From: Adineta ricciae
Taxonomy: Eukaryota; Rotifera; Eurotatoria; Adinetida; Adinetidae
Direction of reading: 5' to 3'
Assembly (NCBI GenBank): GCA_905250025.1
Contig: CAJNOJ010000383.1
Location: 1-64,000, forward strand
Length of the DNA stretch: 64,000 nt
Under the pieces are notes generated by a model, which worked only from the letters and a program-made list of their open reading frames with translations, was not told where the DNA came from and made no database searches. Both the position numbers and the translations under genes were made by a program. Shown one piece after another: positions 1 through 64,000 of this stretch (position 1 is its first letter; each line of letters begins with the position of its first letter).

Positions 1-539
1 CTCAATGAAAATATTGGAGAATGCACCATTTTGCTGAAAGCAGAGAAAAGAATTAATTTTTTGCTAAAAGAGACAGACTAATGTGTAAAATTTTCATGCC
101 AGTAATGTGAAAACAGAACAACAGATGAAAAGGTGATTAGCTGGTCGTGAGTACCCGACCGGAGGGAGGTTGACGAGCGACTAGCCATTGAGGGATGGAG
201 TTTTCAGTCAACACAGGTAGTTCTCGAGAATTACTCACTGACAAATGGCTAATCGGTTCGGTTCCTGAAAAAGAACAATCTCTGTCTTCTATTCACTCTA
301 GTGTGTGACATAGTGGCATGGTTCAGTTGAGAACTGGTAACAATCGCAGCGTCTAAGTTGTCTTTCAAAGTGTTTGAATGTGGTCAGCACTGGGATAATT
401 CTTTCAGAAAAGGGTCAGCGAATCCAAAGGATGAGCGCTACTTGTTCTTATGGCTATTTCAGCTGGTGTGTGGTGTGGTGATAATGCACCAAGTCTCGTG
501 TTAGTATTTTATTGTTTCAGTTGCCAACGATTAATTTCA
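1..539. other. non-coding flank, no gene seen
   Basis: I see no supportable gene. On the minus strand this lies downstream of the decayed Penelope-like element and may contain its untranslated tail. Stop codons are frequent in every frame. Confidence 0.5.
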
Positions 540-2620
540 TGTGAATGATGGGTGCTGTTCAATATATGTTGTTCCAAACTCAGTGCATATCTCGATTGTA
601 TGTTTGTAAACGCTGTTCGTGAGTGTAATGAATTGTGAGCTGATCGTCTCATTTCGAACATTTTGTTGATTCGTGATTGGAAGTAGGTTTATTTATCAGG
701 ATTCTGGAAGCCATTCAATATTCCAGAATACTTGAAATGCTGAGCGTTTTCTGACGGATAGTCCTGAATTCACTATCATCATGTATGAATGGCTGAAGGT
801 TTAATTTTTTGGCATAGGTGGTGATGAAATTGTGGAATCTGTTGTAGATAAATCGTGGTGTATAGCTAGATGATGTCATATATGGCGTCAACCGGATTTC
901 GAATATATGGAAACATATTGAATTACCTATTGTAAAGAAGAACTAGTTTGATTGTACGTCGTTCTATTTGAAAAATTGATAGCGTAGATGAATAGTGTAC
1001 AGTACACAAAAGTGCTGCGTCAATGGTATTTCTGAAGGTATAATGACGATGATCAGAATTAAACGGCCCTATGTATGGTTCGGCTGCTTCTTTGTGATAC
1101 ACCGATGTTTTCAATGTACCATGATCATTCTCAATAAGTACATCTACGGCCATATCTAACATTTCGTTGGTTTTGTTCAGTGGTTGATTCGAAGTAAAGA
1201 AGAGATCATCAATATACCTACGAAAGATAAGTAGAGAATATTGAGACAATAGCGTTTTTCTAAGACAATGCACATGCCTTCCGCAGATTTCGTTTGTACT
1301 TAACTACTGTTGAGCTAATCGTTTTTCCCATTTTCCCATGAAAACATTGGCTAAAGTCAAAGTAAATGCGGAGCTCATAGCACCGCAGACCACTTGTCGA
1401 TAGAATCTTTTCTCATAAGTGAATATATTTTCTGTGAGAACGAGACGAGCTAATTTCCGAATGGCGTCAATGGGCACTGCATTCACCTTTGCCATATCCG
1501 TGTTCTAGAAGAAATTCAGTTAGACTATCGAGAGATCCTTCTTGTTGTAACATTGTATATAAATCTGTGCTGTAAAATAGCTATTTTCAGTGTATGTTTG
1601 AAGTCGTCGAATGAGATCAGCATCATCGATGATTGCAGTTGGACGAATATGTTCATCAAATAACGGTCGAATTAATCGATCAAGAAACTTGGAAATGGCA
1701 GTTGTTGGCATATGCATTGAGGACACAATCGGTCTTAATGGTGTTCCTTCCTGTGAATACAAACGGAATTTAGATTGACAGGAAAGAAAGAACTTTCAAA
1801 AGTTACCTTATGTGGTTTTGGAACAAAATACAGATAAGCTAGTTGAGCGTCCTCTCGTTTCGGTATCATTTTACCAAATTGCCATGCAAAAATATGCTTT
1901 TTCGAGCGAAGATCATTGAGCAAATTGACTGCCTTGTCAAAAACTACATATAGGGGATCATTTTCTAATTCAATATACTCCTTCGTTTTTTCTCGATAAG
2001 CTTCTGCTTTTTGTTCATAATTGTTGGCGTCACCAATATGGAACATGCCACTTTTATCCGCTACACGAAGAATTTGATTGCTTTTCCTTCTTGGCGAGCA
2101 CGATGGGCATCAAGATAGGAGATTGGAACCATATACTGTTCACATGGATAAATAGCCAATTGATGGGAGAATCGGTTGATGTTTATTGATATCGGTGACA
2201 TATGATAGACACACACGAGATAAGGAACGATCACGTCAAGAGTTTTGTTAAATTCTCGATCGACTTGTTTCTGTTGTTGTTGATCACAGTGGAGATAACT
2301 TTAGTTCGATTGAATGTAATTGGGACCTTTGCAAAGAAGAAGAAAAACAGAACCGACAATGAACTATACTAAAGTCCGAAAACAATTATAGATTTGTAAA
2401 TACCGTTTTGTGAGAGAAATTGTAGTTGAGTACGGTTTAAAGCTACTTTTGGAACATCGACAATAATTTGTGGATGCACCTGCATATTGTTTTCTGTCAT
2501 GAGGGATTGTCGACGACGATGTTGTCGGATCAGGTTTGCATGAAAACATGCTCTTCGGTGTCTTATTTGGTGTAAAAGTCTATGCTTATAATTATTTAGA
2601 TAGGATTCAACGGAGTACAT
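540..2620 (-). pseudogene. decayed Penelope-like (Athena-type) retroelement, reverse transcriptase remnants
   Basis: Read on the minus strand, short frames carry the parts of a Penelope-like reverse transcriptase in the right order. An N-terminal piece with VALNRTQLQFLSQNG is at 2369-2620. A fingers region ending in LAYLYFVPKPHK is at 1735-2046. PLRPIVSS followed by ISKFLDRLIRPLFD is at 1520-1762. The CGAMSSAFTLTLANVFM segment is at 1304-1495, the active-site box RRYIDDLFF lies near 1190-1230, and a C-terminal piece resembling the post-RT region (RFHNFITTYAKKL) is near 800-850. The frames are separated by stops and frameshifts, so no protein can be made. I see no GIY-YIG endonuclease; its absence is typical of the telomere-associated Athena group of bdelloids, which is family knowledge rather than a demonstration here. 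The MGSP-type motif is also degraded (AMSS). Confidence 0.82.
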
Positions 2621-5571
2621 TAGGTATTTCTAGCAGACGGCTAGAAAGGGTTAACTATTCGGAACAATATTGAAGTTTCTCTCACAACGAGTAGAAACTA
2701 ATGAGTACAAGGACGCTTTAGTAACAAAAAGGTTAAATGAGGATATCCGTTGTCGTTGGTGTCACTGATATTGTAAGAAAACTTACAATTCTCTGGAAGA
2801 AGTATTACAGTTCGTGGGCAATTTTAAGATGGATAAACCAAGCAAATAATTCTATATTTTTTAACCCCACCTTCGTATCATTGGTAAGACTCAAGTTTAA
2901 TATGTAGATGAGAGAAAAAAAATATATATAAATTAAAAACGATACTTCTGGAAGTAGTAAACAATGAACGATGTGGTCACATGTAGTCATATATGTTGTA
3001 CGTCTTTGTTTTCTCAGACAAATTAACGATCTAGAAACACACTATTGTTCTGCCACGAAATCATCGATATAGTGGATTCTTCCGTATCCTCCTGAATTCT
3101 GAAGGTTTATGTAGATCCTGAGATTCTCATGGATCCTAGAACCTTTTAGGATCTATGAGGGCCAGCTTTTCCCACTGGCCTATTCCATGAAGGTATGTAT
3201 GTGGGCAAGAAGTTTTCAAACTGATTCACATGATGGAATGCTTTGAAATTAGTATGTTATACATCCGCACATATGAATGATTCATTTTATCACAATGGAG
3301 AGACGTGTAAGAATGATTAAAATAATTTTTAAAGAGGGTGTTTCAAAAGTGTGCTCTCGCAACGCGTCGTTATTCCATACGGGATGAAACTATCCTCTTT
3401 CAAAGAAGATATGTGAAGGCCGGGCAAAGCTCAGTGAGAACAGTGTTTATATAATCGATGAGAAAAAAAATAATCACTCTTCATTTTTTTTCATAATATA
3501 TTGTGTGCCAGTTGAGTTAATTGCGTGTTTCATTTTTTGTGTATTCAAAAAATGAGTAGACCACTAAGATCGACCAGAGTGTCCGTCCATTTACACGATA
3601 ATTTTCGACATAGTATCATCTTCTCAATATCTCAGTCGAATTCGAAGATGAGTCAGACCACTTGTACTAATGCCGACTTTCATGGGAATTTCCTCAGATC
3701 CTTAAACGCATATAAAGTTGCATGATTTTGCACTAGTTCACTATGTGTTCACGTCCTGCATTGTTTATTGCCTCCTAACTTCAATGTTGATTGCCTAGGC
3801 TTAAAAAAATATGGAGACGATGTCGACTGACCACCGAAAAATTTTGTGCAAGAAAACACGCCCAACTTTTTGCGAAACATTGTTAGGTTTGAGAAAACAT
3901 CGAAAATGTGCTAGTCGATCAGTATAGAAATAGGTGTAGACGACTCCCGTCAAAGTTTTCCCAACTGACTCTACCCTAGAGAATGCCAGAAATTATTCGC
4001 CTGCATATATGATAGCCGTGGCCTAGGAAAATGTCAATATGTGATGAGAAACTACATGAGACAGATTCGTTGGGAGATCTGCGTGTATTTCATTCAGATT
4101 ACGTGTCTGTTACTTATATCTTCCTGCTGTAGTCACTGGCTTCAAAGTTTGCAAGATAGGTTTAGATCTGGTCAAAGACCAGAGTGAAGGGGGACCACGA
4201 GGATATGTGTCAGCTAATAGGCTTAGGTGAAAGTCACCCAAATAATCATTGTCTTCGTTGTCGCTAAGGACACCATTCTAGGTGTGCTGTATGCTACGAA
4301 GTGCAGAACTTCATTGAAAAACAGGTTCTATTTTAATTGGACCTGTGCTTTACCTGAGCATAGTCAAAGTACGAACAACACGTTACTGATGACAAATTTG
4401 AAACATCTTACCGCAGTCGTAGACTGAAAATATGAGCTTATTACTAGAACTTGCCAGTGACTTCTATACATTTATCTATACTATGCTCTTAAAATGGCTT
4501 GTGTGATTGAGATAAAATCTTCGATGCTGCATTACTACATCAAAATCTCGCTAGAGTTCGAAAACGAGCCTGGATGGATGAGCAATTTATGGCTTATCGA
4601 GAAGGGAATTGATATTCTTCTATGACACGTTATGTGTTCTATCTTACACACTAGTTTGCAGTACTCATAAGTCTCAGCTGAAATACGAAGTTTCCACATT
4701 TATTTCTCTTCACTCTTTACTAAATTGACTGAAAATCATGCTTCTGAAATCGGCTGAAATCGTCCACTTATAGATGCGTGTACGTATTTCTACAGTAAAT
4801 AATTGCTTGTTATTAGTCCTTCACTCTTTATTTTTTTTTTACTTCACAAGGCTTTGCTTACCAAATAGCTTGCCACATGTAGTGATGCGTGCAGACAATT
4901 CGAGCGGCGATGAAGCATGAAAGCAATTATCTTCCTCTATTCTTTTCGATGGCCAAATGCTGACTTAAGTGATGTCTGTACGCATCAATATACGTTTTTT
5001 TCACTCGATGTATTAAAAAAAAAGTGAATGACGTGGAAAAGATATAGGATACAGTCGACTAAACACACATACGCACACAGAAAGAAAAGAGTATAGTGGT
5101 GAGCACAACAAGCTTGTTTTCCGTCATGATTGGATGAGCGAAGGATGCAACATTGAAAAAAAAGATACTATAAAACATCAACATCCTTCCATATTACTCT
5201 AACTGAACATGCTGATCGTTGAAAATCAACCATAATCGGACACTGCTGTTATGCACTGGAGATGGAATATATGACACGGTCTAACAAAGTCATTGACTAC
5301 TGCTATTCTTCCCATCTGCAACACAACAATCTTACGCCAGTTTAACCTTGGCAAAGCGAAATATGCCACTACGTCACCAAGCACTTCGTAGTTCTTTCTG
5401 TAGCTGACAATTGAATGTACAGATGATCTCACTCAGTTTGCTTCCTTTACAAGCCTTTTGACGAGCAATATCTCCGAAGATTTTAATCAACACACTCATG
5501 GGATCTCAATTACTTCAACCAAAACAATGACTTGCATGTAGGTATTTCTAGTTTTTTCTGTTTCTCTTGCT
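2621..5571. other. intergenic, no gene recognised
   Basis: Nearly 3 kb without a convincing gene. Frames are short (under 70 codons) and resemble no family I know. Composition is AT-rich with simple A/T runs. It may hold old, unrecognisable transposon debris. Confidence 0.5.
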
Positions 5572-5761
5572 TGTTGTTCCGCGTACAATTTCGGAAAGCC
5601 GGAGTTGGGGTAATGCTGTGAGTTAGCACGACCTGAACCGGAACAACAGCTCTTCTTTCTATTCTTTTGGTATTCTCTCCTTCCTGTTGTTCCGCATACA
5701 ATTTCGGTAAGCCGAAGTTGGGGTAATGCTGTGAGTTAGCACGACCTGAACCGGAACAACA
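5572..5761. repeat. two direct copies of a 77-bp unit with inverted ends
   Basis: Two near-identical 77-bp units occupy 5572-5648 and 5685-5761. Each begins TGTTGTTCCG and ends CGGAACAACA, so each has about 10-bp inverted termini. They are separated by 36 bp. The form suggests a very small terminal-inverted-repeat element or a foldable non-coding unit duplicated in tandem. I found no tRNA cloverleaf in it. The open frames crossing both units are by-products of the repeat. Confidence 0.7.
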
Positions 5762-6319
5762 ACTACCCCTCCGCTCTCGTTCCTCATTTTGTTGGAGTAT
5801 GCTGGGAAGATGAGCCGATGTAGGAGTGCGTCAACTGTGTATGTGCATGCATTTGGAAAGCAAGTGGGTGATGAATGAAAAAAGAAGTCTTTCGACCAGT
5901 TGCACAAGATCTATCAAGGCGCATCATTTACAATCACTGCAGAGCCGTTCGTCGCTGCTTGGCGTTTTGGGATGAAGCCGCCGCATTCGACATTGTATGT
6001 GATATTCTGATTACAATGTTGTTGCATGGGAAAAATTGAATGTTGAGCTTTGCGAGTCGTGTTATTTGGAAATGTCATAAATGCGCACATAATATGCGTG
6101 CTAGAATTGTTTTCTTCGGTGTGACTATCATGGAAGTGACAAGAACAAGAAACAAATACATGTACTATCACATAGAACATTCTTCAAGTTTAACTTGTGT
6201 GTAAGATTTTGAAAAATAAAGATAAATCGCAGTGTGGGTGTGGATGTGAGAGCAGGCAAGAGTCATAGAATGCGGAACCAAATGTGCCAGGCGGAAGGTA
6301 AGTTCAGTAGTGTCATACA
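5762..6319. other. intergenic, no gene recognised
   Basis: An 88-codon minus-strand frame (5914-6180) has no recognisable domain, and I do not call it a gene. Nothing else is visible. Confidence 0.45.
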
Positions 6320-6460
6320 TGAAAGTTAAATTCAAGTATTCAACTAATCTAGGAATCCACTATTTTAGCACTCACTACGCGCACTCACTACGCGCCCTCA
6401 CTTTGACATTGAATACTCGAAAACTTGAAATATTTGAATAGTTGAATTTAAATTTCACTT
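6320..6460. repeat. dispersed repeat with inverted arms (copy 1 of 3)
   Basis: The left arm contains TTCAAGTATTCAACTA and the right arm its imperfect complement (near 6425-6455), around a short core with CTCACTACGCGC. Related sequence recurs at about 15160-15245 and 43035-43130. This looks like a small non-autonomous inverted-repeat element. Confidence 0.6.
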
Positions 6461-7444
6461 TATACATGTAGGGTGATAGTCGCAATATCCTGTATTGTTT
6501 GTCATCATACAGTTATTCTCACTATATGTAGCGAGATATTTCGAGAAATAAAAATGGATCCCATAGATCGAAATAGGTAAATTCGGAGAAAACCATCCTC
6601 TTATTCGGACCTGTCCAGTTCAGAGTACTTTTTTAGCGTAATGTCCTGTACAGCAGTTTCTGTTACTTGTAATTGCTAGGAAATTTTTAATATCACATAC
6701 ATTAGCTAAACTTTCAAAGTCGATCAGCAACACAGCCATTCAGTTAGGCAAATAGCTAAGAGCAAAAATCCACGGGTCGCACTAACTTGAGTTCATACAC
6801 TATACTTCTCATTTGTTATAAAATCACTTTTTCAGTGGGAAGCATGTTTTGGCCTGTTAAAGTGGTAAAAGCCAAATCCTACACAATACACAGCTTTTAG
6901 GGGCTAAATCGTATTGTTTGGCTGATTTGTCTCCTTGAATAGTGCCCCTCAAAAAGAACTTTTATCCCTTCAATAATTCGCGACAAGAATGTCCACAGAT
7001 ATTTTTTTCAAAACAGTTTCACCGAGTTCGAGCCCCGATAGATGCCAAATTTTCTAAAGGTGAAAGGTAAAATGATTCAGTAAAGATGCCTATTTAAAAA
7101 CTACTAAGTCTGTAACATACAAATCATACTACTTACAATGTGTATTAAATCGACATTATTAGCTTGCAGCCCAATTGGGCTTCAAGAAGATCAAAAGTGT
7201 CAAACCTACTGACGTTCATTCGAGGTTTGATAACGGATCATAAAAATAAGAGAATCTCAGTAATCATTCCGTAGCTAAAAGAGCTGAAATGATTTTTTAA
7301 ACATTGTCGCTTGTTTTTAGTGGATGGTAGCTAGAAAACGTTCTGTCCTGTTCTATTTATGGTAAAAACCAGCCAGCTATCATAACTAACAATGAACACC
7401 GAAACAGAACAAAATATATTCAATGTTTGCAATTTTCATGTGAA
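6461..7444. other. intergenic, no gene recognised
   Basis: About 1 kb with no supportable coding frame. It ends where similarity to copy B begins (CCCATGTGACTTTGTGTG at about 7447 matches about 34354). Confidence 0.5.
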
Positions 7445-7514
7445 GTGCCCATGTGACTTTGTGTGATAGTCACATTCTTCTTATTTCCTTTTATTTTGAA
7501 TAGTAATTTTTATA

Positions 7515-10500
7515 TTAACACGAAGTGGTGCGTCCTTTGATTGGAATTCCTTGCCAACTAGTTCCTGGGGGTATAATTTCTCCTCGCATTACCAAGCTGA
7601 AAGGTCCTATGTTTGCACGATGACCTATTCGCGTATCGAGAAGTATGATTGACTCACCACCAATGGTAGCTTCACTTTCTATATGCACTTCACCTAGTTT
7701 CATCACTCGATCTTCAAAGAGATGTGTTTGAATGCCAACGTCTGCATCTATTGTGACGTAGTCACCAATATGAACTAAATCAAATTCAGTTATATCTGCC
7801 GTATCGAGATAACATCCTCGGCCGATATGAACGCCGAAACACCGTAGCATGGGAGCTAAAAAGAGAGTGCCTTCCAAATACCCAAGAAATATAGAACAAA
7901 CTATGTCTTCGTAAACTACAGTGATCAATTCCGATATCCATACAAAGGGACTCCACAAAGGATCTTGGCGAATGCGATATTTGCCAATCAATAACCATTT
8001 AAGAACCAAAAAAAATAGAAGTGAAGGAACAGCAAATACCATGATGTACACTATTGGTATTAAAAGAAAGAAGAGATAAACATGGTTGTAGGTTTGACTC
8101 CACACGAATATCTCAAAAGCGATACCAATCTCTAAGACAATCACAACTCGAGGCACAATTACTCGTAGTATGTCGATTATGGATCGTCCAAGAATCAAAT
8201 GTGCGCTGGGACGAAAAGTCATTTCATCCGAAATGTCTGGTGCTACTTGCTGTCGCTTGCTGAGAACGATAGGTGGCGAGCCGACGCAGGATTCACCTTC
8301 TTTCAATCCATCGGCAACTGTTGACATACATCCAATTAGACATCCATTAGGTATTTGAATTCCACTACTTATACATGCTGCATTGCCAATAAAAGTTCGT
8401 TGACCAACGATCGTTTTATGTAGATGAATATAACCACGAGATATGTAAGGATTCGCTAATGTAACTGTATCCGCTACGAAACTTTCATCACCAATTTCCA
8501 CCAACGAATGAACCATTCCTGACGCTGTCGACACTTCGCAACGTTGACCAATTTTCATACCAAATGCTTGAAGTAGTGGCCTAGCATAGACTGTAGCAAA
8601 CAGTGCATATATATTATCTAAAGCTACGTCAAATAATTGATCGAAAATCCATTTTCGCATGAAAGTCCATGATTTTGTGCTGTAGACACCTTCTTTGATA
8701 GAACCAATAAAAATAAATCGTACGATCACGATTTCTAGGATAATTAAACATGTGTAAAGAATGCCCACAACAGGAGAGAAATAAATCACTTGCAGCCAAG
8801 GTGACAAGGCTTTCCATCGGATATAGTCGAAGAAAATAAGACCTGGAAACATTGGAATGAAATTCATCAGAGGCAAAAAGAAGAGAATCAATAGAAGAAA
8901 GATGGATGAAACTAAAATAGACTTCCATTTCTCCCAATTCGATTCCGTAACAATCTCTAATGGGATTCTTCGATGGCAGTATTGTGCTGGTGAACCTTGC
9001 CAGACTTCATCTGCTGGAATACACACACCAGAAGGAAGAAATGACATTGAACCCAATTCAGAATGATCGCCCATGATGCTTTCCCCATTTAGAACACTGC
9101 GGACGCCCACATGAACATCGCATCCAATGGATACTCGACGCAATTTGAGCGTATAGTTGTCGACAAAAGCTGTTCGAATAGCAACGTCTGACGAAATTGT
9201 TGAGCCGTCACCAACACTCAACAGATCTACGACTGAACAATCGATGTCACCAATATGCACATTATGACCAATCTTGGCTCCAAGTAATCGATAGAAAATT
9301 GGCATCCACGGCGTATCGGAGAAGCTGTCAAGTGATGATAAACCGAGGAATTGTTTCACAGTCCACCAACGTACATACATCAAACTCCAGAGAGGAAAAT
9401 CTCCTTCTCGAAAACGACCAATTACAATCCACTTGACTAGAATTGCCAGAAAACTCAGCAGCACCGGAACAATCACATATGTTGCATAGGCAGCAAGGAA
9501 TCCGTATATAAGACCGTAGTTTTCCAAAGCAATGTCAAACATAACGAAAGGCAAAAGTAAATCGACTGCTGTAAGACCAAAAACAATTAGGAGAACAATA
9601 GCCTGGATCAGAGCGCACAGAGCGAGTCGAGATATCGCCGGTTTATCAATGGTCATATCTGAGATAAAGATTTTCTCAGCGTTAGAATTACCGGATGTTA
9701 CCGATAGGCGTTCAGCAAGAGCTTTCGCTGTTTTACATTCGTATAAATCTTGAATTGACACATTTGGAAAAGATTCACGTAATTTGCTAACTGTTTGTGC
9801 TGCTGTTAATGAATGTCCACCAAGATCAAGGAAGAAATCGTTATCTTTAGTTATTTCATTATGCGGAAATGTACTGCGAAATGCGTAGAGAATAATATCT
9901 GCTATGCTCCGAATGTTGGTTTTATTTGGCACTTTTTGCTGTTCTAAAATCAAGAGATATCCTCTATATTAATATTGATCATACTTTTACTTCAACCAAA
10001 CCTTATCTTTACAGAAACTTACTTGGACTTTTTGTTATTTCATTTTTGTTTGGACTGTTTCCTAACGATAAAGAATGAAGTGCTTTACGATCGATTTTTC
10101 CACTGCTCAAAAGAGGCATTTTTTCATCGATTGTAATCAATCGATCCGGGATCATATAACGAGGTATTCTTTTTGTTAATTTCTCACGCATTTTTGCTTC
10201 ACTTAATTCTCCTACAACATAAGCAATAATTTGTTCGTTCTGAACAGTAACAGCAGCTGATTTAACATTATCTTTCAAATTCAATAGCTCTTGTTCAATC
10301 TCATCAAGCTCAATACGGAAACCTCGTAACTTGACTTGAGTATCAATACGTTGGTGGAAAAATATTTGATCATTCTCGAATGTAACTTGATCACCAGTGC
10401 GATACCCGTATTTAGTGAATTTTTCTTTTGTTAATTCACTCAATCCAACATAACCACGCGCAATACCTGGTCCACGAATACATAATTCACCCGTATTTGC

Positions 10501-11230
10501 TGATGTTGGTTGTCCAGTTACTTCATCAAGAAGGCAACAAACGTAATTTGGTAAAGGCCTACCTATACTAATTGGCTTATTCGGATGTACGAGGCTTAAA
10601 GTGGCAGCGACGGTTGTTTCAGTTGGACCATAAGAATTATAAATTAAGCGATCTTCTCTCCACCAACGATCTACGAGTGTCTTGGGAAAAGCTTCACCGC
10701 CGACATTAATTAAACGAAGTTTGAGCGCTGGGTCATTATTCAAGAGAAGTAGTAGAGTAGGCACCGAGAAAAGAGCGGTTACTGAATGACGAATCAGGAA
10801 CAGATNATTGATTTTGAGCGACCGATTGAACATTGAATGATAGTGGATGACTGAAATGGGCTCGAGAATCGATTAAAAGAAGATTAGCTTTGAGATCCGA
10901 CAATACTTCATTAACTCGTTCTTCTGGAATATCGGCATCGAAAGGAACATATGTTGCACCAGTCATTAAAACACCAAGAATTGTTGCATGCAACAACGCC
11001 GATCGGGATAGACAAATGCCCACAATACTACCCGGCCCGATTTGTCGCATATTACGCAGGGTGTGAGCGATATTTAAGGCATGTATGCGTAATTGATCGT
11101 AAGTTATCTCTTCATTTAGCCAACGAAGAGCAACTTTATTTGGATAATGTCGCGCAGAAACAAGAAAAATATCATGAAGATATTCATCTTGTAGTAAATT
11201 GGGACGTTCCGGTCCTGATATTATTGTCAT
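7515..11230 (-). CDS. Pls-like NRPS, copy A: adenylation + carrier + membrane/beta-helix domains, disrupted at a single N
   Basis: Same gene as 34422-38427. Exon 1 (11230 down to 10023) encodes the adenylation domain and exon 2 (9943-7515) the carrier domain (LGGHS) and membrane part. The intron is 9944-10022 (79 bp, GT-AG) and keeps the frame. Start chosen at MTIISGPE, just after a TTTTAG acceptor-like site. At 10806 one N replaces about 291 bp present in copy B (37713-38003). The lost part carries the ATP-binding loop TSGSTGKPK and the substrate helix FDLFLEE, and the frame shifts, so exon 1 reads as two overlapping frames (10736-11272 and 10009-10833). Without that part the enzyme could not activate an amino acid. 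Because the break coincides with an N, an unresolved assembly gap is as likely as a real deletion. Exon 2 is fully open and its differences from copy B are mostly conservative, which suggests it was recently functional. Confidence 0.85.
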
Positions 11231-11842
11231 ATCTAAAACAGATAGAATACTAATGTTCAATATTGAAAACATGAATACAGGAAATGGAAAATGGCAATCA
11301 TAAGAACTTCATCGGTTCTTCTCACTATCTAGGATGTGGTAGTGAGTATTAGCTTAGCAAAATTGTTGGTTTGTTTTGTCTGTGGCATTCGGTTAGTATC
11401 AGTGTTTTAGTATCTGTCGATAATATATTTAAGAGCTGCGTGCATGTGCAGAATTAGATACAATTGATTACTAAATGTATGATTGTATATATTAGTCACA
11501 CCATCCATGTGACGTCTTTTAACAAAACGACTGACTTCGTTAGAGAAAAGGAATGAAGTGATGCGTCTATAGACATAGGCATACATACTATGCATGAAAA
11601 AACATGTCGCCAAACCCAAAGAAAAGGCTTCACAGGTATCAAATAGCTTACGAGTGTAGCAAAATGTTGGACAATGGCAATTAAAATTCGAGATATTAGC
11701 GTTTCCTATTATCACTACAATTATAGATGCACTCGCGCTATTCATTGTTATATTACTCTTAATATCTCGTGTTGACAGTTTTCATGAGAAAGGCTTGAAG
11801 CAGAACAATATTTTTCGTAATCTGCAGAAAACAAAAAAATCC
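11231..11842. other. upstream region of NRPS copy A, conserved in copy B
   Basis: On the minus strand this is the sequence 5' of the NRPS start and should contain its promoter. It matches 38428-39030. A minus-strand frame at 11407-11745 (112 codons) has a counterpart at 38664-38942 starting MNSASAS, but the two translations agree at only about 70% while the NRPS agrees at about 93% or better, and their ends differ. I therefore doubt it is a protein gene, though a fast-evolving small membrane or secreted protein is not excluded. Confidence 0.4.
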
Positions 11843-12143
11843 GAGTAGCTGCCTAATTCGACTTATAATACGAGTGGCCAATTCCTAGTACACTACAATC
11901 CTTATCTATATAGGAATAGAAATAGATTTAGTTTCACTCATGTCTATATACCCTCACATCCCTGTGACTTTAGAAATAGATAAGAATAGGAATATGTTAC
12001 TTTCACTTATACCTATATACCCTCACGCCCACACTCGAAATATATGCATGAAAACACCCACCGATGCATCCTCAATCGCGATATATGAGGGCGAGGGTGT
12101 GGGCGTGACAGTATTTAGGTATAAGTCGAATTAGGCAACTCAT
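11843..12143. mobile_element. non-autonomous inverted-repeat element (MITE), inserted in copy A only
   Basis: The ends carry inverted repeats: TGCCTAATTCGACTTATA near 11850-11867 and its complement near 12120-12136. Internally there is a second inverted pair (CCTCACGCCCACACTCG and its complement). It is flanked on both sides by AAAAATCC, consistent with an 8-bp target duplication. Copy B shows the uninterrupted site at about 39024-39038. The 8-bp duplication would suit a hAT-type mobiliser, but that is inference. Confidence 0.75.
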
Positions 12144-13634
12144 GAAAAATCCAAAATTTATTAGATATTCGGCACGGCCAAGCGTTACGGAATTGAATTT
12201 TTTTTAACTTTCAATACCTGAATATCCTCGTTGAAGACATTAAAAACTCACGAAATTTTTACTACAAGACTACATCACTTCATCCCTCGTGGAAAAGAAT
12301 TTATCGAAGGAATACCGTCCGTTATGTAATTTCGAAAAAATGCCTTGACTTTGAGGATGACCTCAGACGAACAAGTTTCTCGAGCAATACAATGTCTGCC
12401 GTCTATCCCTCCACATTACAGCAATTCAGCTTAGATTAAACTTTCAACGTGTCAAATGATTCCCAACAAACGCATGCTCGTTTGAGAAATATATCAGCAA
12501 CAATGTTCGTTACAGAATTGCGTACATAAAGATAGAAGTTTTTACAGCTCGGTATCTCGGGCGTTCCTTGTGATTAGATCATAGTTTCTCTTGAATCGCA
12601 AATCTTACTTCGGTGTGCACACAGATTAGGATTCGACCGATAATTCCTGTCAATCTTTTTCGAAAAAATGGAAAATTAACGAAAATTATCAGCTATTTTT
12701 CGTCCGATTTTTAAATGTATTTCGTTCGGCTAATCAAGTAAAAATAGTTCTGTGCTCCGACCGCTTTGAGACGAAGGCGAGAAGGATTCTCTAAGTGTTC
12801 GAAACTCTTTCGACTGTACTTTTTGAGGGCAGAAAATTTTTTCACCTAACGTATTTTTTAAAACCTTCTTCAGTGAAGGTGATCGTTAGCTCGCCGTGTC
12901 AATTGCTGTTTACTAAACTGAATAACATCAACGAGCTGAGTTAGATTATGCAAGTATTGAGCACTATGCACATGTCTCTTAAGAAAAATGAAGGGATTTT
13001 CATAAACGCGTGACAATTAGTTTTCCCTTTCACGAATTATTAAAAATGAACCTCTATATTGTGAGAACTTTTCACAAAATTTGTCAATGTCAAACAATTG
13101 AAGCGAATATTTCTGTGGGCGTTAGACAGAACTTGCAAAGACAACTGTCTGCATTATAAGAGAGCGATTGGGTGTCAGCGATAACTAACATGCAAAATGA
13201 GCTCGGTAGTTGATGTTTTGAGAAAAAAATACAGATGAAAATCGTGTGCACACACCACTCGTCTTATATCAAAAGGCGGTTGTTGATATTCTGTAGGTAT
13301 TCATGGTAGAAACCTTTTTTCTTATGCACTAGGCGGAGTGGGCGATATTGGGCGCTTGTAAATGTGGAGTTGGAGCCAGTCGAAGTGCGCGATGCTCCGC
13401 CGGCTCCGAATTGGTAGCGTACCGAGCAGCAGGGTAACACACAAATGCAAGCATGTGGCTCATCTCTCGGGACATTATGTAAGCAGCAGTCAGCAACTCA
13501 ATTTTCAGCATAGCTACAAATGCAAAATAATTCCTTATGATTGATTACTTTTACTGCTATGTTTCTGAGTATCGAAGATTACTGGAAGATTAATACCTGT
13601 CTCTGTGTCACTGCTTATTTCTTTGTCGAAAGCA
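12144..13634. other. intergenic; partly absent from copy B
   Basis: No gene recognised. About 12165-12905 has no counterpart in copy B, where ATTAGATATT joins directly to GCTGTGTACTGAACTG (39040-39070). The short shared ATT at the join suggests a microhomology deletion in B. From about 13188 similarity resumes with 41660. Confidence 0.55.
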
Positions 13635-14613
13635 ATCATGACGGGTGGGCTATGAAGAATGGTCCTCGCAATATTTTGCATTTTTCTCACCTATAATTCA
13701 AGTTAGAAAACATTGTTTTGTTATAGAAAGATTCCTCGTGAAGTTCTCTATAAAATCGTAATTAATCTTACATTTATAGGATGTAAGAAAAAATCGTTAA
13801 ATTAAAAATACTGCGAACATAAAATGTACCTCACTTTCAAAAGGAGAAAACGTCATGTGGGTGACTAATTTTATACATGTTCTTTTGAATCGTCGAACGT
13901 ATATATTCTCCATAGAACTATAGCATACAAAGCAGCGTGAAAAGCTCTATCAGATGCATTAATTATTAAATTTAGTTTGTATACATGCTTTCTATTTCCC
14001 AAATGGTGCGCAGTTATTTTTCGAGTTTTCAAGAATGATCATGTTTTCGTCAAGCAGGCCATTGCGCAATTTAAAAGCAATTGATGTATCAGCATAGAGT
14101 GACTTGTTATGCAAATTGTAAAGCTTTTCAAGACTCATCTGGCGGTTTCTGTATATTTACTGTTTTATAAGACATCAGGTAGAATAAAGATGAAATTAGA
14201 ATAACGAATTTCAAAAATGTATACGAAGAGATCTTTGGTAAACTAGAAAAATAGTTGTAAATCCTTTTTAAAAAGTAAAAAGTGCAGGCATAGACTAAAA
14301 CTAATGGTGAATCTTGTAGAACTTTTTACGCCGCATCTTTTCATGTAATTTATTATTGAAAGAACGCATGACAAAATAGTCGATCAGTTGTAAAACAGTT
14401 ATTAGCTTTGAAAGTGAGGTACATTTTATGTTCGCAGTATTTTTAATTTAACGGTCTTTTCTTGCATTCTATAAATGTAAGATTAATTATGGTTTTGTAG
14501 AGAATTTCACGAGGAATTCTTCTATAAAAAAATTATATTTTCTAACTCGAATTATAGGTGAGAAAAATGCAAAATACTGCAACGGCCATTCTTTATGGCC
14601 CACCCGTTATAAT
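13635..14613. mobile_element. foldback-type element with ~210-bp inverted arms, copy A
   Basis: A left arm (about 13637-13850) and right arm (about 14398-14613) are imperfect inverted copies. Both outer ends carry an ACGGGTGGGC-like sequence. Both inner parts share CTCACCTATAATTC, the GTAAGATTAATTA region and TACTGCGAACATAAAATGTACC. The ~550-bp centre has no open frame. The same element stands at 42055-43015 in copy B, so it predates the split. I see no transposase. Confidence 0.8.
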
Positions 14614-15159
14614 GAATTCGAAAATGTACACAATACTGGGTTCTTTCGTTCTGTCACTATCGTTAGTTGTGTTTTGTATATCCAATCACTTGTCGTTGTG
14701 TTTCTCAATCAAGTGTATTTTATAATTTAAATTTTGCTTGAAATTTATTCTATGAAAACGATACTTCAACTTCGATACATATTCTGTGATACCAAGCAGT
14801 AGGTTATACTAAAACGCTGCACATCTTAGTTGGTATTGATTCAGATCTTGTCGAATGCCAGAAAAAATACCTCCGTGCGTTACCTGCATTTTTTCATGTG
14901 TAAAAAACGCGGTTTATAGCGTGTGAGAAAATGATACGCGTTTCAAAGCCACGCCTCCCGCCCAATTCAAAAGTTGATTTCGGCCTTAAGGATGTTGAAA
15001 TTGACTGAAATGTGGAGTGTGTGTTGAAGCTGATGTGAGCAGGCTGTGGTGAAATTTTCCGCCCGATCGGTCGTCGTTTAACAGAGATATGAGCCAGGCA
15101 AAGGTAAAAAATAGCGCATTTCCCTTTCATGATTTTTCAGTTCGGGACCGTTCCAGTAT
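14614..15159. other. intergenic; start of copy-A-only block
   Basis: Similarity to copy B stops about 12 bp past the foldback element. A 78-codon minus-strand frame (14894-15130) resembles nothing known. No gene called. Confidence 0.45.
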
Positions 15160-15245
15160 GGTGAAACTTGAAACTTGAATTCAAGTATTCAACTATTTTG
15201 CACCTACCCCGTAGCCTTGTTCTGATATTGAATACTTGAAGTGCT
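15160..15245. repeat. dispersed repeat with inverted arms (copy 2 of 3)
   Basis: Contains GAAACTTGAATTCAAG and TATTCAACTATTTTGC, and ends TTGAATACTTGAAG, matching the units at about 6320-6460 and 43035-43130. Confidence 0.6.
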
Positions 15246-15461
15246 TTTCGAAATAAAAAGGAAGAAAGAGTAGAAGCTAATTTCTCACTGATAAAACTAA
15301 CTTAAAATTCTTGTTCTCAAAAGAAAGAAGAAGAAGAAGATACTCACTCAAAAAATTAATTAAAACTAAAAGGAATTAATTAATTAATTTTAATGATGAT
15401 AATAATAATAATAATGATAATGATGAGAAGAAGAAGATGATAATAAGGAAGAAAAGATGTT
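15246..15461. repeat. simple-sequence tract (GAA, TAAT, GAT repeats)
   Basis: Low-complexity AGAAGA, TTAATTAATT and AATAATAATGATGA tracts fill this stretch. It lies just downstream of the hammerhead motif on the minus strand. Confidence 0.7.
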
Positions 15462-15540
15462 GTTTTTTGTTTTTGTGTAATTTACTGACCGGTTTCTGTC
15501 AGATTATAATCTGACTTCATCAGAAAAATACAAAAAACTA
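15462..15540 (-). ncRNA. hammerhead ribozyme motif of the Penelope-like element
   Basis: Read on the minus strand, the full conserved core is present. CUGAUGA is at 15523-15517. A perfect 18-nt self-complementary stem II (GUCAGAUUAUAAUCUGAC) is at 15515-15498. GAAA is at 15496-15493, a minimal stem III CCGG at 15492-15489, and the UC cleavage dinucleotide at 15488-15487. Stem I can form from the U-rich strand 5' of the core and AGUAAAUUAC plus CAAAAAC 3' of it, with an internal loop. This is the type I layout. The CCGG stem III is too short to fold alone, which fits the minimal hammerheads known from Penelope-like elements that work as dimers. It lies about 225 bp 3' of the RT remnant on the same strand. 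Activity is untested and the core-proximal stem I has a mismatch. Confidence 0.75.
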
Positions 15541-15747
15541 ACAAAATAACAAAGATACAGGTACATGTATGATAAGGATTCCGCGCTGGAAGAGCCCAGG
15601 GATCTTGTATTTTGTTTGAAGTTATTAGTGCTGTTGATGTTGATGTGTGATACTCATAACAAAAATGAGTATTATTAATTACGTCTCGGTTCATTTTATG
15701 AACCACAAAAACGAAGAGATTAATTTATACAAATTAATTTATGAAGA

Positions 15748-17175
15748 TTAATTCGTAATTTTTAATAGTGAACGGTCTGGCTTCTTTTTAACTAGATAAT
15801 CTTGAGGATCATGTAGTTTCTTAGTGCCTACGATCGATCTTATGTTACAAACGGCTGTGTCTGAAAAGCAATTTTCCCAGATTTGATTGAATTGGGTCGA
15901 AAAGTTCTCCATACCTTTACAAAATGTAAAATGGCACACGAAAGTATTTTCGAAATTAATTCTAGCCTTCTTTGTTGTTTTTTACCTTCATTATCAAGAA
16001 AAATCTTTCTTATATTCAAGAAATTTTTCGATGTAGGAGTTGAACATTGAAATGTCTTGAAGACTCTTTCAAATTGCTTTTATATAAAATGTAAAGGATA
16101 TTTATTCAGTAATAATGATACACAAATATGAGTTTCTTCACGTTTAAATGCATCATAATCTGAACAATACCTTATTGCACGTATAAGAGATATAAAAAGA
16201 AATACTTCTTTTTATGTGCCGTGCATGTATACTTGTAAAAGGGAGAAAATACGGTCCATGCGAAGATTTATGAAACACATCGGATATCAATTTTCCTCCT
16301 CTATTTTCAAGTTTTACGTCTAGATACTGGGCGGTAAATCCAATAGATTCTGATAATTCAATATTATTATCCAGTCTATTCCAGAATTGTACCCGAACAT
16401 TTAATGTATCTCTATATACATTTGTCATTATGAACAAATCATTAATATACCGAAAATATAATGAACATGTTCTCTTGGCCCATTTAGCTATGGGTCTTTC
16501 GACAAAATACATATATGCATTAGCTACTGCTAATGTCAAAGGGGAGCCCATTGCTCCACGTTTTATCTGTTTATAATATGACCCATCCAAATAGAAATAG
16601 TTATTATTCATAACAAATCTGGTAAGAGCAAGAATAATTTCTTTTTTAACACCATCGATTTGTTCTAATCTACTAGTTTCTATTAGACGTTTAATGGCTG
16701 TAACTCCTCCTTCTTGTAGTATCATCGTACAAAGATCAGTTACATCCATTGTAATGAATGATGTGGTTGTTGTCATGTAACCATCTGACCATCTTTCAAT
16801 ATGTTTTAATAATTCCAATCTATTTGATACTGTCGTATCACTTGCTAATCTATCAAAAAGTGGTCTTAAAAGACTATCTAACCATTTTGATATGCGTATG
16901 GTTGGCGATTTCCAACCTGACATGATAGGTCTTAATGATGTATTTGGTTTATGTGATTAAGGTAAAAAATAAAGATGAACTAATTCTGCTTCTTCATCAT
17001 CTTTGTTCTTTACTCTTAATCTTTCATAATAGTTTTCTTTTATATGTTTATTATACCATAAACCATAAAGAAAATTATTCGTTCTTTCAACTAAATTTTC
17101 AAGTGGATCCATTTGATCCAAATCTTGATAAGCATTTGTTTTTTCATATACGTATATTTGCGCAAAACATATCAA
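15748..17175 (-). pseudogene. Penelope-like reverse transcriptase remnant with mutated active site
   Basis: One frame runs from 17175 to 16153 and is broken by a single TAA at 16957, at the position of K in the LPKxHK motif. It then continues without shift through SLRPIMSGWKSPTIRISKWL, a palm region with TTTSFITMDVTDLCT, GAMGSPLTLAVANAYMYF, and the catalytic box, which reads RYINDLF instead of YIDD (first aspartate lost). The frame fails after PYFLPFTSIHARHIKRSI. A downstream piece at 15748-15939 (GMENFSTQFNQIWENCF, then NIRSIVGTKK) is the usual C-terminal tail. No GIY-YIG domain is visible. It is clearly inactive. This remnant is in the copy-A-only block, upstream of the hammerhead motif. 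Confidence 0.88.
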
Positions 17176-17479
17176 TTGTTTCTACGTGTATGAAATTGTT
17201 AGATCAATTTGTCTCACAATTGGGACACGAAAAAAATATCTGTCTTCGACAGTCGAAGGTTAAGTGGGTCGGCACGGCGAGCGCTACTTGGTTTTTCTTC
17301 TCATTTGGCTTACATAGCTGTTTCAATGTATTATTCTACTTTTGATGAATTCTAAGATTCAATTTCAATAACTATTCTTTTCTGCTCACGGATGCCAACA
17401 AAAATAACGACCTACATATATCTACCTCATCATCATAACATGCTATTCCCTGTACGAAAATATTCTATTCCTTTCTTTA

Positions 17480-17950
17480 CTTTTTTCCGTAGAAATTACC
17501 TCAGTGATGGAGCTGCAGCACACTTTAAAAACGCCAAGAATATGTTAAACCTTACTTATCATGAACGAGATTTCGGTTTGCCAGCAAGTTGGACATTTTT
17601 CAGTGCCTCTCACGGCAAAGGTCCTGTGGACGGTATTGGCGCGACTGTGAAGTCTACAGCAACACGCCACCTGCCGAAAAGTACAGCTGAACAGTCATTT
17701 CTTTCAGCAGAGGAATTTTTCAAGTTTACTGAACAAGCCAATGACCACCAAGTGATAAAAAGGCGATCTTGAGTCTAATCGACCAATTGAAGTCTTTTTC
17801 ATACACGCATCTGATGTTGATTCAGTTTTCAAAAGAACTCTAGAAAAACGATGGTAACATTTAGCGAAAACTCATTGGATTGACGGTATTCAAAGCAAAC
17901 ATCAATTTGATCCGCTAGATATTGGAAAAATTAAATGTCGTCGAACATCT
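17480..17950 (+). pseudogene. transposase-like fragment with HGKGPVDGIGATVK motif
   Basis: The frame at 17392-17772 contains YLSDGAAAHFKNAKNMLNL, then ASWTFFSASHGKGPVDGIGATVK and SAEEFFKFTEQ. This combination is familiar from transposon-derived proteins that occur in many copies in animal genomes, though I cannot name the superfamily with certainty. After a stop near 17770 the reading continues in a neighbouring frame as PIEVFFIHASDVDSVFK and then HWIDGIQSKHQF, so the unit is an eroded fragment. The first part upstream of about 17490 looks unrelated. Confidence 0.6.
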
Positions 17951-18666
17951 ACTGACGGATATTCTGAAACCTTTCAACTATTTTAAATACTTCTCTTTCT
18001 CATACATACTGCTACTTCCCAGGTCAACAAATCCGATGCTGGATCCGATCGGATCTGACCGGATTCCTGGAAACGGAATTGCATTGGAATCCGACTACAA
18101 AAATCCCGTCGGTTGTTGCAAATTTTATGAGCGATCTTTTTAGTTATGTTCTATGATGATCCTTAGAAAATCCAGGAAATCCATGTTTCGGATCCGAGTA
18201 TGGGATTGTTCGACCTGGGTAATGATACGAACTTCATTTCATTTTAACTAGTTCATAAAATAGAAAGAGGATGATGTATGACCGTATAAGAGAAACAAAA
18301 CAGAAAAAAACTGTATCTGGAAATACAGGTAAGATAATGTGTGCATATTCGTGCGTTCTCATAAGAAGTAAGAAAGAAATGATAAATGCCATCCACATGT
18401 CTATGACATCATACTACCGCAGGCGAAAACAAAATAGAAAACGTATGCAGAATATTTTGTAACATGTTCTTATAGAGAAAGTAACGTTGCTGACAAGAAT
18501 TCTCGCTTCTAGAGTTTTTTCCTTGAAAGTTAGTTTTGTTATATTTATTGTTCAATATTGAGTTTCCGAATAAAATAACTTGACTGTAAGTCAAATTATA
18601 CAAAAAAGTCTCTTAGATGCCTTAACAGAAACCAATGCCACATAGGAATTTATGCGTTTTGAAACA
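17951..18666. other. intergenic, no gene recognised
   Basis: Short frames only. A GATCCGATCGGATC palindromic stretch sits near 18040. Nothing supportable. Confidence 0.45.
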
Positions 18667-20034
18667 TCAAGAACTACCATGCTGTCTTCGGGAACCAGTC
18701 GCTTCCAAAGGAGTAACATTAGCAAAATTCTCTTGAATATCTTTTGTCCATGCTTCTAAAAATTTATCTTTCCGTTCTCCTTTTGGAATTCTAACAGCTA
18801 CTTGTGCACCTCCATTATCTTTTGTCCAACGTCCATCTTTTCCCTTAATAGGATTCAATTGAAATATTCGAAAATAAAATTTAAATGATATTGCTGTATG
18901 GAATCGACATTGATTGATCATACCCAAATTAACTTCATTTGCCCAATCATATTTAAAATTTGAATTAAAAATAACTTCATTCTGATCTAATATATAATTG
19001 ACACGACCATCTTTGATAAGTTGTCTTGTTAACACATCAGCTGAAACAAGCCATTTTTCGAGAAAATCCTCATTACGAATCGTTTTAATTGCTTGTCGAA
19101 TTATTTTCGCAGTAGAAGGTAAAGAAAGTGAATCTGTAAACTGAGAAGATGGTATTGAAATAATGTAATTTCCGACATGTTCCTGTGTCACTAATGAATC
19201 ACAAATACCACGATAATTAATAATCATACGAGCACGTTGGATATGTTCATCCGTCGTAAGAAAAAAATATTTATTTAAAGTAATAATAATATAAGCACAT
19301 AGTGTATCATGAATCGTCACTTCTTCATCATCACATTTACCAATACTCTGTAATCTAATAAGTTGTTCAGAAGAAAAAGATAGATTGATTTGTTCAGTTT
19401 CGGATTTTCCTTTGATAAAACGCCCAAAAAATGATTCAATCTTTTCAGCTTTTTCTGATATTTCCTTAATAAGCGGAAAAGAAAGGTCCAATTTTTCTTT
19501 GTTGAGTAAACACCGTTGAAAAATAGGACGAGGTGGTAAAGGTTCAAGATGTTGATAAATTTGAGAAAGATCATTTAGAAAACGGATATTTGAATAGGCG
19601 TCACCAACTAAGTGTGAAGTACTTGTACCAACAATATATTCCTTACTACGAAGTAAATAAGTAACCTTAAATCGAAGAAGTGGTTCAACTTCAATTTTAT
19701 ATTGAACGGAATCAATAAATGGTTCAAGTATTGTTTTATCATCAACAACAACAGGTAAATCTGGCCAACATTCTAGTTCATTATTTTCGGTGTAATTAAA
19801 TGGAATAGAATTATCAGAACATTCAATCATGTATTCGTCACAATTGACAATAATACGACCAGTTAGAATCGGCCATATAGAAAGCGTTTTGCTAAGAGCA
19901 TTTCGTAATCGATCGACATTAAGAGTTGGATAAACAAAAACATTATCAATGCTTGCAAAGACCAAATCCGTACCGAGTAGTGTAATTCGACGACCATTTC
20001 CTGACGGAATAGATGCATCAATGTAACAAGTCAT
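18667..20034 (-). CDS. BAHD-like / HXXXD-type acyltransferase
   Basis: A single open frame of 455 residues, the usual length of this superfamily. Such enzymes move an acyl group from acyl-CoA to an alcohol or amine in the cytosol. The catalytic motif HXXXD is present as HLVGD (H141, D145) in TSTSHLVGDAYS. The N-terminal TDLVFASIDNVFVYP and WPILTGRI segments fit the family. The C-terminal structural motif (DFGWG in plants) is represented only by a weak equivalent around YDWANEVNLG, closer to fungal-type members. Start ATG is followed by TCYIDASIP. No intron is needed. The gene lies in the copy-A-only block between transposon debris and a solo LTR and has no partner in copy B. The family is rare in animals but abundant in plants and fungi, so horizontal acquisition is a fair inference. 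The substrate cannot be read from sequence. Confidence 0.8.
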   Translation of the reverse strand: MTCYIDASIPSGNGRRITLLGTDLVFASIDNVFVYPTLNVDRLRNALSKTLSIWPILTGRIIVNCDEYMIECSDNSIPFNYTENNELECWPDLPVVVDDKTILEPFIDSVQYKIEVEPLLRFKVTYLLRSKEYIVGTSTSHLVGDAYSNIRFLNDLSQIYQHLEPLPPRPIFQRCLLNKEKLDLSFPLIKEISEKAEKIESFFGRFIKGKSETEQINLSFSSEQLIRLQSIGKCDDEEVTIHDTLCAYIIITLNKYFFLTTDEHIQRARMIINYRGICDSLVTQEHVGNYIISIPSSQFTDSLSLPSTAKIIRQAIKTIRNEDFLEKWLVSADVLTRQLIKDGRVNYILDQNEVIFNSNFKYDWANEVNLGMINQCRFHTAISFKFYFRIFQLNPIKGKDGRWTKDNGGAQVAVRIPKGERKDKFLEAWTKDIQENFANVTPLEATGSRRQHGSS

Positions 20035-20944
20035 TTTAAATCTGATTTTTTTAAAATTTGTATTTTTGTTGTCGTATATATGTAAAAACTATAAAGTAAC
20101 CATTAAAGTCCTACAAATGACTTGTTTTTCTCTTTATTGATAAAAAAATGTAGGTCATAGATAAAAAAAAGAACCGAAAATCTTTTGATTGGCCCTCTTC
20201 TTCTAGCTAAAAATAATCGCAGATGGCGCAAAATACTTCTCTGACAGAAATGACACTCGAAAGAAGAATTTCTTCGTTTGATAAACTTCGATATCAAAGT
20301 TAGGCGTGCAACAACGACAAGTTTTGGATTTGGTAAGTAAGATTTTAAATGAGTTCAAATGAAAAATCCAAAGATTTTGAATAAAAGTTAGTATAAAAAG
20401 GCAATGTTGCGTTTGTTTTTTTTCTGTATTTTAAATTGTTCTTTTTAATTCAATGAACTTTTCAGGTTTTGAATGGAAAAATCTTCATCTAGTTTGACAT
20501 TACGAAGATTATTGAAAGACGCTTTTCATTTTTGTATTTAGATTATTAGCTCGAGTAACTTTAATGTACTCTCTATTGTCTAATAAATAGTGAGACAATC
20601 GTATACCTCTATCCCACTTTTTACTACCGAAGCAAGCAACATGCAAAGCAAGAGAAATAATTCAGACAGTTCAAATACAGTTTAAACTAATATTTCAGTA
20701 AATGATTTTCTATACTTTTTTCGATGGCCAGATATGTAAAATGAAGCGAAGCATCTGTGAAACATACAATAACAGATAAGCACATAAAATGAAGTACATG
20801 TCATTGACGTTTGTACAAGTAAAAATGAATGTATCAATAGCTTGAGGTAAAATAAAAAAACAATTATCAATAGAGGTGTAATATACAAATACTGTCGCTT
20901 TTCAAGTTGTATTTTTAATACGTAATAAAAAATTTGTTGGTCGA
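20035..20944. other. intergenic, no gene recognised
   Basis: AT-rich spacer upstream of the acyltransferase (its promoter should lie here, just above 20034). Frames are short and without known domains. It ends at the GTCGA target duplication of the LTR. Confidence 0.45.
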
Positions 20945-21150
20945 TGTAATGACAAACTGGTTGAGTAGCTGACCGCATCTCACGGTATAGATGTTTATTG
21001 ACTACTCTACATGACCAGAATGTATCTCTTTCACAATAAGACATGTGCTTATATAGAGAAGAGAAAAGAGAGATATGACCCGGAGATAGTATGATACAGA
21101 GGTGAGAGAATAAAGAACAGAAAGAGATGAACGATATCATTATCGTTACA
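20945..21150. mobile_element. solo LTR, 206 bp, with GTCGA target duplication
   Basis: The unit starts TGTAATGACAAACTGG and ends ATCATTATCGTTACA, giving the TG...CA ends and an inverted TGTAAYGA/TCGTTACA terminus typical of LTRs. It is flanked directly by GTCGA on both sides (20940-20944 and 21151-21155), a 5-bp target duplication. A near-identical 206-bp unit at 44927-45132 is flanked by a different 5-bp repeat. No internal retroelement sequence remains, so it is a solo LTR. The frame across it (20682-21140) is not a gene. Confidence 0.85.
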
Positions 21151-21155
21151 GTCGA

Positions 21156-22243
21156 CTAGTTGTTCGTACTCGAATACTGATTGTTTGAATAAAAAAATGG
21201 TGGAATACATTGAAGGAAAGTCGATATCTGTTATAAACCGATAAACCTGTGGAATAATAATTCATGATTGTATAAAATTTCATGAATACGCGTTACAAGA
21301 AGAATAATTCAACTAATAATAGTCAATCATATTGCAAAGCGAACGTCTTCAAAAGTAAATAAATTAGGTAAAATAACGATGAGACAATGATCATCAGCAG
21401 TTCAATTTATTAACTAACAATTCGATCGTGCAAATACAGAAAGAACGAACGATGTAAATCGAATCGTTAGTACCGAAGATATTCCTAAAATAATGTGGAT
21501 AAATTTGATAGGTAAACCTAATACAGTACATTGAGTGAAATATGTTTTAAAAAGTAAATAGATATCAGTACTATATTTTCGAATAATTCTTGAGGGTAGG
21601 TGTGTGTGAGGGTGTAAATATATATATAATAATGATGCGCGCACGCTACTCATAAAGCGATCAATGTGCTCGGTTTTCTTTCCATTATTATCACCGAAAG
21701 TGTTAACATTTTCATTGACTGCACCATTTCTATCGGCATTCTCTTCTTCGTTTGATTGGTCACAAACTTTGATTCTTGGCAGCATTGGTTCACATTCATC
21801 TACGTTTGTGTCTTTCAATGTTAGTTAAGTTGTGTGATCCATATCCCCTCTTCTGTTCGCAGATCCTGCTCGATAGTAATTCTGGATACATATGGGGTTT
21901 TCATCGTTTCTGCAGCATTGTCAAATTCGTCAAGAAGTGATTCACAATCGAACCAAATCATAGGTGTCCGACATTCTTCTGCTGAACCTCCAACATACCA
22001 ATACAAAAAAAAAGAAACCGGATCCAAATGCTTCAAGCAAGAAAATCTTACCAGCAAACGGGAGAACACCACGTCCACGATCACGTTGTGCAGTGTGGTA
22101 AGTAATCTCTAATCCCACAACGAATTTCGCTCGTTTTCTAACCGAAATACTATAATGATCAATGATTAACAATAGTGACGTCGCTATATCTCGAACCACA
22201 AAACATTTCTTCAACGAAACACCAGTCTTCTTCCCTTGATTTA
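21156..22243 (-). other. unidentified interrupted frames next to the Tc1 insertion
   Basis: Minus-strand frames at 21414-21818, 21821-22084 and 21942-22256 may be pieces of one gene. An acidic stretch (EECRTPMIWFDCESLLDEFD) and another rich in D/E/N (VCDQSNEEENADRNG) look coding, and VRKRAKFVVGLEITYHTAQ precedes them. The frames do not join without shifts, and I recognise no family. The Tc1/mariner element sits immediately 5' of them, so a gene broken by that insertion is possible. Confidence 0.3.
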
Positions 22244-23534
22244 CAGTAGGGTGCAAAAAAAATTGCCGACACGTGCATGAACTTTCAACGATTTTTTTTC
22301 TTCCTTCTTACAAGATAATTGTTCTCGAACTATATTGAACATGTAGGGTAGACACTATATATATGATAACGTATAACATCATTTTCGAAATTTCTATCAG
22401 TTCAATAAAAATGACCTCGAAAGTTACGAACAGACACTTGTCGACGCATCGATCAGTGATATTACATTATTTCAATATGGGCTATTGTTGCGCTGCTGAA
22501 ATTGCTCGACAAACACACATTCCTGTCCGTACTATTCAGTATAATTTAGTCAAGATTCGGAAGCAAGGCGGCGTGGAACACCGACGAGGCAACGGTCGAC
22601 GTCGAAAAATCTCAAATGAAGATAATGTTGTACTTGGCCAGTGGATTCGAAGAAATAGTGAAATTATATCGAAGGAAATAGTCGCAAAACTTCACACAAA
22701 GAAAGATTTGAATGTTTCTCGATGGACCGTGCGTCGTCAGCTACGTCGATTAGGTTATAAAAACGTTTTACCTCGAGGAACTCCAATGTTAACAAATGAA
22801 CAAAAAGAAAGACGTGTTCAATGGGCTTTGGCACACAAGGATGATGATTGGAATCGAACAGTATTCTCTGATGAAACATCTTATCAATTATTCAGAAATA
22901 CCATCCGCCGTTGGTCGAAATATGCTAACAAAGAAACAAAACCAATTCCGAAGAATAGACAGAAAATTATGGTGTGGGGTGCTTTTAGTATCAAAGGTTT
23001 GTTGCAATGCTATTCTTTTCGAACAATAATGAACGGTCGTCTTTACGTTGAAATACTTCAAAATCATCTCATTGGTAACGCAAGAAAACAATTTGGACGT
23101 CGGTGGCGATATCAGCAAGATAACGACCCAAAGCATACCAGTCGAATAGCGAAACAATTTTTGAAAGAACAAGTGCCTGAAATAATCGACTGGCCAAGCA
23201 ATAGTCCTGATCTTAACCCAATCGAAAATCTTTGGTCTATACTTAAACGACGTGTGGAGAAACGAAGACCATCAAATATCAACGAATTGGACCAGTTTTT
23301 ACACGAAGAATGGGAAAATATCGATTTGAAAATTGTAAATAATTTAGTACAGTCGATGAAATCAAGATGTTTAGCGATTATTGATTCAAAGGGAAAAAGA
23401 ATTGATTATTAAGTTTTGTAGTTTTGTAGCATAGTACGCAACTAAACTTTTTATGAAAAAATAGATTTCTGTTATTAGTAATAAATGGCAAAGATTTGTG
23501 AAACTTTATCGGCAATTTTTTTTGCACCCTACTG
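22244..23534 (+). mobile_element. intact Tc1/mariner element, 1291 bp
   Basis: Perfect 26-bp terminal inverted repeats occupy 22244-22269 (CAGTAGGGTGCAAAA...) and 23509-23534 (...TTTTGCACCCTACTG). Each is bordered by TA (22242-22243 and 23535-23536), the target duplication of this superfamily. The transposase frame inside is uninterrupted. Perfect termini and an open transposase suggest a recent insertion. The element lies in the copy-A-only block. Confidence 0.95.
22411..23412 (+). CDS. Tc1/mariner transposase (DD34E)
   Basis: The enzyme cuts and rejoins the ends of its element in the nucleus. The N-terminal half is a paired-type helix-turn-helix (GYCCAAEIARQTHIPVRTIQ), followed by a basic hinge (RRGNGRRRKIS) and a second helix-turn-helix (WTVRRQLRRLGYK). 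The catalytic triad is visible: D in VFSDETSYQLF, D in QQDNDPKHTS and E in SPDLNPIENLW, with 34 residues between the last two. The frame is open from 22363 (349 codons); I prefer the ATG at 22411 (MTSKVTNRHLS), giving about 333 residues, close to the family norm. All three catalytic residues are intact and no stop interrupts it, so it may be active. Confidence 0.93.
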   Translation: MTSKVTNRHLSTHRSVILHYFNMGYCCAAEIARQTHIPVRTIQYNLVKIRKQGGVEHRRGNGRRRKISNEDNVVLGQWIRRNSEIISKEIVAKLHTKKDLNVSRWTVRRQLRRLGYKNVLPRGTPMLTNEQKERRVQWALAHKDDDWNRTVFSDETSYQLFRNTIRRWSKYANKETKPIPKNRQKIMVWGAFSIKGLLQCYSFRTIMNGRLYVEILQNHLIGNARKQFGRRWRYQQDNDPKHTSRIAKQFLKEQVPEIIDWPSNSPDLNPIENLWSILKRRVEKRRPSNINELDQFLHEEWENIDLKIVNNLVQSMKSRCLAIIDSKGKRIDY

Positions 23535-23536
23535 TA

Positions 23537-25060
23537 TTCTTTTACATTTTCTCTTGGAGATTGGTGAAAACACTGTTTGCCAGAAACCAGTGACCTAAAA
23601 AAGGCTGCGTTTTTCAGAAAGCTAACATTAAAATCCTGAAATTACGTAAGCCTCCTAAATATCGTCATTTCGACGACCAGAATAACCAAAAGGAAAGAAT
23701 CGACCATTCTTCGCTTACTCACTGTTACTCCCAGACAGAAGTACTTATCGCTCTCCACAACCCAACATATCCGTCTGTTTTTCGAAAAACATACTTACAT
23801 CAGCAAGCTTCCCTTCGAAAAAAAGTGCCTCATGAAGATAATAAATTTCTCGTAAATTAGAAGAACACGAAAAGAAACACAGATAGCATCACCAATCAAA
23901 GACACACAACCACTCCAAGACCAATGTAACATATCAATATAGCGCGAATGACTAAAGCAAAATCAAATACGTCAATCCAAACGACTTTTTCGGTATACAA
24001 CATACGATACTTTCCTCGTCCACAAAAACAATTCACGTCTCCCGACAACAAACAAAGCCATCATTGAAATTTTTGGACAACCAAAGGATACAAACTACAT
24101 TAGACAATTAAAAATAATCCAGAGAAATAGCTTAGCCAGATATGAGGTTTGATTCAAAGTCCTCTAAAGTACTTTTTCGATGAGTGAATTTGCAGAAGAC
24201 TGATATGGGTTTGTCGGAACTCACTGTATAGTGAGCGGAACCGATGTTTTGTTTGTGCGCTTTTGATATCGCCCACCGAAATATTAAGAAAGTTGGATTG
24301 TAACGGAACTGTTGGTCGACGTATTGTGTAAATTTCGGTTGTCGAAAGTTGTGGGGTAAGTAGGATTTGGGACTTAGAAGTTGATGGGCCACGCGAGGGC
24401 CAATCGAATATGGTTCCGACCAAATCGACTGACAGAAAGTGAAGAAGTTTTTACGGTTCTAGCTGACGAGATTTGCTGGAACACACTAGGACCTGGTCCG
24501 TCTGGAATCCTGCGTCAAGGAACGGGTAAAATTCTGTCGCTATCCAGGCGTTTTCTGATACGGTATGTGCTGGTTTGTAGTGATTTCCGATGTTTCCTGT
24601 CTCGGTATCTCTTTCTAGTTCCGGCAGTTGAAATGATCGACCTGGAAACAATAAAGAAATTCAATGTATAATACAGATAAAAATGGAATATGATTTATTG
24701 AATTATTTTGTGAAGTATTAACACGATCTTGTGCTCCATCTATTTCAAATGTATTACTTTGAAGATTCAATGTGGTTGGTGTCTATATGAAGAGCAAAAA
24801 GTATACGTGAAAGAGTTAAATTAGAAGATAAGAATTAGAGTTATTCTGTAAGACAATAGCAAGACATCGCGCTCGAATATCTCCAATCTCTCTTCCAAGA
24901 TGAAGTGTGGCTAATGGCCGAGTACAAATAAGAGGCTGAATAAATACGTAAACGAGGAAGATATAAAATGAGAATTATTTTGTTCTTTAATAATGCATCA
25001 AACAAACGTTTTGCATCAATATCTCTGATTTAATATAACTAAGATCAAGTGTAATGCGAA
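23537..25060. other. intergenic, no gene recognised
   Basis: About 1.5 kb with overlapping short frames on both strands between 24130 and 24670, none with a domain I know. It is the right-hand part of the copy-A-only block. Confidence 0.45.
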
Positions 25061-25110
25061 AGTATCATTCCGAAAGCAGAACACAATTGTTCTGTTATTG
25101 GGATGGTACT
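25061..25110. repeat. 50-bp imperfect palindrome at the point where A/B similarity resumes
   Basis: The left arm AGTATCATTCCGAAAGCAGA can pair with a right arm ending TTGGGATGGTACT, giving a hairpin of about 23 bp with a few mismatches and a short loop. Copy B has the equivalent at 45407-45456. Similarity between the two copies resumes at this hairpin. Confidence 0.7.
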
Positions 25111-26038
25111 TAGGAGTTTTAAGTACTTTTGTTGTGTTTTAAGAACAAGAAATCTTTAGGTAACCAACTTACGATGTTCTAGAAAATGTTTATCAATAAG
25201 AATAAAGCATTTGTACTATGCTATTCTAAAAATTTGCAGTTTAATTAGTTCACTTTTTCTCTATTTGAGCTGAGTCCCATTTCTTGTGATGACGTGTTGG
25301 GTTCACTTCCTACGACCTTCAAATCGCAATATGAATGGCCGCAAAATTAAGTGGTTCAGATGCAGTCCCAGTTTCTAGCGACGTTACAAAGCCGTCATAA
25401 TTAACGTGTTCCTACACCACGGAAAACCGTGGTATTTATCGCAAAATTTTCTTGTGATGATCATAGCAGATTTTGGGGTAATCTACTCATTTATGTTTAT
25501 TTCTTGAAATACGATGTATCAATTCAAGATCTTCTCGAAAGAATTTATGAATATGTCGATTTTTCTCTCATGCAATCTTTCTTAAGAATATAGCATAAAT
25601 GATAGAAAGAATTGGTTTTGTTCTGTTTATGACTGCGAGAAGAACGGCATGAGTTTTTTCATTCATTGCTGATTAATACTTTGACTAAACTTACGTAACT
25701 GTGTTAAAATGAATCATTTTTTATGTTTTATTCGACACTAAAAGAAATACGTTGAATATGTACCTTCGCAATGGCTTCATATTTTTTTTCTCAATCGTTC
25801 GGCGTATTCATGATTGAAAAAGAAAACAAATCGAGTGAAAAGAATGCGACCGTAACTATAACTATCGGTAAAATCAAAAGAAAAGTGACGCTGAAGAGAG
25901 GTAAAATTTACAAAGAATTTCTTCTTTTCTTCTCGCAAGAAAACGTCCAAGTAAATTGTAACATTTAAAGTGAATACCTTTCTATGTTAAATATTCCTCA
26001 AAATTCCAAAATAAATTCATCGATTAATCTCATGAAAT
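25111..26038. other. upstream region of fucosyltransferase copy A
   Basis: No gene. The sequence is well conserved with 45457-46340 and should hold the promoter and 5' leader of the fucosyltransferase. A 65-codon plus frame (25771-25968) is not conserved as an open frame in copy B. Confidence 0.5.
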
Positions 26039-28168
26039 ATGTTCATTAATAAGAATAAATCTCGTCGAAAAATTTTGTTATATTTTATTTGTTTAAGTTC
26101 ATCGCTTCTTTTCATATGTTATTATTCAATAATAAATATTTTTCAACCATTCATTCCTAAAGTTCGTATTCAATCTGAAAGGAAAGATCCGTTTAAGAAA
26201 ATTTTTATTTCGCATTATACAACAACATATGGGAAACGAACTGATTCAAAATCAAAAATTTTTAACAACAACTTAGAAAATATTTGTGCTTTACTTGATC
26301 CGGAAGAATATCCATATGCTAATGCAGTTTTTGTTAGTTTAATTGATTTAGTTCATTTACCAACTTTACCAAGTTCAAATGAATCTTATAGAAAAAAATA
26401 TCAATCCCAATTCTGGTTATTACATACTGAAGAATCTCCGAGAAAATCTTATGAAACAGTTCAATTAAATGATATTACAGATCTTGATGATTGGTTTAAT
26501 TTAACAGCAACATTAAAGCCTGAATCAGATATTCATATTCAATATAACGTACGTATCTTTTTATTTTTAAGTATAGCATTGTTTCAAACGAAGAAATAAT
26601 ATGAAATGAGAAAAAGTGAAGAAAAACAGTAATGTCGAGAAAAATCTAAATCTAATGATATAATAATAAAAAGAAAGAAGAGTGTTTCATATCGAGTGTC
26701 ATGCGATCAAATGTTGAAATAATAGAATTTTATACAGAGAAGAATAAACAATGACATATTAGGCAGTTCATAACAAGATTCATAGAAATGTAAAAGATAA
26801 AATAATAAGACAAGGAATATTCAATGCTGCAATCAGAAAAAAGATAATGAACGATTGTTCATTTCATTTCAAATGATATCACCTGTCATGTTGCATTGAC
26901 AAATCTTTTTCCATTAAACTTTTACTCTGACATTTTGATCTTGATCAATCTTCTTTTAATGAATTTCACACATCTATCCGATTGAATTAGAGATACAGTA
27001 CGACTTTGTCTCAAGTACATTTAGTATTAGATTATCTAGTTTTTATGCTTTCTATTCAATATTCTTTTCTATGAATTTTTCTCGAATGAAAATGTTCTGT
27101 TTTATGTTTTTTTAGGGATATCGAATTAAACCTGAAATAATAAATTTTCTTGAGAAGAAATTCAATAAAACATATCCTCGTACAAATTTTTCTCAATTTA
27201 TTCTTAAAAAAGATTTCGTTGAAAAAACGAATTCATTCTATATGAAAACACTTGCAAATGTTTTAAGCAAAGAAATTAATCTTCGACAAGATTATCATGC
27301 AAATACTTGTCCATATACTTGCAATACACCTTTATCAAATGATCTAATACTTTATCTTCAACCATATTTAAAGCCAAGAAATTTTCAAATGAAAAATCGA
27401 AATATTGTTTATATCGCATGGTTTGTATCCAATTGCAACACTCATTCAAATCGAGAAGAATATGTTTCAAAATTACGATCACAAAAAGGTATTCAAATTG
27501 ATATATTTGGTTTTTGTTCATCATTGTTTAATTCACGTCGTTTATCAGAAAGATGTCGAAAAGGAATACCGAATTGTACTTTAGATATTTTAACAAAATA
27601 TCGTTTCTATTTATCATTTGAAAATTCGAAATGTGACACTTATATTACTGAAAAATATTGGATCAATGGACTTAATCAACATGCTGTTCCAATTGTTTTA
27701 GGGGCTTCAAGAGAACAGTATAAACGTATTGCAGTACCTTATTCATATATTCATGTTGATGATTATCAATCTGTTGAACAACTTGCTGAAGAACTTCATC
27801 GATTAAATCAAAATGATTCCGAATACATGAAATATCTTCAATGGACACAATTATATGATGTTGGGAGTGATTATATGCCTACGATATTATATGATATACA
27901 TTCGACACTTTGTTTTCTTGGTCATTATCAGCGTTTATATGAAATGGAAAAAGTAAATCAAGAAAGTAAATATTTACTTGAATTAATTCGTTACTTATTT
28001 TCAATAAAAAATATAACTTTGAAGAATTTTAATTGGAATACAGCAACAACAAAATTAATTAAAATTAGTGACTTTTATAATCCAAAAGTTAATTGTTGGG
28101 ATTACGATTATCCATCAATTTTTAAAAGAATTTGGAATTTCTTTTTCATTTGGACAAAGCTTTTTTAA
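26039..28168 (+). CDS. GT10 alpha-1,3-fucosyltransferase-like enzyme, copy A
   Basis: Two exons, 26039-26548 and 27116-28168, joined over a 567-bp intron (GTACGT...TTTTTAG, phase 0) to give 520 residues. These Golgi enzymes move fucose from GDP-fucose to glycan chains. Residues 12-32 (LLYFICLSSSLLFICYYSII) form a type II signal anchor. The donor-binding signature of the family is clear in FYLSFENSKCDTYITEKYW followed by NGLNQHAVPIVLGA. The acceptor-side region includes DLDDWFNLTATLKPESDI across the splice site, as in other GT10 proteins. Cysteines near CPYTCNTP and CSSLFNSRR could form disulphides. The joined frame reads SDIHIQYN-GYRIKPEI with no stop. Both copies are open, suggesting function is kept. 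Whether the target is N-glycan core or antenna cannot be told. Confidence 0.9.
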
Positions 28169-29006
28169 TGAATTAGTTTTATTTGAAAATTATTTTCTTT
28201 TTCTTTTATTAATCAAACTTTGTAAAACTTAATTCAATAAAATTATTGTCTTTTCTTTTTAAAAGAACATTTATGATATGTCGATTACTCATAGAAATAT
28301 TTATTCCTGCTATTTTCATAAATATCTCTCATTCATAGGATAAATTAGATTTTATTCATTAATACAATTCAATAGAGTTATGTAGAGATCAATGCCCATT
28401 AAAATACCTCAGCGTATTATATACTTCATATGTCCTTGAGACGTTTCGAAATTACTTGGGACGAGTGTCATGATTTCTTCCATGATACTGGATCATTAAA
28501 AAATGGTCTATGCAAAACAACTATAATTGAAACAATAATAGGGAGTAAAAGATGAAAGTCTTATAAAGAATTGCAAACGATAGGTCAAAAAGTGTTGTAA
28601 TAGTTGTTAATGCAGAGCTATTTACGGCAAAAGTAAAACCGTTGAAGAACTTTCAAATAGTGCGTTTTGTAGCCCTATCGAAGGGGTAGTTTCTGACAAA
28701 GTTTGATGAGTAGACGCTTTTCCTGAGATAGACATCATTCATCACACTGAATCCATGGTTATCGCTTTTAATACAAAAAAAAAAAGATGGAACTTATTGG
28801 AAATTGTCTTCTTCGTCCTTCTTACTACTACAATATGATTAGAAGTGTTGAATATAGAATATGGTAACCCGTCGAAAGCCCTACACAACCATACAAAAAA
28901 CTGTTTTATCACATTTTTTGAAAATTTTATAGGAAGCCTACTAATCAGATATTTATCACTTTTTTTTCGTACGACAGTAAATCGATCATAAATCCCCGTA
29001 AGTACT
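28169..29006. other. intergenic, conserved with copy B
   Basis: 3' region of the fucosyltransferase and spacer, alignable to 48605-49440. No gene seen. Confidence 0.5.
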
Positions 29007-29270
29007 TCATAGATTAAACTTATTATAGACTATTCGACGCACCTTGAAGAGCTCCAGAAGATGGCATAGATACCTTCTCAATCTGGGATATACCGTCTTA
29101 TTCGACAGAGTCCTTTCATTGATATTAGTTGGTGAAAGCCTTGTTTTTGTATGAAGGGTTTCTTTGTTTATTTCCCAAGTGCAATCGTTACGGTGATTCA
29201 ATGATTCAGAAGGTAAAATAATGACTAAGGCGTACGTGATGATGAAAGAGAGCGTTGAAATCATGGCCAT
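29007..29270 (-). repeat. dispersed fragment of an NHL-gene-like sequence, with a signal-peptide-like frame
   Basis: A minus-strand frame of 87 codons begins with a hydrophobic MAMISTLSFIITYALVIILP and ends TVYPRLRRYLCHLLELFKVRR. The 3' part (about 29033-29115) recurs at about 49405-49500 in copy B, where the frame is shifted, and at 61630-61715, next to genuine NHL-repeat debris. I therefore treat it as a repeated fragment rather than a proven gene. A short secreted protein in copy A remains possible. Confidence 0.45.
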
Positions 29271-29392
29271 GCGTTAATCCTTTTATGATTTTCTTTATTA
29301 TTTCCTTTTTGGCTTACCTTTATTAGATAAATATAAATCGTATTGTTTAGTATTCTGTAGGCATCTTATTTCAACACATGCAAGGAAAAATT

Positions 29393-29668
29393 ATGAATAC
29401 AATGGAATTAGACAAAACGGTTCGTTCATCGTCAACTTTTCAACGATTTCTTCAATGGATCGAGGATAAGAAAAAATATGCCGATGAATTCTCAGATAAA
29501 TTAGGAACAATAGAAGACTTCGTTGAAGTTATTCGAAATATAATACAAGGCAATATTCTAAACCTGTCGTGTTGCTTCTGTCTTGGTATAACTATGACAA
29601 TATCTGTCACAAGTATTGCAGTTGGTGTTGGACTTGGAACAGGTATTGGATGTTTTCGAAATAATTAA
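29393..29668 (+). CDS. small glycine-zipper membrane protein, copy A
   Basis: The product is 91 residues starting MNTMELDKTVRSSS. I choose this ATG because the upstream ATG at 29378 is not conserved in copy B, while this one is (49799). The N-terminal two thirds are charged and helical-looking (FLQWIEDKKKYADEFSDKLG). The C-terminus is a membrane segment rich in small residues, ending SIAVGVGLGTGIGCFRNN, a glycine-zipper pattern. The same kind of tail ends the convergent neighbour at 29782-30234, 113 bp away, so the two are probably ancient paralogues. No known family recognised. Glycine zippers pack helices tightly in membranes; an assembly or channel role would be speculation. A further upstream exon cannot be excluded. 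Confidence 0.65.
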   Translation: MNTMELDKTVRSSSTFQRFLQWIEDKKKYADEFSDKLGTIEDFVEVIRNIIQGNILNLSCCFCLGITMTISVTSIAVGVGLGTGIGCFRNN

Positions 29669-29781
29669 AACTATTTCAACTAGCATGAAATTTAGAATTG
29701 TATTTAATCGATATTTTTCGAAATAAATTACGTGTTTAAATCTAAAAAAATTCTTAATTAGTCAAATTATCAATCATAAGA

Positions 29782-30234
29782 TTATCCAATTGAAACAGTC
29801 GAGAATTCGATTATACTATTAGTACTATTTGTAGTATTGAACGAAACTCCAGCAGCTTTATCACAATTTAATCCAACACCAGCACCAACTCCTACTCCAA
29901 TTCCAATAGAAATTCCAATACTAATTGAAGCCATAGAAATTGATAGACATGAGAAAGGATTCAAATTAAAAAAATAGCCTAATATATAAATCGGTATTGT
30001 CATTGATAGATCGTAGATTGTACCGATACATTCTAATATCAAAATAAATATTCCCCATCGAGTAAATTCATTTGCAGGCATTCGTTTTTTCCTTGGATAT
30101 ATATTTTTCAAATAATCCATTATATGTTCTATATAAAATAATAAAAAAAAACATTGTTATAAACAACTATATTTGATATCTTTACCTCTTATATTAAAAA
30201 TATAGCCAATACAATTGAGAAAAGTTTCTGCCAT
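29782..30234 (-). CDS. small two-exon glycine-zipper membrane protein, copy A
   Basis: Exon 1 is 30234-30186 (MAETFLNCIGYIFNIR) and exon 2 is 30128-29782, joined over a 57-bp intron (GTAAAG...TATAG) at phase 1 to give about 131 residues. The same model holds in copy B, which supports it. Two hydrophobic stretches follow a basic segment (KNIYPRKKR): RWGIFILILECIGTIYDL and a second ending SISIGISIGIGVGVGAGVG, a glycine zipper. After it comes a short polar tail. Its zipper and the preceding FFNLNPFSCLS echo ILNLSCCFCLG in the gene at 29393, which is transcribed toward it. No family recognised. Confidence 0.68.
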
Positions 30235-30632
30235 TAGACGAAATTGAAACAACAATCAAATAAACTATTGATTATAACGCTATTCGATCTATCATTTATA
30301 GTAGTCATAGAAAATGTCGTTCTACACGAATTACCTTTATATGTGCTGTGATCGTTATGATAGACAAAACGGAAGTACAAAATATCGAAATATTTTTCTT
30401 GACCTTACAGATTTTAGATTGGTGAAAGTCTAGGGAATAGAAGTTTTTTTTTTTAAGTAACTGTTTTTTCCGTTAATTAGACATGAAATCTAGTCCATAT
30501 AATTTTGCAAAAAAAAAAGAATTTTTTTTCTTTTTAAGAAAGTAAAAGTAAATAAAGCATATCTTTGATGGCGTCCTTTGAATAGTTTGTTTTAAGAATT
30601 TGAAAAAAAATTCAAATATCCGTTTTTTTTAA
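30235..30632. other. divergent spacer between small gene and channel remnant
   Basis: No gene. AT-rich with poly-A/T runs. It should hold the promoter of the minus-strand gene at 30234 and that of the former channel gene. Confidence 0.5.
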
Positions 30633-31612
30633 ATGCAACCAATAGATAAGATTGTTAGTTCAGCTCGCCTGAAACATTTTGTTGAACAACGTCGTCGATC
30701 AATTGTTATTCATTATTTAATTGCAACATCAACACACGGATTACGAAGTGTCGGCGTACTTATTCGAAATTCAATCAATTTTTTTTGGATATGTTCATTT
30801 ACAATCACATTTCATAGCATGTCTTATTTTATTATATCCTCAATTTTACAAATACTATGCATATCCAACACTAACAAAATTTGAAATTCGGCTCGATCGT
30901 CATATGTTATCTTCTGTTGTAACTGTTTGTATTGGAAATCCTTATCGTTATGATAAAATAAATCAACCATTGGCTTCATATTTCTATCGTTTAAATTCGC
31001 CAAATGCAACATTTAGTAAACCTGTTCTCAATTCATTATACATTCCATTAATTGTTAATTTATTTAGTCGAAGTCAAGCAGATGAATTGTTATTAATTGC
31101 TTTTGAGTTTAGTGATATTTTACCGCAATTTAATTATAATAGAATCGATTGTTCGAAAGTATTTACATTATCAATATCACCAGCGATGGGAAATTATTTT
31201 ATATCTGATTGGAAAACATCAGGAACAGTGTCTTATTAGCGAGCATTAATCTTGAATAATTCATCGAACATCAGTGTTTTACTGCCGAGTGATATTGCAC
31301 AACGTTTTGAGTATTATTTTGATCAAAATTATATGAAAGTCCAAATATCGTGTGGTAGTAAATATTACTATCGAATATAATCAAGAAACTAAATTAACAT
31401 TTATTGATACTTTTTCTGCCATTAGCGAACAAAAAGGATTGTAAATGTAGAAAAATTAAAATTATTCATATTTTTATTTCGATGGATTGGATTGAGTGTT
31501 TTAAGTGTCATTGAGTTATGTGAATTAATCTATCGTCTTTTCCATCATTCTATCATTATACGCAAAAATAAAACAAAATCCATTGTGACACCAATGACAA
31601 TGATAAAATAAT
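30633..31612 (+). pseudogene. DEG/ENaC sodium-channel gene remnant, copy A
   Basis: Pieces of a degenerin/epithelial sodium channel remain in order. An N-terminal part has STHGLRSVGV, a first membrane segment (FFWICSFTITFHSMSYF) and, in a shifted frame, YYAYPTLTKFEIRL and IGNPYRYDKINQPL, typical of the start of the extracellular region. Then comes FNYNRIDCSKVFTLSIS ending WKTSGTVSY and a stop at 31239. Further on are LNNSSNISVLLPSD and the second membrane segment RWIGLSVLSVIELCELIY. Most of the large extracellular domain, including its cysteine-rich parts, is missing, and there are frameshifts and stops. The same truncation in copy B shows that decay began before the two copies separated. Confidence 0.78.
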
Positions 31613-31727
31613 CGATCCTTCTCATTAATTTATACTCCCTAATTAAATATCATTCAAGCTGAATTTTAAATCGTGTTTGTTTTTTTGTTTGTTAATTATA
31701 GAAAGGAAAAAAACATAAATAGTTCGT

Positions 31728-32222
31728 TTATTTTCCATTTTGAAATCGTTCTTTCATTTGGTTACAACCACGAATACAGTTGTTAGGGAAATAACTATAA
31801 TCTTTGCCACCCGCTTTTACTAAATCACCTAATCCTACTGATTGAGATCCAGCATTCACGGGAGAACCATGTGGTTTCCATTGGCTTGACATACGTGTAC
31901 GTTGTGTGTCAACAACAACTGTCTGAGAATTGTGACCAAAGTCAGGTCCTTTATGAACGAGAAACTTTTGACCATCTTGTAATGTTGCTACTTGACCTCG
32001 ATGATTAATACCGATTTTATCCAAATATTTGGCAATATCAACACTATATACTGGTTTGATTTCTAATGGACGACGATATTCTTGAATTGATTGTATTCGT
32101 TGATTGTATAAACCGTTTAAAGCTTGTTGATTATGAGTATGAGGATATCGTTGCGATTGGAAAAACGCCTGGCTCACTGTTGATACAACGAGCAGAAGCG
32201 TAAATGTATAAACCAAACCCAT
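31728..32222 (-). CDS. secreted papain-fold-like (permuted NlpC/LRAT-type) protein, copy A
   Basis: 164 residues with a clear signal peptide (MGLVYTFTLLLVVSTVSQAF). The body has KFLVHKGPDFGHNSQTVVVD, a central MSSQWKP and a C-terminal YFPNNCIRGCNQM. A His block followed by an Asn-Asn-Cys block is the order seen in circularly permuted papain-like folds (LRAT/PPPDE-like), so H in VHKG and C in NNC could be a catalytic pair. That reading is inference, and a binding protein without activity is possible. Copy B encodes the same length with few changes. The sequence is open in both copies, which argues for selection. Confidence 0.72.
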   Translation of the reverse strand: MGLVYTFTLLLVVSTVSQAFFQSQRYPHTHNQQALNGLYNQRIQSIQEYRRPLEIKPVYSVDIAKYLDKIGINHRGQVATLQDGQKFLVHKGPDFGHNSQTVVVDTQRTRMSSQWKPHGSPVNAGSQSVGLGDLVKAGGKDYSYFPNNCIRGCNQMKERFQNGK

Positions 32223-32799
32223 TTGGAACAGAATAGATGAAATATTATTTAAAATATAATTTTACCTGCCAGCTATTTTTCCTTACTGCAAATACATGGA
32301 AAGAGTATTCTTCTTATATACCCTATGCCTTATCAATACTTCCTCTTCTATACAACAATTTATCTTTTGATAGTTCCTCGCTAAAGTATTCACCTTTTAC
32401 TTCCTTTATGGTAGAATAAGTGCCGAACTATAAACATGATCGATACGTCAGTGTATGAAAACCGATTCTTGTTCTATAACGACTAGAGATGCACCAATGC
32501 AGGAACACGCATTATGCGGTAGGATGTGTCCTTCGCAATTTTCTAGATGAGAATATAATTTCCAACATATTCATTCATGATTTCTTTCAAATAATTAAGC
32601 AGACAAGAAACCTATTTTATCATTGCTGTCTACAAGTTAAGGAAGAAAAAAAATAGTGTAAAATTTTATCTTTTCAATAAAATACAGTGTTTTTTGAAAA
32701 AATCTCTCCAATTAAGATGGCCTCAATATCATTCGAACATAGTTACCCGTTGAAATCTTTACATATCTGTCCTTTCTAGAATTAGTGAAGGCTTTTTGA
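32223..32799. other. intergenic, conserved with copy B
   Basis: 5' region of the secreted protein gene and spacer. No gene seen. The B copy lacks a short AT-rich piece here (near 32652-32722). Confidence 0.5.
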
Positions 32800-33865
32800 G
32801 GTATCAAGTCTTGTTCTGATTCGATTGTCCACTCTGTAAAAATTGTCAGTCTTACTGTGAAAAATAATGATGCAGATAGTGTAAAATGGCATTGCTTATT
32901 CCCTGCACGAATCAGTCAATTGAAGATTTCGCATGTCGATGCGATTTATCTTATATTCCTAATCAACTTACGTTTGCTAACATTGGAAGATGGTACTTGT
33001 GCTTAATTTGACAGTATTCGCTCGCGAAACTCTATTTTGCAAGATCTTCGTATCTATGGCGGTAAGTAAAATGTTCAAAGTGTGAATTAAAATGACTCAC
33101 TCTTTTGTATACATAGCGTTTTCCATATTCTCGTCTTATTATACAAAATCTATCAATGGTTTATTCCAACTCATATTATCTAATGGTTTTTCGTAACTTC
33201 GAGTATGCAAAGCTACACATATCGGAATATTAGGTTTTAGTAATACATGGATAGGTGCGCCTAATTGTCATGTTCTCCAACTAGATCCTCATACAGCGCA
33301 CGGTTGTGAACAATTTCGGTCTAAACTTTCCATCTTGCGTCATTTTACTAGCAATCAATCAGTATGTGATAATAAATCCATAAGTATATGACTCATGTTT
33401 AATGCATATGCTATTTTCTGTTTTAAATGTATTTATTTGTATACCGGTCAGCAGTGGTGATCTAAACCAAAAAGGTATACCGAATGAATGGGCCAATATT
33501 CAACAATTCGAATGTGAAGGTATTTTTATACTCGATTTTTGCTCTCATGAGGATTATGGTGACCATGAACCACCGCTTCATTCGAATAAAATGACAAATC
33601 CTGGAAATTTTTACGACAATAGAATTACTATACGAGGTCGTGTCCTACGCAAGACTGAACCGTATTGTCACACTTCGTTTCTCATTCAAATCAAAATATC
33701 ATCTGAATATTCTTTTAAGCCTCCTGAGTGTGATCATTCTTGATCCACTATAGCATGTAAGTATAGATGATTCAGGAAGACAGCGTTGATGTTGGTTTTT
33801 ACTTGACAATGGAGACCACAAACTAACAACTCCATTACGTGACTTTCTTTTAGCTATCATCCGCC
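32800..33865 (+). pseudogene. ubiquitin-conjugating (E2)-like gene remnant, copy A, cut at the segment boundary
   Basis: In shifted frames there is a CPLC-x-NCQSYC stretch near 32830-32865, then NEWANIQQFECEG and ITIRGRVLRKTEPYCHTSF with IKISSEYSFKPPE (33575-33730). The latter is the beta-sheet of a UBC fold leading into the PPxV motif. Beyond it a frame reads WFLLDNGDHKLTTPL, where the catalytic Cys should precede. Stops and frameshifts interrupt all parts. The reading ends at about 33865 where the copy A segment stops. Copy B continues into the C-terminal half. Confidence 0.65.
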
Positions 33866-34260
33866 CATGTAACTCTGAAACGCAGAAAAAACGCGTTTGG
33901 ACGCGTTTGGTGTTTCACATAGTGTAGTGTCGCGTCTAGACGCATCCTACGAACGCGTCCGAACGCGATAGAATTATCAAACGCGGCCAGACGCATCCTA
34001 TACACGCATCTGAACGCGGTAGAACCTAAGAACCGCGGCCAGACACATTCTATAAACGCACCCGAACGCGATACAACTAAGAAATGCGCCTAGACGCATC
34101 CTATAAACGCATCCGAACGCGATAGAATTAAGAAACGCGTCTAGACGCATCCTATAAGCGCGTCTGAACGCGATAGATCCTAAGAAACGCGACCAGGCGC
34201 ATCATATAAACGCGTCCAGACGCGTTTATGTGCGTTTTCGGCAATTGATGCGTTCAAACG
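33866..34260. repeat. 51-bp minisatellite rich in ACGCG
   Basis: About six degenerate units of 50-52 bp, each with GAACGCGATAGAA and AGACGCATCCTATAAACGC, fill the interval between the end of copy A and the junction. Unit starts lie near 33961, 34012, 34064, 34114 and 34165. The CpG and MluI-like content is far above the surroundings. No coding potential. Confidence 0.85.
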
Positions 34261-34345
34261 CGTCTGAAATGACAAACTCTTNGGGCGGCGGGGGGGGGGG
34301 GGGCGCTGGGGGTTCCACCCCCCCAATCCCCCCCCCCTGTGTTCG
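34261..34345. other. copy A/copy B junction: single N, poly-G and poly-C
   Basis: A lone N at 34282 is followed by a run of G, a short GC-rich spacer and runs of C, ending at about 34340. The next base pairs start the similarity to 7445. This composition occurs nowhere else in the window and looks like low-quality sequence or a closed gap. The short minus frame across it (34180-34380) is not a gene. Confidence 0.8.
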
Positions 34346-34421
34346 TCACTGTGCCCATGTGACTTTGTGTGCTGGTTCACATTCTTCTTATTTCCTTTTA
34401 TTTTAAATAGTAATCTCTATA

Positions 34422-37400
34422 TTAATAAGAAGTGGTGCGTCCTTTGATTGGAATTCCTTGCCAATTAGTTCCTGCGGGTACAATTTCTCCTCGCATTATC
34501 AGGCTGAAAGGTCCTATGTTTGCACCATGACCTATTCGCGTATCGAGAAGTATGATTGATTCACCACCAATGGTAGCTTCACTTTCTATATGCACTTCAC
34601 CTAATTTCATCACTCGATCTTCAAAGAGGTGTGTTTGAATGCCAACATCTGCATCTATCGTGACGTAGTCACCGATATGAACTAAATCAAATTCGGTTAC
34701 ATCTGTCGTATCGAGATAACATCCTCGGCCGATATGAACGCCGAAACATCGTAGCATGGGAGCCAAAAAGAGAGTACCTTCCAGAAATCCAAGAAGTATA
34801 GAACCAGCCGTGTCTTCGTAAATTACAGTGATCAATTCCGATATCCATACAAAGGGACTCCACAAAGGATCTTGGCGAGCGCGATATTTACCAATCAATA
34901 GCCATTTAAGAATCAAACAAAATAGAAGTGAAGGTACAGCAAATACCATGATGTAAACTATTGGTATTAAAAGAAAGAAGAGATAAATATGGTTGTGGGT
35001 TTGACTCCAAACGAATATCTCAAAAGCGATACCAATCTCTAAGACGATCAAAACTCGAGGCACAATTACTCGTAGTATATCGATTATGGATCGTCCAAGA
35101 ATCAAATATGCGCTGGGACGGAAAGTCATTTCATCCGAAATATCTGATGCCACTTGCTGTCGCTTGCTGAGGACGATAGGTGGCGAGCCGACGCAGGATT
35201 CACCTTCCTTCAATCCATCAGCTACTGTTGACATACATCCAATTAAACATCCATCAGGTATTTGGATTCCACTATTTATACATGCTGCATTACCAATAAA
35301 AGCTCGCTGGCCAACGATCGTTTTACGTAGATGAATGTAACCACGAGATATGTAAGGATTCGCTAGTGTAACTGTATCCGCTACGAAACTTTCATCACCA
35401 ATTTCAACCAACGAATGAACCATTCCTGACGCTGTCGATACTTCGCAACGTTGACCAACTTTCATACCAAATGCTTGAAGTAGTGGCCTAGCATAGACTG
35501 TAGCAAACAGTGCATAGATATTCTCTAAAGCTACATCAAATAATTGATCGAAAATCCATTTGCGCATGAAAGTCCACGATTTTGTGCTGTAGACACCTTC
35601 TTTGATAGAACCAATAAAAAAAAATCGTACGATCACAATTTCTAGGATGATTAAACTAGTGTAAAGAATGCCCACAACAGGAGAGAAATAAATCACTTGC
35701 AGCCAAGGTGACAAGGCTGTCCATCGGATATAGTCGAACAAAATAAGACCCGGAAACATTGGAATGAAATTCATCAGAGGCAAAAAGAAAAGAATCAATA
35801 GAAGAAAGATGGATGAAACTAACACAGACTTCCACTTCTCCGAATTCGATTCCGTAACAGTCTCTAATGGGATTGTTCGATGGCAATATTGTGCTGGTGA
35901 CCCTTGCCAGGCTTCATGTGCTGGAATACACACACCAGAAGGAAGAAATGACATTGAACACAATTCAGAATGATCGCTCATGATGCATTCCCCATTTAGA
36001 ACACTACGGACGCCCACATGAACATCGCATCCAATGGATACTCGTCGAAATTTGAGCGTATAATTATCGACAAAAGCTGTTCGAATAGCAACGTCCGACG
36101 AAATTGTTGAACCGTCACCAACGCTCAACAGATCTACGACTGAACAATCCATGTCACCAATGTGCACATTATGACCAATCTTGGCTCCAAGTAACCGATA
36201 GAAAATTGGCATCCACGGTGTATCGGAGAAGCTGTCGAGTGATGATAAACCCAGGAATTGTTTCACAGTCCACCAACGTACATACATCAAACTCCAAAGA
36301 GGAAAATCTCCTTCTCGAAAACGACCAATTACAACCCATTTGACTAGAATCGCCAGAAAACTCAATAGCACTGGAACAATTACATATGTTAAATAGGCAC
36401 CAAGGAATCCGTATATAAGACCGTAGTTTTCCAAAGCAATGTCAAACATAATGAAAGGCAAAAGTATCTCGACTGCTGTAAGACCAAAAACAATCAGGAG
36501 AACGATAGCCTGAATCAGAGCGCACAGAGCGAGTCGAGATATCGCCGGTTTATCAATGGTCATATCTGAGATAAAGATTTTCTCAGCGTTAGAATTACTG
36601 GATGTTACTGACAGGCGTTCAGCAAGAGCTTTCGCTGTTTTACATTCATATAAATCTTGAATTGACACATTTGGAAAAGATTCACGTAATTTGCTAACTG
36701 TTTGTGCTGCTGTTAATGAATGTCCACCAAGATCAAAGAAGAAATCGTCATCTTTAGTTATTTCATTGTGTGGAAATGTACTGCGAAATGCGTAGAGAAT
36801 AATATCGGCTATGTTCCGATTGATGGTTTTATTTGACACCGGTTGCTGTTCTAAAATTAAGAGATATTCTCTATATTAATACTGATCATACTTTTACGTC
36901 AACCAAACCTTATCTTTACATACACTTACTTGGACTTTTTGTTATTTCATTTTTGTTTGGACTGTTTCGTAAGGATAAAGAATGAAGTGCTTTACGATCG
37001 ATTTTTCCACTGCTCAAAAGAGGCATTTTTTCATCGATTGTAATCAATCGATCCGGGATCATGTAACGAGGTATTCTTTTTGTTAATCTCTCACGCATTT
37101 TTGCTTCACTTAATTCTCCTACAACATAAGCAATAATTTGTTCGTTTTGAACAGTAACAGCAGCTGATTTAACATTATCTTTCAAATTCAATAGCTCTTG
37201 TTCAATCTCATCAAGCTCAATACGGAAACCTCGTAACTTGACTTGAGTATCAATACGTTGGTGGAAAAATATTTGATCATTTTCGAATGTAACTTGATCA
37301 CCAGTGCGATACCCGTATTCAGTGAATTTTTCTTTTGTTAATTCACTCAATCCAACATAACCACGCGCAATGCCTGGTCCACGAATACATAATTCGCCCG

Positions 37401-38427
37401 TGCTTGCTGATGTTGGTTGTCCAGTTACTTCATCGAGAAGGCAACAAACGTAATTTGGTAAAGGCCTACCTATACTAATTGGCTTATTCGGATGTACGAG
37501 GCTTAAAGTGGCAGCGACGGTTGTTTCAGTTGGACCATAAGAATTATAAATTAAACGATCTTCTCGCCACCAACGATCTACTAACGTCTTGGGAAAAGCT
37601 TCACCACCGACGTTAATTAAACGAAGCTTGAGGGCTGGATCATTATTTAAGAGAAGTAGTAGAGTGGGCACCGAGAAAAGAGCGGTTACTGAATGACGAA
37701 TCAAGAACAGATGAAGACAATCAGTATTCAAAACATCTGACTTCGCAGCAATAACCATGGTTGCACCCGCTAGGTAAGTTAAGAAAGTTTCTTCAAGAAA
37801 TAAATCAAATGCTGCTGAAGAGCCCTGATAAATAATGTCATCATGTTTAATACTTAAAACTTCATTATCAGCACGCACAAAATGGCAAATGCTTTGATGA
37901 GTAATTGCAATTGCTTTTGGTTTTCCTGTTGATCCAGATGTACAAATGATATATGCAATTGACTGATTGTCAATTTGATCTTTTAGATTAATATCAATCA
38001 TTGATTGGTTTTGAGCGATCGATTGAACATTGAATGATAATGGATGACTGAAATGGGCTCGAGAATCGATTAAAAGAAGATTAGCTTTGAGATCCGACAA
38101 TACTTCATTAACTCGTTCTTCTGGAATATCGGCATCGAAAGGAACATACGTTGCACCAGTCATTAAAACACCAAGAATTGTTGCATGCAACAACGCTGAT
38201 CGAGATAGGCAAATGCCTACAATACTACCCGGGCCGATTTGTCGCATATTACGCAGAGTATGAGCGATATTTAGAGCATGTATGCGTAATTGATCGTAAG
38301 TTATCTCTTCATTTAGCCAACGAAGAGCAACTTTATTTGGATAATGTCGCGCAGAAACAAGAAAAATATCATGAAGATATTCGTCTTGCAGTAAACTGGG
38401 ACATTCTGGTCCTGATATTATTGTCAT
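34422..38427 (-). CDS. Pls-like single-module NRPS (candidate poly-lysine-type synthetase), intact
   Basis: Exon 1 38427-36930, intron 36929-36851 (79 bp, GTAAGT...TTTTAG, phase 1), exon 2 36850-34422: 1308 residues. Adenylation domain (1-490): TSGSTGKPK (163-171), NSYGPTETT (295-303), GELCIRGPG, YRTGD (373-377), LRGFRIELDE and SSGKIDRK with catalytic K475. Carrier domain: LGGHSL with phosphopantetheine Ser544. Then six membrane segments in three pairs, each pair followed by a left-handed beta-helix-type soluble domain (hexapeptide patterns such as IGDYVTIDADVGI). No condensation or thioesterase domain. This layout and the ~1300-residue length match bacterial Pls, where the three C-terminal domains join the monomers. 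Specificity positions D208 L209 E212 F251 I271 V273 S296 V304 A305 K475 resemble a lysine code. Start chosen at MTIISGPE; TTTTAG two bases upstream may be a cis- or trans-splice acceptor. The membrane location is inferred; the product is untested. Confidence 0.93.
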
Positions 38428-39035
38428 ATCTAAAACAGATAAAATACTGATGCTCAATATTGAAAACATGAATACAGGAAATGGAAAATGGCAATCATAC
38501 GAACTTCATCAGTGTTTCTCACAATCTAGGATGTGGAAGTGAGCATTAGCCTAGGAGAAACGTTGGTTTGTTTAGTCTATGGTATTCAACTAGTAACAAT
38601 GGTTTAGTATCACTCGAGAATATATTTAAGAGCTGTATGCATGTGCAGTATTATATGCAGTTGCTAAGTAAATGTATGATTGTATATACTAATCACACCC
38701 TCCATTTGACGCCTCTTAACGAAATGACTAACTTCGTTAGAGAAAAGGAATGAAGTAATGTGTCTATAGACATAAGCATGCGTACTATGCATGAAAAAAC
38801 ATATCGCCAAACCTACACAAAACGCTTCGTAGGCGTTAAATAGCTTAGGAGTGTAGCAACATGTTGGACAATGGCAATGAAAACTTGAGATATTAGCGTT
38901 TGACATTATCAGTACAGCCATAGATGCACTTGCGCTGTTCATTGTTATATTACTCTTAATATCTCGTGTTGACAGTTTTCATGAGAAAGGCTTGAAACAG
39001 AACAATATTTTTCCTAATCTGCAGAAAAAAAATCC
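38428..39035. other. upstream region of NRPS copy B
   Basis: Counterpart of 11231-11842. A minus frame at 38664-38942 (92 codons, MNSASAS...) is diverged from that in copy A and ends differently; I do not count it as a gene. The empty insertion site of the copy-A MITE is at about 39024-39038. Confidence 0.4.
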
Positions 39036-41659
39036 AAATTGATTAGATATTGCTGTGTACTGAACTGAATAAAAGCAGCGAACTGAGTTAGCTTATGCAA
39101 GTATTGAGCACTATGCACATGTTTCTGAAGAGAAATGAAGGGATTTTTATCAAACACGCACCCTCGCGTGTCTCATTGTTCAGAGATTATTCCTGATGAT
39201 ATTATTTCACCTTTTCTCTGTCTATGATTATCTTGTGTTAACGATTGTTCAATCAATTGTTTTGACTTCAAGACGGTCGAGGAAATGAGTTGTCGGTCAA
39301 GTGAACCAGACGCTTCGCTTATTTTATGTTCTTTAAGCTTCTTAAATAAACGCCTAGTCGGTCGGCCACTCACGGCTAGCCATTCCAGTGCGTACGCATT
39401 TTACTATACTAACTTCATTTGAACGAAGATGTTATCTACAAATGAGGTCATTTCATAAAATCAATTCATAATCGAAAGCTTATAAACTTTACATAGGTAT
39501 ATCATTCTCTGCAAACAGATTTCATTCTTCCCTTCACCACGAAGAACTTTAAAAAGCTGCCAAATATGTTCTTGGAGATCAACGATTAAGTACTACATCT
39601 AAAAAATCTTAAGACTTATATGAAAATCTGTTCTTTAAAATATTATACTTCAAATCGAGGACTGGTCGCTGGTCGATCACTCGCTGCTCGCTGCTAGCCG
39701 TTACATGTACATTTTCGCTCTTTCACCTAATCTAGAACCACTTTCGAAAACAACACTTGGCAAAGGAAACATTATTTTGACTGACTTGCAGCAGATGATG
39801 TTTCTACAATATAGCTGTTTATACAAGTGTCTGATCTCAGTAATATGCTGATGACTATGGGGATCCAGCAATCGGCGCAAGTCAGCTATAAGATTTTGTT
39901 CTACATATTACCGCTTAAAACATTATCGTTTACAAAAAGTGATCCTGTGTCGGAAAAAAGGAGACAGAAAGCTTTTATGAAAAAACTAACCTTGGATTTG
40001 AGTTCCCCGACCTAGATTACTGTTCGGCCAATCCTTACTACCTACATTAATAATTCATCCCTAATTAGTCTGCAGGTAACTAATTCTAATAAATAGTTTA
40101 AAACTTACCCCAGATTCCAGTTCCTCGACCACGATTATTTATCTAGTAGTCGATTTCTAGCTGATAAGGGTAAATTTCGATGATTTAAGAAATCCTTATT
40201 TCCTATTGGCTTGTACCAACAAACTTGTACCGATTTTTGACGCAGCTATAACCCTTTCTTTCAGAAAGGGAATATCTATGAAAGCTAATCTGATTGAGAA
40301 AAATCCGTTTAATTAGAAAGACAGCAGATATTTGAAAATCTTCCTACTGCGCTTAGGAATAATACGGCGCGACGGCCAGTTGCCCTCTACTAAATATATT
40401 ATCAGCTCCTCTGTGTTTCTCAAGTGACAAATAAAACCTGTTGCATTTCAATGATCTATCCATCTCATAGTTTGTTTGTCTTTCACTCATGCCCATTTCA
40501 TTTGCTAAAACACTTCTCATACAAACGCCTAGTCGTTCCCATGACTATCCCTACTATGCCTTTCACTTTTGATTAATTCTCAAAATGACCGACTACGTTT
40601 CCCGTCATTCTGGCTTTTAAAGAGTATCCATCATAGTGCCTAATATGTTCAAATTAGTATTTGCCTGGTCGTTGTCCCTATAGGTAATAATATAGAACTA
40701 CACTCGCGGTCATACTTTTGGAGACCCACTTCCACTAAAATCTTATCGAAAGACAGCACGTGTCGCAGCGTGGAAAAAAAACTATATTAACTTCATACTA
40801 TTTCTTCTGATATCTTAAATTGTAAATATCATCACGTGAGATATGCCAAAGTCTTTTGGTGCAAATGTCTAAACAACTATCTTCGCACACATTTTGTGGC
40901 AAGCATGGACAAGCCAAGTCCAAAACTGTATAAATATATCCAAGTGTTTTATGCAGCTTAGTATTAATTTTAGGGCTAAAAGTATTAAAAAAAACTTTAA
41001 TTAACAACCATAGAAGAACTTATGGAGTGAATTGACGCCAAATATGGGAAGTGAACTCGATTTTTGTCTTGACTCAAACCAGATCAAGTTGATCTTCGAC
41101 CTAATTTCAAGTTAAATCAGGTCAAGTCGATCTTCGACCTAATTTCAAGTTAAATCAGGTCAAGTCGATCTTCGACCTAATTTCAAGTTATTTGTGACTC
41201 GGCTTGAGCTATGACTTGAATTCGAAGATTTTTATATGTGACTTAACTTGGATCAAAAAGCTGATGCCTTGCACATGCCTGCCTTATAGTGACCAGCCAA
41301 GATTATCCTTCTCTTTTTCGTTCTTCTGATACACTGATGCAGAAAGACGAAAAACAAAAGAACATTCTCGGTTGTACTCCATCATACCCAGCCATAGTGC
41401 TTAACCTACTATATCCGACACAAATATTTAGCAAAGATTCAGAAACATCTGTTTTGAAAAGAGGTAGGAAGAAGCCGCACCTCAACGAATAAAGAAAAAC
41501 TAACAGCAGATTCAGGATCTCCGACCTCGATTGCCCTTCGGTCAAACCTTAAGATGATCATCTGTGTTTCATGTATATACTATTTGAACGAAATAAAACA
41601 ACAGCCGAACGAACTTTAACTCAAATTCTATGTATATCCTCCTTTCAGTAGAGGGAACA
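39036..41659. other. copy-B-only block without recognised genes
   Basis: From about 39160 to 41650 nothing matches copy A. Frames are short and unconvincing. The block contains a 38-bp tandem repeat (41081-41190). A GCTGGTCG/CGCTGCTCG-rich stretch near 39665-39705 vaguely recalls the GGTCG/GAGCGACTAGCC sequence near 145-185 and may be repeat debris. Confidence 0.5.
41081..41190. repeat. 38-bp tandem repeat, about 2.9 units
   Basis: Units starting at 41081, 41119 and 41157 share AGGTCAAGTCGATCTTCGAC followed by CTAATTTCAAGTTAAATC. The last two are nearly identical and the first has a few changes. Each unit contains the small palindrome GTCGATCTTCGAC. Non-coding. Confidence 0.85.
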
Positions 41660-42054
41660 TGCAAAATGAGCTCGGTACTTGATTTTTTGAGAAAGAAGAC
41701 AGATGAAAATCGTGTGCACACACCACTCGTCTTATATCAAAAGGTGGTTGTTGATATTCTGTAGGTATTCATGGTACAAACTTTTTTTCTTACGCGCTAG
41801 GCGGGTGTGGGCGATGCTCCGCCGGCTCCAAATTGGCAGCGTACCGAGCAGCAGAGTAATGCACAGATGCAAGCATACGGCTCATCTATAGGTACATTAT
41901 GTAAGCAGCAGTCCGCAACTCAATTTTCAGCATAGCTACAAATGCAAAATAATTCTTTATGATCGATTATTTTTACTGCTATGTTTCTGAGTATCGAAGA
42001 TTACAGAAAGATTAATATCTGTTTCTATATCACTGCTTATTTCTTTGTCGAAAG

Positions 42055-43018
42055 GAATCATGATGGGTGGGCTATAAAAAATGCCCCTCGCAGTATTTTG
42101 CATTTTTCTCACCTATAATTCAAGTTAGAAAACATTATTTTTCTATAGAAAGATTCCTCGTGAAGTTCTCTACAAAATCATAATTAATCTTACATTTATA
42201 GAATGTAAGAAAGAACCGTTAAATAAAAAATACTGCGAATATAAAATGTACCTCACTTGCAAAAGGAGAAAACGTCAGGCAAGTGACTAATTTTATGAAT
42301 GTTTTTTTTAATCGTCGACCGTATATATTCTCAATAAAACTATAGCATAGAATGCAGCGTGAAAACCTCTATCAGATGCATTCATTATTAAATTTAGTTT
42401 ATATACATGCTTTCTATTTCCCAAATGGTGCGCAGATATTTTTCGAGTTTTCAAGAATGATCATGTTTTCGTCAAGTAGGCCATTGTGCAATTTAAAAGC
42501 AATTGATGTATCAGCATAGAATGACTTGTTATGCAAATTGTAAAGCTTTTCAAGACTCATCTGGCGATTTATTCAAATTTATTGTTTTATAAGACATCAT
42601 GTAGAATAAAGATGAAATTAGAATAAGGAATTTCGAATATATATACGAAGAGATCTCTGGTAAACTAGAAAAGTAAAAAGCGCATGCGTAGACTAAAACT
42701 AATGGTGAATCTTGTAATTAGAAATTTTTACGCTGCATCTTTTCATGTAATTTATTATTGAAAGAACGCAAGAAAAAAGCGCTGATCATTTGTAAAACAG
42801 TTGTTAGCTTTAAAGGTGAGGTGCATTTTATGTTCGCAGTATTTTTAATTTAACGATTTTTTCTTACATTCTACAAATGTAAGATTAATTATGATTTTGT
42901 AGAGAACTTCACGAGAAATCTTTCTATAGAAAAATAATGTTTCTAACTTGAATTATAGGTGAGAAAAATGCAAAATACTGCGAGGGACATTTATTTACAG
43001 CCCACCCATCATGATGAA
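42055..43018. mobile_element. foldback-type element with ~210-bp inverted arms, copy B
   Basis: Counterpart of 13635-14613. The outer ends ATCATGATGGGTGGGCT and AGCCCACCCATCATGAT are perfect inverted repeats here, better kept than in A. Inner arms share CTCACCTATAATTC and the GTAAGATTAATTA region. No open frame in the centre. Confidence 0.8.
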
Positions 43019-44926
43019 CTCGAAAATATACAGTAGTGTCAAACTTGAAACTTGAAACTTTAATTCAAGTATTCTAAGTATTCAACTATTTGCGCACCCG
43101 TCCCACACCCTTACTTTGATATTGAAGGTTGTGAGGGTGGGTGAGGGTGTGAAGACATGAGGACGTGGGTGAACATTGTTAACATTCGGATATCATCTAA
43201 ATCGACACCTATATCCTCAGCTTTGCACTAAAAAATAGTTTTTTCGAACAAAAATCATCAACATTTTCAGCTAAAAAGAGGGCGCTGAATAAAAAATTAT
43301 GATATCTGAAAGAGCTGAAGATGGGCTATCTTCTCATGCATTTATCTTAATTTCCAGAGTTTTTACGAAAATTGACTTTTTTGAGTGAGGGAGGGGGAGG
43401 AGGAGGGTAGGTGGTGGCCTATAGAAAACATACGAAGAAAGATATGAAACGAGAATATATACGGAAATTATGAACATAAAGCATGTGTTATTTATAAGCT
43501 CATTATATTTTCTCTGAAAATCAGAGAATCTGCCATGGCATGCATTTTTTAGATATAAAGCTTACACAAGCCTGTATCGCTGATGCAAAAAGTCAGCTCA
43601 TTTTCTGGAACCATAATGTAGACATTCCACTGTTATGATTCAGTTGTGTTAATTATGGGCCACCCTCGCTATTATGGCATTTATTTGAAGAGTAAACAAT
43701 GTTAGAAAAGCCAATTTCATCATCATTTTCTAAGAGTAAAAATAACGTCACGCAGAAAGTTTTATTTTGTGTCATTTTTTCCTGGGGCAGCTGTAGCTCA
43801 GCATCTGCTGTCATATTGTTTATTATGAATTTTAAAAAGGAAATTATTTAATTTTTAGTTATAATATTGCATCTATAGAGAATCTTTAAGAGCACATGGC
43901 ATCTGGAAATTATTATCTGGATAAATACAATTGTGAATTTCCTAGAGAGTTCCGAGAAAAACCTTGTCATCAATTAGATGTGTATCGTTTACATATTTAC
44001 TATCATTAAAATGAGAGCGATGTAATGTATTTCTATATATGGTCAACCCTTTTGAGGCGATTCAATTTTTTTTAGAAAGTAGCTTAAATTTATTAATTTT
44101 CACGTATACTTATCATCTATAAATACACCTGTTAGTTTTCTGAGGGTATATAACCATATGTTTCTCTTTGTCTAGTTCTCATGCATATATGAAGAATTGT
44201 CGTTTTCATTTTATTGGGCAGTTACTGAAGTTTACTATTCTTCGTGCTTAGCTTATGCGATAGAAGCGAGACAAAAAATGAAATTTCATTTTTTCCGTTT
44301 TAGATTCCTTTTGTATCATTACTTTCCACTCTTCTCCTTAAATGTATTAAAAGAATTAATTTCTTTGAGTTCATCTAGATGTTTTATGGTGAGATGTCTT
44401 TTTCTAACAAATACAGTTTACTTCATGCCACTTGTTTCTCTGTTTCTCAATGAACTTCATTATCTCCTGAATGTGTTTCTAATGATATCCTGTACTAGAT
44501 ATCTTAAATATTCTCTGTTTCACTTCGATATATCTTTCCTAATATCATTCCTTCTTGATATCTCATGTCTGGATTTCTTTCTACGTATATCACCCTCTAT
44601 ACCTGGATAACTGTCCTAAATATATATAGTTGGTATTTTTCAATAAGTATACATATCGTTTTCTTTTGTTCTTTTGAAAATTATCAAGCGCACAGTATGT
44701 CGACTTAAGAAATGTCATCTGAAGAAGTCAACAAGGGCAACAGCGAAAACTCACTGATCACCTGCTCGAAGACCATGTGTCCGTTGCTATGAAAAGACTA
44801 GACAACAACAGTCAAGATAAACAAGTGCAATAACAATAAAGAGAGTAAAAACTTGCTGTCCTAATTGTGATAGTTTTTTTGCGTTGCTTGTTTTAACGAA
44901 AAGCATTTCTCTCCGCAATAGAATAG
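43019..44926. other. copy-B-specific spacer with one dispersed repeat
   Basis: About 43035-43130 carries the third copy of the inverted-arm repeat found at 6320 and 15160 (TTCAAGTATTC, TATTCAACTATT, then GATATTGAAGG). G-rich simple sequence lies at 43130-43165 and 43384-43415. A 137-codon plus frame (44197-44610) is hydrophobic low-complexity sequence, and I do not call it a gene. Confidence 0.5.
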
Positions 44927-45132
44927 TGTAACGACAAACTGGTTGAGTAGCTGACCGCTTCTCACGGTATCGATGTTTATTGACTACTCTACATGACCAG
45001 AATGTATCTCTTTCACAATAAGACAAGCGCTTATATAGAGAAGAGGAAAGAGAGAAATGACCCGGAGATAGTATGATATAGAGGTGAGAGAATAAAGAAC
45101 AGAAGGAGATGAACGATATCATTATCGTTACA
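44927..45132. mobile_element. solo LTR, 206 bp, with AATAG target duplication
   Basis: Nearly identical to 20945-21150 and of the same length. It begins TGTAACGACAAACTGG, ends ATTATCGTTACA and is flanked by AATAG on both sides (44922-44926 and 45133-45137). The different target duplication shows an insertion separate from that in copy A, although both lie in the non-homologous middle blocks. The bases GTCGACTAGT follow soon after both copies, which I cannot explain. Confidence 0.85.
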
Positions 45133-45137
45133 AATAG

Positions 45138-46340
45138 GTCGACTAGTGATGTAGACGGAGTAAATGTAGCACTAATTGTCACTTTCTGTTTTGAAAAAAA
45201 AATGAAAAAGTCGATTTTGTAAATGATTTTCTTGTTAAAATACAGTGTGAGCCACCGGTGACCCACATCGCCTCGAAAGGGTTAATTTTTGCTGGGTTAC
45301 CCATGAAAACATCAGTTATGCAACAAAACAGAATTGATATTGTCAAAGTAAGATGATGGAGAGAAACTAAGACAAGATAATCTTTAAGATCCAGCCTGAT
45401 ACAGGAAGTATCATTCCGAAAACAGAACACAGCTGTTCTGTTATCGGGATGGTACTTACGGGCTGTGAGCGCTTTTGTTGTGTTTTAGGAGCAAAAAATC
45501 TGTAGATAGACAATTTACGATGTTCTAGAAAATGTTCGTCAATAAGAATAAAGCATTTGTACTATGCTATTCTAAAAATTTGCAGTAACGTGTTGGGTTC
45601 ACTTCCTACGACCTTTAAATCGCGATATGAATGGCCGTAAAATTAAGTGGTTCAGATGCAGTCCCAGTTTCTAGCGATGTTAGAAAGCCGTCATAATTAA
45701 CGTGTTCCTACAGCACGGAAAACCATGGTATTTATCATAAAATTTTCTTGTGAGGGTCATAGTAGATTTTTGGGTAATCTACTCATTTATGTTTATTTCT
45801 TGAAATGCGGTGTATCAATTCAAGACCTTCTCGAAAGAATTTATGAATGCATCGATTTTTCTCTCATGCAATCTTTCTTAAGAATATAACATAAATGATA
45901 GATAGAATTTTGTTCTGTTCTGCTTATGAGTGCAAGAAGAACGGCATGAGTTTTTTCATTCATTGCTGATTAATACTTTGGCTAAACTTATGTGACTGTA
46001 CGTTAAAATTAATCATTTTTTATGTTTTATTCGACACTAAAAGAAATACGTTGAGTTTGTACCTTGGCAATGGCTCCATTTTTTTTCCTTCTCAATCGTT
46101 CAGTGTATTCATGATTGAAAAAGAAAACAAATCGAGTGAAAAGAATGTGACCGTAACTATAACTACAAATAAACATAAAAAGAAAACTGACGCTGAAAAG
46201 AGGTAAAATTTACAAAGAATTTATTCTTTTTTTCTCACAAGAAAAAGTCCAAGTAAAATCCAACATTTAAAGTGAATGCCTTTCAATGTTAAATATTCCT
46301 CGGAATTCAAAAATAAATTCATCGATTAATCTCATGAAAT
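45138..46340. other. spacer, hairpin repeat and fucosyltransferase upstream region
   Basis: 45407-45456 is the 50-bp imperfect palindrome matching 25061-25110, and similarity to copy A resumes there. The remainder is the 5' region of the fucosyltransferase. No gene seen. Confidence 0.5.
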
Positions 46341-48604
46341 ATGTTCATTAATAAGAATAAATCTCGTCGAAAACTTTTGTTATATTTTATTTGCTTAAGT
46401 TCATCGCTTCTTTTCATATGTTATTATTCAATAATAAATATTTTTCAACCATTCATTCCTAAAGTTCGTATTCGACCTGAAAGGAAAGATCCGTTTAAGA
46501 AAATCTTTATTTCGCATTATACAACAACATATGGAAAACGAACTGATTCAAAATCAAAACTTTTCAGTAACAATTTAGAAAATATTTGTGCTTTACTTGA
46601 TCCAGAAGAATATCCATATGCTAATGCAGTTTTTGTTAGTTTAATTGATTTAGTTCATTTACCAACTTTACCGAATACAAATGAATCTTATAGAAAAAAA
46701 TATCAATCCCAATTCTGGTTATTACATACTGAAGAATCTCCGAGGAAATCTTATGAAACAGTTCAATTAAATGATATTACAGATCTTGATGATTGGTTTA
46801 ATTTAACAGCAACATTAAAGCCTGAATCAGATATTCATATTCAATATAAAGTACGTATCTTTTTATTTTTATAGTATAGCATTGCTTTAAACGAAGAAAT
46901 AATATGAAATGAGGAAAAAGTGAAGAAAAACAGCAATGTCGAGTGTCGTGCGATCAAATGTTGAAATAATAGAATTTTATACCGAGAAGAATAAGCAATG
47001 ACATATTAGACAGTTCATAGTAACCCATTCATAGAAATGCTAAAGCTAAAATAATAAGATAAGGAATATTCAATAAAAACATAATGAAAATAATCAATGC
47101 TGCAATCAGGAAAAAGATAATAGACGATTGTTCATTTCATTTCAAGTGAAATCAACTGTCATTTTGCATTGGCAAATCTTTTTCCATTGAACTTTTACTC
47201 TGACATTTTGATCTTGGTCAATCTTCTTTTAGTAAATTTCACACATCTATCCGATTGAATCAGAGATAAAATATGACTTTGTCTCGAGTACATTTAGTAA
47301 TTATTAGATTATCTCATTTTTATTCTTTCTATTCAATATTCGTTTCTGTGAATTTTTCTCGAATGGAAATGTCCGCTCATCAGTTAAAACATTATTGATT
47401 ATTTACAATTGAAGTGTTGAGGCGAAAATTCTTTAAAAGAATGAAAAGTATTTAAATGTGCAAGAATTTTTGCTATTTAACAGTATTTCAACATATAATG
47501 AAAACGTTTTGTTCAGATAAATAAAAATCTTCTGTTTTATGTTTTTTTTAGGGATATCGAATTAAACCTGAAATAATCAGTTTTCTCGAGAAGAAATTAA
47601 ATAAAACATATCCTCGTACAAATTTTTCTCAATTTATTCTTAAACAAGATTTCTTTGAAAAAACGAATTCATCATATATGAAAACACTTGCAAATGTTTT
47701 AAGCCATGAAATTAATCTTCGACAAGATCATTATGCAAATGCTTGTCCGTATACTTGCAATACACCTTTATCAAATGATCTAACAGTATATCTTCAACCA
47801 TATTTAAAGCCAAGAAATTTTCAAATGAAAAATCGAAATATTGTTTATATCGCATGGTTCGTATCAAATTGCAACACTCATTCCAATCGAGAAGAATATG
47901 TTTCAAAATTACGATCACAAAAAGGTATTCAAATTGATGTATTTGGTTTTTGTTCATCGTTCTTTAATTCACGTCGTGTGTCAGAAAGATGTCGAAAAGG
48001 AATACCGAATTGTACTTTAGATATTTTAACAAAATATCGTTTCTATTTATCATTTGAAAATTCGAAATGTGACACTTATATTACTGAAAAATATTGGATA
48101 AATGGACTTAATCAACATGCTGTTCCAATTGTTTTAGGAGCTTCAAGAGAACAGTATAAACGTATTGGAGTACCTTATTCATATATTCATGTTGATGATT
48201 ATCAATCAGTTGAACAACTTGCTGAAGAACTTCATCGGTTAAATCAAAATGATTCAGAATACATGAAATATCTTCAATGGACACAATTATATGATGTTGG
48301 AAGTGATTATATGCCTACGATATTATATGATATACATTCGACACTTTGTTTTCTTGGTCACTATCAGCGTTTATATGAAATGGGAAAAGTAAATCAAGAA
48401 AGTAAATATTTACTTGAATTAATTCGTTACTTATTTTCCATAAAAAATATGACTTTGAAGAATTTTAATTGGGATACAGCAACAACAAAAATAATTAAAA
48501 TTAGTGATTTTTATAATCCAAAAGTTAATTGTTGGGATTATGATTATCCATCAATCTTTAAAAGAATTTGGAATTTCTTTTCTATTTGGACAAAGCTATT
48601 TTAA
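46341..48604 (+). CDS. GT10 alpha-1,3-fucosyltransferase-like enzyme, copy B
   Basis: Exons 46341-46850 and 47552-48604 are joined over a 701-bp intron (GTACGT...TTTTTAG, phase 0) to encode 520 residues, as in copy A. The intron is longer than in A partly because of about 140 extra bases near 47380-47520. The signal anchor, the FENSKCDTYITEKYW donor-binding signature and VPIVLGA are unchanged. About 4% of residues differ from copy A, mostly conservatively, so both products are probably functional type II Golgi fucosyltransferases. Confidence 0.9.
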
Positions 48605-49798
48605 TTAATTAGTTTTATTTGAAAACTATTTTGTTTTTCTTTTGTTAATCAAATGAACATCTTATTTCACAAATCAAACTTTGTAAAAGGACATTTATGA
48701 TATGCCGATTACTCATAGTGATATTTATTCCTGCTATTTTCATGAATATCTCTCATACTCGTAGGAAAGATTAGATTTTATTCATTAACACAATTCAATA
48801 GTGCTATGTAGGGATCAATGCCCATTAAAATACCTCAGCGTATTACTTCACTTGTCCTTGGGACGAGTGTAATGATTTTTTCTTTCATAATACTGGATCA
48901 TTAAGAAATGGTCTATGCAAAATAATTATAATTGAAAGTCTTATAAAGAAGTGCAAACGATAGGTCAAAAAGTAATGTAATAGTTGTCAATGCAGAGCTA
49001 TTTATGGCAAAAGCAAAACCGTTGAAGAACTTCCAAATAATGCGTTTTGTAGCCCTATCGAAGGGGCAGTTTCTGACAAAGTTTGATGAGTGGATGTTTT
49101 TCCTGAGACAGACACAATTCATCACGCTGAATCCATGGTTATCGCTTTTAATACGAAAACAAAATGAAACTGATCCGAAATTGTCTTCTTCGTGCTTCTT
49201 ACTACTGTATGATTAGAAGCGTTAAGTATAGGATATGTTAACCTGTCAAAAGCCCTACACAACCATACAAAAAACTGTTTTATTTCATTTTTCGAAATTT
49301 TATAGGGAGCCTACCAATCAGATATTTATCGCTTTTTTATTTTTTTTCGTACGATAGTAAATCGATCATAAGTCCCCTTAAGTACTTCATAGATTAAACT
49401 TATTATAGACTGTTCGACGCACCTTGAATAGCTCTACAAGATGGCATAGATACCTTCTCAATCTGGGATATATCGTCTTATCCGACAGAGCCCTTTCATT
49501 GATATTAGTTGATAAAAGCCTTGGTTTTTTGTATGAAGGGTTTCTTTGTTTATTTTCCAAGTACAATCGTTACGATGATTCAATGATTCAGAAGGTAAAA
49601 TAATAGCTAAGACGTACGTGATGATGAATGAGAACGTCGAAATCATGACTAAGTGACTATCATATTATCGGGCCATGCGTTAATCCTTTTATGATTTTCT
49701 TTATTATTTCCTTTTTGGCTCACGTTTATTAGATAATTATAAATCGTATCGTTTAGTATTATATAGGCATCTTATTTCAACATATTCAAGGAGAAATG
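48605..49798. other. intergenic with second copy of the NHL-like fragment
   Basis: Conserved with 28169-29392. The NHL-gene-like fragment recurs at about 49405-49500 on the minus strand, in a frame (49458-49646) that is shifted relative to copy A and stops early. This argues against a protein gene here. No other gene seen. Confidence 0.5.
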
Positions 49799-50074
49799 AT
49801 GAATACAATGGGATTAGACAAAGCGGTTCGTTCATCGTCAACTTTTCAACGATTTCTTCACTGGATCGAGGATAAGAAAAAATATGTCGATGAATTCTCA
49901 GATAAACTAGGAACAATAGAAGAATTCGTTGAAGTTATTCGAAATGTAATACAAGGCAATATTCTAAATCTATCGTGCTGCTTCTGTTTTGGTATAACTA
50001 TGACAATATCTGTTACAAGTATTGCAGTTGGTGTTGGACTTGGAACAGGTATTGGATGTTTTCAAAATAATTAA
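49799..50074 (+). CDS. small glycine-zipper membrane protein, copy B
   Basis: 91 residues (MNTMGLDKAVRSSS to CFQNN), the counterpart of 29393-29668 with only about ten changes. The zipper SIAVGVGLGTGIG is unchanged. ATG at 49796 lies directly upstream in frame, so either could serve; the second is the one shared with copy A. It converges on the gene at 50188. Confidence 0.65.
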   Translation: MNTMGLDKAVRSSSTFQRFLHWIEDKKKYVDEFSDKLGTIEEFVEVIRNVIQGNILNLSCCFCFGITMTISVTSIAVGVGLGTGIGCFQNN

Positions 50075-50187
50075 AACTATTCCAACTAGCATGAAATTTA
50101 GAATTGTTATTTAATCGATATTTTTCGAATAAATTACATGTTTAAATTTGAAAAAACTCTTTATTAGTCAAATTATCAGTCATAAGA

Positions 50188-50638
50188 TTATCCAATTGAA
50201 ATAGTCGAGACCTCGACTATACTAGTAGTGCTATTTGTAGTATTGAACAAAAATTCCGCAGCTTTATCACAATTTAATCCAACACCAACACCAACCCCAA
50301 CTCCAATTCCAATAGAAATTCCAATACTAATTGTAGCCATAGAAATTGATAGACATGAGAAAGGATTCAAATTAAAAAAATAGCCTAATATATAAATCGG
50401 TATTGTCATTGATAGATCGTAGATTGTACCAATACATTCTAATATCAAAATAAATATTCCCCACCGAGAAAATTCATTTCCAAACCTTCCTTTTTTCGTT
50501 GGATATACATCTTTCAAACGAGTCATTATACTTTCTATATAAAATAATAAAAAAACATCGTTACAAATAACTCTATTTGATATCTTTACCTCTTATATTA
50601 AAAATCTGGCCAATACACTCGAGAAAAGCTTCTGCCAT
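50188..50638 (-). CDS. small two-exon glycine-zipper membrane protein, copy B
   Basis: Exon 1 50638-50590 (MAEAFLECIGQIFNIR) and exon 2 50534-50188 are spliced over a 55-bp intron, with the same phase as in copy A, giving about 131 residues. The membrane parts (RWIGIFILILECIG-type and SISIGIGVGVGVGVG-type segments) are strongly conserved, while the basic loop (KDVYPTKKGRFGNEF) and the polar C-terminal tail vary. This pattern fits selection on the membrane part. Confidence 0.68.
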
Positions 50639-51046
50639 TAGACGAAATTGAAAAAAGAATCAAATACACTATTGACTATAACGCTATTCGATCTATCATT
50701 TATACTAGTCACAGAAAATATCGTTCTACACGAATTACCTTTATATGCGCTGTGTTTGTTATGATAGACAAAACGGAAGTACAGAATATCGAAATATTTT
50801 TCATGATCTTATAGATTTCAGATTGATGAAAGTCTAGAGAATAGAAGTTTTTTTAAAGTAATTGTTTTTTCCATAAATTATACATGAAATCTAGACCATA
50901 TAATTTTGAAAAAAAAAGAATTTAAAATGCAATCTTTTTCCTTTTATAAAGAAAGTAAAAGTGAATAAAGCATATCTTTGATGACGTCCTTTGAATAGTT
51001 TCTTTTAAGAATTTGAAAGAAAGATTCAAATATTAACTTTTTTAAA
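50639..51046. other. spacer, no gene recognised
   Basis: Counterpart of 30235-30632, AT-rich. Should hold the promoter of the minus gene. Confidence 0.5.
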
Positions 51047-52162
51047 ATGCAACCAATAGATGAGATTGTTAGTTCAGGTCGCCTGAAACATTTTGTTGAA
51101 CAACGTCGTCGATCAATTGTAATTGATTATTTAATTGCAACATCAACACACGTGTTACGAAGTGTCGGTTGTACTTACTCGAAACTCAATCAATTTTTCT
51201 GGATATGTTCATTTATGATAACATTTGATAGCATGTCTGATTTTGTTATATCATCAATTTTACAATACTATGCATATCCAACACTAACAAAATTTGAAAT
51301 TCGGCTCGATCGTCATATGTTATTACCTTCTGTAAAACTGTTTGTAGTGGAAATCCTTATCGTTATGATAAAATAAATCAATCATTAGCTTTATATTTCT
51401 ATCGTTTTAGTTCGTCGAATGCAACATTTCATCAAACTATTCTCAATTCATTATACATTCCATTAATTATTGATTTATTTAGTCGAAATCAAACAAATGA
51501 ATTACTATTGGAAAACATCAAGAACAGTGTTTACTATAGGTGATTGGGGTGATTCACTTATTGACCAAGAAGGTTTATCCTTATAGCTTTATGTTCCACA
51601 AGAACTCTTTTTCTCTTTTAACGTACTTACGAATGATGAGAAACTTATTTTTGCTAAACATGAATTATTGTCTAATGATTATCTACAATCAAAATTGTGT
51701 TCACGATGTGTATCATAATGTAAACATAAATTTTCAAAGATCTATCAGTGCATTGGGCATGCGCACCCTTCGATGGTAATAATGAATATTAGCGAGGATT
51801 AATCTTGAATAATTCATCGAATATCAGTGTTTTACTGCCGAGTGATAGTGCACAACGTTTTGATTATTATTTTGATCAAAATTATATGAAAGTCCAAATA
51901 TCGTGTGGTAGTAAATATACTATCGAATATAACCAAGAAACTAAATTAACATTTATTGATACTTTTTCTGCCATCAGCGAACAAAAGGATTGTAAATGTA
52001 GAAAAATGAAAATTATTCATATTTTTATTTCAATGGATTGGATTGAGTGTTTTAAGTGTCATTGAGTTATGTGAATTAATCTGTCGACTTTTTCATCATT
52101 CTATCGTTATACACAAAAATAAAGCAAAGTCCACTGTAACACCAATGACAATGATAAAATAA
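51047..52162 (+). pseudogene. DEG/ENaC sodium-channel gene remnant, copy B
   Basis: Begins MQPIDEIVSSGRLKHFVEQ and carries the first membrane segment (FFWICSFMITFDSMSDF), YYAYPTLTKFEIRL and FRSSNATFHQ-like parts in shifting frames. It then has LNNSSNISVLLPSD and the second membrane segment RWIGLSVLSVIELCELI near 52030-52085. The extracellular domain is largely gone, as in copy A, but a stretch near 51500-51790 differs from A, so decay has continued separately. Confidence 0.78.
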
Positions 52163-52276
52163 TTGATCCTTCTCATTAATTTATACTCCCTAATTAAATA
52201 TCATTCAAGCTGAATTTTAAATCGCGTTTTCTTTTATTTGTTAATTGTAGAAAGGAAAAGAACATAAATAGTTCGT

Positions 52277-52771
52277 TTATTTTCCATTTTGAAATCGTTC
52301 TTTCATTCGGTTAGAACCACGAATACAGTTGTTACACAAATAACTATAATCTTTGCCACCCGCTTTTACTAAATCACCTAATCCTACTGATTGAGATCCA
52401 GCATTCACGGGAGAACCATGTGGTTTCCATTTACTTGACATACGCGTACGTTGTGTGTCAACAACAACTGTCTGAGAATTGTGACCAAAACCAGGTCCTT
52501 TATGAACGAGAAACTTTTGACCATCTTGTAATGTTGCTACTTGACCTCGATGATTAATACCGATTTTATCCAAATGTTTGGCAATATCAACACCATATAC
52601 TGGTTTGATGTCTAATGGACGACGATATTCTTGAATTGATTGTATTCGTTGATTGTATAAACCGTTTAAAGCTTGTTGATTATGAGTATGAGGATATCGT
52701 TGCGATTGGAAAAACGCCTGGCTCACTGTTGATACAACGAGCAGAAGCGTAAATGTATAAACCAAACCCAT
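52277..52771 (-). CDS. secreted papain-fold-like (permuted NlpC/LRAT-type) protein, copy B
   Basis: 164 residues, the same start, signal peptide and length as 31728-32222. The His block (VHKGPGFGHNSQTVVVD) and the NNC block (YLCNNCIRGSN) are kept. In copy B an extra Cys appears before NNC while the one after it is lost. This reciprocal change is consistent with only the NNC cysteine being essential. The function remains an inference from the H...NC order. Confidence 0.72.
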   Translation of the reverse strand: MGLVYTFTLLLVVSTVSQAFFQSQRYPHTHNQQALNGLYNQRIQSIQEYRRPLDIKPVYGVDIAKHLDKIGINHRGQVATLQDGQKFLVHKGPGFGHNSQTVVVDTQRTRMSSKWKPHGSPVNAGSQSVGLGDLVKAGGKDYSYLCNNCIRGSNRMKERFQNGK

Positions 52772-53279
52772 TTGGAACAGAATAGATGTAATATTATTTA
52801 AAATATAATTTTACCTGCCAGCTATTTTTCCTTACTACAAATACATGGAAAGAGTATTCTTCTTATATACCCTATGCCCTATCAATACTTCCTCTTCTAT
52901 ACAACAATTTATCTTTGATAGTTCCTCGCTAAAGTATTGACCTTTTACTTCCTTTATGATAGAATAAGTGCCGAACTATAAACATGATCGATACGTCAGT
53001 GTATGAAAACTGATTCTTGTTCTATAACGACTAGAGATGCATCAATGTAGGAACACGCACTATGCGGTAGCATGTGTCCTTCGCAATTTTCTAGATAAGA
53101 ATAAAATTTCCAACATATTCATTCATGATTTCTTTCAAATAATTAAGCAGATAAGAAACCTATTTTATCATTGCTGTCTACAAGTTAAGGAAGAAAAAAT
53201 ATCATTCGAACATAGTTACCCGCTGAAATCTTTACATATCTGTCCTTTCTAGAATTAGTGAAGACTTTTTGAGATATCA
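52772..53279. other. intergenic, conserved with copy A
   Basis: Counterpart of 32223-32799. No gene seen. Confidence 0.5.
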
Positions 53280-54360
53280 AGTCTTGTTCTGATTCGATTG
53301 TCCGCTCTGTAAAAATTGTCAGTCTTACTGTGAAAAATAATGATGCAGATAATGTAAAGTGGCATTGCTTATTCCCTGCACGAATCAGTCAATTGAAGAT
53401 TTCACATGTCGGTGCGATTTATCTTATATTTCTAATCAACTTACGTTTGCTAACATTGGAATATGGTACTTGTGCTTAATTTGGCAGTATTCGCTCGCGA
53501 AACTACTCTATTTTGCAAGATGTTCGTGTCTGTAGCGGTAAGTAAAATGTTCAAAGTGTGAATTAAAATGACACACTCTTTTGTATACATAGCGTTCTCC
53601 ATATTCTCGGCTTATTATACAAAATCTATCAATGGTTTTTCGTAACTTCGAGCATGCAAAGCTACATATATCGGAAGATTAGGCTTTAGTAATACATGGA
53701 TAGGTGCGCATAATTGTCATGTTTTCCATACTGCACACGCTTGTGAACAATTTCGGTCTAAACTTTCCATCTTGCGTCATTTTACTAGCAATGAATCAGT
53801 ATGTGATAATAAATCCATAAGTATATGACTCATGTTTAATGCATACACTATTTTCTGTTTTAAATTTATTTATTTAGTTATGGACATTATACCGGTCAGC
53901 GCTGGTGATCTAAACCAAAAACGTACAGCGAATGAGTGGGCCGATATTCAACAATTCGAATGTGAAGGTATTTTATACTCGACTTTTTGCTCTCATGAGG
54001 ATTATGGTGATCATGAACCACCGCTTCATTCGAATAAAATAACAAATCCTGGAAACTTTTATGACAATGGAGACCACTAACTAAAATACTCCATTACACG
54101 ACTTTCTTTTAACTATCATCCGTGCCATTGATAATCCTTCCATAGAACATATAGGTACCAATTCCGATCGAGCTCATGAATTTCTTAATGATCGTGAAAC
54201 ATATAACAAAAAAGCATTGGAATATACGCTTCGATTTGGACGACCACCTTTTTATTCTTTTTTAGCATTCCACTACGAAAAAATGAATGATGATTTATTT
54301 ATGGTTCAGATAAAAGCTTCACAGTTAGAGTGTGAAATTATATCACTTCGGATTTATTAA
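53280..54360 (+). pseudogene. ubiquitin-conjugating (E2)-like gene remnant, copy B
   Basis: Contains the same N-terminal debris as copy A, then NEWADIQQFECEGI and an NPGNFYDNGDH frame where the UBC beta-sheet is deleted (ITIRG...FKPPE is missing, unlike copy A). After that comes an open C-terminal half: DFLLTIIRAIDNPSIEHIG, DRAHEFLNDRETYNKKAL and a final FYSFLAFHYEKM stretch ending at 54360. The UBC helix content fits. The core is lost, so no active E2 is possible. Copies A and B lost different parts. Confidence 0.62.
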
Positions 54361-54390
54361 AGAATAAGTAATGAGACAATTCTTACGTTT

Positions 54391-55464
54391 TTATTCATCA
54401 TCTGAGGAAGAGTCTATGAAATTATCTATACTTCGATCGAATTGAAGTTTCCATCCTGTGCGGTAATTTATAGATCCGACATTTCCTTTCGACCAAAATT
54501 TTGGCTGAGAAAATTCTTTCCAAATATGATCATCTCCGTATAGATAGTTACGGGATATCAATTCGAATTGCAGTAATTTTGGCCAATGATCTCTTATTAA
54601 AACTTCAAGTTCTTCAGTTGTTAATTGATCATCAGCAGATATATTGTCGATGAATAATCGTTTTACTTCAGGGAAGTGTCTTAATAGAACTTCGAAATGA
54701 TGAGATTTAAAGTAGCAATTTGTTTTTAAAGTTAATTTTGTACAGCAATTAAGAACGTTTAATGATGATGACATCACTTCCTCACCATTATTCACTTCTA
54801 AATAATTGAATTTAATCGTTTTACAACATGGTACTAACGAAGGAATCAATTCAAGAAAAGGCTCGAGATCAATAACATTAGCTTGAAAGTATTCAATATT
54901 TGTTGGTAAGAATGTGACTAAAGGAAGTGTCCTTTCACCAATGTACATGTTCATAACAACATGTTTTAATGATTTTCGTAGATTATCGCTGGAGTTAAAT
55001 ATAAGTTCCATAAGACGTGTATTATTGTCTTCGTAATTGTCCTGAGGAAATTCATGAAGTTCAACATCAAGTTTTTGCAATTGTGTTAAATTTGGAAGCT
55101 GCTCAATTACTTCGCGAGGATTATGAAACGGAAGACTCCAGCCTTGAAATATAAATGATTGAAGTTGTGTAAATTTTTCTAGTGGATAAAGTAAGAAAAA
55201 TTCTGTTTCAGGATATTTTTTCGAGTCATCCGAAAATGTTAAAGATTGAACATTTTCACAACGTATCCATGGCATAATATTTTCGAGATATTGAATATGA
55301 TTGGTTTTATCTATTTTTAAACAGAGATTGTTTGTCAATTGAATAATATGATCGATTCTTGAATTAAGTCCATTAAATTGATTATATAATTCCAAAACAT
55401 CGAAATATTCAAATAATGCCATCCATAATTCAGTAGACCAAGATTCAATCGTGGTTCTATCCAT
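54391..55464 (-). CDS. F-box protein of the large bdelloid-type family
   Basis: 357 residues from MDRTTIES (ATG at 55464; the upstream in-frame ATG at 55497 adds 11 residues). The N-terminus has the F-box pattern: STELWMALFEYFDVLELYNQF, then NSRIDHIIQL. This would bind Skp1 and recruit a target to an SCF ubiquitin ligase. The rest alternates leucine-rich stretches (FTQLQSFIFQGWSLP, LPNLTQLQKLDVELHEF) that suggest degenerate leucine-rich repeats as the substrate side. The acidic end is SSSDDE. A single exon. The target is unknown. It lies tail-to-tail with the E2-like remnant, with only about 30 bp between them. Confidence 0.78.
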   Translation of the reverse strand: MDRTTIESWSTELWMALFEYFDVLELYNQFNGLNSRIDHIIQLTNNLCLKIDKTNHIQYLENIMPWIRCENVQSLTFSDDSKKYPETEFFLLYPLEKFTQLQSFIFQGWSLPFHNPREVIEQLPNLTQLQKLDVELHEFPQDNYEDNNTRLMELIFNSSDNLRKSLKHVVMNMYIGERTLPLVTFLPTNIEYFQANVIDLEPFLELIPSLVPCCKTIKFNYLEVNNGEEVMSSSLNVLNCCTKLTLKTNCYFKSHHFEVLLRHFPEVKRLFIDNISADDQLTTEELEVLIRDHWPKLLQFELISRNYLYGDDHIWKEFSQPKFWSKGNVGSINYRTGWKLQFDRSIDNFIDSSSDDE

Positions 55465-55499
55465 ATTCTTGTTAACGATATTGTAGTGCGAAAGCAACT

Positions 55500-56283
55500 G
55501 ACGTCGTGTTTATGTGTTGTGCACAGTTGTTTATACGAAAGAAAGAAAGAAAGAGAAAAGGATCGACATGATTCATATAGATGTAAAAATCAAAATATAA
55601 AGGAAGTGCATTTTTCGGAAAGTTTAACATGATGTATAAACGATTTAACTGTTTGCATAGAGGTTTTTTGTTTGTTAACGAATTGAAATATCTCCGAAGA
55701 AATGGTTTGTGATATAAAGCAGCATAAAAACTATACATGACACATATACATGTTATTCTTATTATTGTTTCTATTTACACAACACAATGCAATACTAAAC
55801 AGTGAACAAACTACCAGAGACAAATAACCTTGGATTTCTAAGTATGAAATATTAATAGGAAAAAAACTAAAAGGTTCATCATTTCTACTGTCTTTTTATT
55901 TTATGAATTGTTCGACTGAAAACAATTTGTAAGATAATTTCTAGTCCTTTTATCGACGAATCAATCGATGATATGGAAAGAACGAACATATCTACTAGTA
56001 AAAATAATTCACCAGTATTTTTCATATTCAGCATTCTATGTGGTAACAAAGAAAACTAAGAAAAGACATATTAATTCTGTTTACTCTCCAATATCAACTA
56101 TGAATGAATTTAATGAGTTAGTTTAACTTTTTTTGCACTTCTCATTTGAGTTTATTGTTTCTCATTAATGAATCACTATGATTATGAAATATATGGGCGC
56201 GTGCGAGCTTGTGTAATATTTGTACATGACTCGTATCTGTTTGAAAGAAAATTTTGAAATTCGATTGACATTTGTTTTTTTGT
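55500..56283. other. intergenic, no gene recognised
   Basis: An 88-codon minus frame (55472-55738) has no known domain. The region just above 55464 should be the F-box gene promoter. Confidence 0.45.
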
Positions 56284-56650
56284 ATGAATGCTACGAGTTC
56301 CAATCATGCAATCTTTAGACGTAAAGTTGCATTACTTATTGGTAATCAAAACTATTACGGGAACGACGGTCAACTTTATCATACGATCAATGAGATCTAT
56401 GATATTAGTAATGTTTTACGAACTATAATCTGACAAAACGAAAAAGAGATTTATGTTAATTATTTCGAAGTATTAATAACGGTGTTTGTATTGAAAGTAA
56501 ACATAGACAGAAGCCAACACGTTATGATCGTTTGAGTAATTTCGAGCCAATTTTTCTAATTGATATACCATTGAATACAAATGATGGTAAAAAGAAAACG
56601 AAATGTAAAGAAAGATCAATTGTAAAGTAAATCAAACAATTAATCCGATC
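56284..56650 (+). pseudogene. caspase/metacaspase-like (peptidase C14) gene remnant
   Basis: From the ATG at 56284 a frame reads NATSSNHAIFRRKVALLIGN, then QNYYGNDGQLYHTINEIYD and ISNVLRTI before a stop at about 56431. KVALLIGN followed by a small loop, then a helix with D, is the first strand and helix of the C14 fold. After a gap a shifted frame gives VCIESKHRQKPTRYDRLSNF. The catalytic His and Cys regions are not found. A dead fragment. Confidence 0.6.
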
Positions 56651-56906
56651 CTGTGGTTTTCGTTGTGGTGCTTGATGAATATGAATATTTCATTGCATTC
56701 TAAGAGTAAAACAAGCCAGTAGATTGACATGTCAGACTTGACGAAATTAAGAGCTTGTCTGCTAACATTGAATATTGAATATAAGATTTTGTCAGATTAA
56801 ACTTGCCCAGACAATGGTGCATATATCAAACGATGTGATCCTTTGATTGTCTTTATTTATTAATACTCCTGTAGTATTCGTAATGAACAAATAGTAAATA
56901 TGCATT
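56651..56906. other. 3' flank of the sulfatase gene
   Basis: No gene. AT-rich spacer below the sulfatase stop codon. Confidence 0.5.
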
Positions 56907-58900
56907 TCAAAAAAATAGAAAAAAGTAAAGTATTATAGCAGAAGGAGATAGATAAAAGTCAATATGATTAATTATACCTATATTGTTAGTTTCAATTGGA
57001 GAACTATTATTTTGAATACCAAGAGATCCAGAAACGGTCAGTGCATATCTAACAGACCATGCATCTTCAGGAAGAATAATACCCATTTCAACTTCATATG
57101 CAAACCATGCATCAATAAGTTCCTTCAGAACATCTTCTTGCTGGTCAGCTAAATTAATTGATTCACCTTTGTCTTTAGACAAATCATATAATTCCCATTT
57201 CGATGTATTAGATTCATTTGGTATGAAAATAGCTTTGTAGTTTCCACGACGAATAGCACGTTGCCCAAATAATTCCCAACCTATAAAATCCGTTTCCGTA
57301 TGAACGTGATGCACATGTTCATCAGAACTAAGCAAGTACGAAACCCATGATTTCCCTTTCGGTGTAACAACGGTACGATTGCGAAATACAGTACCTGGAT
57401 GAGAGACGTTGGCCAGTTCCAAGACAGTAGGTAAAATATCCATAACAGTTGTAAATTCATGACTAATATTTAAAGTTTTATCGAATTTTGGATAATGAAC
57501 GATTGCTGGACAGCGGATACCGCCTTCAGTAATATAACCTTTAGTCATTCGACTAGGAGCAGTTGATGCTTGAGCCCATCTAGGTCCATACCAAATGAAT
57601 GAATCTTTATTGCCAAGATTTTCGTAACTATTATTAAATGATTGATTAGTTTGCGTAGGAGACAAAATTGAGACATTTTCCATATCGATACCATCTGCTC
57701 CATTGTCTGACATGAACAGGATGAATGTATTTTCAAATTGATCACTTTCTTTCAGATAATCGATGACACGTCCAATAGAAAAATCTACACGTTCCACCAT
57801 GGCTGCATAGATTTCCATTGTTTTCGCACTAAAAGCTCGTTCAGATGGCGTAAGTTTCTCCCATTCTTCTGAATTTGCATATACAGGTGATACGACCGCG
57901 TCAGCTGATAGAAGACCCATCTGATGTTGTACTGCAAGTCGTTTTTGACGTAGGACAGTTGGACCATCGTCGTACATTCCTTTATATTTAGCAATAAGAT
58001 CTGCAGGTGCTTGAAGAGGCCAATGAGGAGCAGTGAAAGGAAGATAAGCAAAAAATGGCTGATCTTTTTTCTCGTTATTTACTTTTAAAGCATTGATTAG
58101 TTGAGTAACAAAATAATCCGACGAATAAAAATCTTCGAGTGACGTGTAGTTAATATATTCAAAATTATGGACATAGCCCGATTGTAGTACTGCATTAGTG
58201 CTTTTAGAAAAATAATGATTTGCAGCGCCACCCAGCAAAGCAAAACTTTCATCAAAACCTCGGTTCGCTGGAAGTCTTTCACGAGTATTTCCGATATGCC
58301 ATTTCCCACTCATCGCAGTGAAATAACCAGCATCTTGCATAATCTCAGGTAAAGCTGCTACACGATCATTTAAGTAGCCTTCATATCCAGGCTTTCCTAG
58401 CCAAATGTCTGGATTAAGTACAATAGTTTCTCTCATCTGACCCAGACCAGCAATATGATTATCCGTACCACTCATCAGCATCGACCGAGTAGGTGAGCAG
58501 GCTGAGGCAGTATGAAAATCAGTGAATCGAATTCCATTATTGGCAAGCATTTGAAGATTGGGCGTATTGATTTCACTACCGAATGGCGATATATCCGACC
58601 AACCGAGATCATCAGCAACAATAATAAGGAAGTTTGGTGAATTATCAAGTTTTGAACGAGACGTACAGCAACCATCAGCTTGAACATATCCTTTAAAAAA
58701 GTATTATTATAGTGCTGAGAATAAGAAATAACTCGTATAGTTAACAGAATCGTATCTAGCTAAAGATACTTTTTTATTCAATATGTTATGCTATGGTAAA
58801 GTTATTTAGAAAAAATCTTCTACTAGATTAAAAAATTACCTGTGATATGAATAGAAATATAGAGGGAAAGTAAAATAATTAATGGAGAAATAATAGACAT
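56907..58900 (-). CDS. AtsA-like arylsulfatase (type I sulfatase)
   Basis: Exon 1 58900-58840 (MSIISPLIILLSLYISIHIT, a signal peptide) and exon 2 58690-56907 join over a 149-bp intron (GTAATT...TTAAAG, phase 1), giving 614 residues. It hydrolyses sulfate esters in the secretory pathway or outside the cell. Metal ligands D47-D48 (IIVADDLGWSD), the formylglycine motif CSPTR with C85, GKWHIG, FMSDNGADG and the catalytic Lys region are all present. Along its length it follows bacterial AtsA closely (HTASACSPTRSMLMSGTD, GANHYF, APHWPLQAP, WYGPRWAQA, TVMDILPTVLELA, WELFGQRAIRRGNYKA). The C-terminus ends in a hydrophobic stretch (SAIILYFFLFF), possibly a membrane or GPI anchor signal. The close bacterial/fungal likeness suggests horizontal transfer, with intron and signal peptide gained later; that is inference. 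Confidence 0.93.
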
Positions 58901-59694
58901 ACTGTCTTCCAATGTCAATATTTGTTTGTAATCAAATAACGATGTGTAAAATGAGAATTATTTCAACCGAATAATTAAAATTGTAACTTCTATTAATAGT
59001 ACACTGTGTCCAACTTTAAATATAATCGACTGTCGTAGAGGACGCTGAGGGAATTTTGATTTAATCTATGAATAAATGTACTTGCGTTAACAATCTTATG
59101 CTTACTTGAAAAATAACAAATAGAAGAACTTTTACTTGTGGATTACGAATTATGGGGCATCTCAACACATAAAAAAATAGATTTATACGACAGTATTACA
59201 TATGTATATACTAAGCTATAAAAAATGAATCTCATCTAATCCCTTCGAAAAACAAGTATATATGATCATAAAGAAACTATGTTGAGATAAGAATGCATTA
59301 ATGCAATCGTATTTATACTACTTTATAAAAATTCAGTAGTCTTGAATAATAATTATCAACGAAAAAAAACAGTATGACAGATCAATGTTGAGGCTTACCA
59401 AACGAATGTCGCAGAAATTTGAGATTTGGAAAGCAAAAATAGGATTTTTTGCAAATATATGAGAGGCATTTTAAGGCTTCTACTAGATATAATTGTATCC
59501 TTGATTAGTTGTGCATTTCAATATGAAAACGTTTTATAATCTCTCATATTTTGTGGGGCATCCTGTACACATATCTCCTAAACCAATAGAATTCTTGTTG
59601 CCATCAAAAGTTACCTAGTTGTACTTTCAACGAGTGTTGTAATTACAGAGTATATATATCATATCGTCGATCATTCGATGAAAATAACGTGATA
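58901..59694. other. divergent promoter region between sulfatase and oxygenase
   Basis: No gene. The two flanking genes are divergent and share this 0.8-kb AT-rich spacer. GGGGCATC occurs near 59155 and 59556 and again near 62700; it may belong to a small dispersed repeat. Confidence 0.5.
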
Positions 59695-61386
59695 ATGTCT
59701 TCACAAAAGAGATCATACGTTCAAGATGAAACTGAAGAGATTGCAACAATTGATTTATCAAGTCGAAATCCTGATTTGGAAGAATTTCGTACTCCATTTG
59801 ATGAAATAGATTCTTATTCAGCAAGTACACCTAAAACACAAGCTGAATTATATATGATGAATTTAAGTGGTGTAATTCGATCGAAACCAGAATGGTTTAA
59901 AAAAATGAATGAGAAAACAATTAGAAAGAAATGGAAACAAGAAGCATTACAACAATATGATCTTTCAGAAAAACAAATTGATTATGTCTTAAATGAACTA
60001 ATCTATTATGATTCGATACGAGATGGATCAATGGAAATGTCTACTGTTGATGGTGTATGGCAGAGTGATCAATTAATATCAAATGATATTAAACAATCTT
60101 TGATTGAAAATGTGAGAAAACTAGAAGATATACCCGCAAGTGATAAAGATTGGCATCCGGGTACAAATCAACAAATATTAGATTTAGTTCATCCATCATT
60201 ATTTCCTTATGTTAATCATATAACAAGAATTAGTAAGGATACTATTCATGTTGATAATGCTCTTGAATCTATTGGTACTGGTCAAATCATTGATATCAAC
60301 AGTTTGCGTTTGTTTTCAGAAATTAAACGACAAAAAACATCATCTGATTATACAAAATCAGATAAATATCAATGGTTACCAACTGAATTTAATGTATCAA
60401 GAGATGGTCAAGTTAAAATCGAATCATATATTAATAATTTACATCCAATTGAACATAAAGATTTCTATTTAGTGATTGAACAAATATTTCAATGTTTTAT
60501 ACCGTTATTCAATAAATGTTTAACTGATTTACTTCATGAAAAACCAAATCGAATTGATGTTAATTTTTCTGCATCATCTAGAGAAAGGAAAACCTATAAG
60601 GACGAAAAAGATGAAGAAGAAGACGACGACGATGAGAATAAGGACGATAACGATGATCAAGATACAATTTTAGATCTTCCAGAATTTCAAATGCCATCTC
60701 CACAAACTTCAACTATTGATTTATGTGGAAGAAAATTACAAGTGATCGTTAAATTAGCCAATCATATCTTAACAGCCGATAATCCCGAATATTCCGGTGG
60801 TGTTTGGCATGTTGAAGGAATGGAAAATGAACATATTGTTGCGACAGGTATTTTTTATTATCATAGTTCAAATATTACAGAATCCAATTTACAATTTCGA
60901 ACTGCAATAAATGAACCACTTTTTGATCATGATGCTTCAGAGCGAGCAAATCACTTTTTTCATTTATATGGTGGACGTTCATTGAATCAAAATTTAGGTC
61001 AAGTTATTACTCAAGAAGATCGTTGTCTTGTCTTTCCAAATATCTACCAACATAGAGTTGCACCATTTCAATTAACAAATCCTAATCAATTAGGTCTACG
61101 AAAGATTCTAGTCTTCTTCTTGGTTGATCCATCAATTTCAATTTTATCAACTGCAAATGTACCACCACAACAATCACATTGGCTGAGGAATATTGTACGT
61201 TCGATGTTTCCATTTAATCAATTACCACAATTAGTTATCGAGAAAATAATTAACTATATAGATTTTCCAATGAGTTTAAATCAAGCTTACCAATATCGTA
61301 GAGATTTAATGGAAGAAAGAAAATATTTTATCAATCAAAATACTGAACAGTTATTTGAACGACCATTTTCATTATGTGAACATTAA
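59695..61386 (+). CDS. DUF4246 protein, 2-oxoglutarate/Fe(II) oxygenase-like
   Basis: 563 residues from the ATG at 59695 (MSSQKRSYVQ); the frame opens slightly earlier without ATG. Domain order: an N-terminal helical part with WFKKMNEKTIRKKWKQEAL, the DUF4246 body, an acidic low-complexity loop (residues about 306-325, nearly all D/E/N), then a jelly-roll core. The core has QVIVKLANHILTADNPEYSG, WHVEGMENEHIVATG with an HxE metal pair (about residue 372), and a distal His in IYQHRVAPF (about 453). It then runs through RKILVFFLVDP, where Arg could hold 2-oxoglutarate, and the family ending STANVPPQQ. The substrate is unknown. The family is mainly fungal, so horizontal acquisition is plausible. 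A single exon, divergent from the sulfatase. Confidence 0.88.
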   Translation: MSSQKRSYVQDETEEIATIDLSSRNPDLEEFRTPFDEIDSYSASTPKTQAELYMMNLSGVIRSKPEWFKKMNEKTIRKKWKQEALQQYDLSEKQIDYVLNELIYYDSIRDGSMEMSTVDGVWQSDQLISNDIKQSLIENVRKLEDIPASDKDWHPGTNQQILDLVHPSLFPYVNHITRISKDTIHVDNALESIGTGQIIDINSLRLFSEIKRQKTSSDYTKSDKYQWLPTEFNVSRDGQVKIESYINNLHPIEHKDFYLVIEQIFQCFIPLFNKCLTDLLHEKPNRIDVNFSASSRERKTYKDEKDEEEDDDDENKDDNDDQDTILDLPEFQMPSPQTSTIDLCGRKLQVIVKLANHILTADNPEYSGGVWHVEGMENEHIVATGIFYYHSSNITESNLQFRTAINEPLFDHDASERANHFFHLYGGRSLNQNLGQVITQEDRCLVFPNIYQHRVAPFQLTNPNQLGLRKILVFFLVDPSISILSTANVPPQQSHWLRNIVRSMFPFNQLPQLVIEKIINYIDFPMSLNQAYQYRRDLMEERKYFINQNTEQLFERPFSLCEH

Positions 61387-61620
61387 AATAATTTCACTTT
61401 TTTCCTCTGTAAATAAATAAACTTTCGTTACTCTTATCAATGCCTTTTCCCTCTACTGAGCAGATAGAACTGACTATATTCAATTCATTTTAGAAAATAA
61501 ACTGTCATCTTTTCATAAGTGACACAAATCAGAATTAATAGAAATTCAATTAAAACCGACATCTCATTGAGGTCATGACAAATCTCAAATTGGAACCAGT
61601 TTTCAATTAATTGCTAACCA
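61387..61620. other. 3' flank of the oxygenase gene
   Basis: Contains probable polyadenylation signals (AATAAATAAA near 61413-61422). No gene. Confidence 0.5.
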
Positions 61621-61624
61621 CTGA

Positions 61625-61975
61625 CTTACCATTCGACGCACCTTGAAGAACTCTACAAGATGACGTAGATAGATTCTCATTTTGGGATATATCGTCTTAT
61701 CCGACAGGGCCCTTCCTGAACTATCAAAACGAATAGCATAGGCTCCATGAAGTTGATTCAACGCTGATCCTGATTCTTTGGAACAGCCAGGGATACATTG
61801 AAATTCATTGTTTTGTAGTTGAATTACGCGATTATTCTGATTATCTGCAATATAAAGATAACCATTGTCATCATGTATGACATCAGTTGGATATTTTAAT
61901 AATAATCCATTTAATCCTCCTTGTCGACAAAATTGAATTCGATGATTTTTAGAATCCGCAAATATGTTAGTATAG
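61625..61975 (-). pseudogene. NHL-repeat gene fragment
   Basis: The minus strand encodes ADSKNHRIQF, then TDVIHDDNGYLYIADNQNN and RVIQLQNNEF, two NHL beta-propeller blades, followed by LHGAYAIRFDSSG. It then passes into RALSDKTIYPKMRIYLRHL and VEFFKVRR, the fragment repeated at 29033-29115 and 49405-49500. There is no start, and both ends stop abruptly. Bdelloid genomes hold many NHL genes, so this is likely a duplicated piece of one. Confidence 0.72.
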
Positions 61976-61989
61976 GAAATTTTCTTTTT

Positions 61990-62200
61990 AAAAAGACAAA
62001 AATATCCTGAAGCAGTAGAATATTTCGAACGAGCATTAATTATTCAAATCTTTATCAAAACATTCTTCAGATTTTGTTCAAATTCTTAAACAAAACAAAG
62101 TAAGTGATGTGTTTTTAAAAAAATTCAAAAAGCTATAAAAATTCAAGATGATAATGAAATATATGATTAGTCAGACAAAATTTCAACATTAGAAAATATT
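61990..62200 (+). pseudogene. TPR (kinesin-light-chain-like) gene fragment
   Basis: One frame reads KYPEAVEYFERALIIQ, a canonical tetratricopeptide helix pair. A shifted frame continues SLSKHSSDFVQILK, then KIQKAIKIQDDNEIYD before a stop. It is short, frameshifted and without a start, so it is gene debris. Confidence 0.55.
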
Positions 62201-62986
62201 TGTTTTTCTTTATGAAAAATTAAAAATTCCAAAAATGACTTTAAAACATTATAAACAAATCGTAGGAATTGAACAAAAAAATTTCTTAAATGAAAATCAA
62301 CAAACTCAAAGACTTTTAGCAATCAAATAATTTTTTTCTTTTCATCTTATTTTTCAATCGATTAGTAAAATATTAACAAATAAACTTATAAAAGTTTAGC
62401 TTTCAATCAGTGGTGTTCCGAAGCCAAAAGTATTGGAGGGACATCGATAAATTTCACAAAATTTACTAAAAACTTTTCATAAAAGTTCATCATTATACAC
62501 AGATTTTTCAGAATTTTGGAATGTTTTTCAAGAGTTTTCTAACACATTTAAGAAATATTCCCACCTTTCAATGAATTTTCCAGAATTACACAGCATTTTT
62601 TAAAAACTTGTTCAGAGATGTGTACAAGACCTTTATAAAACTCTGAAAAAAGTTTTAAAAAACTTGCGAGCAAAATATACGAAATTTCTCATTATTTATG
62701 GGGCATCGCGGTCCCAACACCCCACACTCGGGACACTCTCGGTTTAGCTCAAATGCATTTTTCTCTTGTTGATTCTTTGAGATATTTCATCAATGATTTG
62801 ATTTTTAGATTTTTTTTTTCTTTCTTGCATAAATTTTGTTGTTTCAAAAGAATTTACCCAGTGAAGTTTGTTTTTCTCCAAAACAAACAAAAAAATTCTC
62901 CCATTCTGTGTAATTCTATATAATATTTACTGCAGAAATTTTGTTTTATTTTATAAAAAAAGTATTTCATTGAAATTGATCGTGAA
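62201..62986. other. intergenic, no gene recognised
   Basis: AT-rich with poly-T runs. A short C-rich patch (CGGTCCCAACACCCCACACTC) lies near 62709. It should include the promoter of the NTR gene. Confidence 0.5.
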
Positions 62987-63630
62987 ATGTTCTTTTTATT
63001 TTCATTATTACTAATATTAATCTCTGTTCAATCTACTCTTTCCTGTTCGTGTGCACCATTACCACTCAAACTTGAATTCGTTGGTACACGATTTATTTTT
63101 ATTGGACGTGTCATTGATGTAAAAGTAATCAATTCTGAAGTAAAGACAGATTATGACTATTATGATCTACCTGTGATTCGAAATCATGATTATGATGAAA
63201 TTACTATGGAAATAGAAGAATCAATTAAAGTTAGCTGAAATTTTCTAAACTTCTTGTATTGAATTCTATTTAGGGCGTTGAAAATCGTTCACGAATTGCC
63301 GTTCGTACTCCATCACGAAGCTCATCATGTTATAGAGGATCTACAGTGGGTCAACGATGGCAGATGTGGGGTACCGTTTTAGAACTTTGTTCGAGAAGTA
63401 CACAAGATATTACTAGAGATATTGATATTCTTAGAAATTTAATTCAACAATCATATGATTATACAGATTATAGCAATGAAATGAATGTTCAAGAAATATC
63501 AAACAAAGATTACTTTGTGAATATAACTATCGATGAAGATAATATTAACAAAGAAAATTCTCTCAATGTTTATACTGAAGACGATTTTCATGTTATTTAT
63601 TCAGGAAAAGAAAAAATTGATATTTCTTGA
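62987..63630 (+). CDS. secreted NTR/TIMP-like domain protein
   Basis: Exons 62987-63229 and 63274-63630 join over a 44-bp intron (GTTAGC...TTTAG, phase 0), giving 199 residues. The signal peptide (MFFLFSLLLILISVQSTLS) is followed at once by CSCAP, the Cys-X-Cys start of TIMP/NTR domains, which after cleavage would expose the first Cys. Then comes a beta strand FVGTRFIFIGRVIDVKV and, across the intron, EITMEIEESIK-GVENRSRIAVRTP, with SSSCYRG and LELCSRS as further cysteines. This matches the netrin-module fold. The tail after about residue 125 is acidic (DEDNINKENS) and of unknown role. Whether it inhibits a metalloprotease cannot be told. Confidence 0.72.
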
Positions 63631-64000
63631 AAACTATTTTATATTCTTTTTCTATTTATTTTAAACTTTTATTAATTATAAAAATAAATAATTTTTGTCA
63701 GAATTAAAGATCATCAATTCAATAATTATTATATAAATCAATTGACAAATGTTTATTTATTGAAAATATGATGATACTCGACATGTGACAAACTATTATC
63801 TTGTTTTATTAAATAATGAATATTCATTTTTTATCTTTTACATTCTGATTCTTGTATATTTACTTTTTATACCATATATGATAAAACATAAAAAAAGAGT
63901 CAACATTACTTTTACTATTATTAATTTTTCTAAATGTGCTTTATTGTGTGTTGAACATGGATAATTTTTATTTGAAATAAAGTTCTTCTTTTTCAGTTAT
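63631..64000. other. 3' flank, no gene
   Basis: AT-rich with possible polyadenylation signals (AAATAAATAA near 63682). Nothing else seen. Confidence 0.5.

Follow-up and report, generated by a model that had tools for sequence, protein, structure and literature searches.

A 64,000-nucleotide stretch of genomic DNA from the bdelloid rotifer Adineta ricciae (hereafter the window) contains an intact, intron-bearing gene for a protein of the Pls/PosA family. Judged from its sequence, this gene probably encodes a cationic homopolymer synthetase of the Pls/PosA kind that was acquired horizontally long ago, the product most likely being delta-poly-ornithine or a close diamino polymer; we hold this reading with moderate confidence. 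A functional enzyme would mean that animal cells produce a polycation linked through side chains without ribosomes, and antimicrobials of that sort are credited in the cited literature to bacteria and fungi. A single gene without helpers also makes the claim unusually easy to test.

The occurrence of the family in Metazoa is already in print (PMC10522769, sections 10 and 14), although the main text of that paper uses none of the words rotifer, Adineta, Rotaria and animal, its Metazoa being listed in supplements. Many NRPS genes have been described in bdelloids (PMC10531068). Nowell et al. 2024 (PMC11258130) counted NRP/PKS genes only if a condensation domain (PF00668) was also present, and their 'three-domain' set could therefore not include the Pls/PosA type. 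Searches based on the condensation domain thus have a blind spot for this type of enzyme. Our literature search returned no paper combining a rotifer term with a poly-lysine or poly-ornithine synthetase term, and none with both 'epsilon-poly-L-lysine synthetase' and 'bdelloid'. Hence the presence of the family in animals is not new, while the gene structure, the paralogues, the selection and the substrate reading are new as far as that search showed.

Domain architecture and family

A Pfam scan of the 1308-residue protein identified five families at E <= 0.001: AMP-binding (E 4.1e-68), PP-binding (E 9.7e-10), Hexapep, and LbH_EIF2B and AMP-binding_C, the last two scoring less than the curated cut-off. 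Models for condensation or thioesterase domains were not among these five. The sequence-only reading had described one adenylation domain and one carrier domain (Ser544, the serine of DLGGHS) with neither condensation nor thioesterase domain, and the scan bears this out. The top NCBIfam match was TIGR02353, the Pls/PosA C-terminal domain, with 545.5 bits against a cut-off of 423.1; it spans residues 612-1301 of the protein and positions 2-695 of the 695 in the model, and with an E-value of 1.9e-163 it is not a chance match. Since the same model matches 13 of 14 prokaryote control genomes, exceeding its cut-off in one of them, matches below the cut-off were discounted as family evidence. The assignment to a Pls-type family made earlier was thus confirmed by a score well over the threshold.

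The C-terminal part also has the predicted layout. Strong hydropathy peaks occur in three pairs (608-626/656-674, 841-859/894-912 and 1091-1109/1128-1146) and stand where PosA of Acinetobacter baumannii has its six, in agreement with the six membrane segments proposed before. Three weaker peaks exceed the threshold of 1.5 as well (69-87, 242-260 and 1184-1202, at 1.62-1.71). A profile of the C-terminal domain, built from 37 of the 41 family sequences offered (L060, which holds a stop, and L036, L097 and L100 were left out), matched solved beta-helix proteins, with 88 distinct chains at E <= 0.01 and a best value of 1.5e-11. These matches fall into three stretches, at about 114-244, 351-498 and 611-709 of the 710 profile positions, and the structures concerned are beta-helix transferases and carbonic anhydrases. 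Together with the Hexapep matches they are in keeping with the three hexapeptide/beta-helix regions of the sequence-only reading, which would be left-handed helices forming one domain.

Gene structure and duplicated blocks

The features of the two gene copies are listed in Table 1. Copy 2 runs on the minus strand from 38427 to 34422 as two open exons which, once the 79-bp intron is removed, encode 1308 residues followed by a stop; splicing thus reproduced the product deduced earlier. Without splicing the first frame stops within the intron region (ORF 36916-38469). An AATAAA lies no more than 124 bases downstream of the stop codon, but the surrounding DNA is AT-rich.

Table 1. Exons and introns of the two copies of the Pls/PosA-type gene in the window
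Feature	Position	Strand	Remarks
Copy 1 exon 2	7515..9943	-	open; dN/dS 0.21 against copy 2 (805 codons)
Copy 1 intron	9944..10022	-	79 bp; same as that of copy 2
Copy 1 exon 1	10023..11230	-	broken by a single N at 10806 (assembly gap)
Copy 2 exon 2	34422..36850	-	carrier domain (Ser544); three pairs of membrane segments (six in all); three hexapeptide/beta-helix regions; stop codon
Copy 2 intron	36851..36929	-	79 bp; GTAAGT...TTTTAG, GT-AG, phase 1
Copy 2 exon 1	36930..38427	-	adenylation domain and start of linker; M1 at 38427

The joining intron is indeed common to both copies, with 73 of its 79 bases identical. In copy 1 (about 7515-11230) the single N replaces 291 bases that correspond to 37713-38003 of copy 2, so that the description of the gene as intact holds for copy 2 alone; copy 1 is not whole in the assembly and does not qualify as another intact gene. 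The copies lie in two blocks, 7445-33623 and 34351-54071, that are 86-96% alike over seven aligned pieces, with a single N at 34282 between them. Either the assembler put two haplotypes together here, or the blocks reflect a genuine tandem duplication.

Paralogues and selection

The assembly searched comprises 130 Mb in 1033 contigs, the window being on contig C383. Four copies in this genome score over the TIGR02353 cut-off, two in the window and two on C12, a contig of 914 kb; a fifth, on C356, reaches 371 bits and has an internal stop. One of the C12 copies (C12b) and the C356 copy have a 61-bp intron within the part that encodes the adenylation domain; in C12b its phase is 0. Both copies are without an intron at the site of the phase-1 intron of the window copies. 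With two kinds of intron at two places in the paralogues, introns must have been gained or lost after the gene entered the lineage.

The gene is under purifying selection as estimated from codon alignments, with dN/dS at 0.15-0.21. The value is 0.214 for exon 2 of the two window copies (805 codons), 0.15 for the C12 pair (1013 codons) and 0.18 for the window gene against C12b (1302 codons, with synonymous sites saturated at 2.05). Contamination by bacterial DNA, or a dead gene, would fit the observation that, among the matches listed, all relatives outside this genome are prokaryotic or viral, and would also fit the N in copy 1 and the stop in the C356 copy. Against it stand the canonical introns of two kinds, the dN/dS values, the position of the C12 copies on a contig of such length and the Wnt genes of the assembly (20 matches to this animal family, against none in any of the 14 prokaryote control genomes). 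Contamination and decay are accordingly unlikely on the sequence evidence, and as a full explanation of the gene we find them scarcely credible; the earlier view of a eukaryotic gene stands, on the canonical intron in two copies, the paralogues with a different intron and the Wnt genes.

Phylogeny and origin

The nearest relatives among the best 80 of 570 belong to Chitinophaga, Mucilaginibacter, Azospirillum, Sphingomonas and planctomycetes, at 34-37% identity. Loci without a long frame (7 of 81) entered neither the code table nor the trees, and 3 of 6 extra plasmid loci were likewise without a frame. Placement was taken from a careful tree of 36 rows (of 87 aligned). The three animal rows form one clade (100/100) on a stem of 1.17 changes per column. 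Its sister is a group of 11 Bacteroidota-type rows with ornithine-type pockets, one of them a planctomycete (L079), with support (92/87) under the star mark of the tool. A clade of 23 rows (100/100) unites the animal rows with A. baumannii PosA and the DLEDI-code rows; outside it are the Schlesneria rows with a lysine code and Streptomyces Pls, the latter represented by one row whose branch is long (2.53). A quick tree of 53 rows had given no decision on this exclusion.

AU tests rejected a grouping of the animal rows with no others than the A. baumannii PosA group (p-AU 5e-5), and likewise one that joined them to Streptomyces Pls plus two planctomycete rows of lysine code (p-AU 0.00087). The latter rejection is weak evidence because the three lysine-code rows are themselves not one clade and hence no natural group.

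Acquisition by horizontal transfer long ago is the best reading of these alignments and trees. The word bacterial in the sequence-only reading cannot be taken over whole: the tree rows outside the animal clade are bacteria and one viral contig, and fungi and protists, which are absent from them, also carry the family (PMC10522769, PMC7179176).

Substrate pocket

Read in PosA numbering, the pocket code is DLEFNGSVAK in the window protein and DMEFNGSVAK in the C12b and C356 paralogues; the PosA reference read likewise gave DMEHNGTVS, matching the published code (PMC10522769, section 9). All three animal proteins keep the Asp of position 1 and the Glu of position 3, described there as essential in PosA, and the pocket is acidic and of the diamino-acid type. 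Position 2 is linked in the same source to chain length, Phe going with Dap, Met with Orn and Ala with Lys. The window protein has Leu at this position and the paralogues have Met, and the Ala of lysine enzymes (code DAESIG..) is absent.

The window code shares 7/10 positions with DMEHNGSVTK (the code seen most often among the relatives listed), 6/10 with PosA and 5/10 with Streptomyces Pls, the corresponding counts for the paralogue code being 8/10, 7/10 and 5/10. Measured against the ornithine code DMEHNG(T/S)V(S/T)K this amounts to 6-7/10 for the window protein and 7-8/10 for the paralogues, position 9 being without a hydroxyl. Relative to PosA, Met218 is replaced by Leu, His260 by Phe, Thr304 by Ser and Ser313 by Ala in the window protein, and loss of Ser313 is reported to cost PosA 183-fold (PMC10522769, section 9). 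The 84 relatives comprise 69 DMExN, 4 DAESI, 4 DFE and 7 others among the matches listed, which is no census since they were selected for C-terminal domains similar to that of the window protein, out of candidates found with patterns drawn from an alignment that included two ornithine-code bacteria. When the substrate lobe was compared with solved structures, PosA (8g97) scored 204.6 bits and epsilon-polylysine synthase (7wew) 122.1 bits. For the whole A domain the maxima among the relatives listed were 370 bits for the DLEDI type, 353 for DMExN (median 325), 333 for DLEDL and 300 for DAESI.

Ornithine is the more likely substrate as far as residues can predict it, followed by another diamino or basic amino acid, with lysine in third place. 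The Ala in place of Ser313 and, by a small margin, the scores for the whole A domain speak against ornithine. The second of these candidates would make the enzyme a homopolymer synthetase for the substrate of the DLEDIG type, for 2,4-diaminobutyrate, or for arginine or an analogue. Such a specificity is suggested by the top A-domain score, which belongs to DLEDI enzymes of Azospirillum (4 relatives, among the matches listed), by the window code, which is as close to Azospirillum DLEDIGSVVK (7/10) as to the ornithine-type code, by the lost Ser313 contact and by a family member reported to activate arginine (PMC10522769, section 11). Position 5, on the other hand, is Asn as in PosA and not Ile, the paralogue code agrees with the ornithine type at 8/10 positions against 6/10 for DLEDIGSVVK, and the tree groups the DLEDI rows with PosA (100/100) and not with the animal rows. 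We consider this alternative unlikely, if a serious one.

The sequence-only reading had described the enzyme as epsilon-polylysine synthetase-like. Architecture and family are shared with epsilon-poly-L-lysine synthetases, the acidic pair that suits a basic side chain (Asp and Glu) is there, L-lysine is seen bound to PosA in a crystal (8G98), and a fungal member makes epsilon-polylysine (PMC7179176). The name was not upheld: position 2 is Leu or Met and not Ala, and exchanging Met for Ala in PosA raised lysine use about 10-fold (PMC10522769, section 9), the lobe scores 122 against 205 bits, and the animal rows lie away from Streptomyces Pls, with the clade of both rejected as given above. Pocket, lobe score and tree led us to reject lysine as the default substrate, and a polylysine product seems quite improbable.

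Proposed function

We propose the following route. The gene probably entered the lineage horizontally long ago and was then retained like any other spliced gene of the animal. As in PosA, the A domain would convert a diamino acid, most likely L-ornithine, to the aminoacyl-AMP and load it on the carrier arm, which a phosphopantetheinyl transferase of the genome would serve; the ACPS/phosphopantetheinyl-transferase family is found at 2 places. Arginase-family genes, with 10 matches in the genome, could supply the ornithine. In the three-lobed membrane/beta-helix domain, which contains the QTHLFEDRVMK motif, the side-chain amine would attack the thioester of the growing chain, repeatedly, again by analogy with PosA, and a short polymer with isopeptide bonds, delta-poly-ornithine or something close to it, would be released at or across a membrane. 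A point against this proposal is the A3 motif, where Ala replaces one glycine in each of the three animal rows.

The fold might instead have been kept while the chemistry changed, a single residue being moved to a lipid, sugar or amine with no polymer formed. The long animal stem branch is in keeping with this, and the genome also contains a large, divergent family of A-T-membrane type that lacks QTHLFEDR, which indicates that such change happens in the lineage. The copy 2 protein, however, has the QTHLFEDRVMK motif intact (at residue 1238) and keeps 85 of the 91 columns that are invariant among the 84 relatives and 139 of the 154 nearly invariant ones (90%); in a leave-one-out control the poorest values among the relatives were 85% and 90%, with all others at 95.6% or above. 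Changed chemistry is consequently an improbable explanation to our minds.

As a further guess, a polymer made by the synthetase could serve as a weapon against fungi or bacteria. Bdelloid biosynthetic genes of the NRPS/PKS type are switched on under fungal attack (PMC11258130), and defence against fungi is a fair guess. More tentatively, and with appreciable doubt, the animal may use one foreign enzyme to make a cationic isopeptide homopolymer (delta-poly-ornithine or kin) for chemical defence, separate from its peptide immunity and from the known bdelloid condensation-domain NRPS genes, the second, larger A-T-membrane family having grown from or beside the foreign fold.

Comparison with known systems

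The closest characterized counterpart is PosA, the delta-poly-L-ornithine synthetase of A. baumannii (PMC10522769; PDB 8G95-8G98). Both share the layout of A domain, T domain and three membrane pairs with beta-helices, the Asp/Glu diamino pocket and Asn at position 5, and PosA gives the top solved A-domain lobe. Overall identity is 34% (33.8% by another alignment); the animal gene differs by the four pocket substitutions given above and by its intron, and its rows do not join the A. baumannii group alone. Streptomyces Pls (PDB 7WEW) has family and layout in common with the window protein, but is 31% identical, has the pocket DAESIGTVVK with Ala at position 2 and is distant in the tree. Epls, the epsilon-polylysine synthetase of Epichloe festucae, belongs to a eukaryote, is described as having these domains as well, and its product is proven (PMC7179176); it is reported there to be 51% identical to bacterial Pls and to have a lysine pocket. 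The ornithine-code genes of Chitinophaga, Mucilaginibacter and Sphingomonas (pocket DMEHNGS/TVS/TK) are closest overall among the best 80 of 570, at up to 37.3% identity, but are uncharacterised, intronless and bacterial. The multimodular NRPS/PKS genes of bdelloids are likewise foreign biosynthetic genes kept by animals, in sets defined by the condensation domain (PMC11258130) or by antiSMASH (PMC10531068); the window gene, in contrast, is without a condensation domain and would make, if anything, a homopolymer.

A second adenylation-carrier-membrane family

A second family was found in the Adineta ricciae assembly, in which the longest frames are 30-62% alike in 12 of the 14 loci examined. 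Its loci match, piecewise, the adenylation (A) domain, the carrier (LGGTS) and the membrane/hexapeptide parts. Scores against TIGR02353, the NCBIfam model of the Pls/PosA C-terminal domain, are about 56-121 bits, well under the cut-off of 423.1 bits, and the QTHLFEDR motif of that domain is absent from the 12 loci in this assembly. Pocket positions 1-3 (PosA numbering) are readable in eight second-family loci, three of which have Glu at position 3. A plasmid search with one member of the family gave only four matches, all of them weak.

Relatives in other genomes

A 23.8-kb contig filed as viral (IMGVR_UViG_3300031372_000055; locus L109) holds a full-length relative of the synthetase, with the pocket code DMEHNGTVSK, the same as in PosA, the delta-poly-L-ornithine synthetase of Acinetobacter baumannii. 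In Sphingomonas (L022, NZ_CP155753.1) the synthetase relative is directly followed by genes for a phosphopantetheinyl transferase and a GNAT protein, and in Rhizobium (L027) the relative is likewise followed by a phosphopantetheinyl transferase.

Organization and gene content of the window

The window is composed of two homologous blocks, 7445-33623 and 34351-54071, which are 86-96% alike across seven pieces and are separated by a single N at 34282, adjoined by G-rich low-complexity sequence. The blocks represent either haplotypes merged by the assembly or a tandem duplication. Contig C12 of the same assembly shows a similar pattern, with two synthetase copies spaced 28 kb apart, one of which has an N inside the A domain. 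The Tc/mariner-like transposase is confined to the first block. The PF02458 frame, of the family of BAHD acyltransferases of plants and fungi, is possibly another foreign gene.

Second-family loci and other genes of the window
Feature	Position	Strand	Remarks
Second-family loci L112-L116, L119-L125	Contigs C145, C509, C644, C926, C43, C363, C297, C368, C615, C548, C110, C247		
PF02458 "Transferase family" frame	18667-20034	-	455 residues, open; Pfam 5.3e-21
Tc/mariner-like transposase	22363-23412	+	349 residues, open; PF13358, PF01498
Fucosyltransferase-like gene, split	26039-28168	+	PF17039 then PF00852; first block
Fucosyltransferase-like gene	46341-48604	+	second-block repeat of 26039-28168 gene
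Sulfatase	56907-58550	-	PF00884
DUF4246 protein	59689-61386	+	Pfam 3.9e-122

The start codon of the main synthetase gene is closely preceded by TTTTAG (38428-38436, minus strand), and an additional in-frame ATG lies farther upstream, at 38469; the gene may therefore have a 5' exon or an extended N-terminus.
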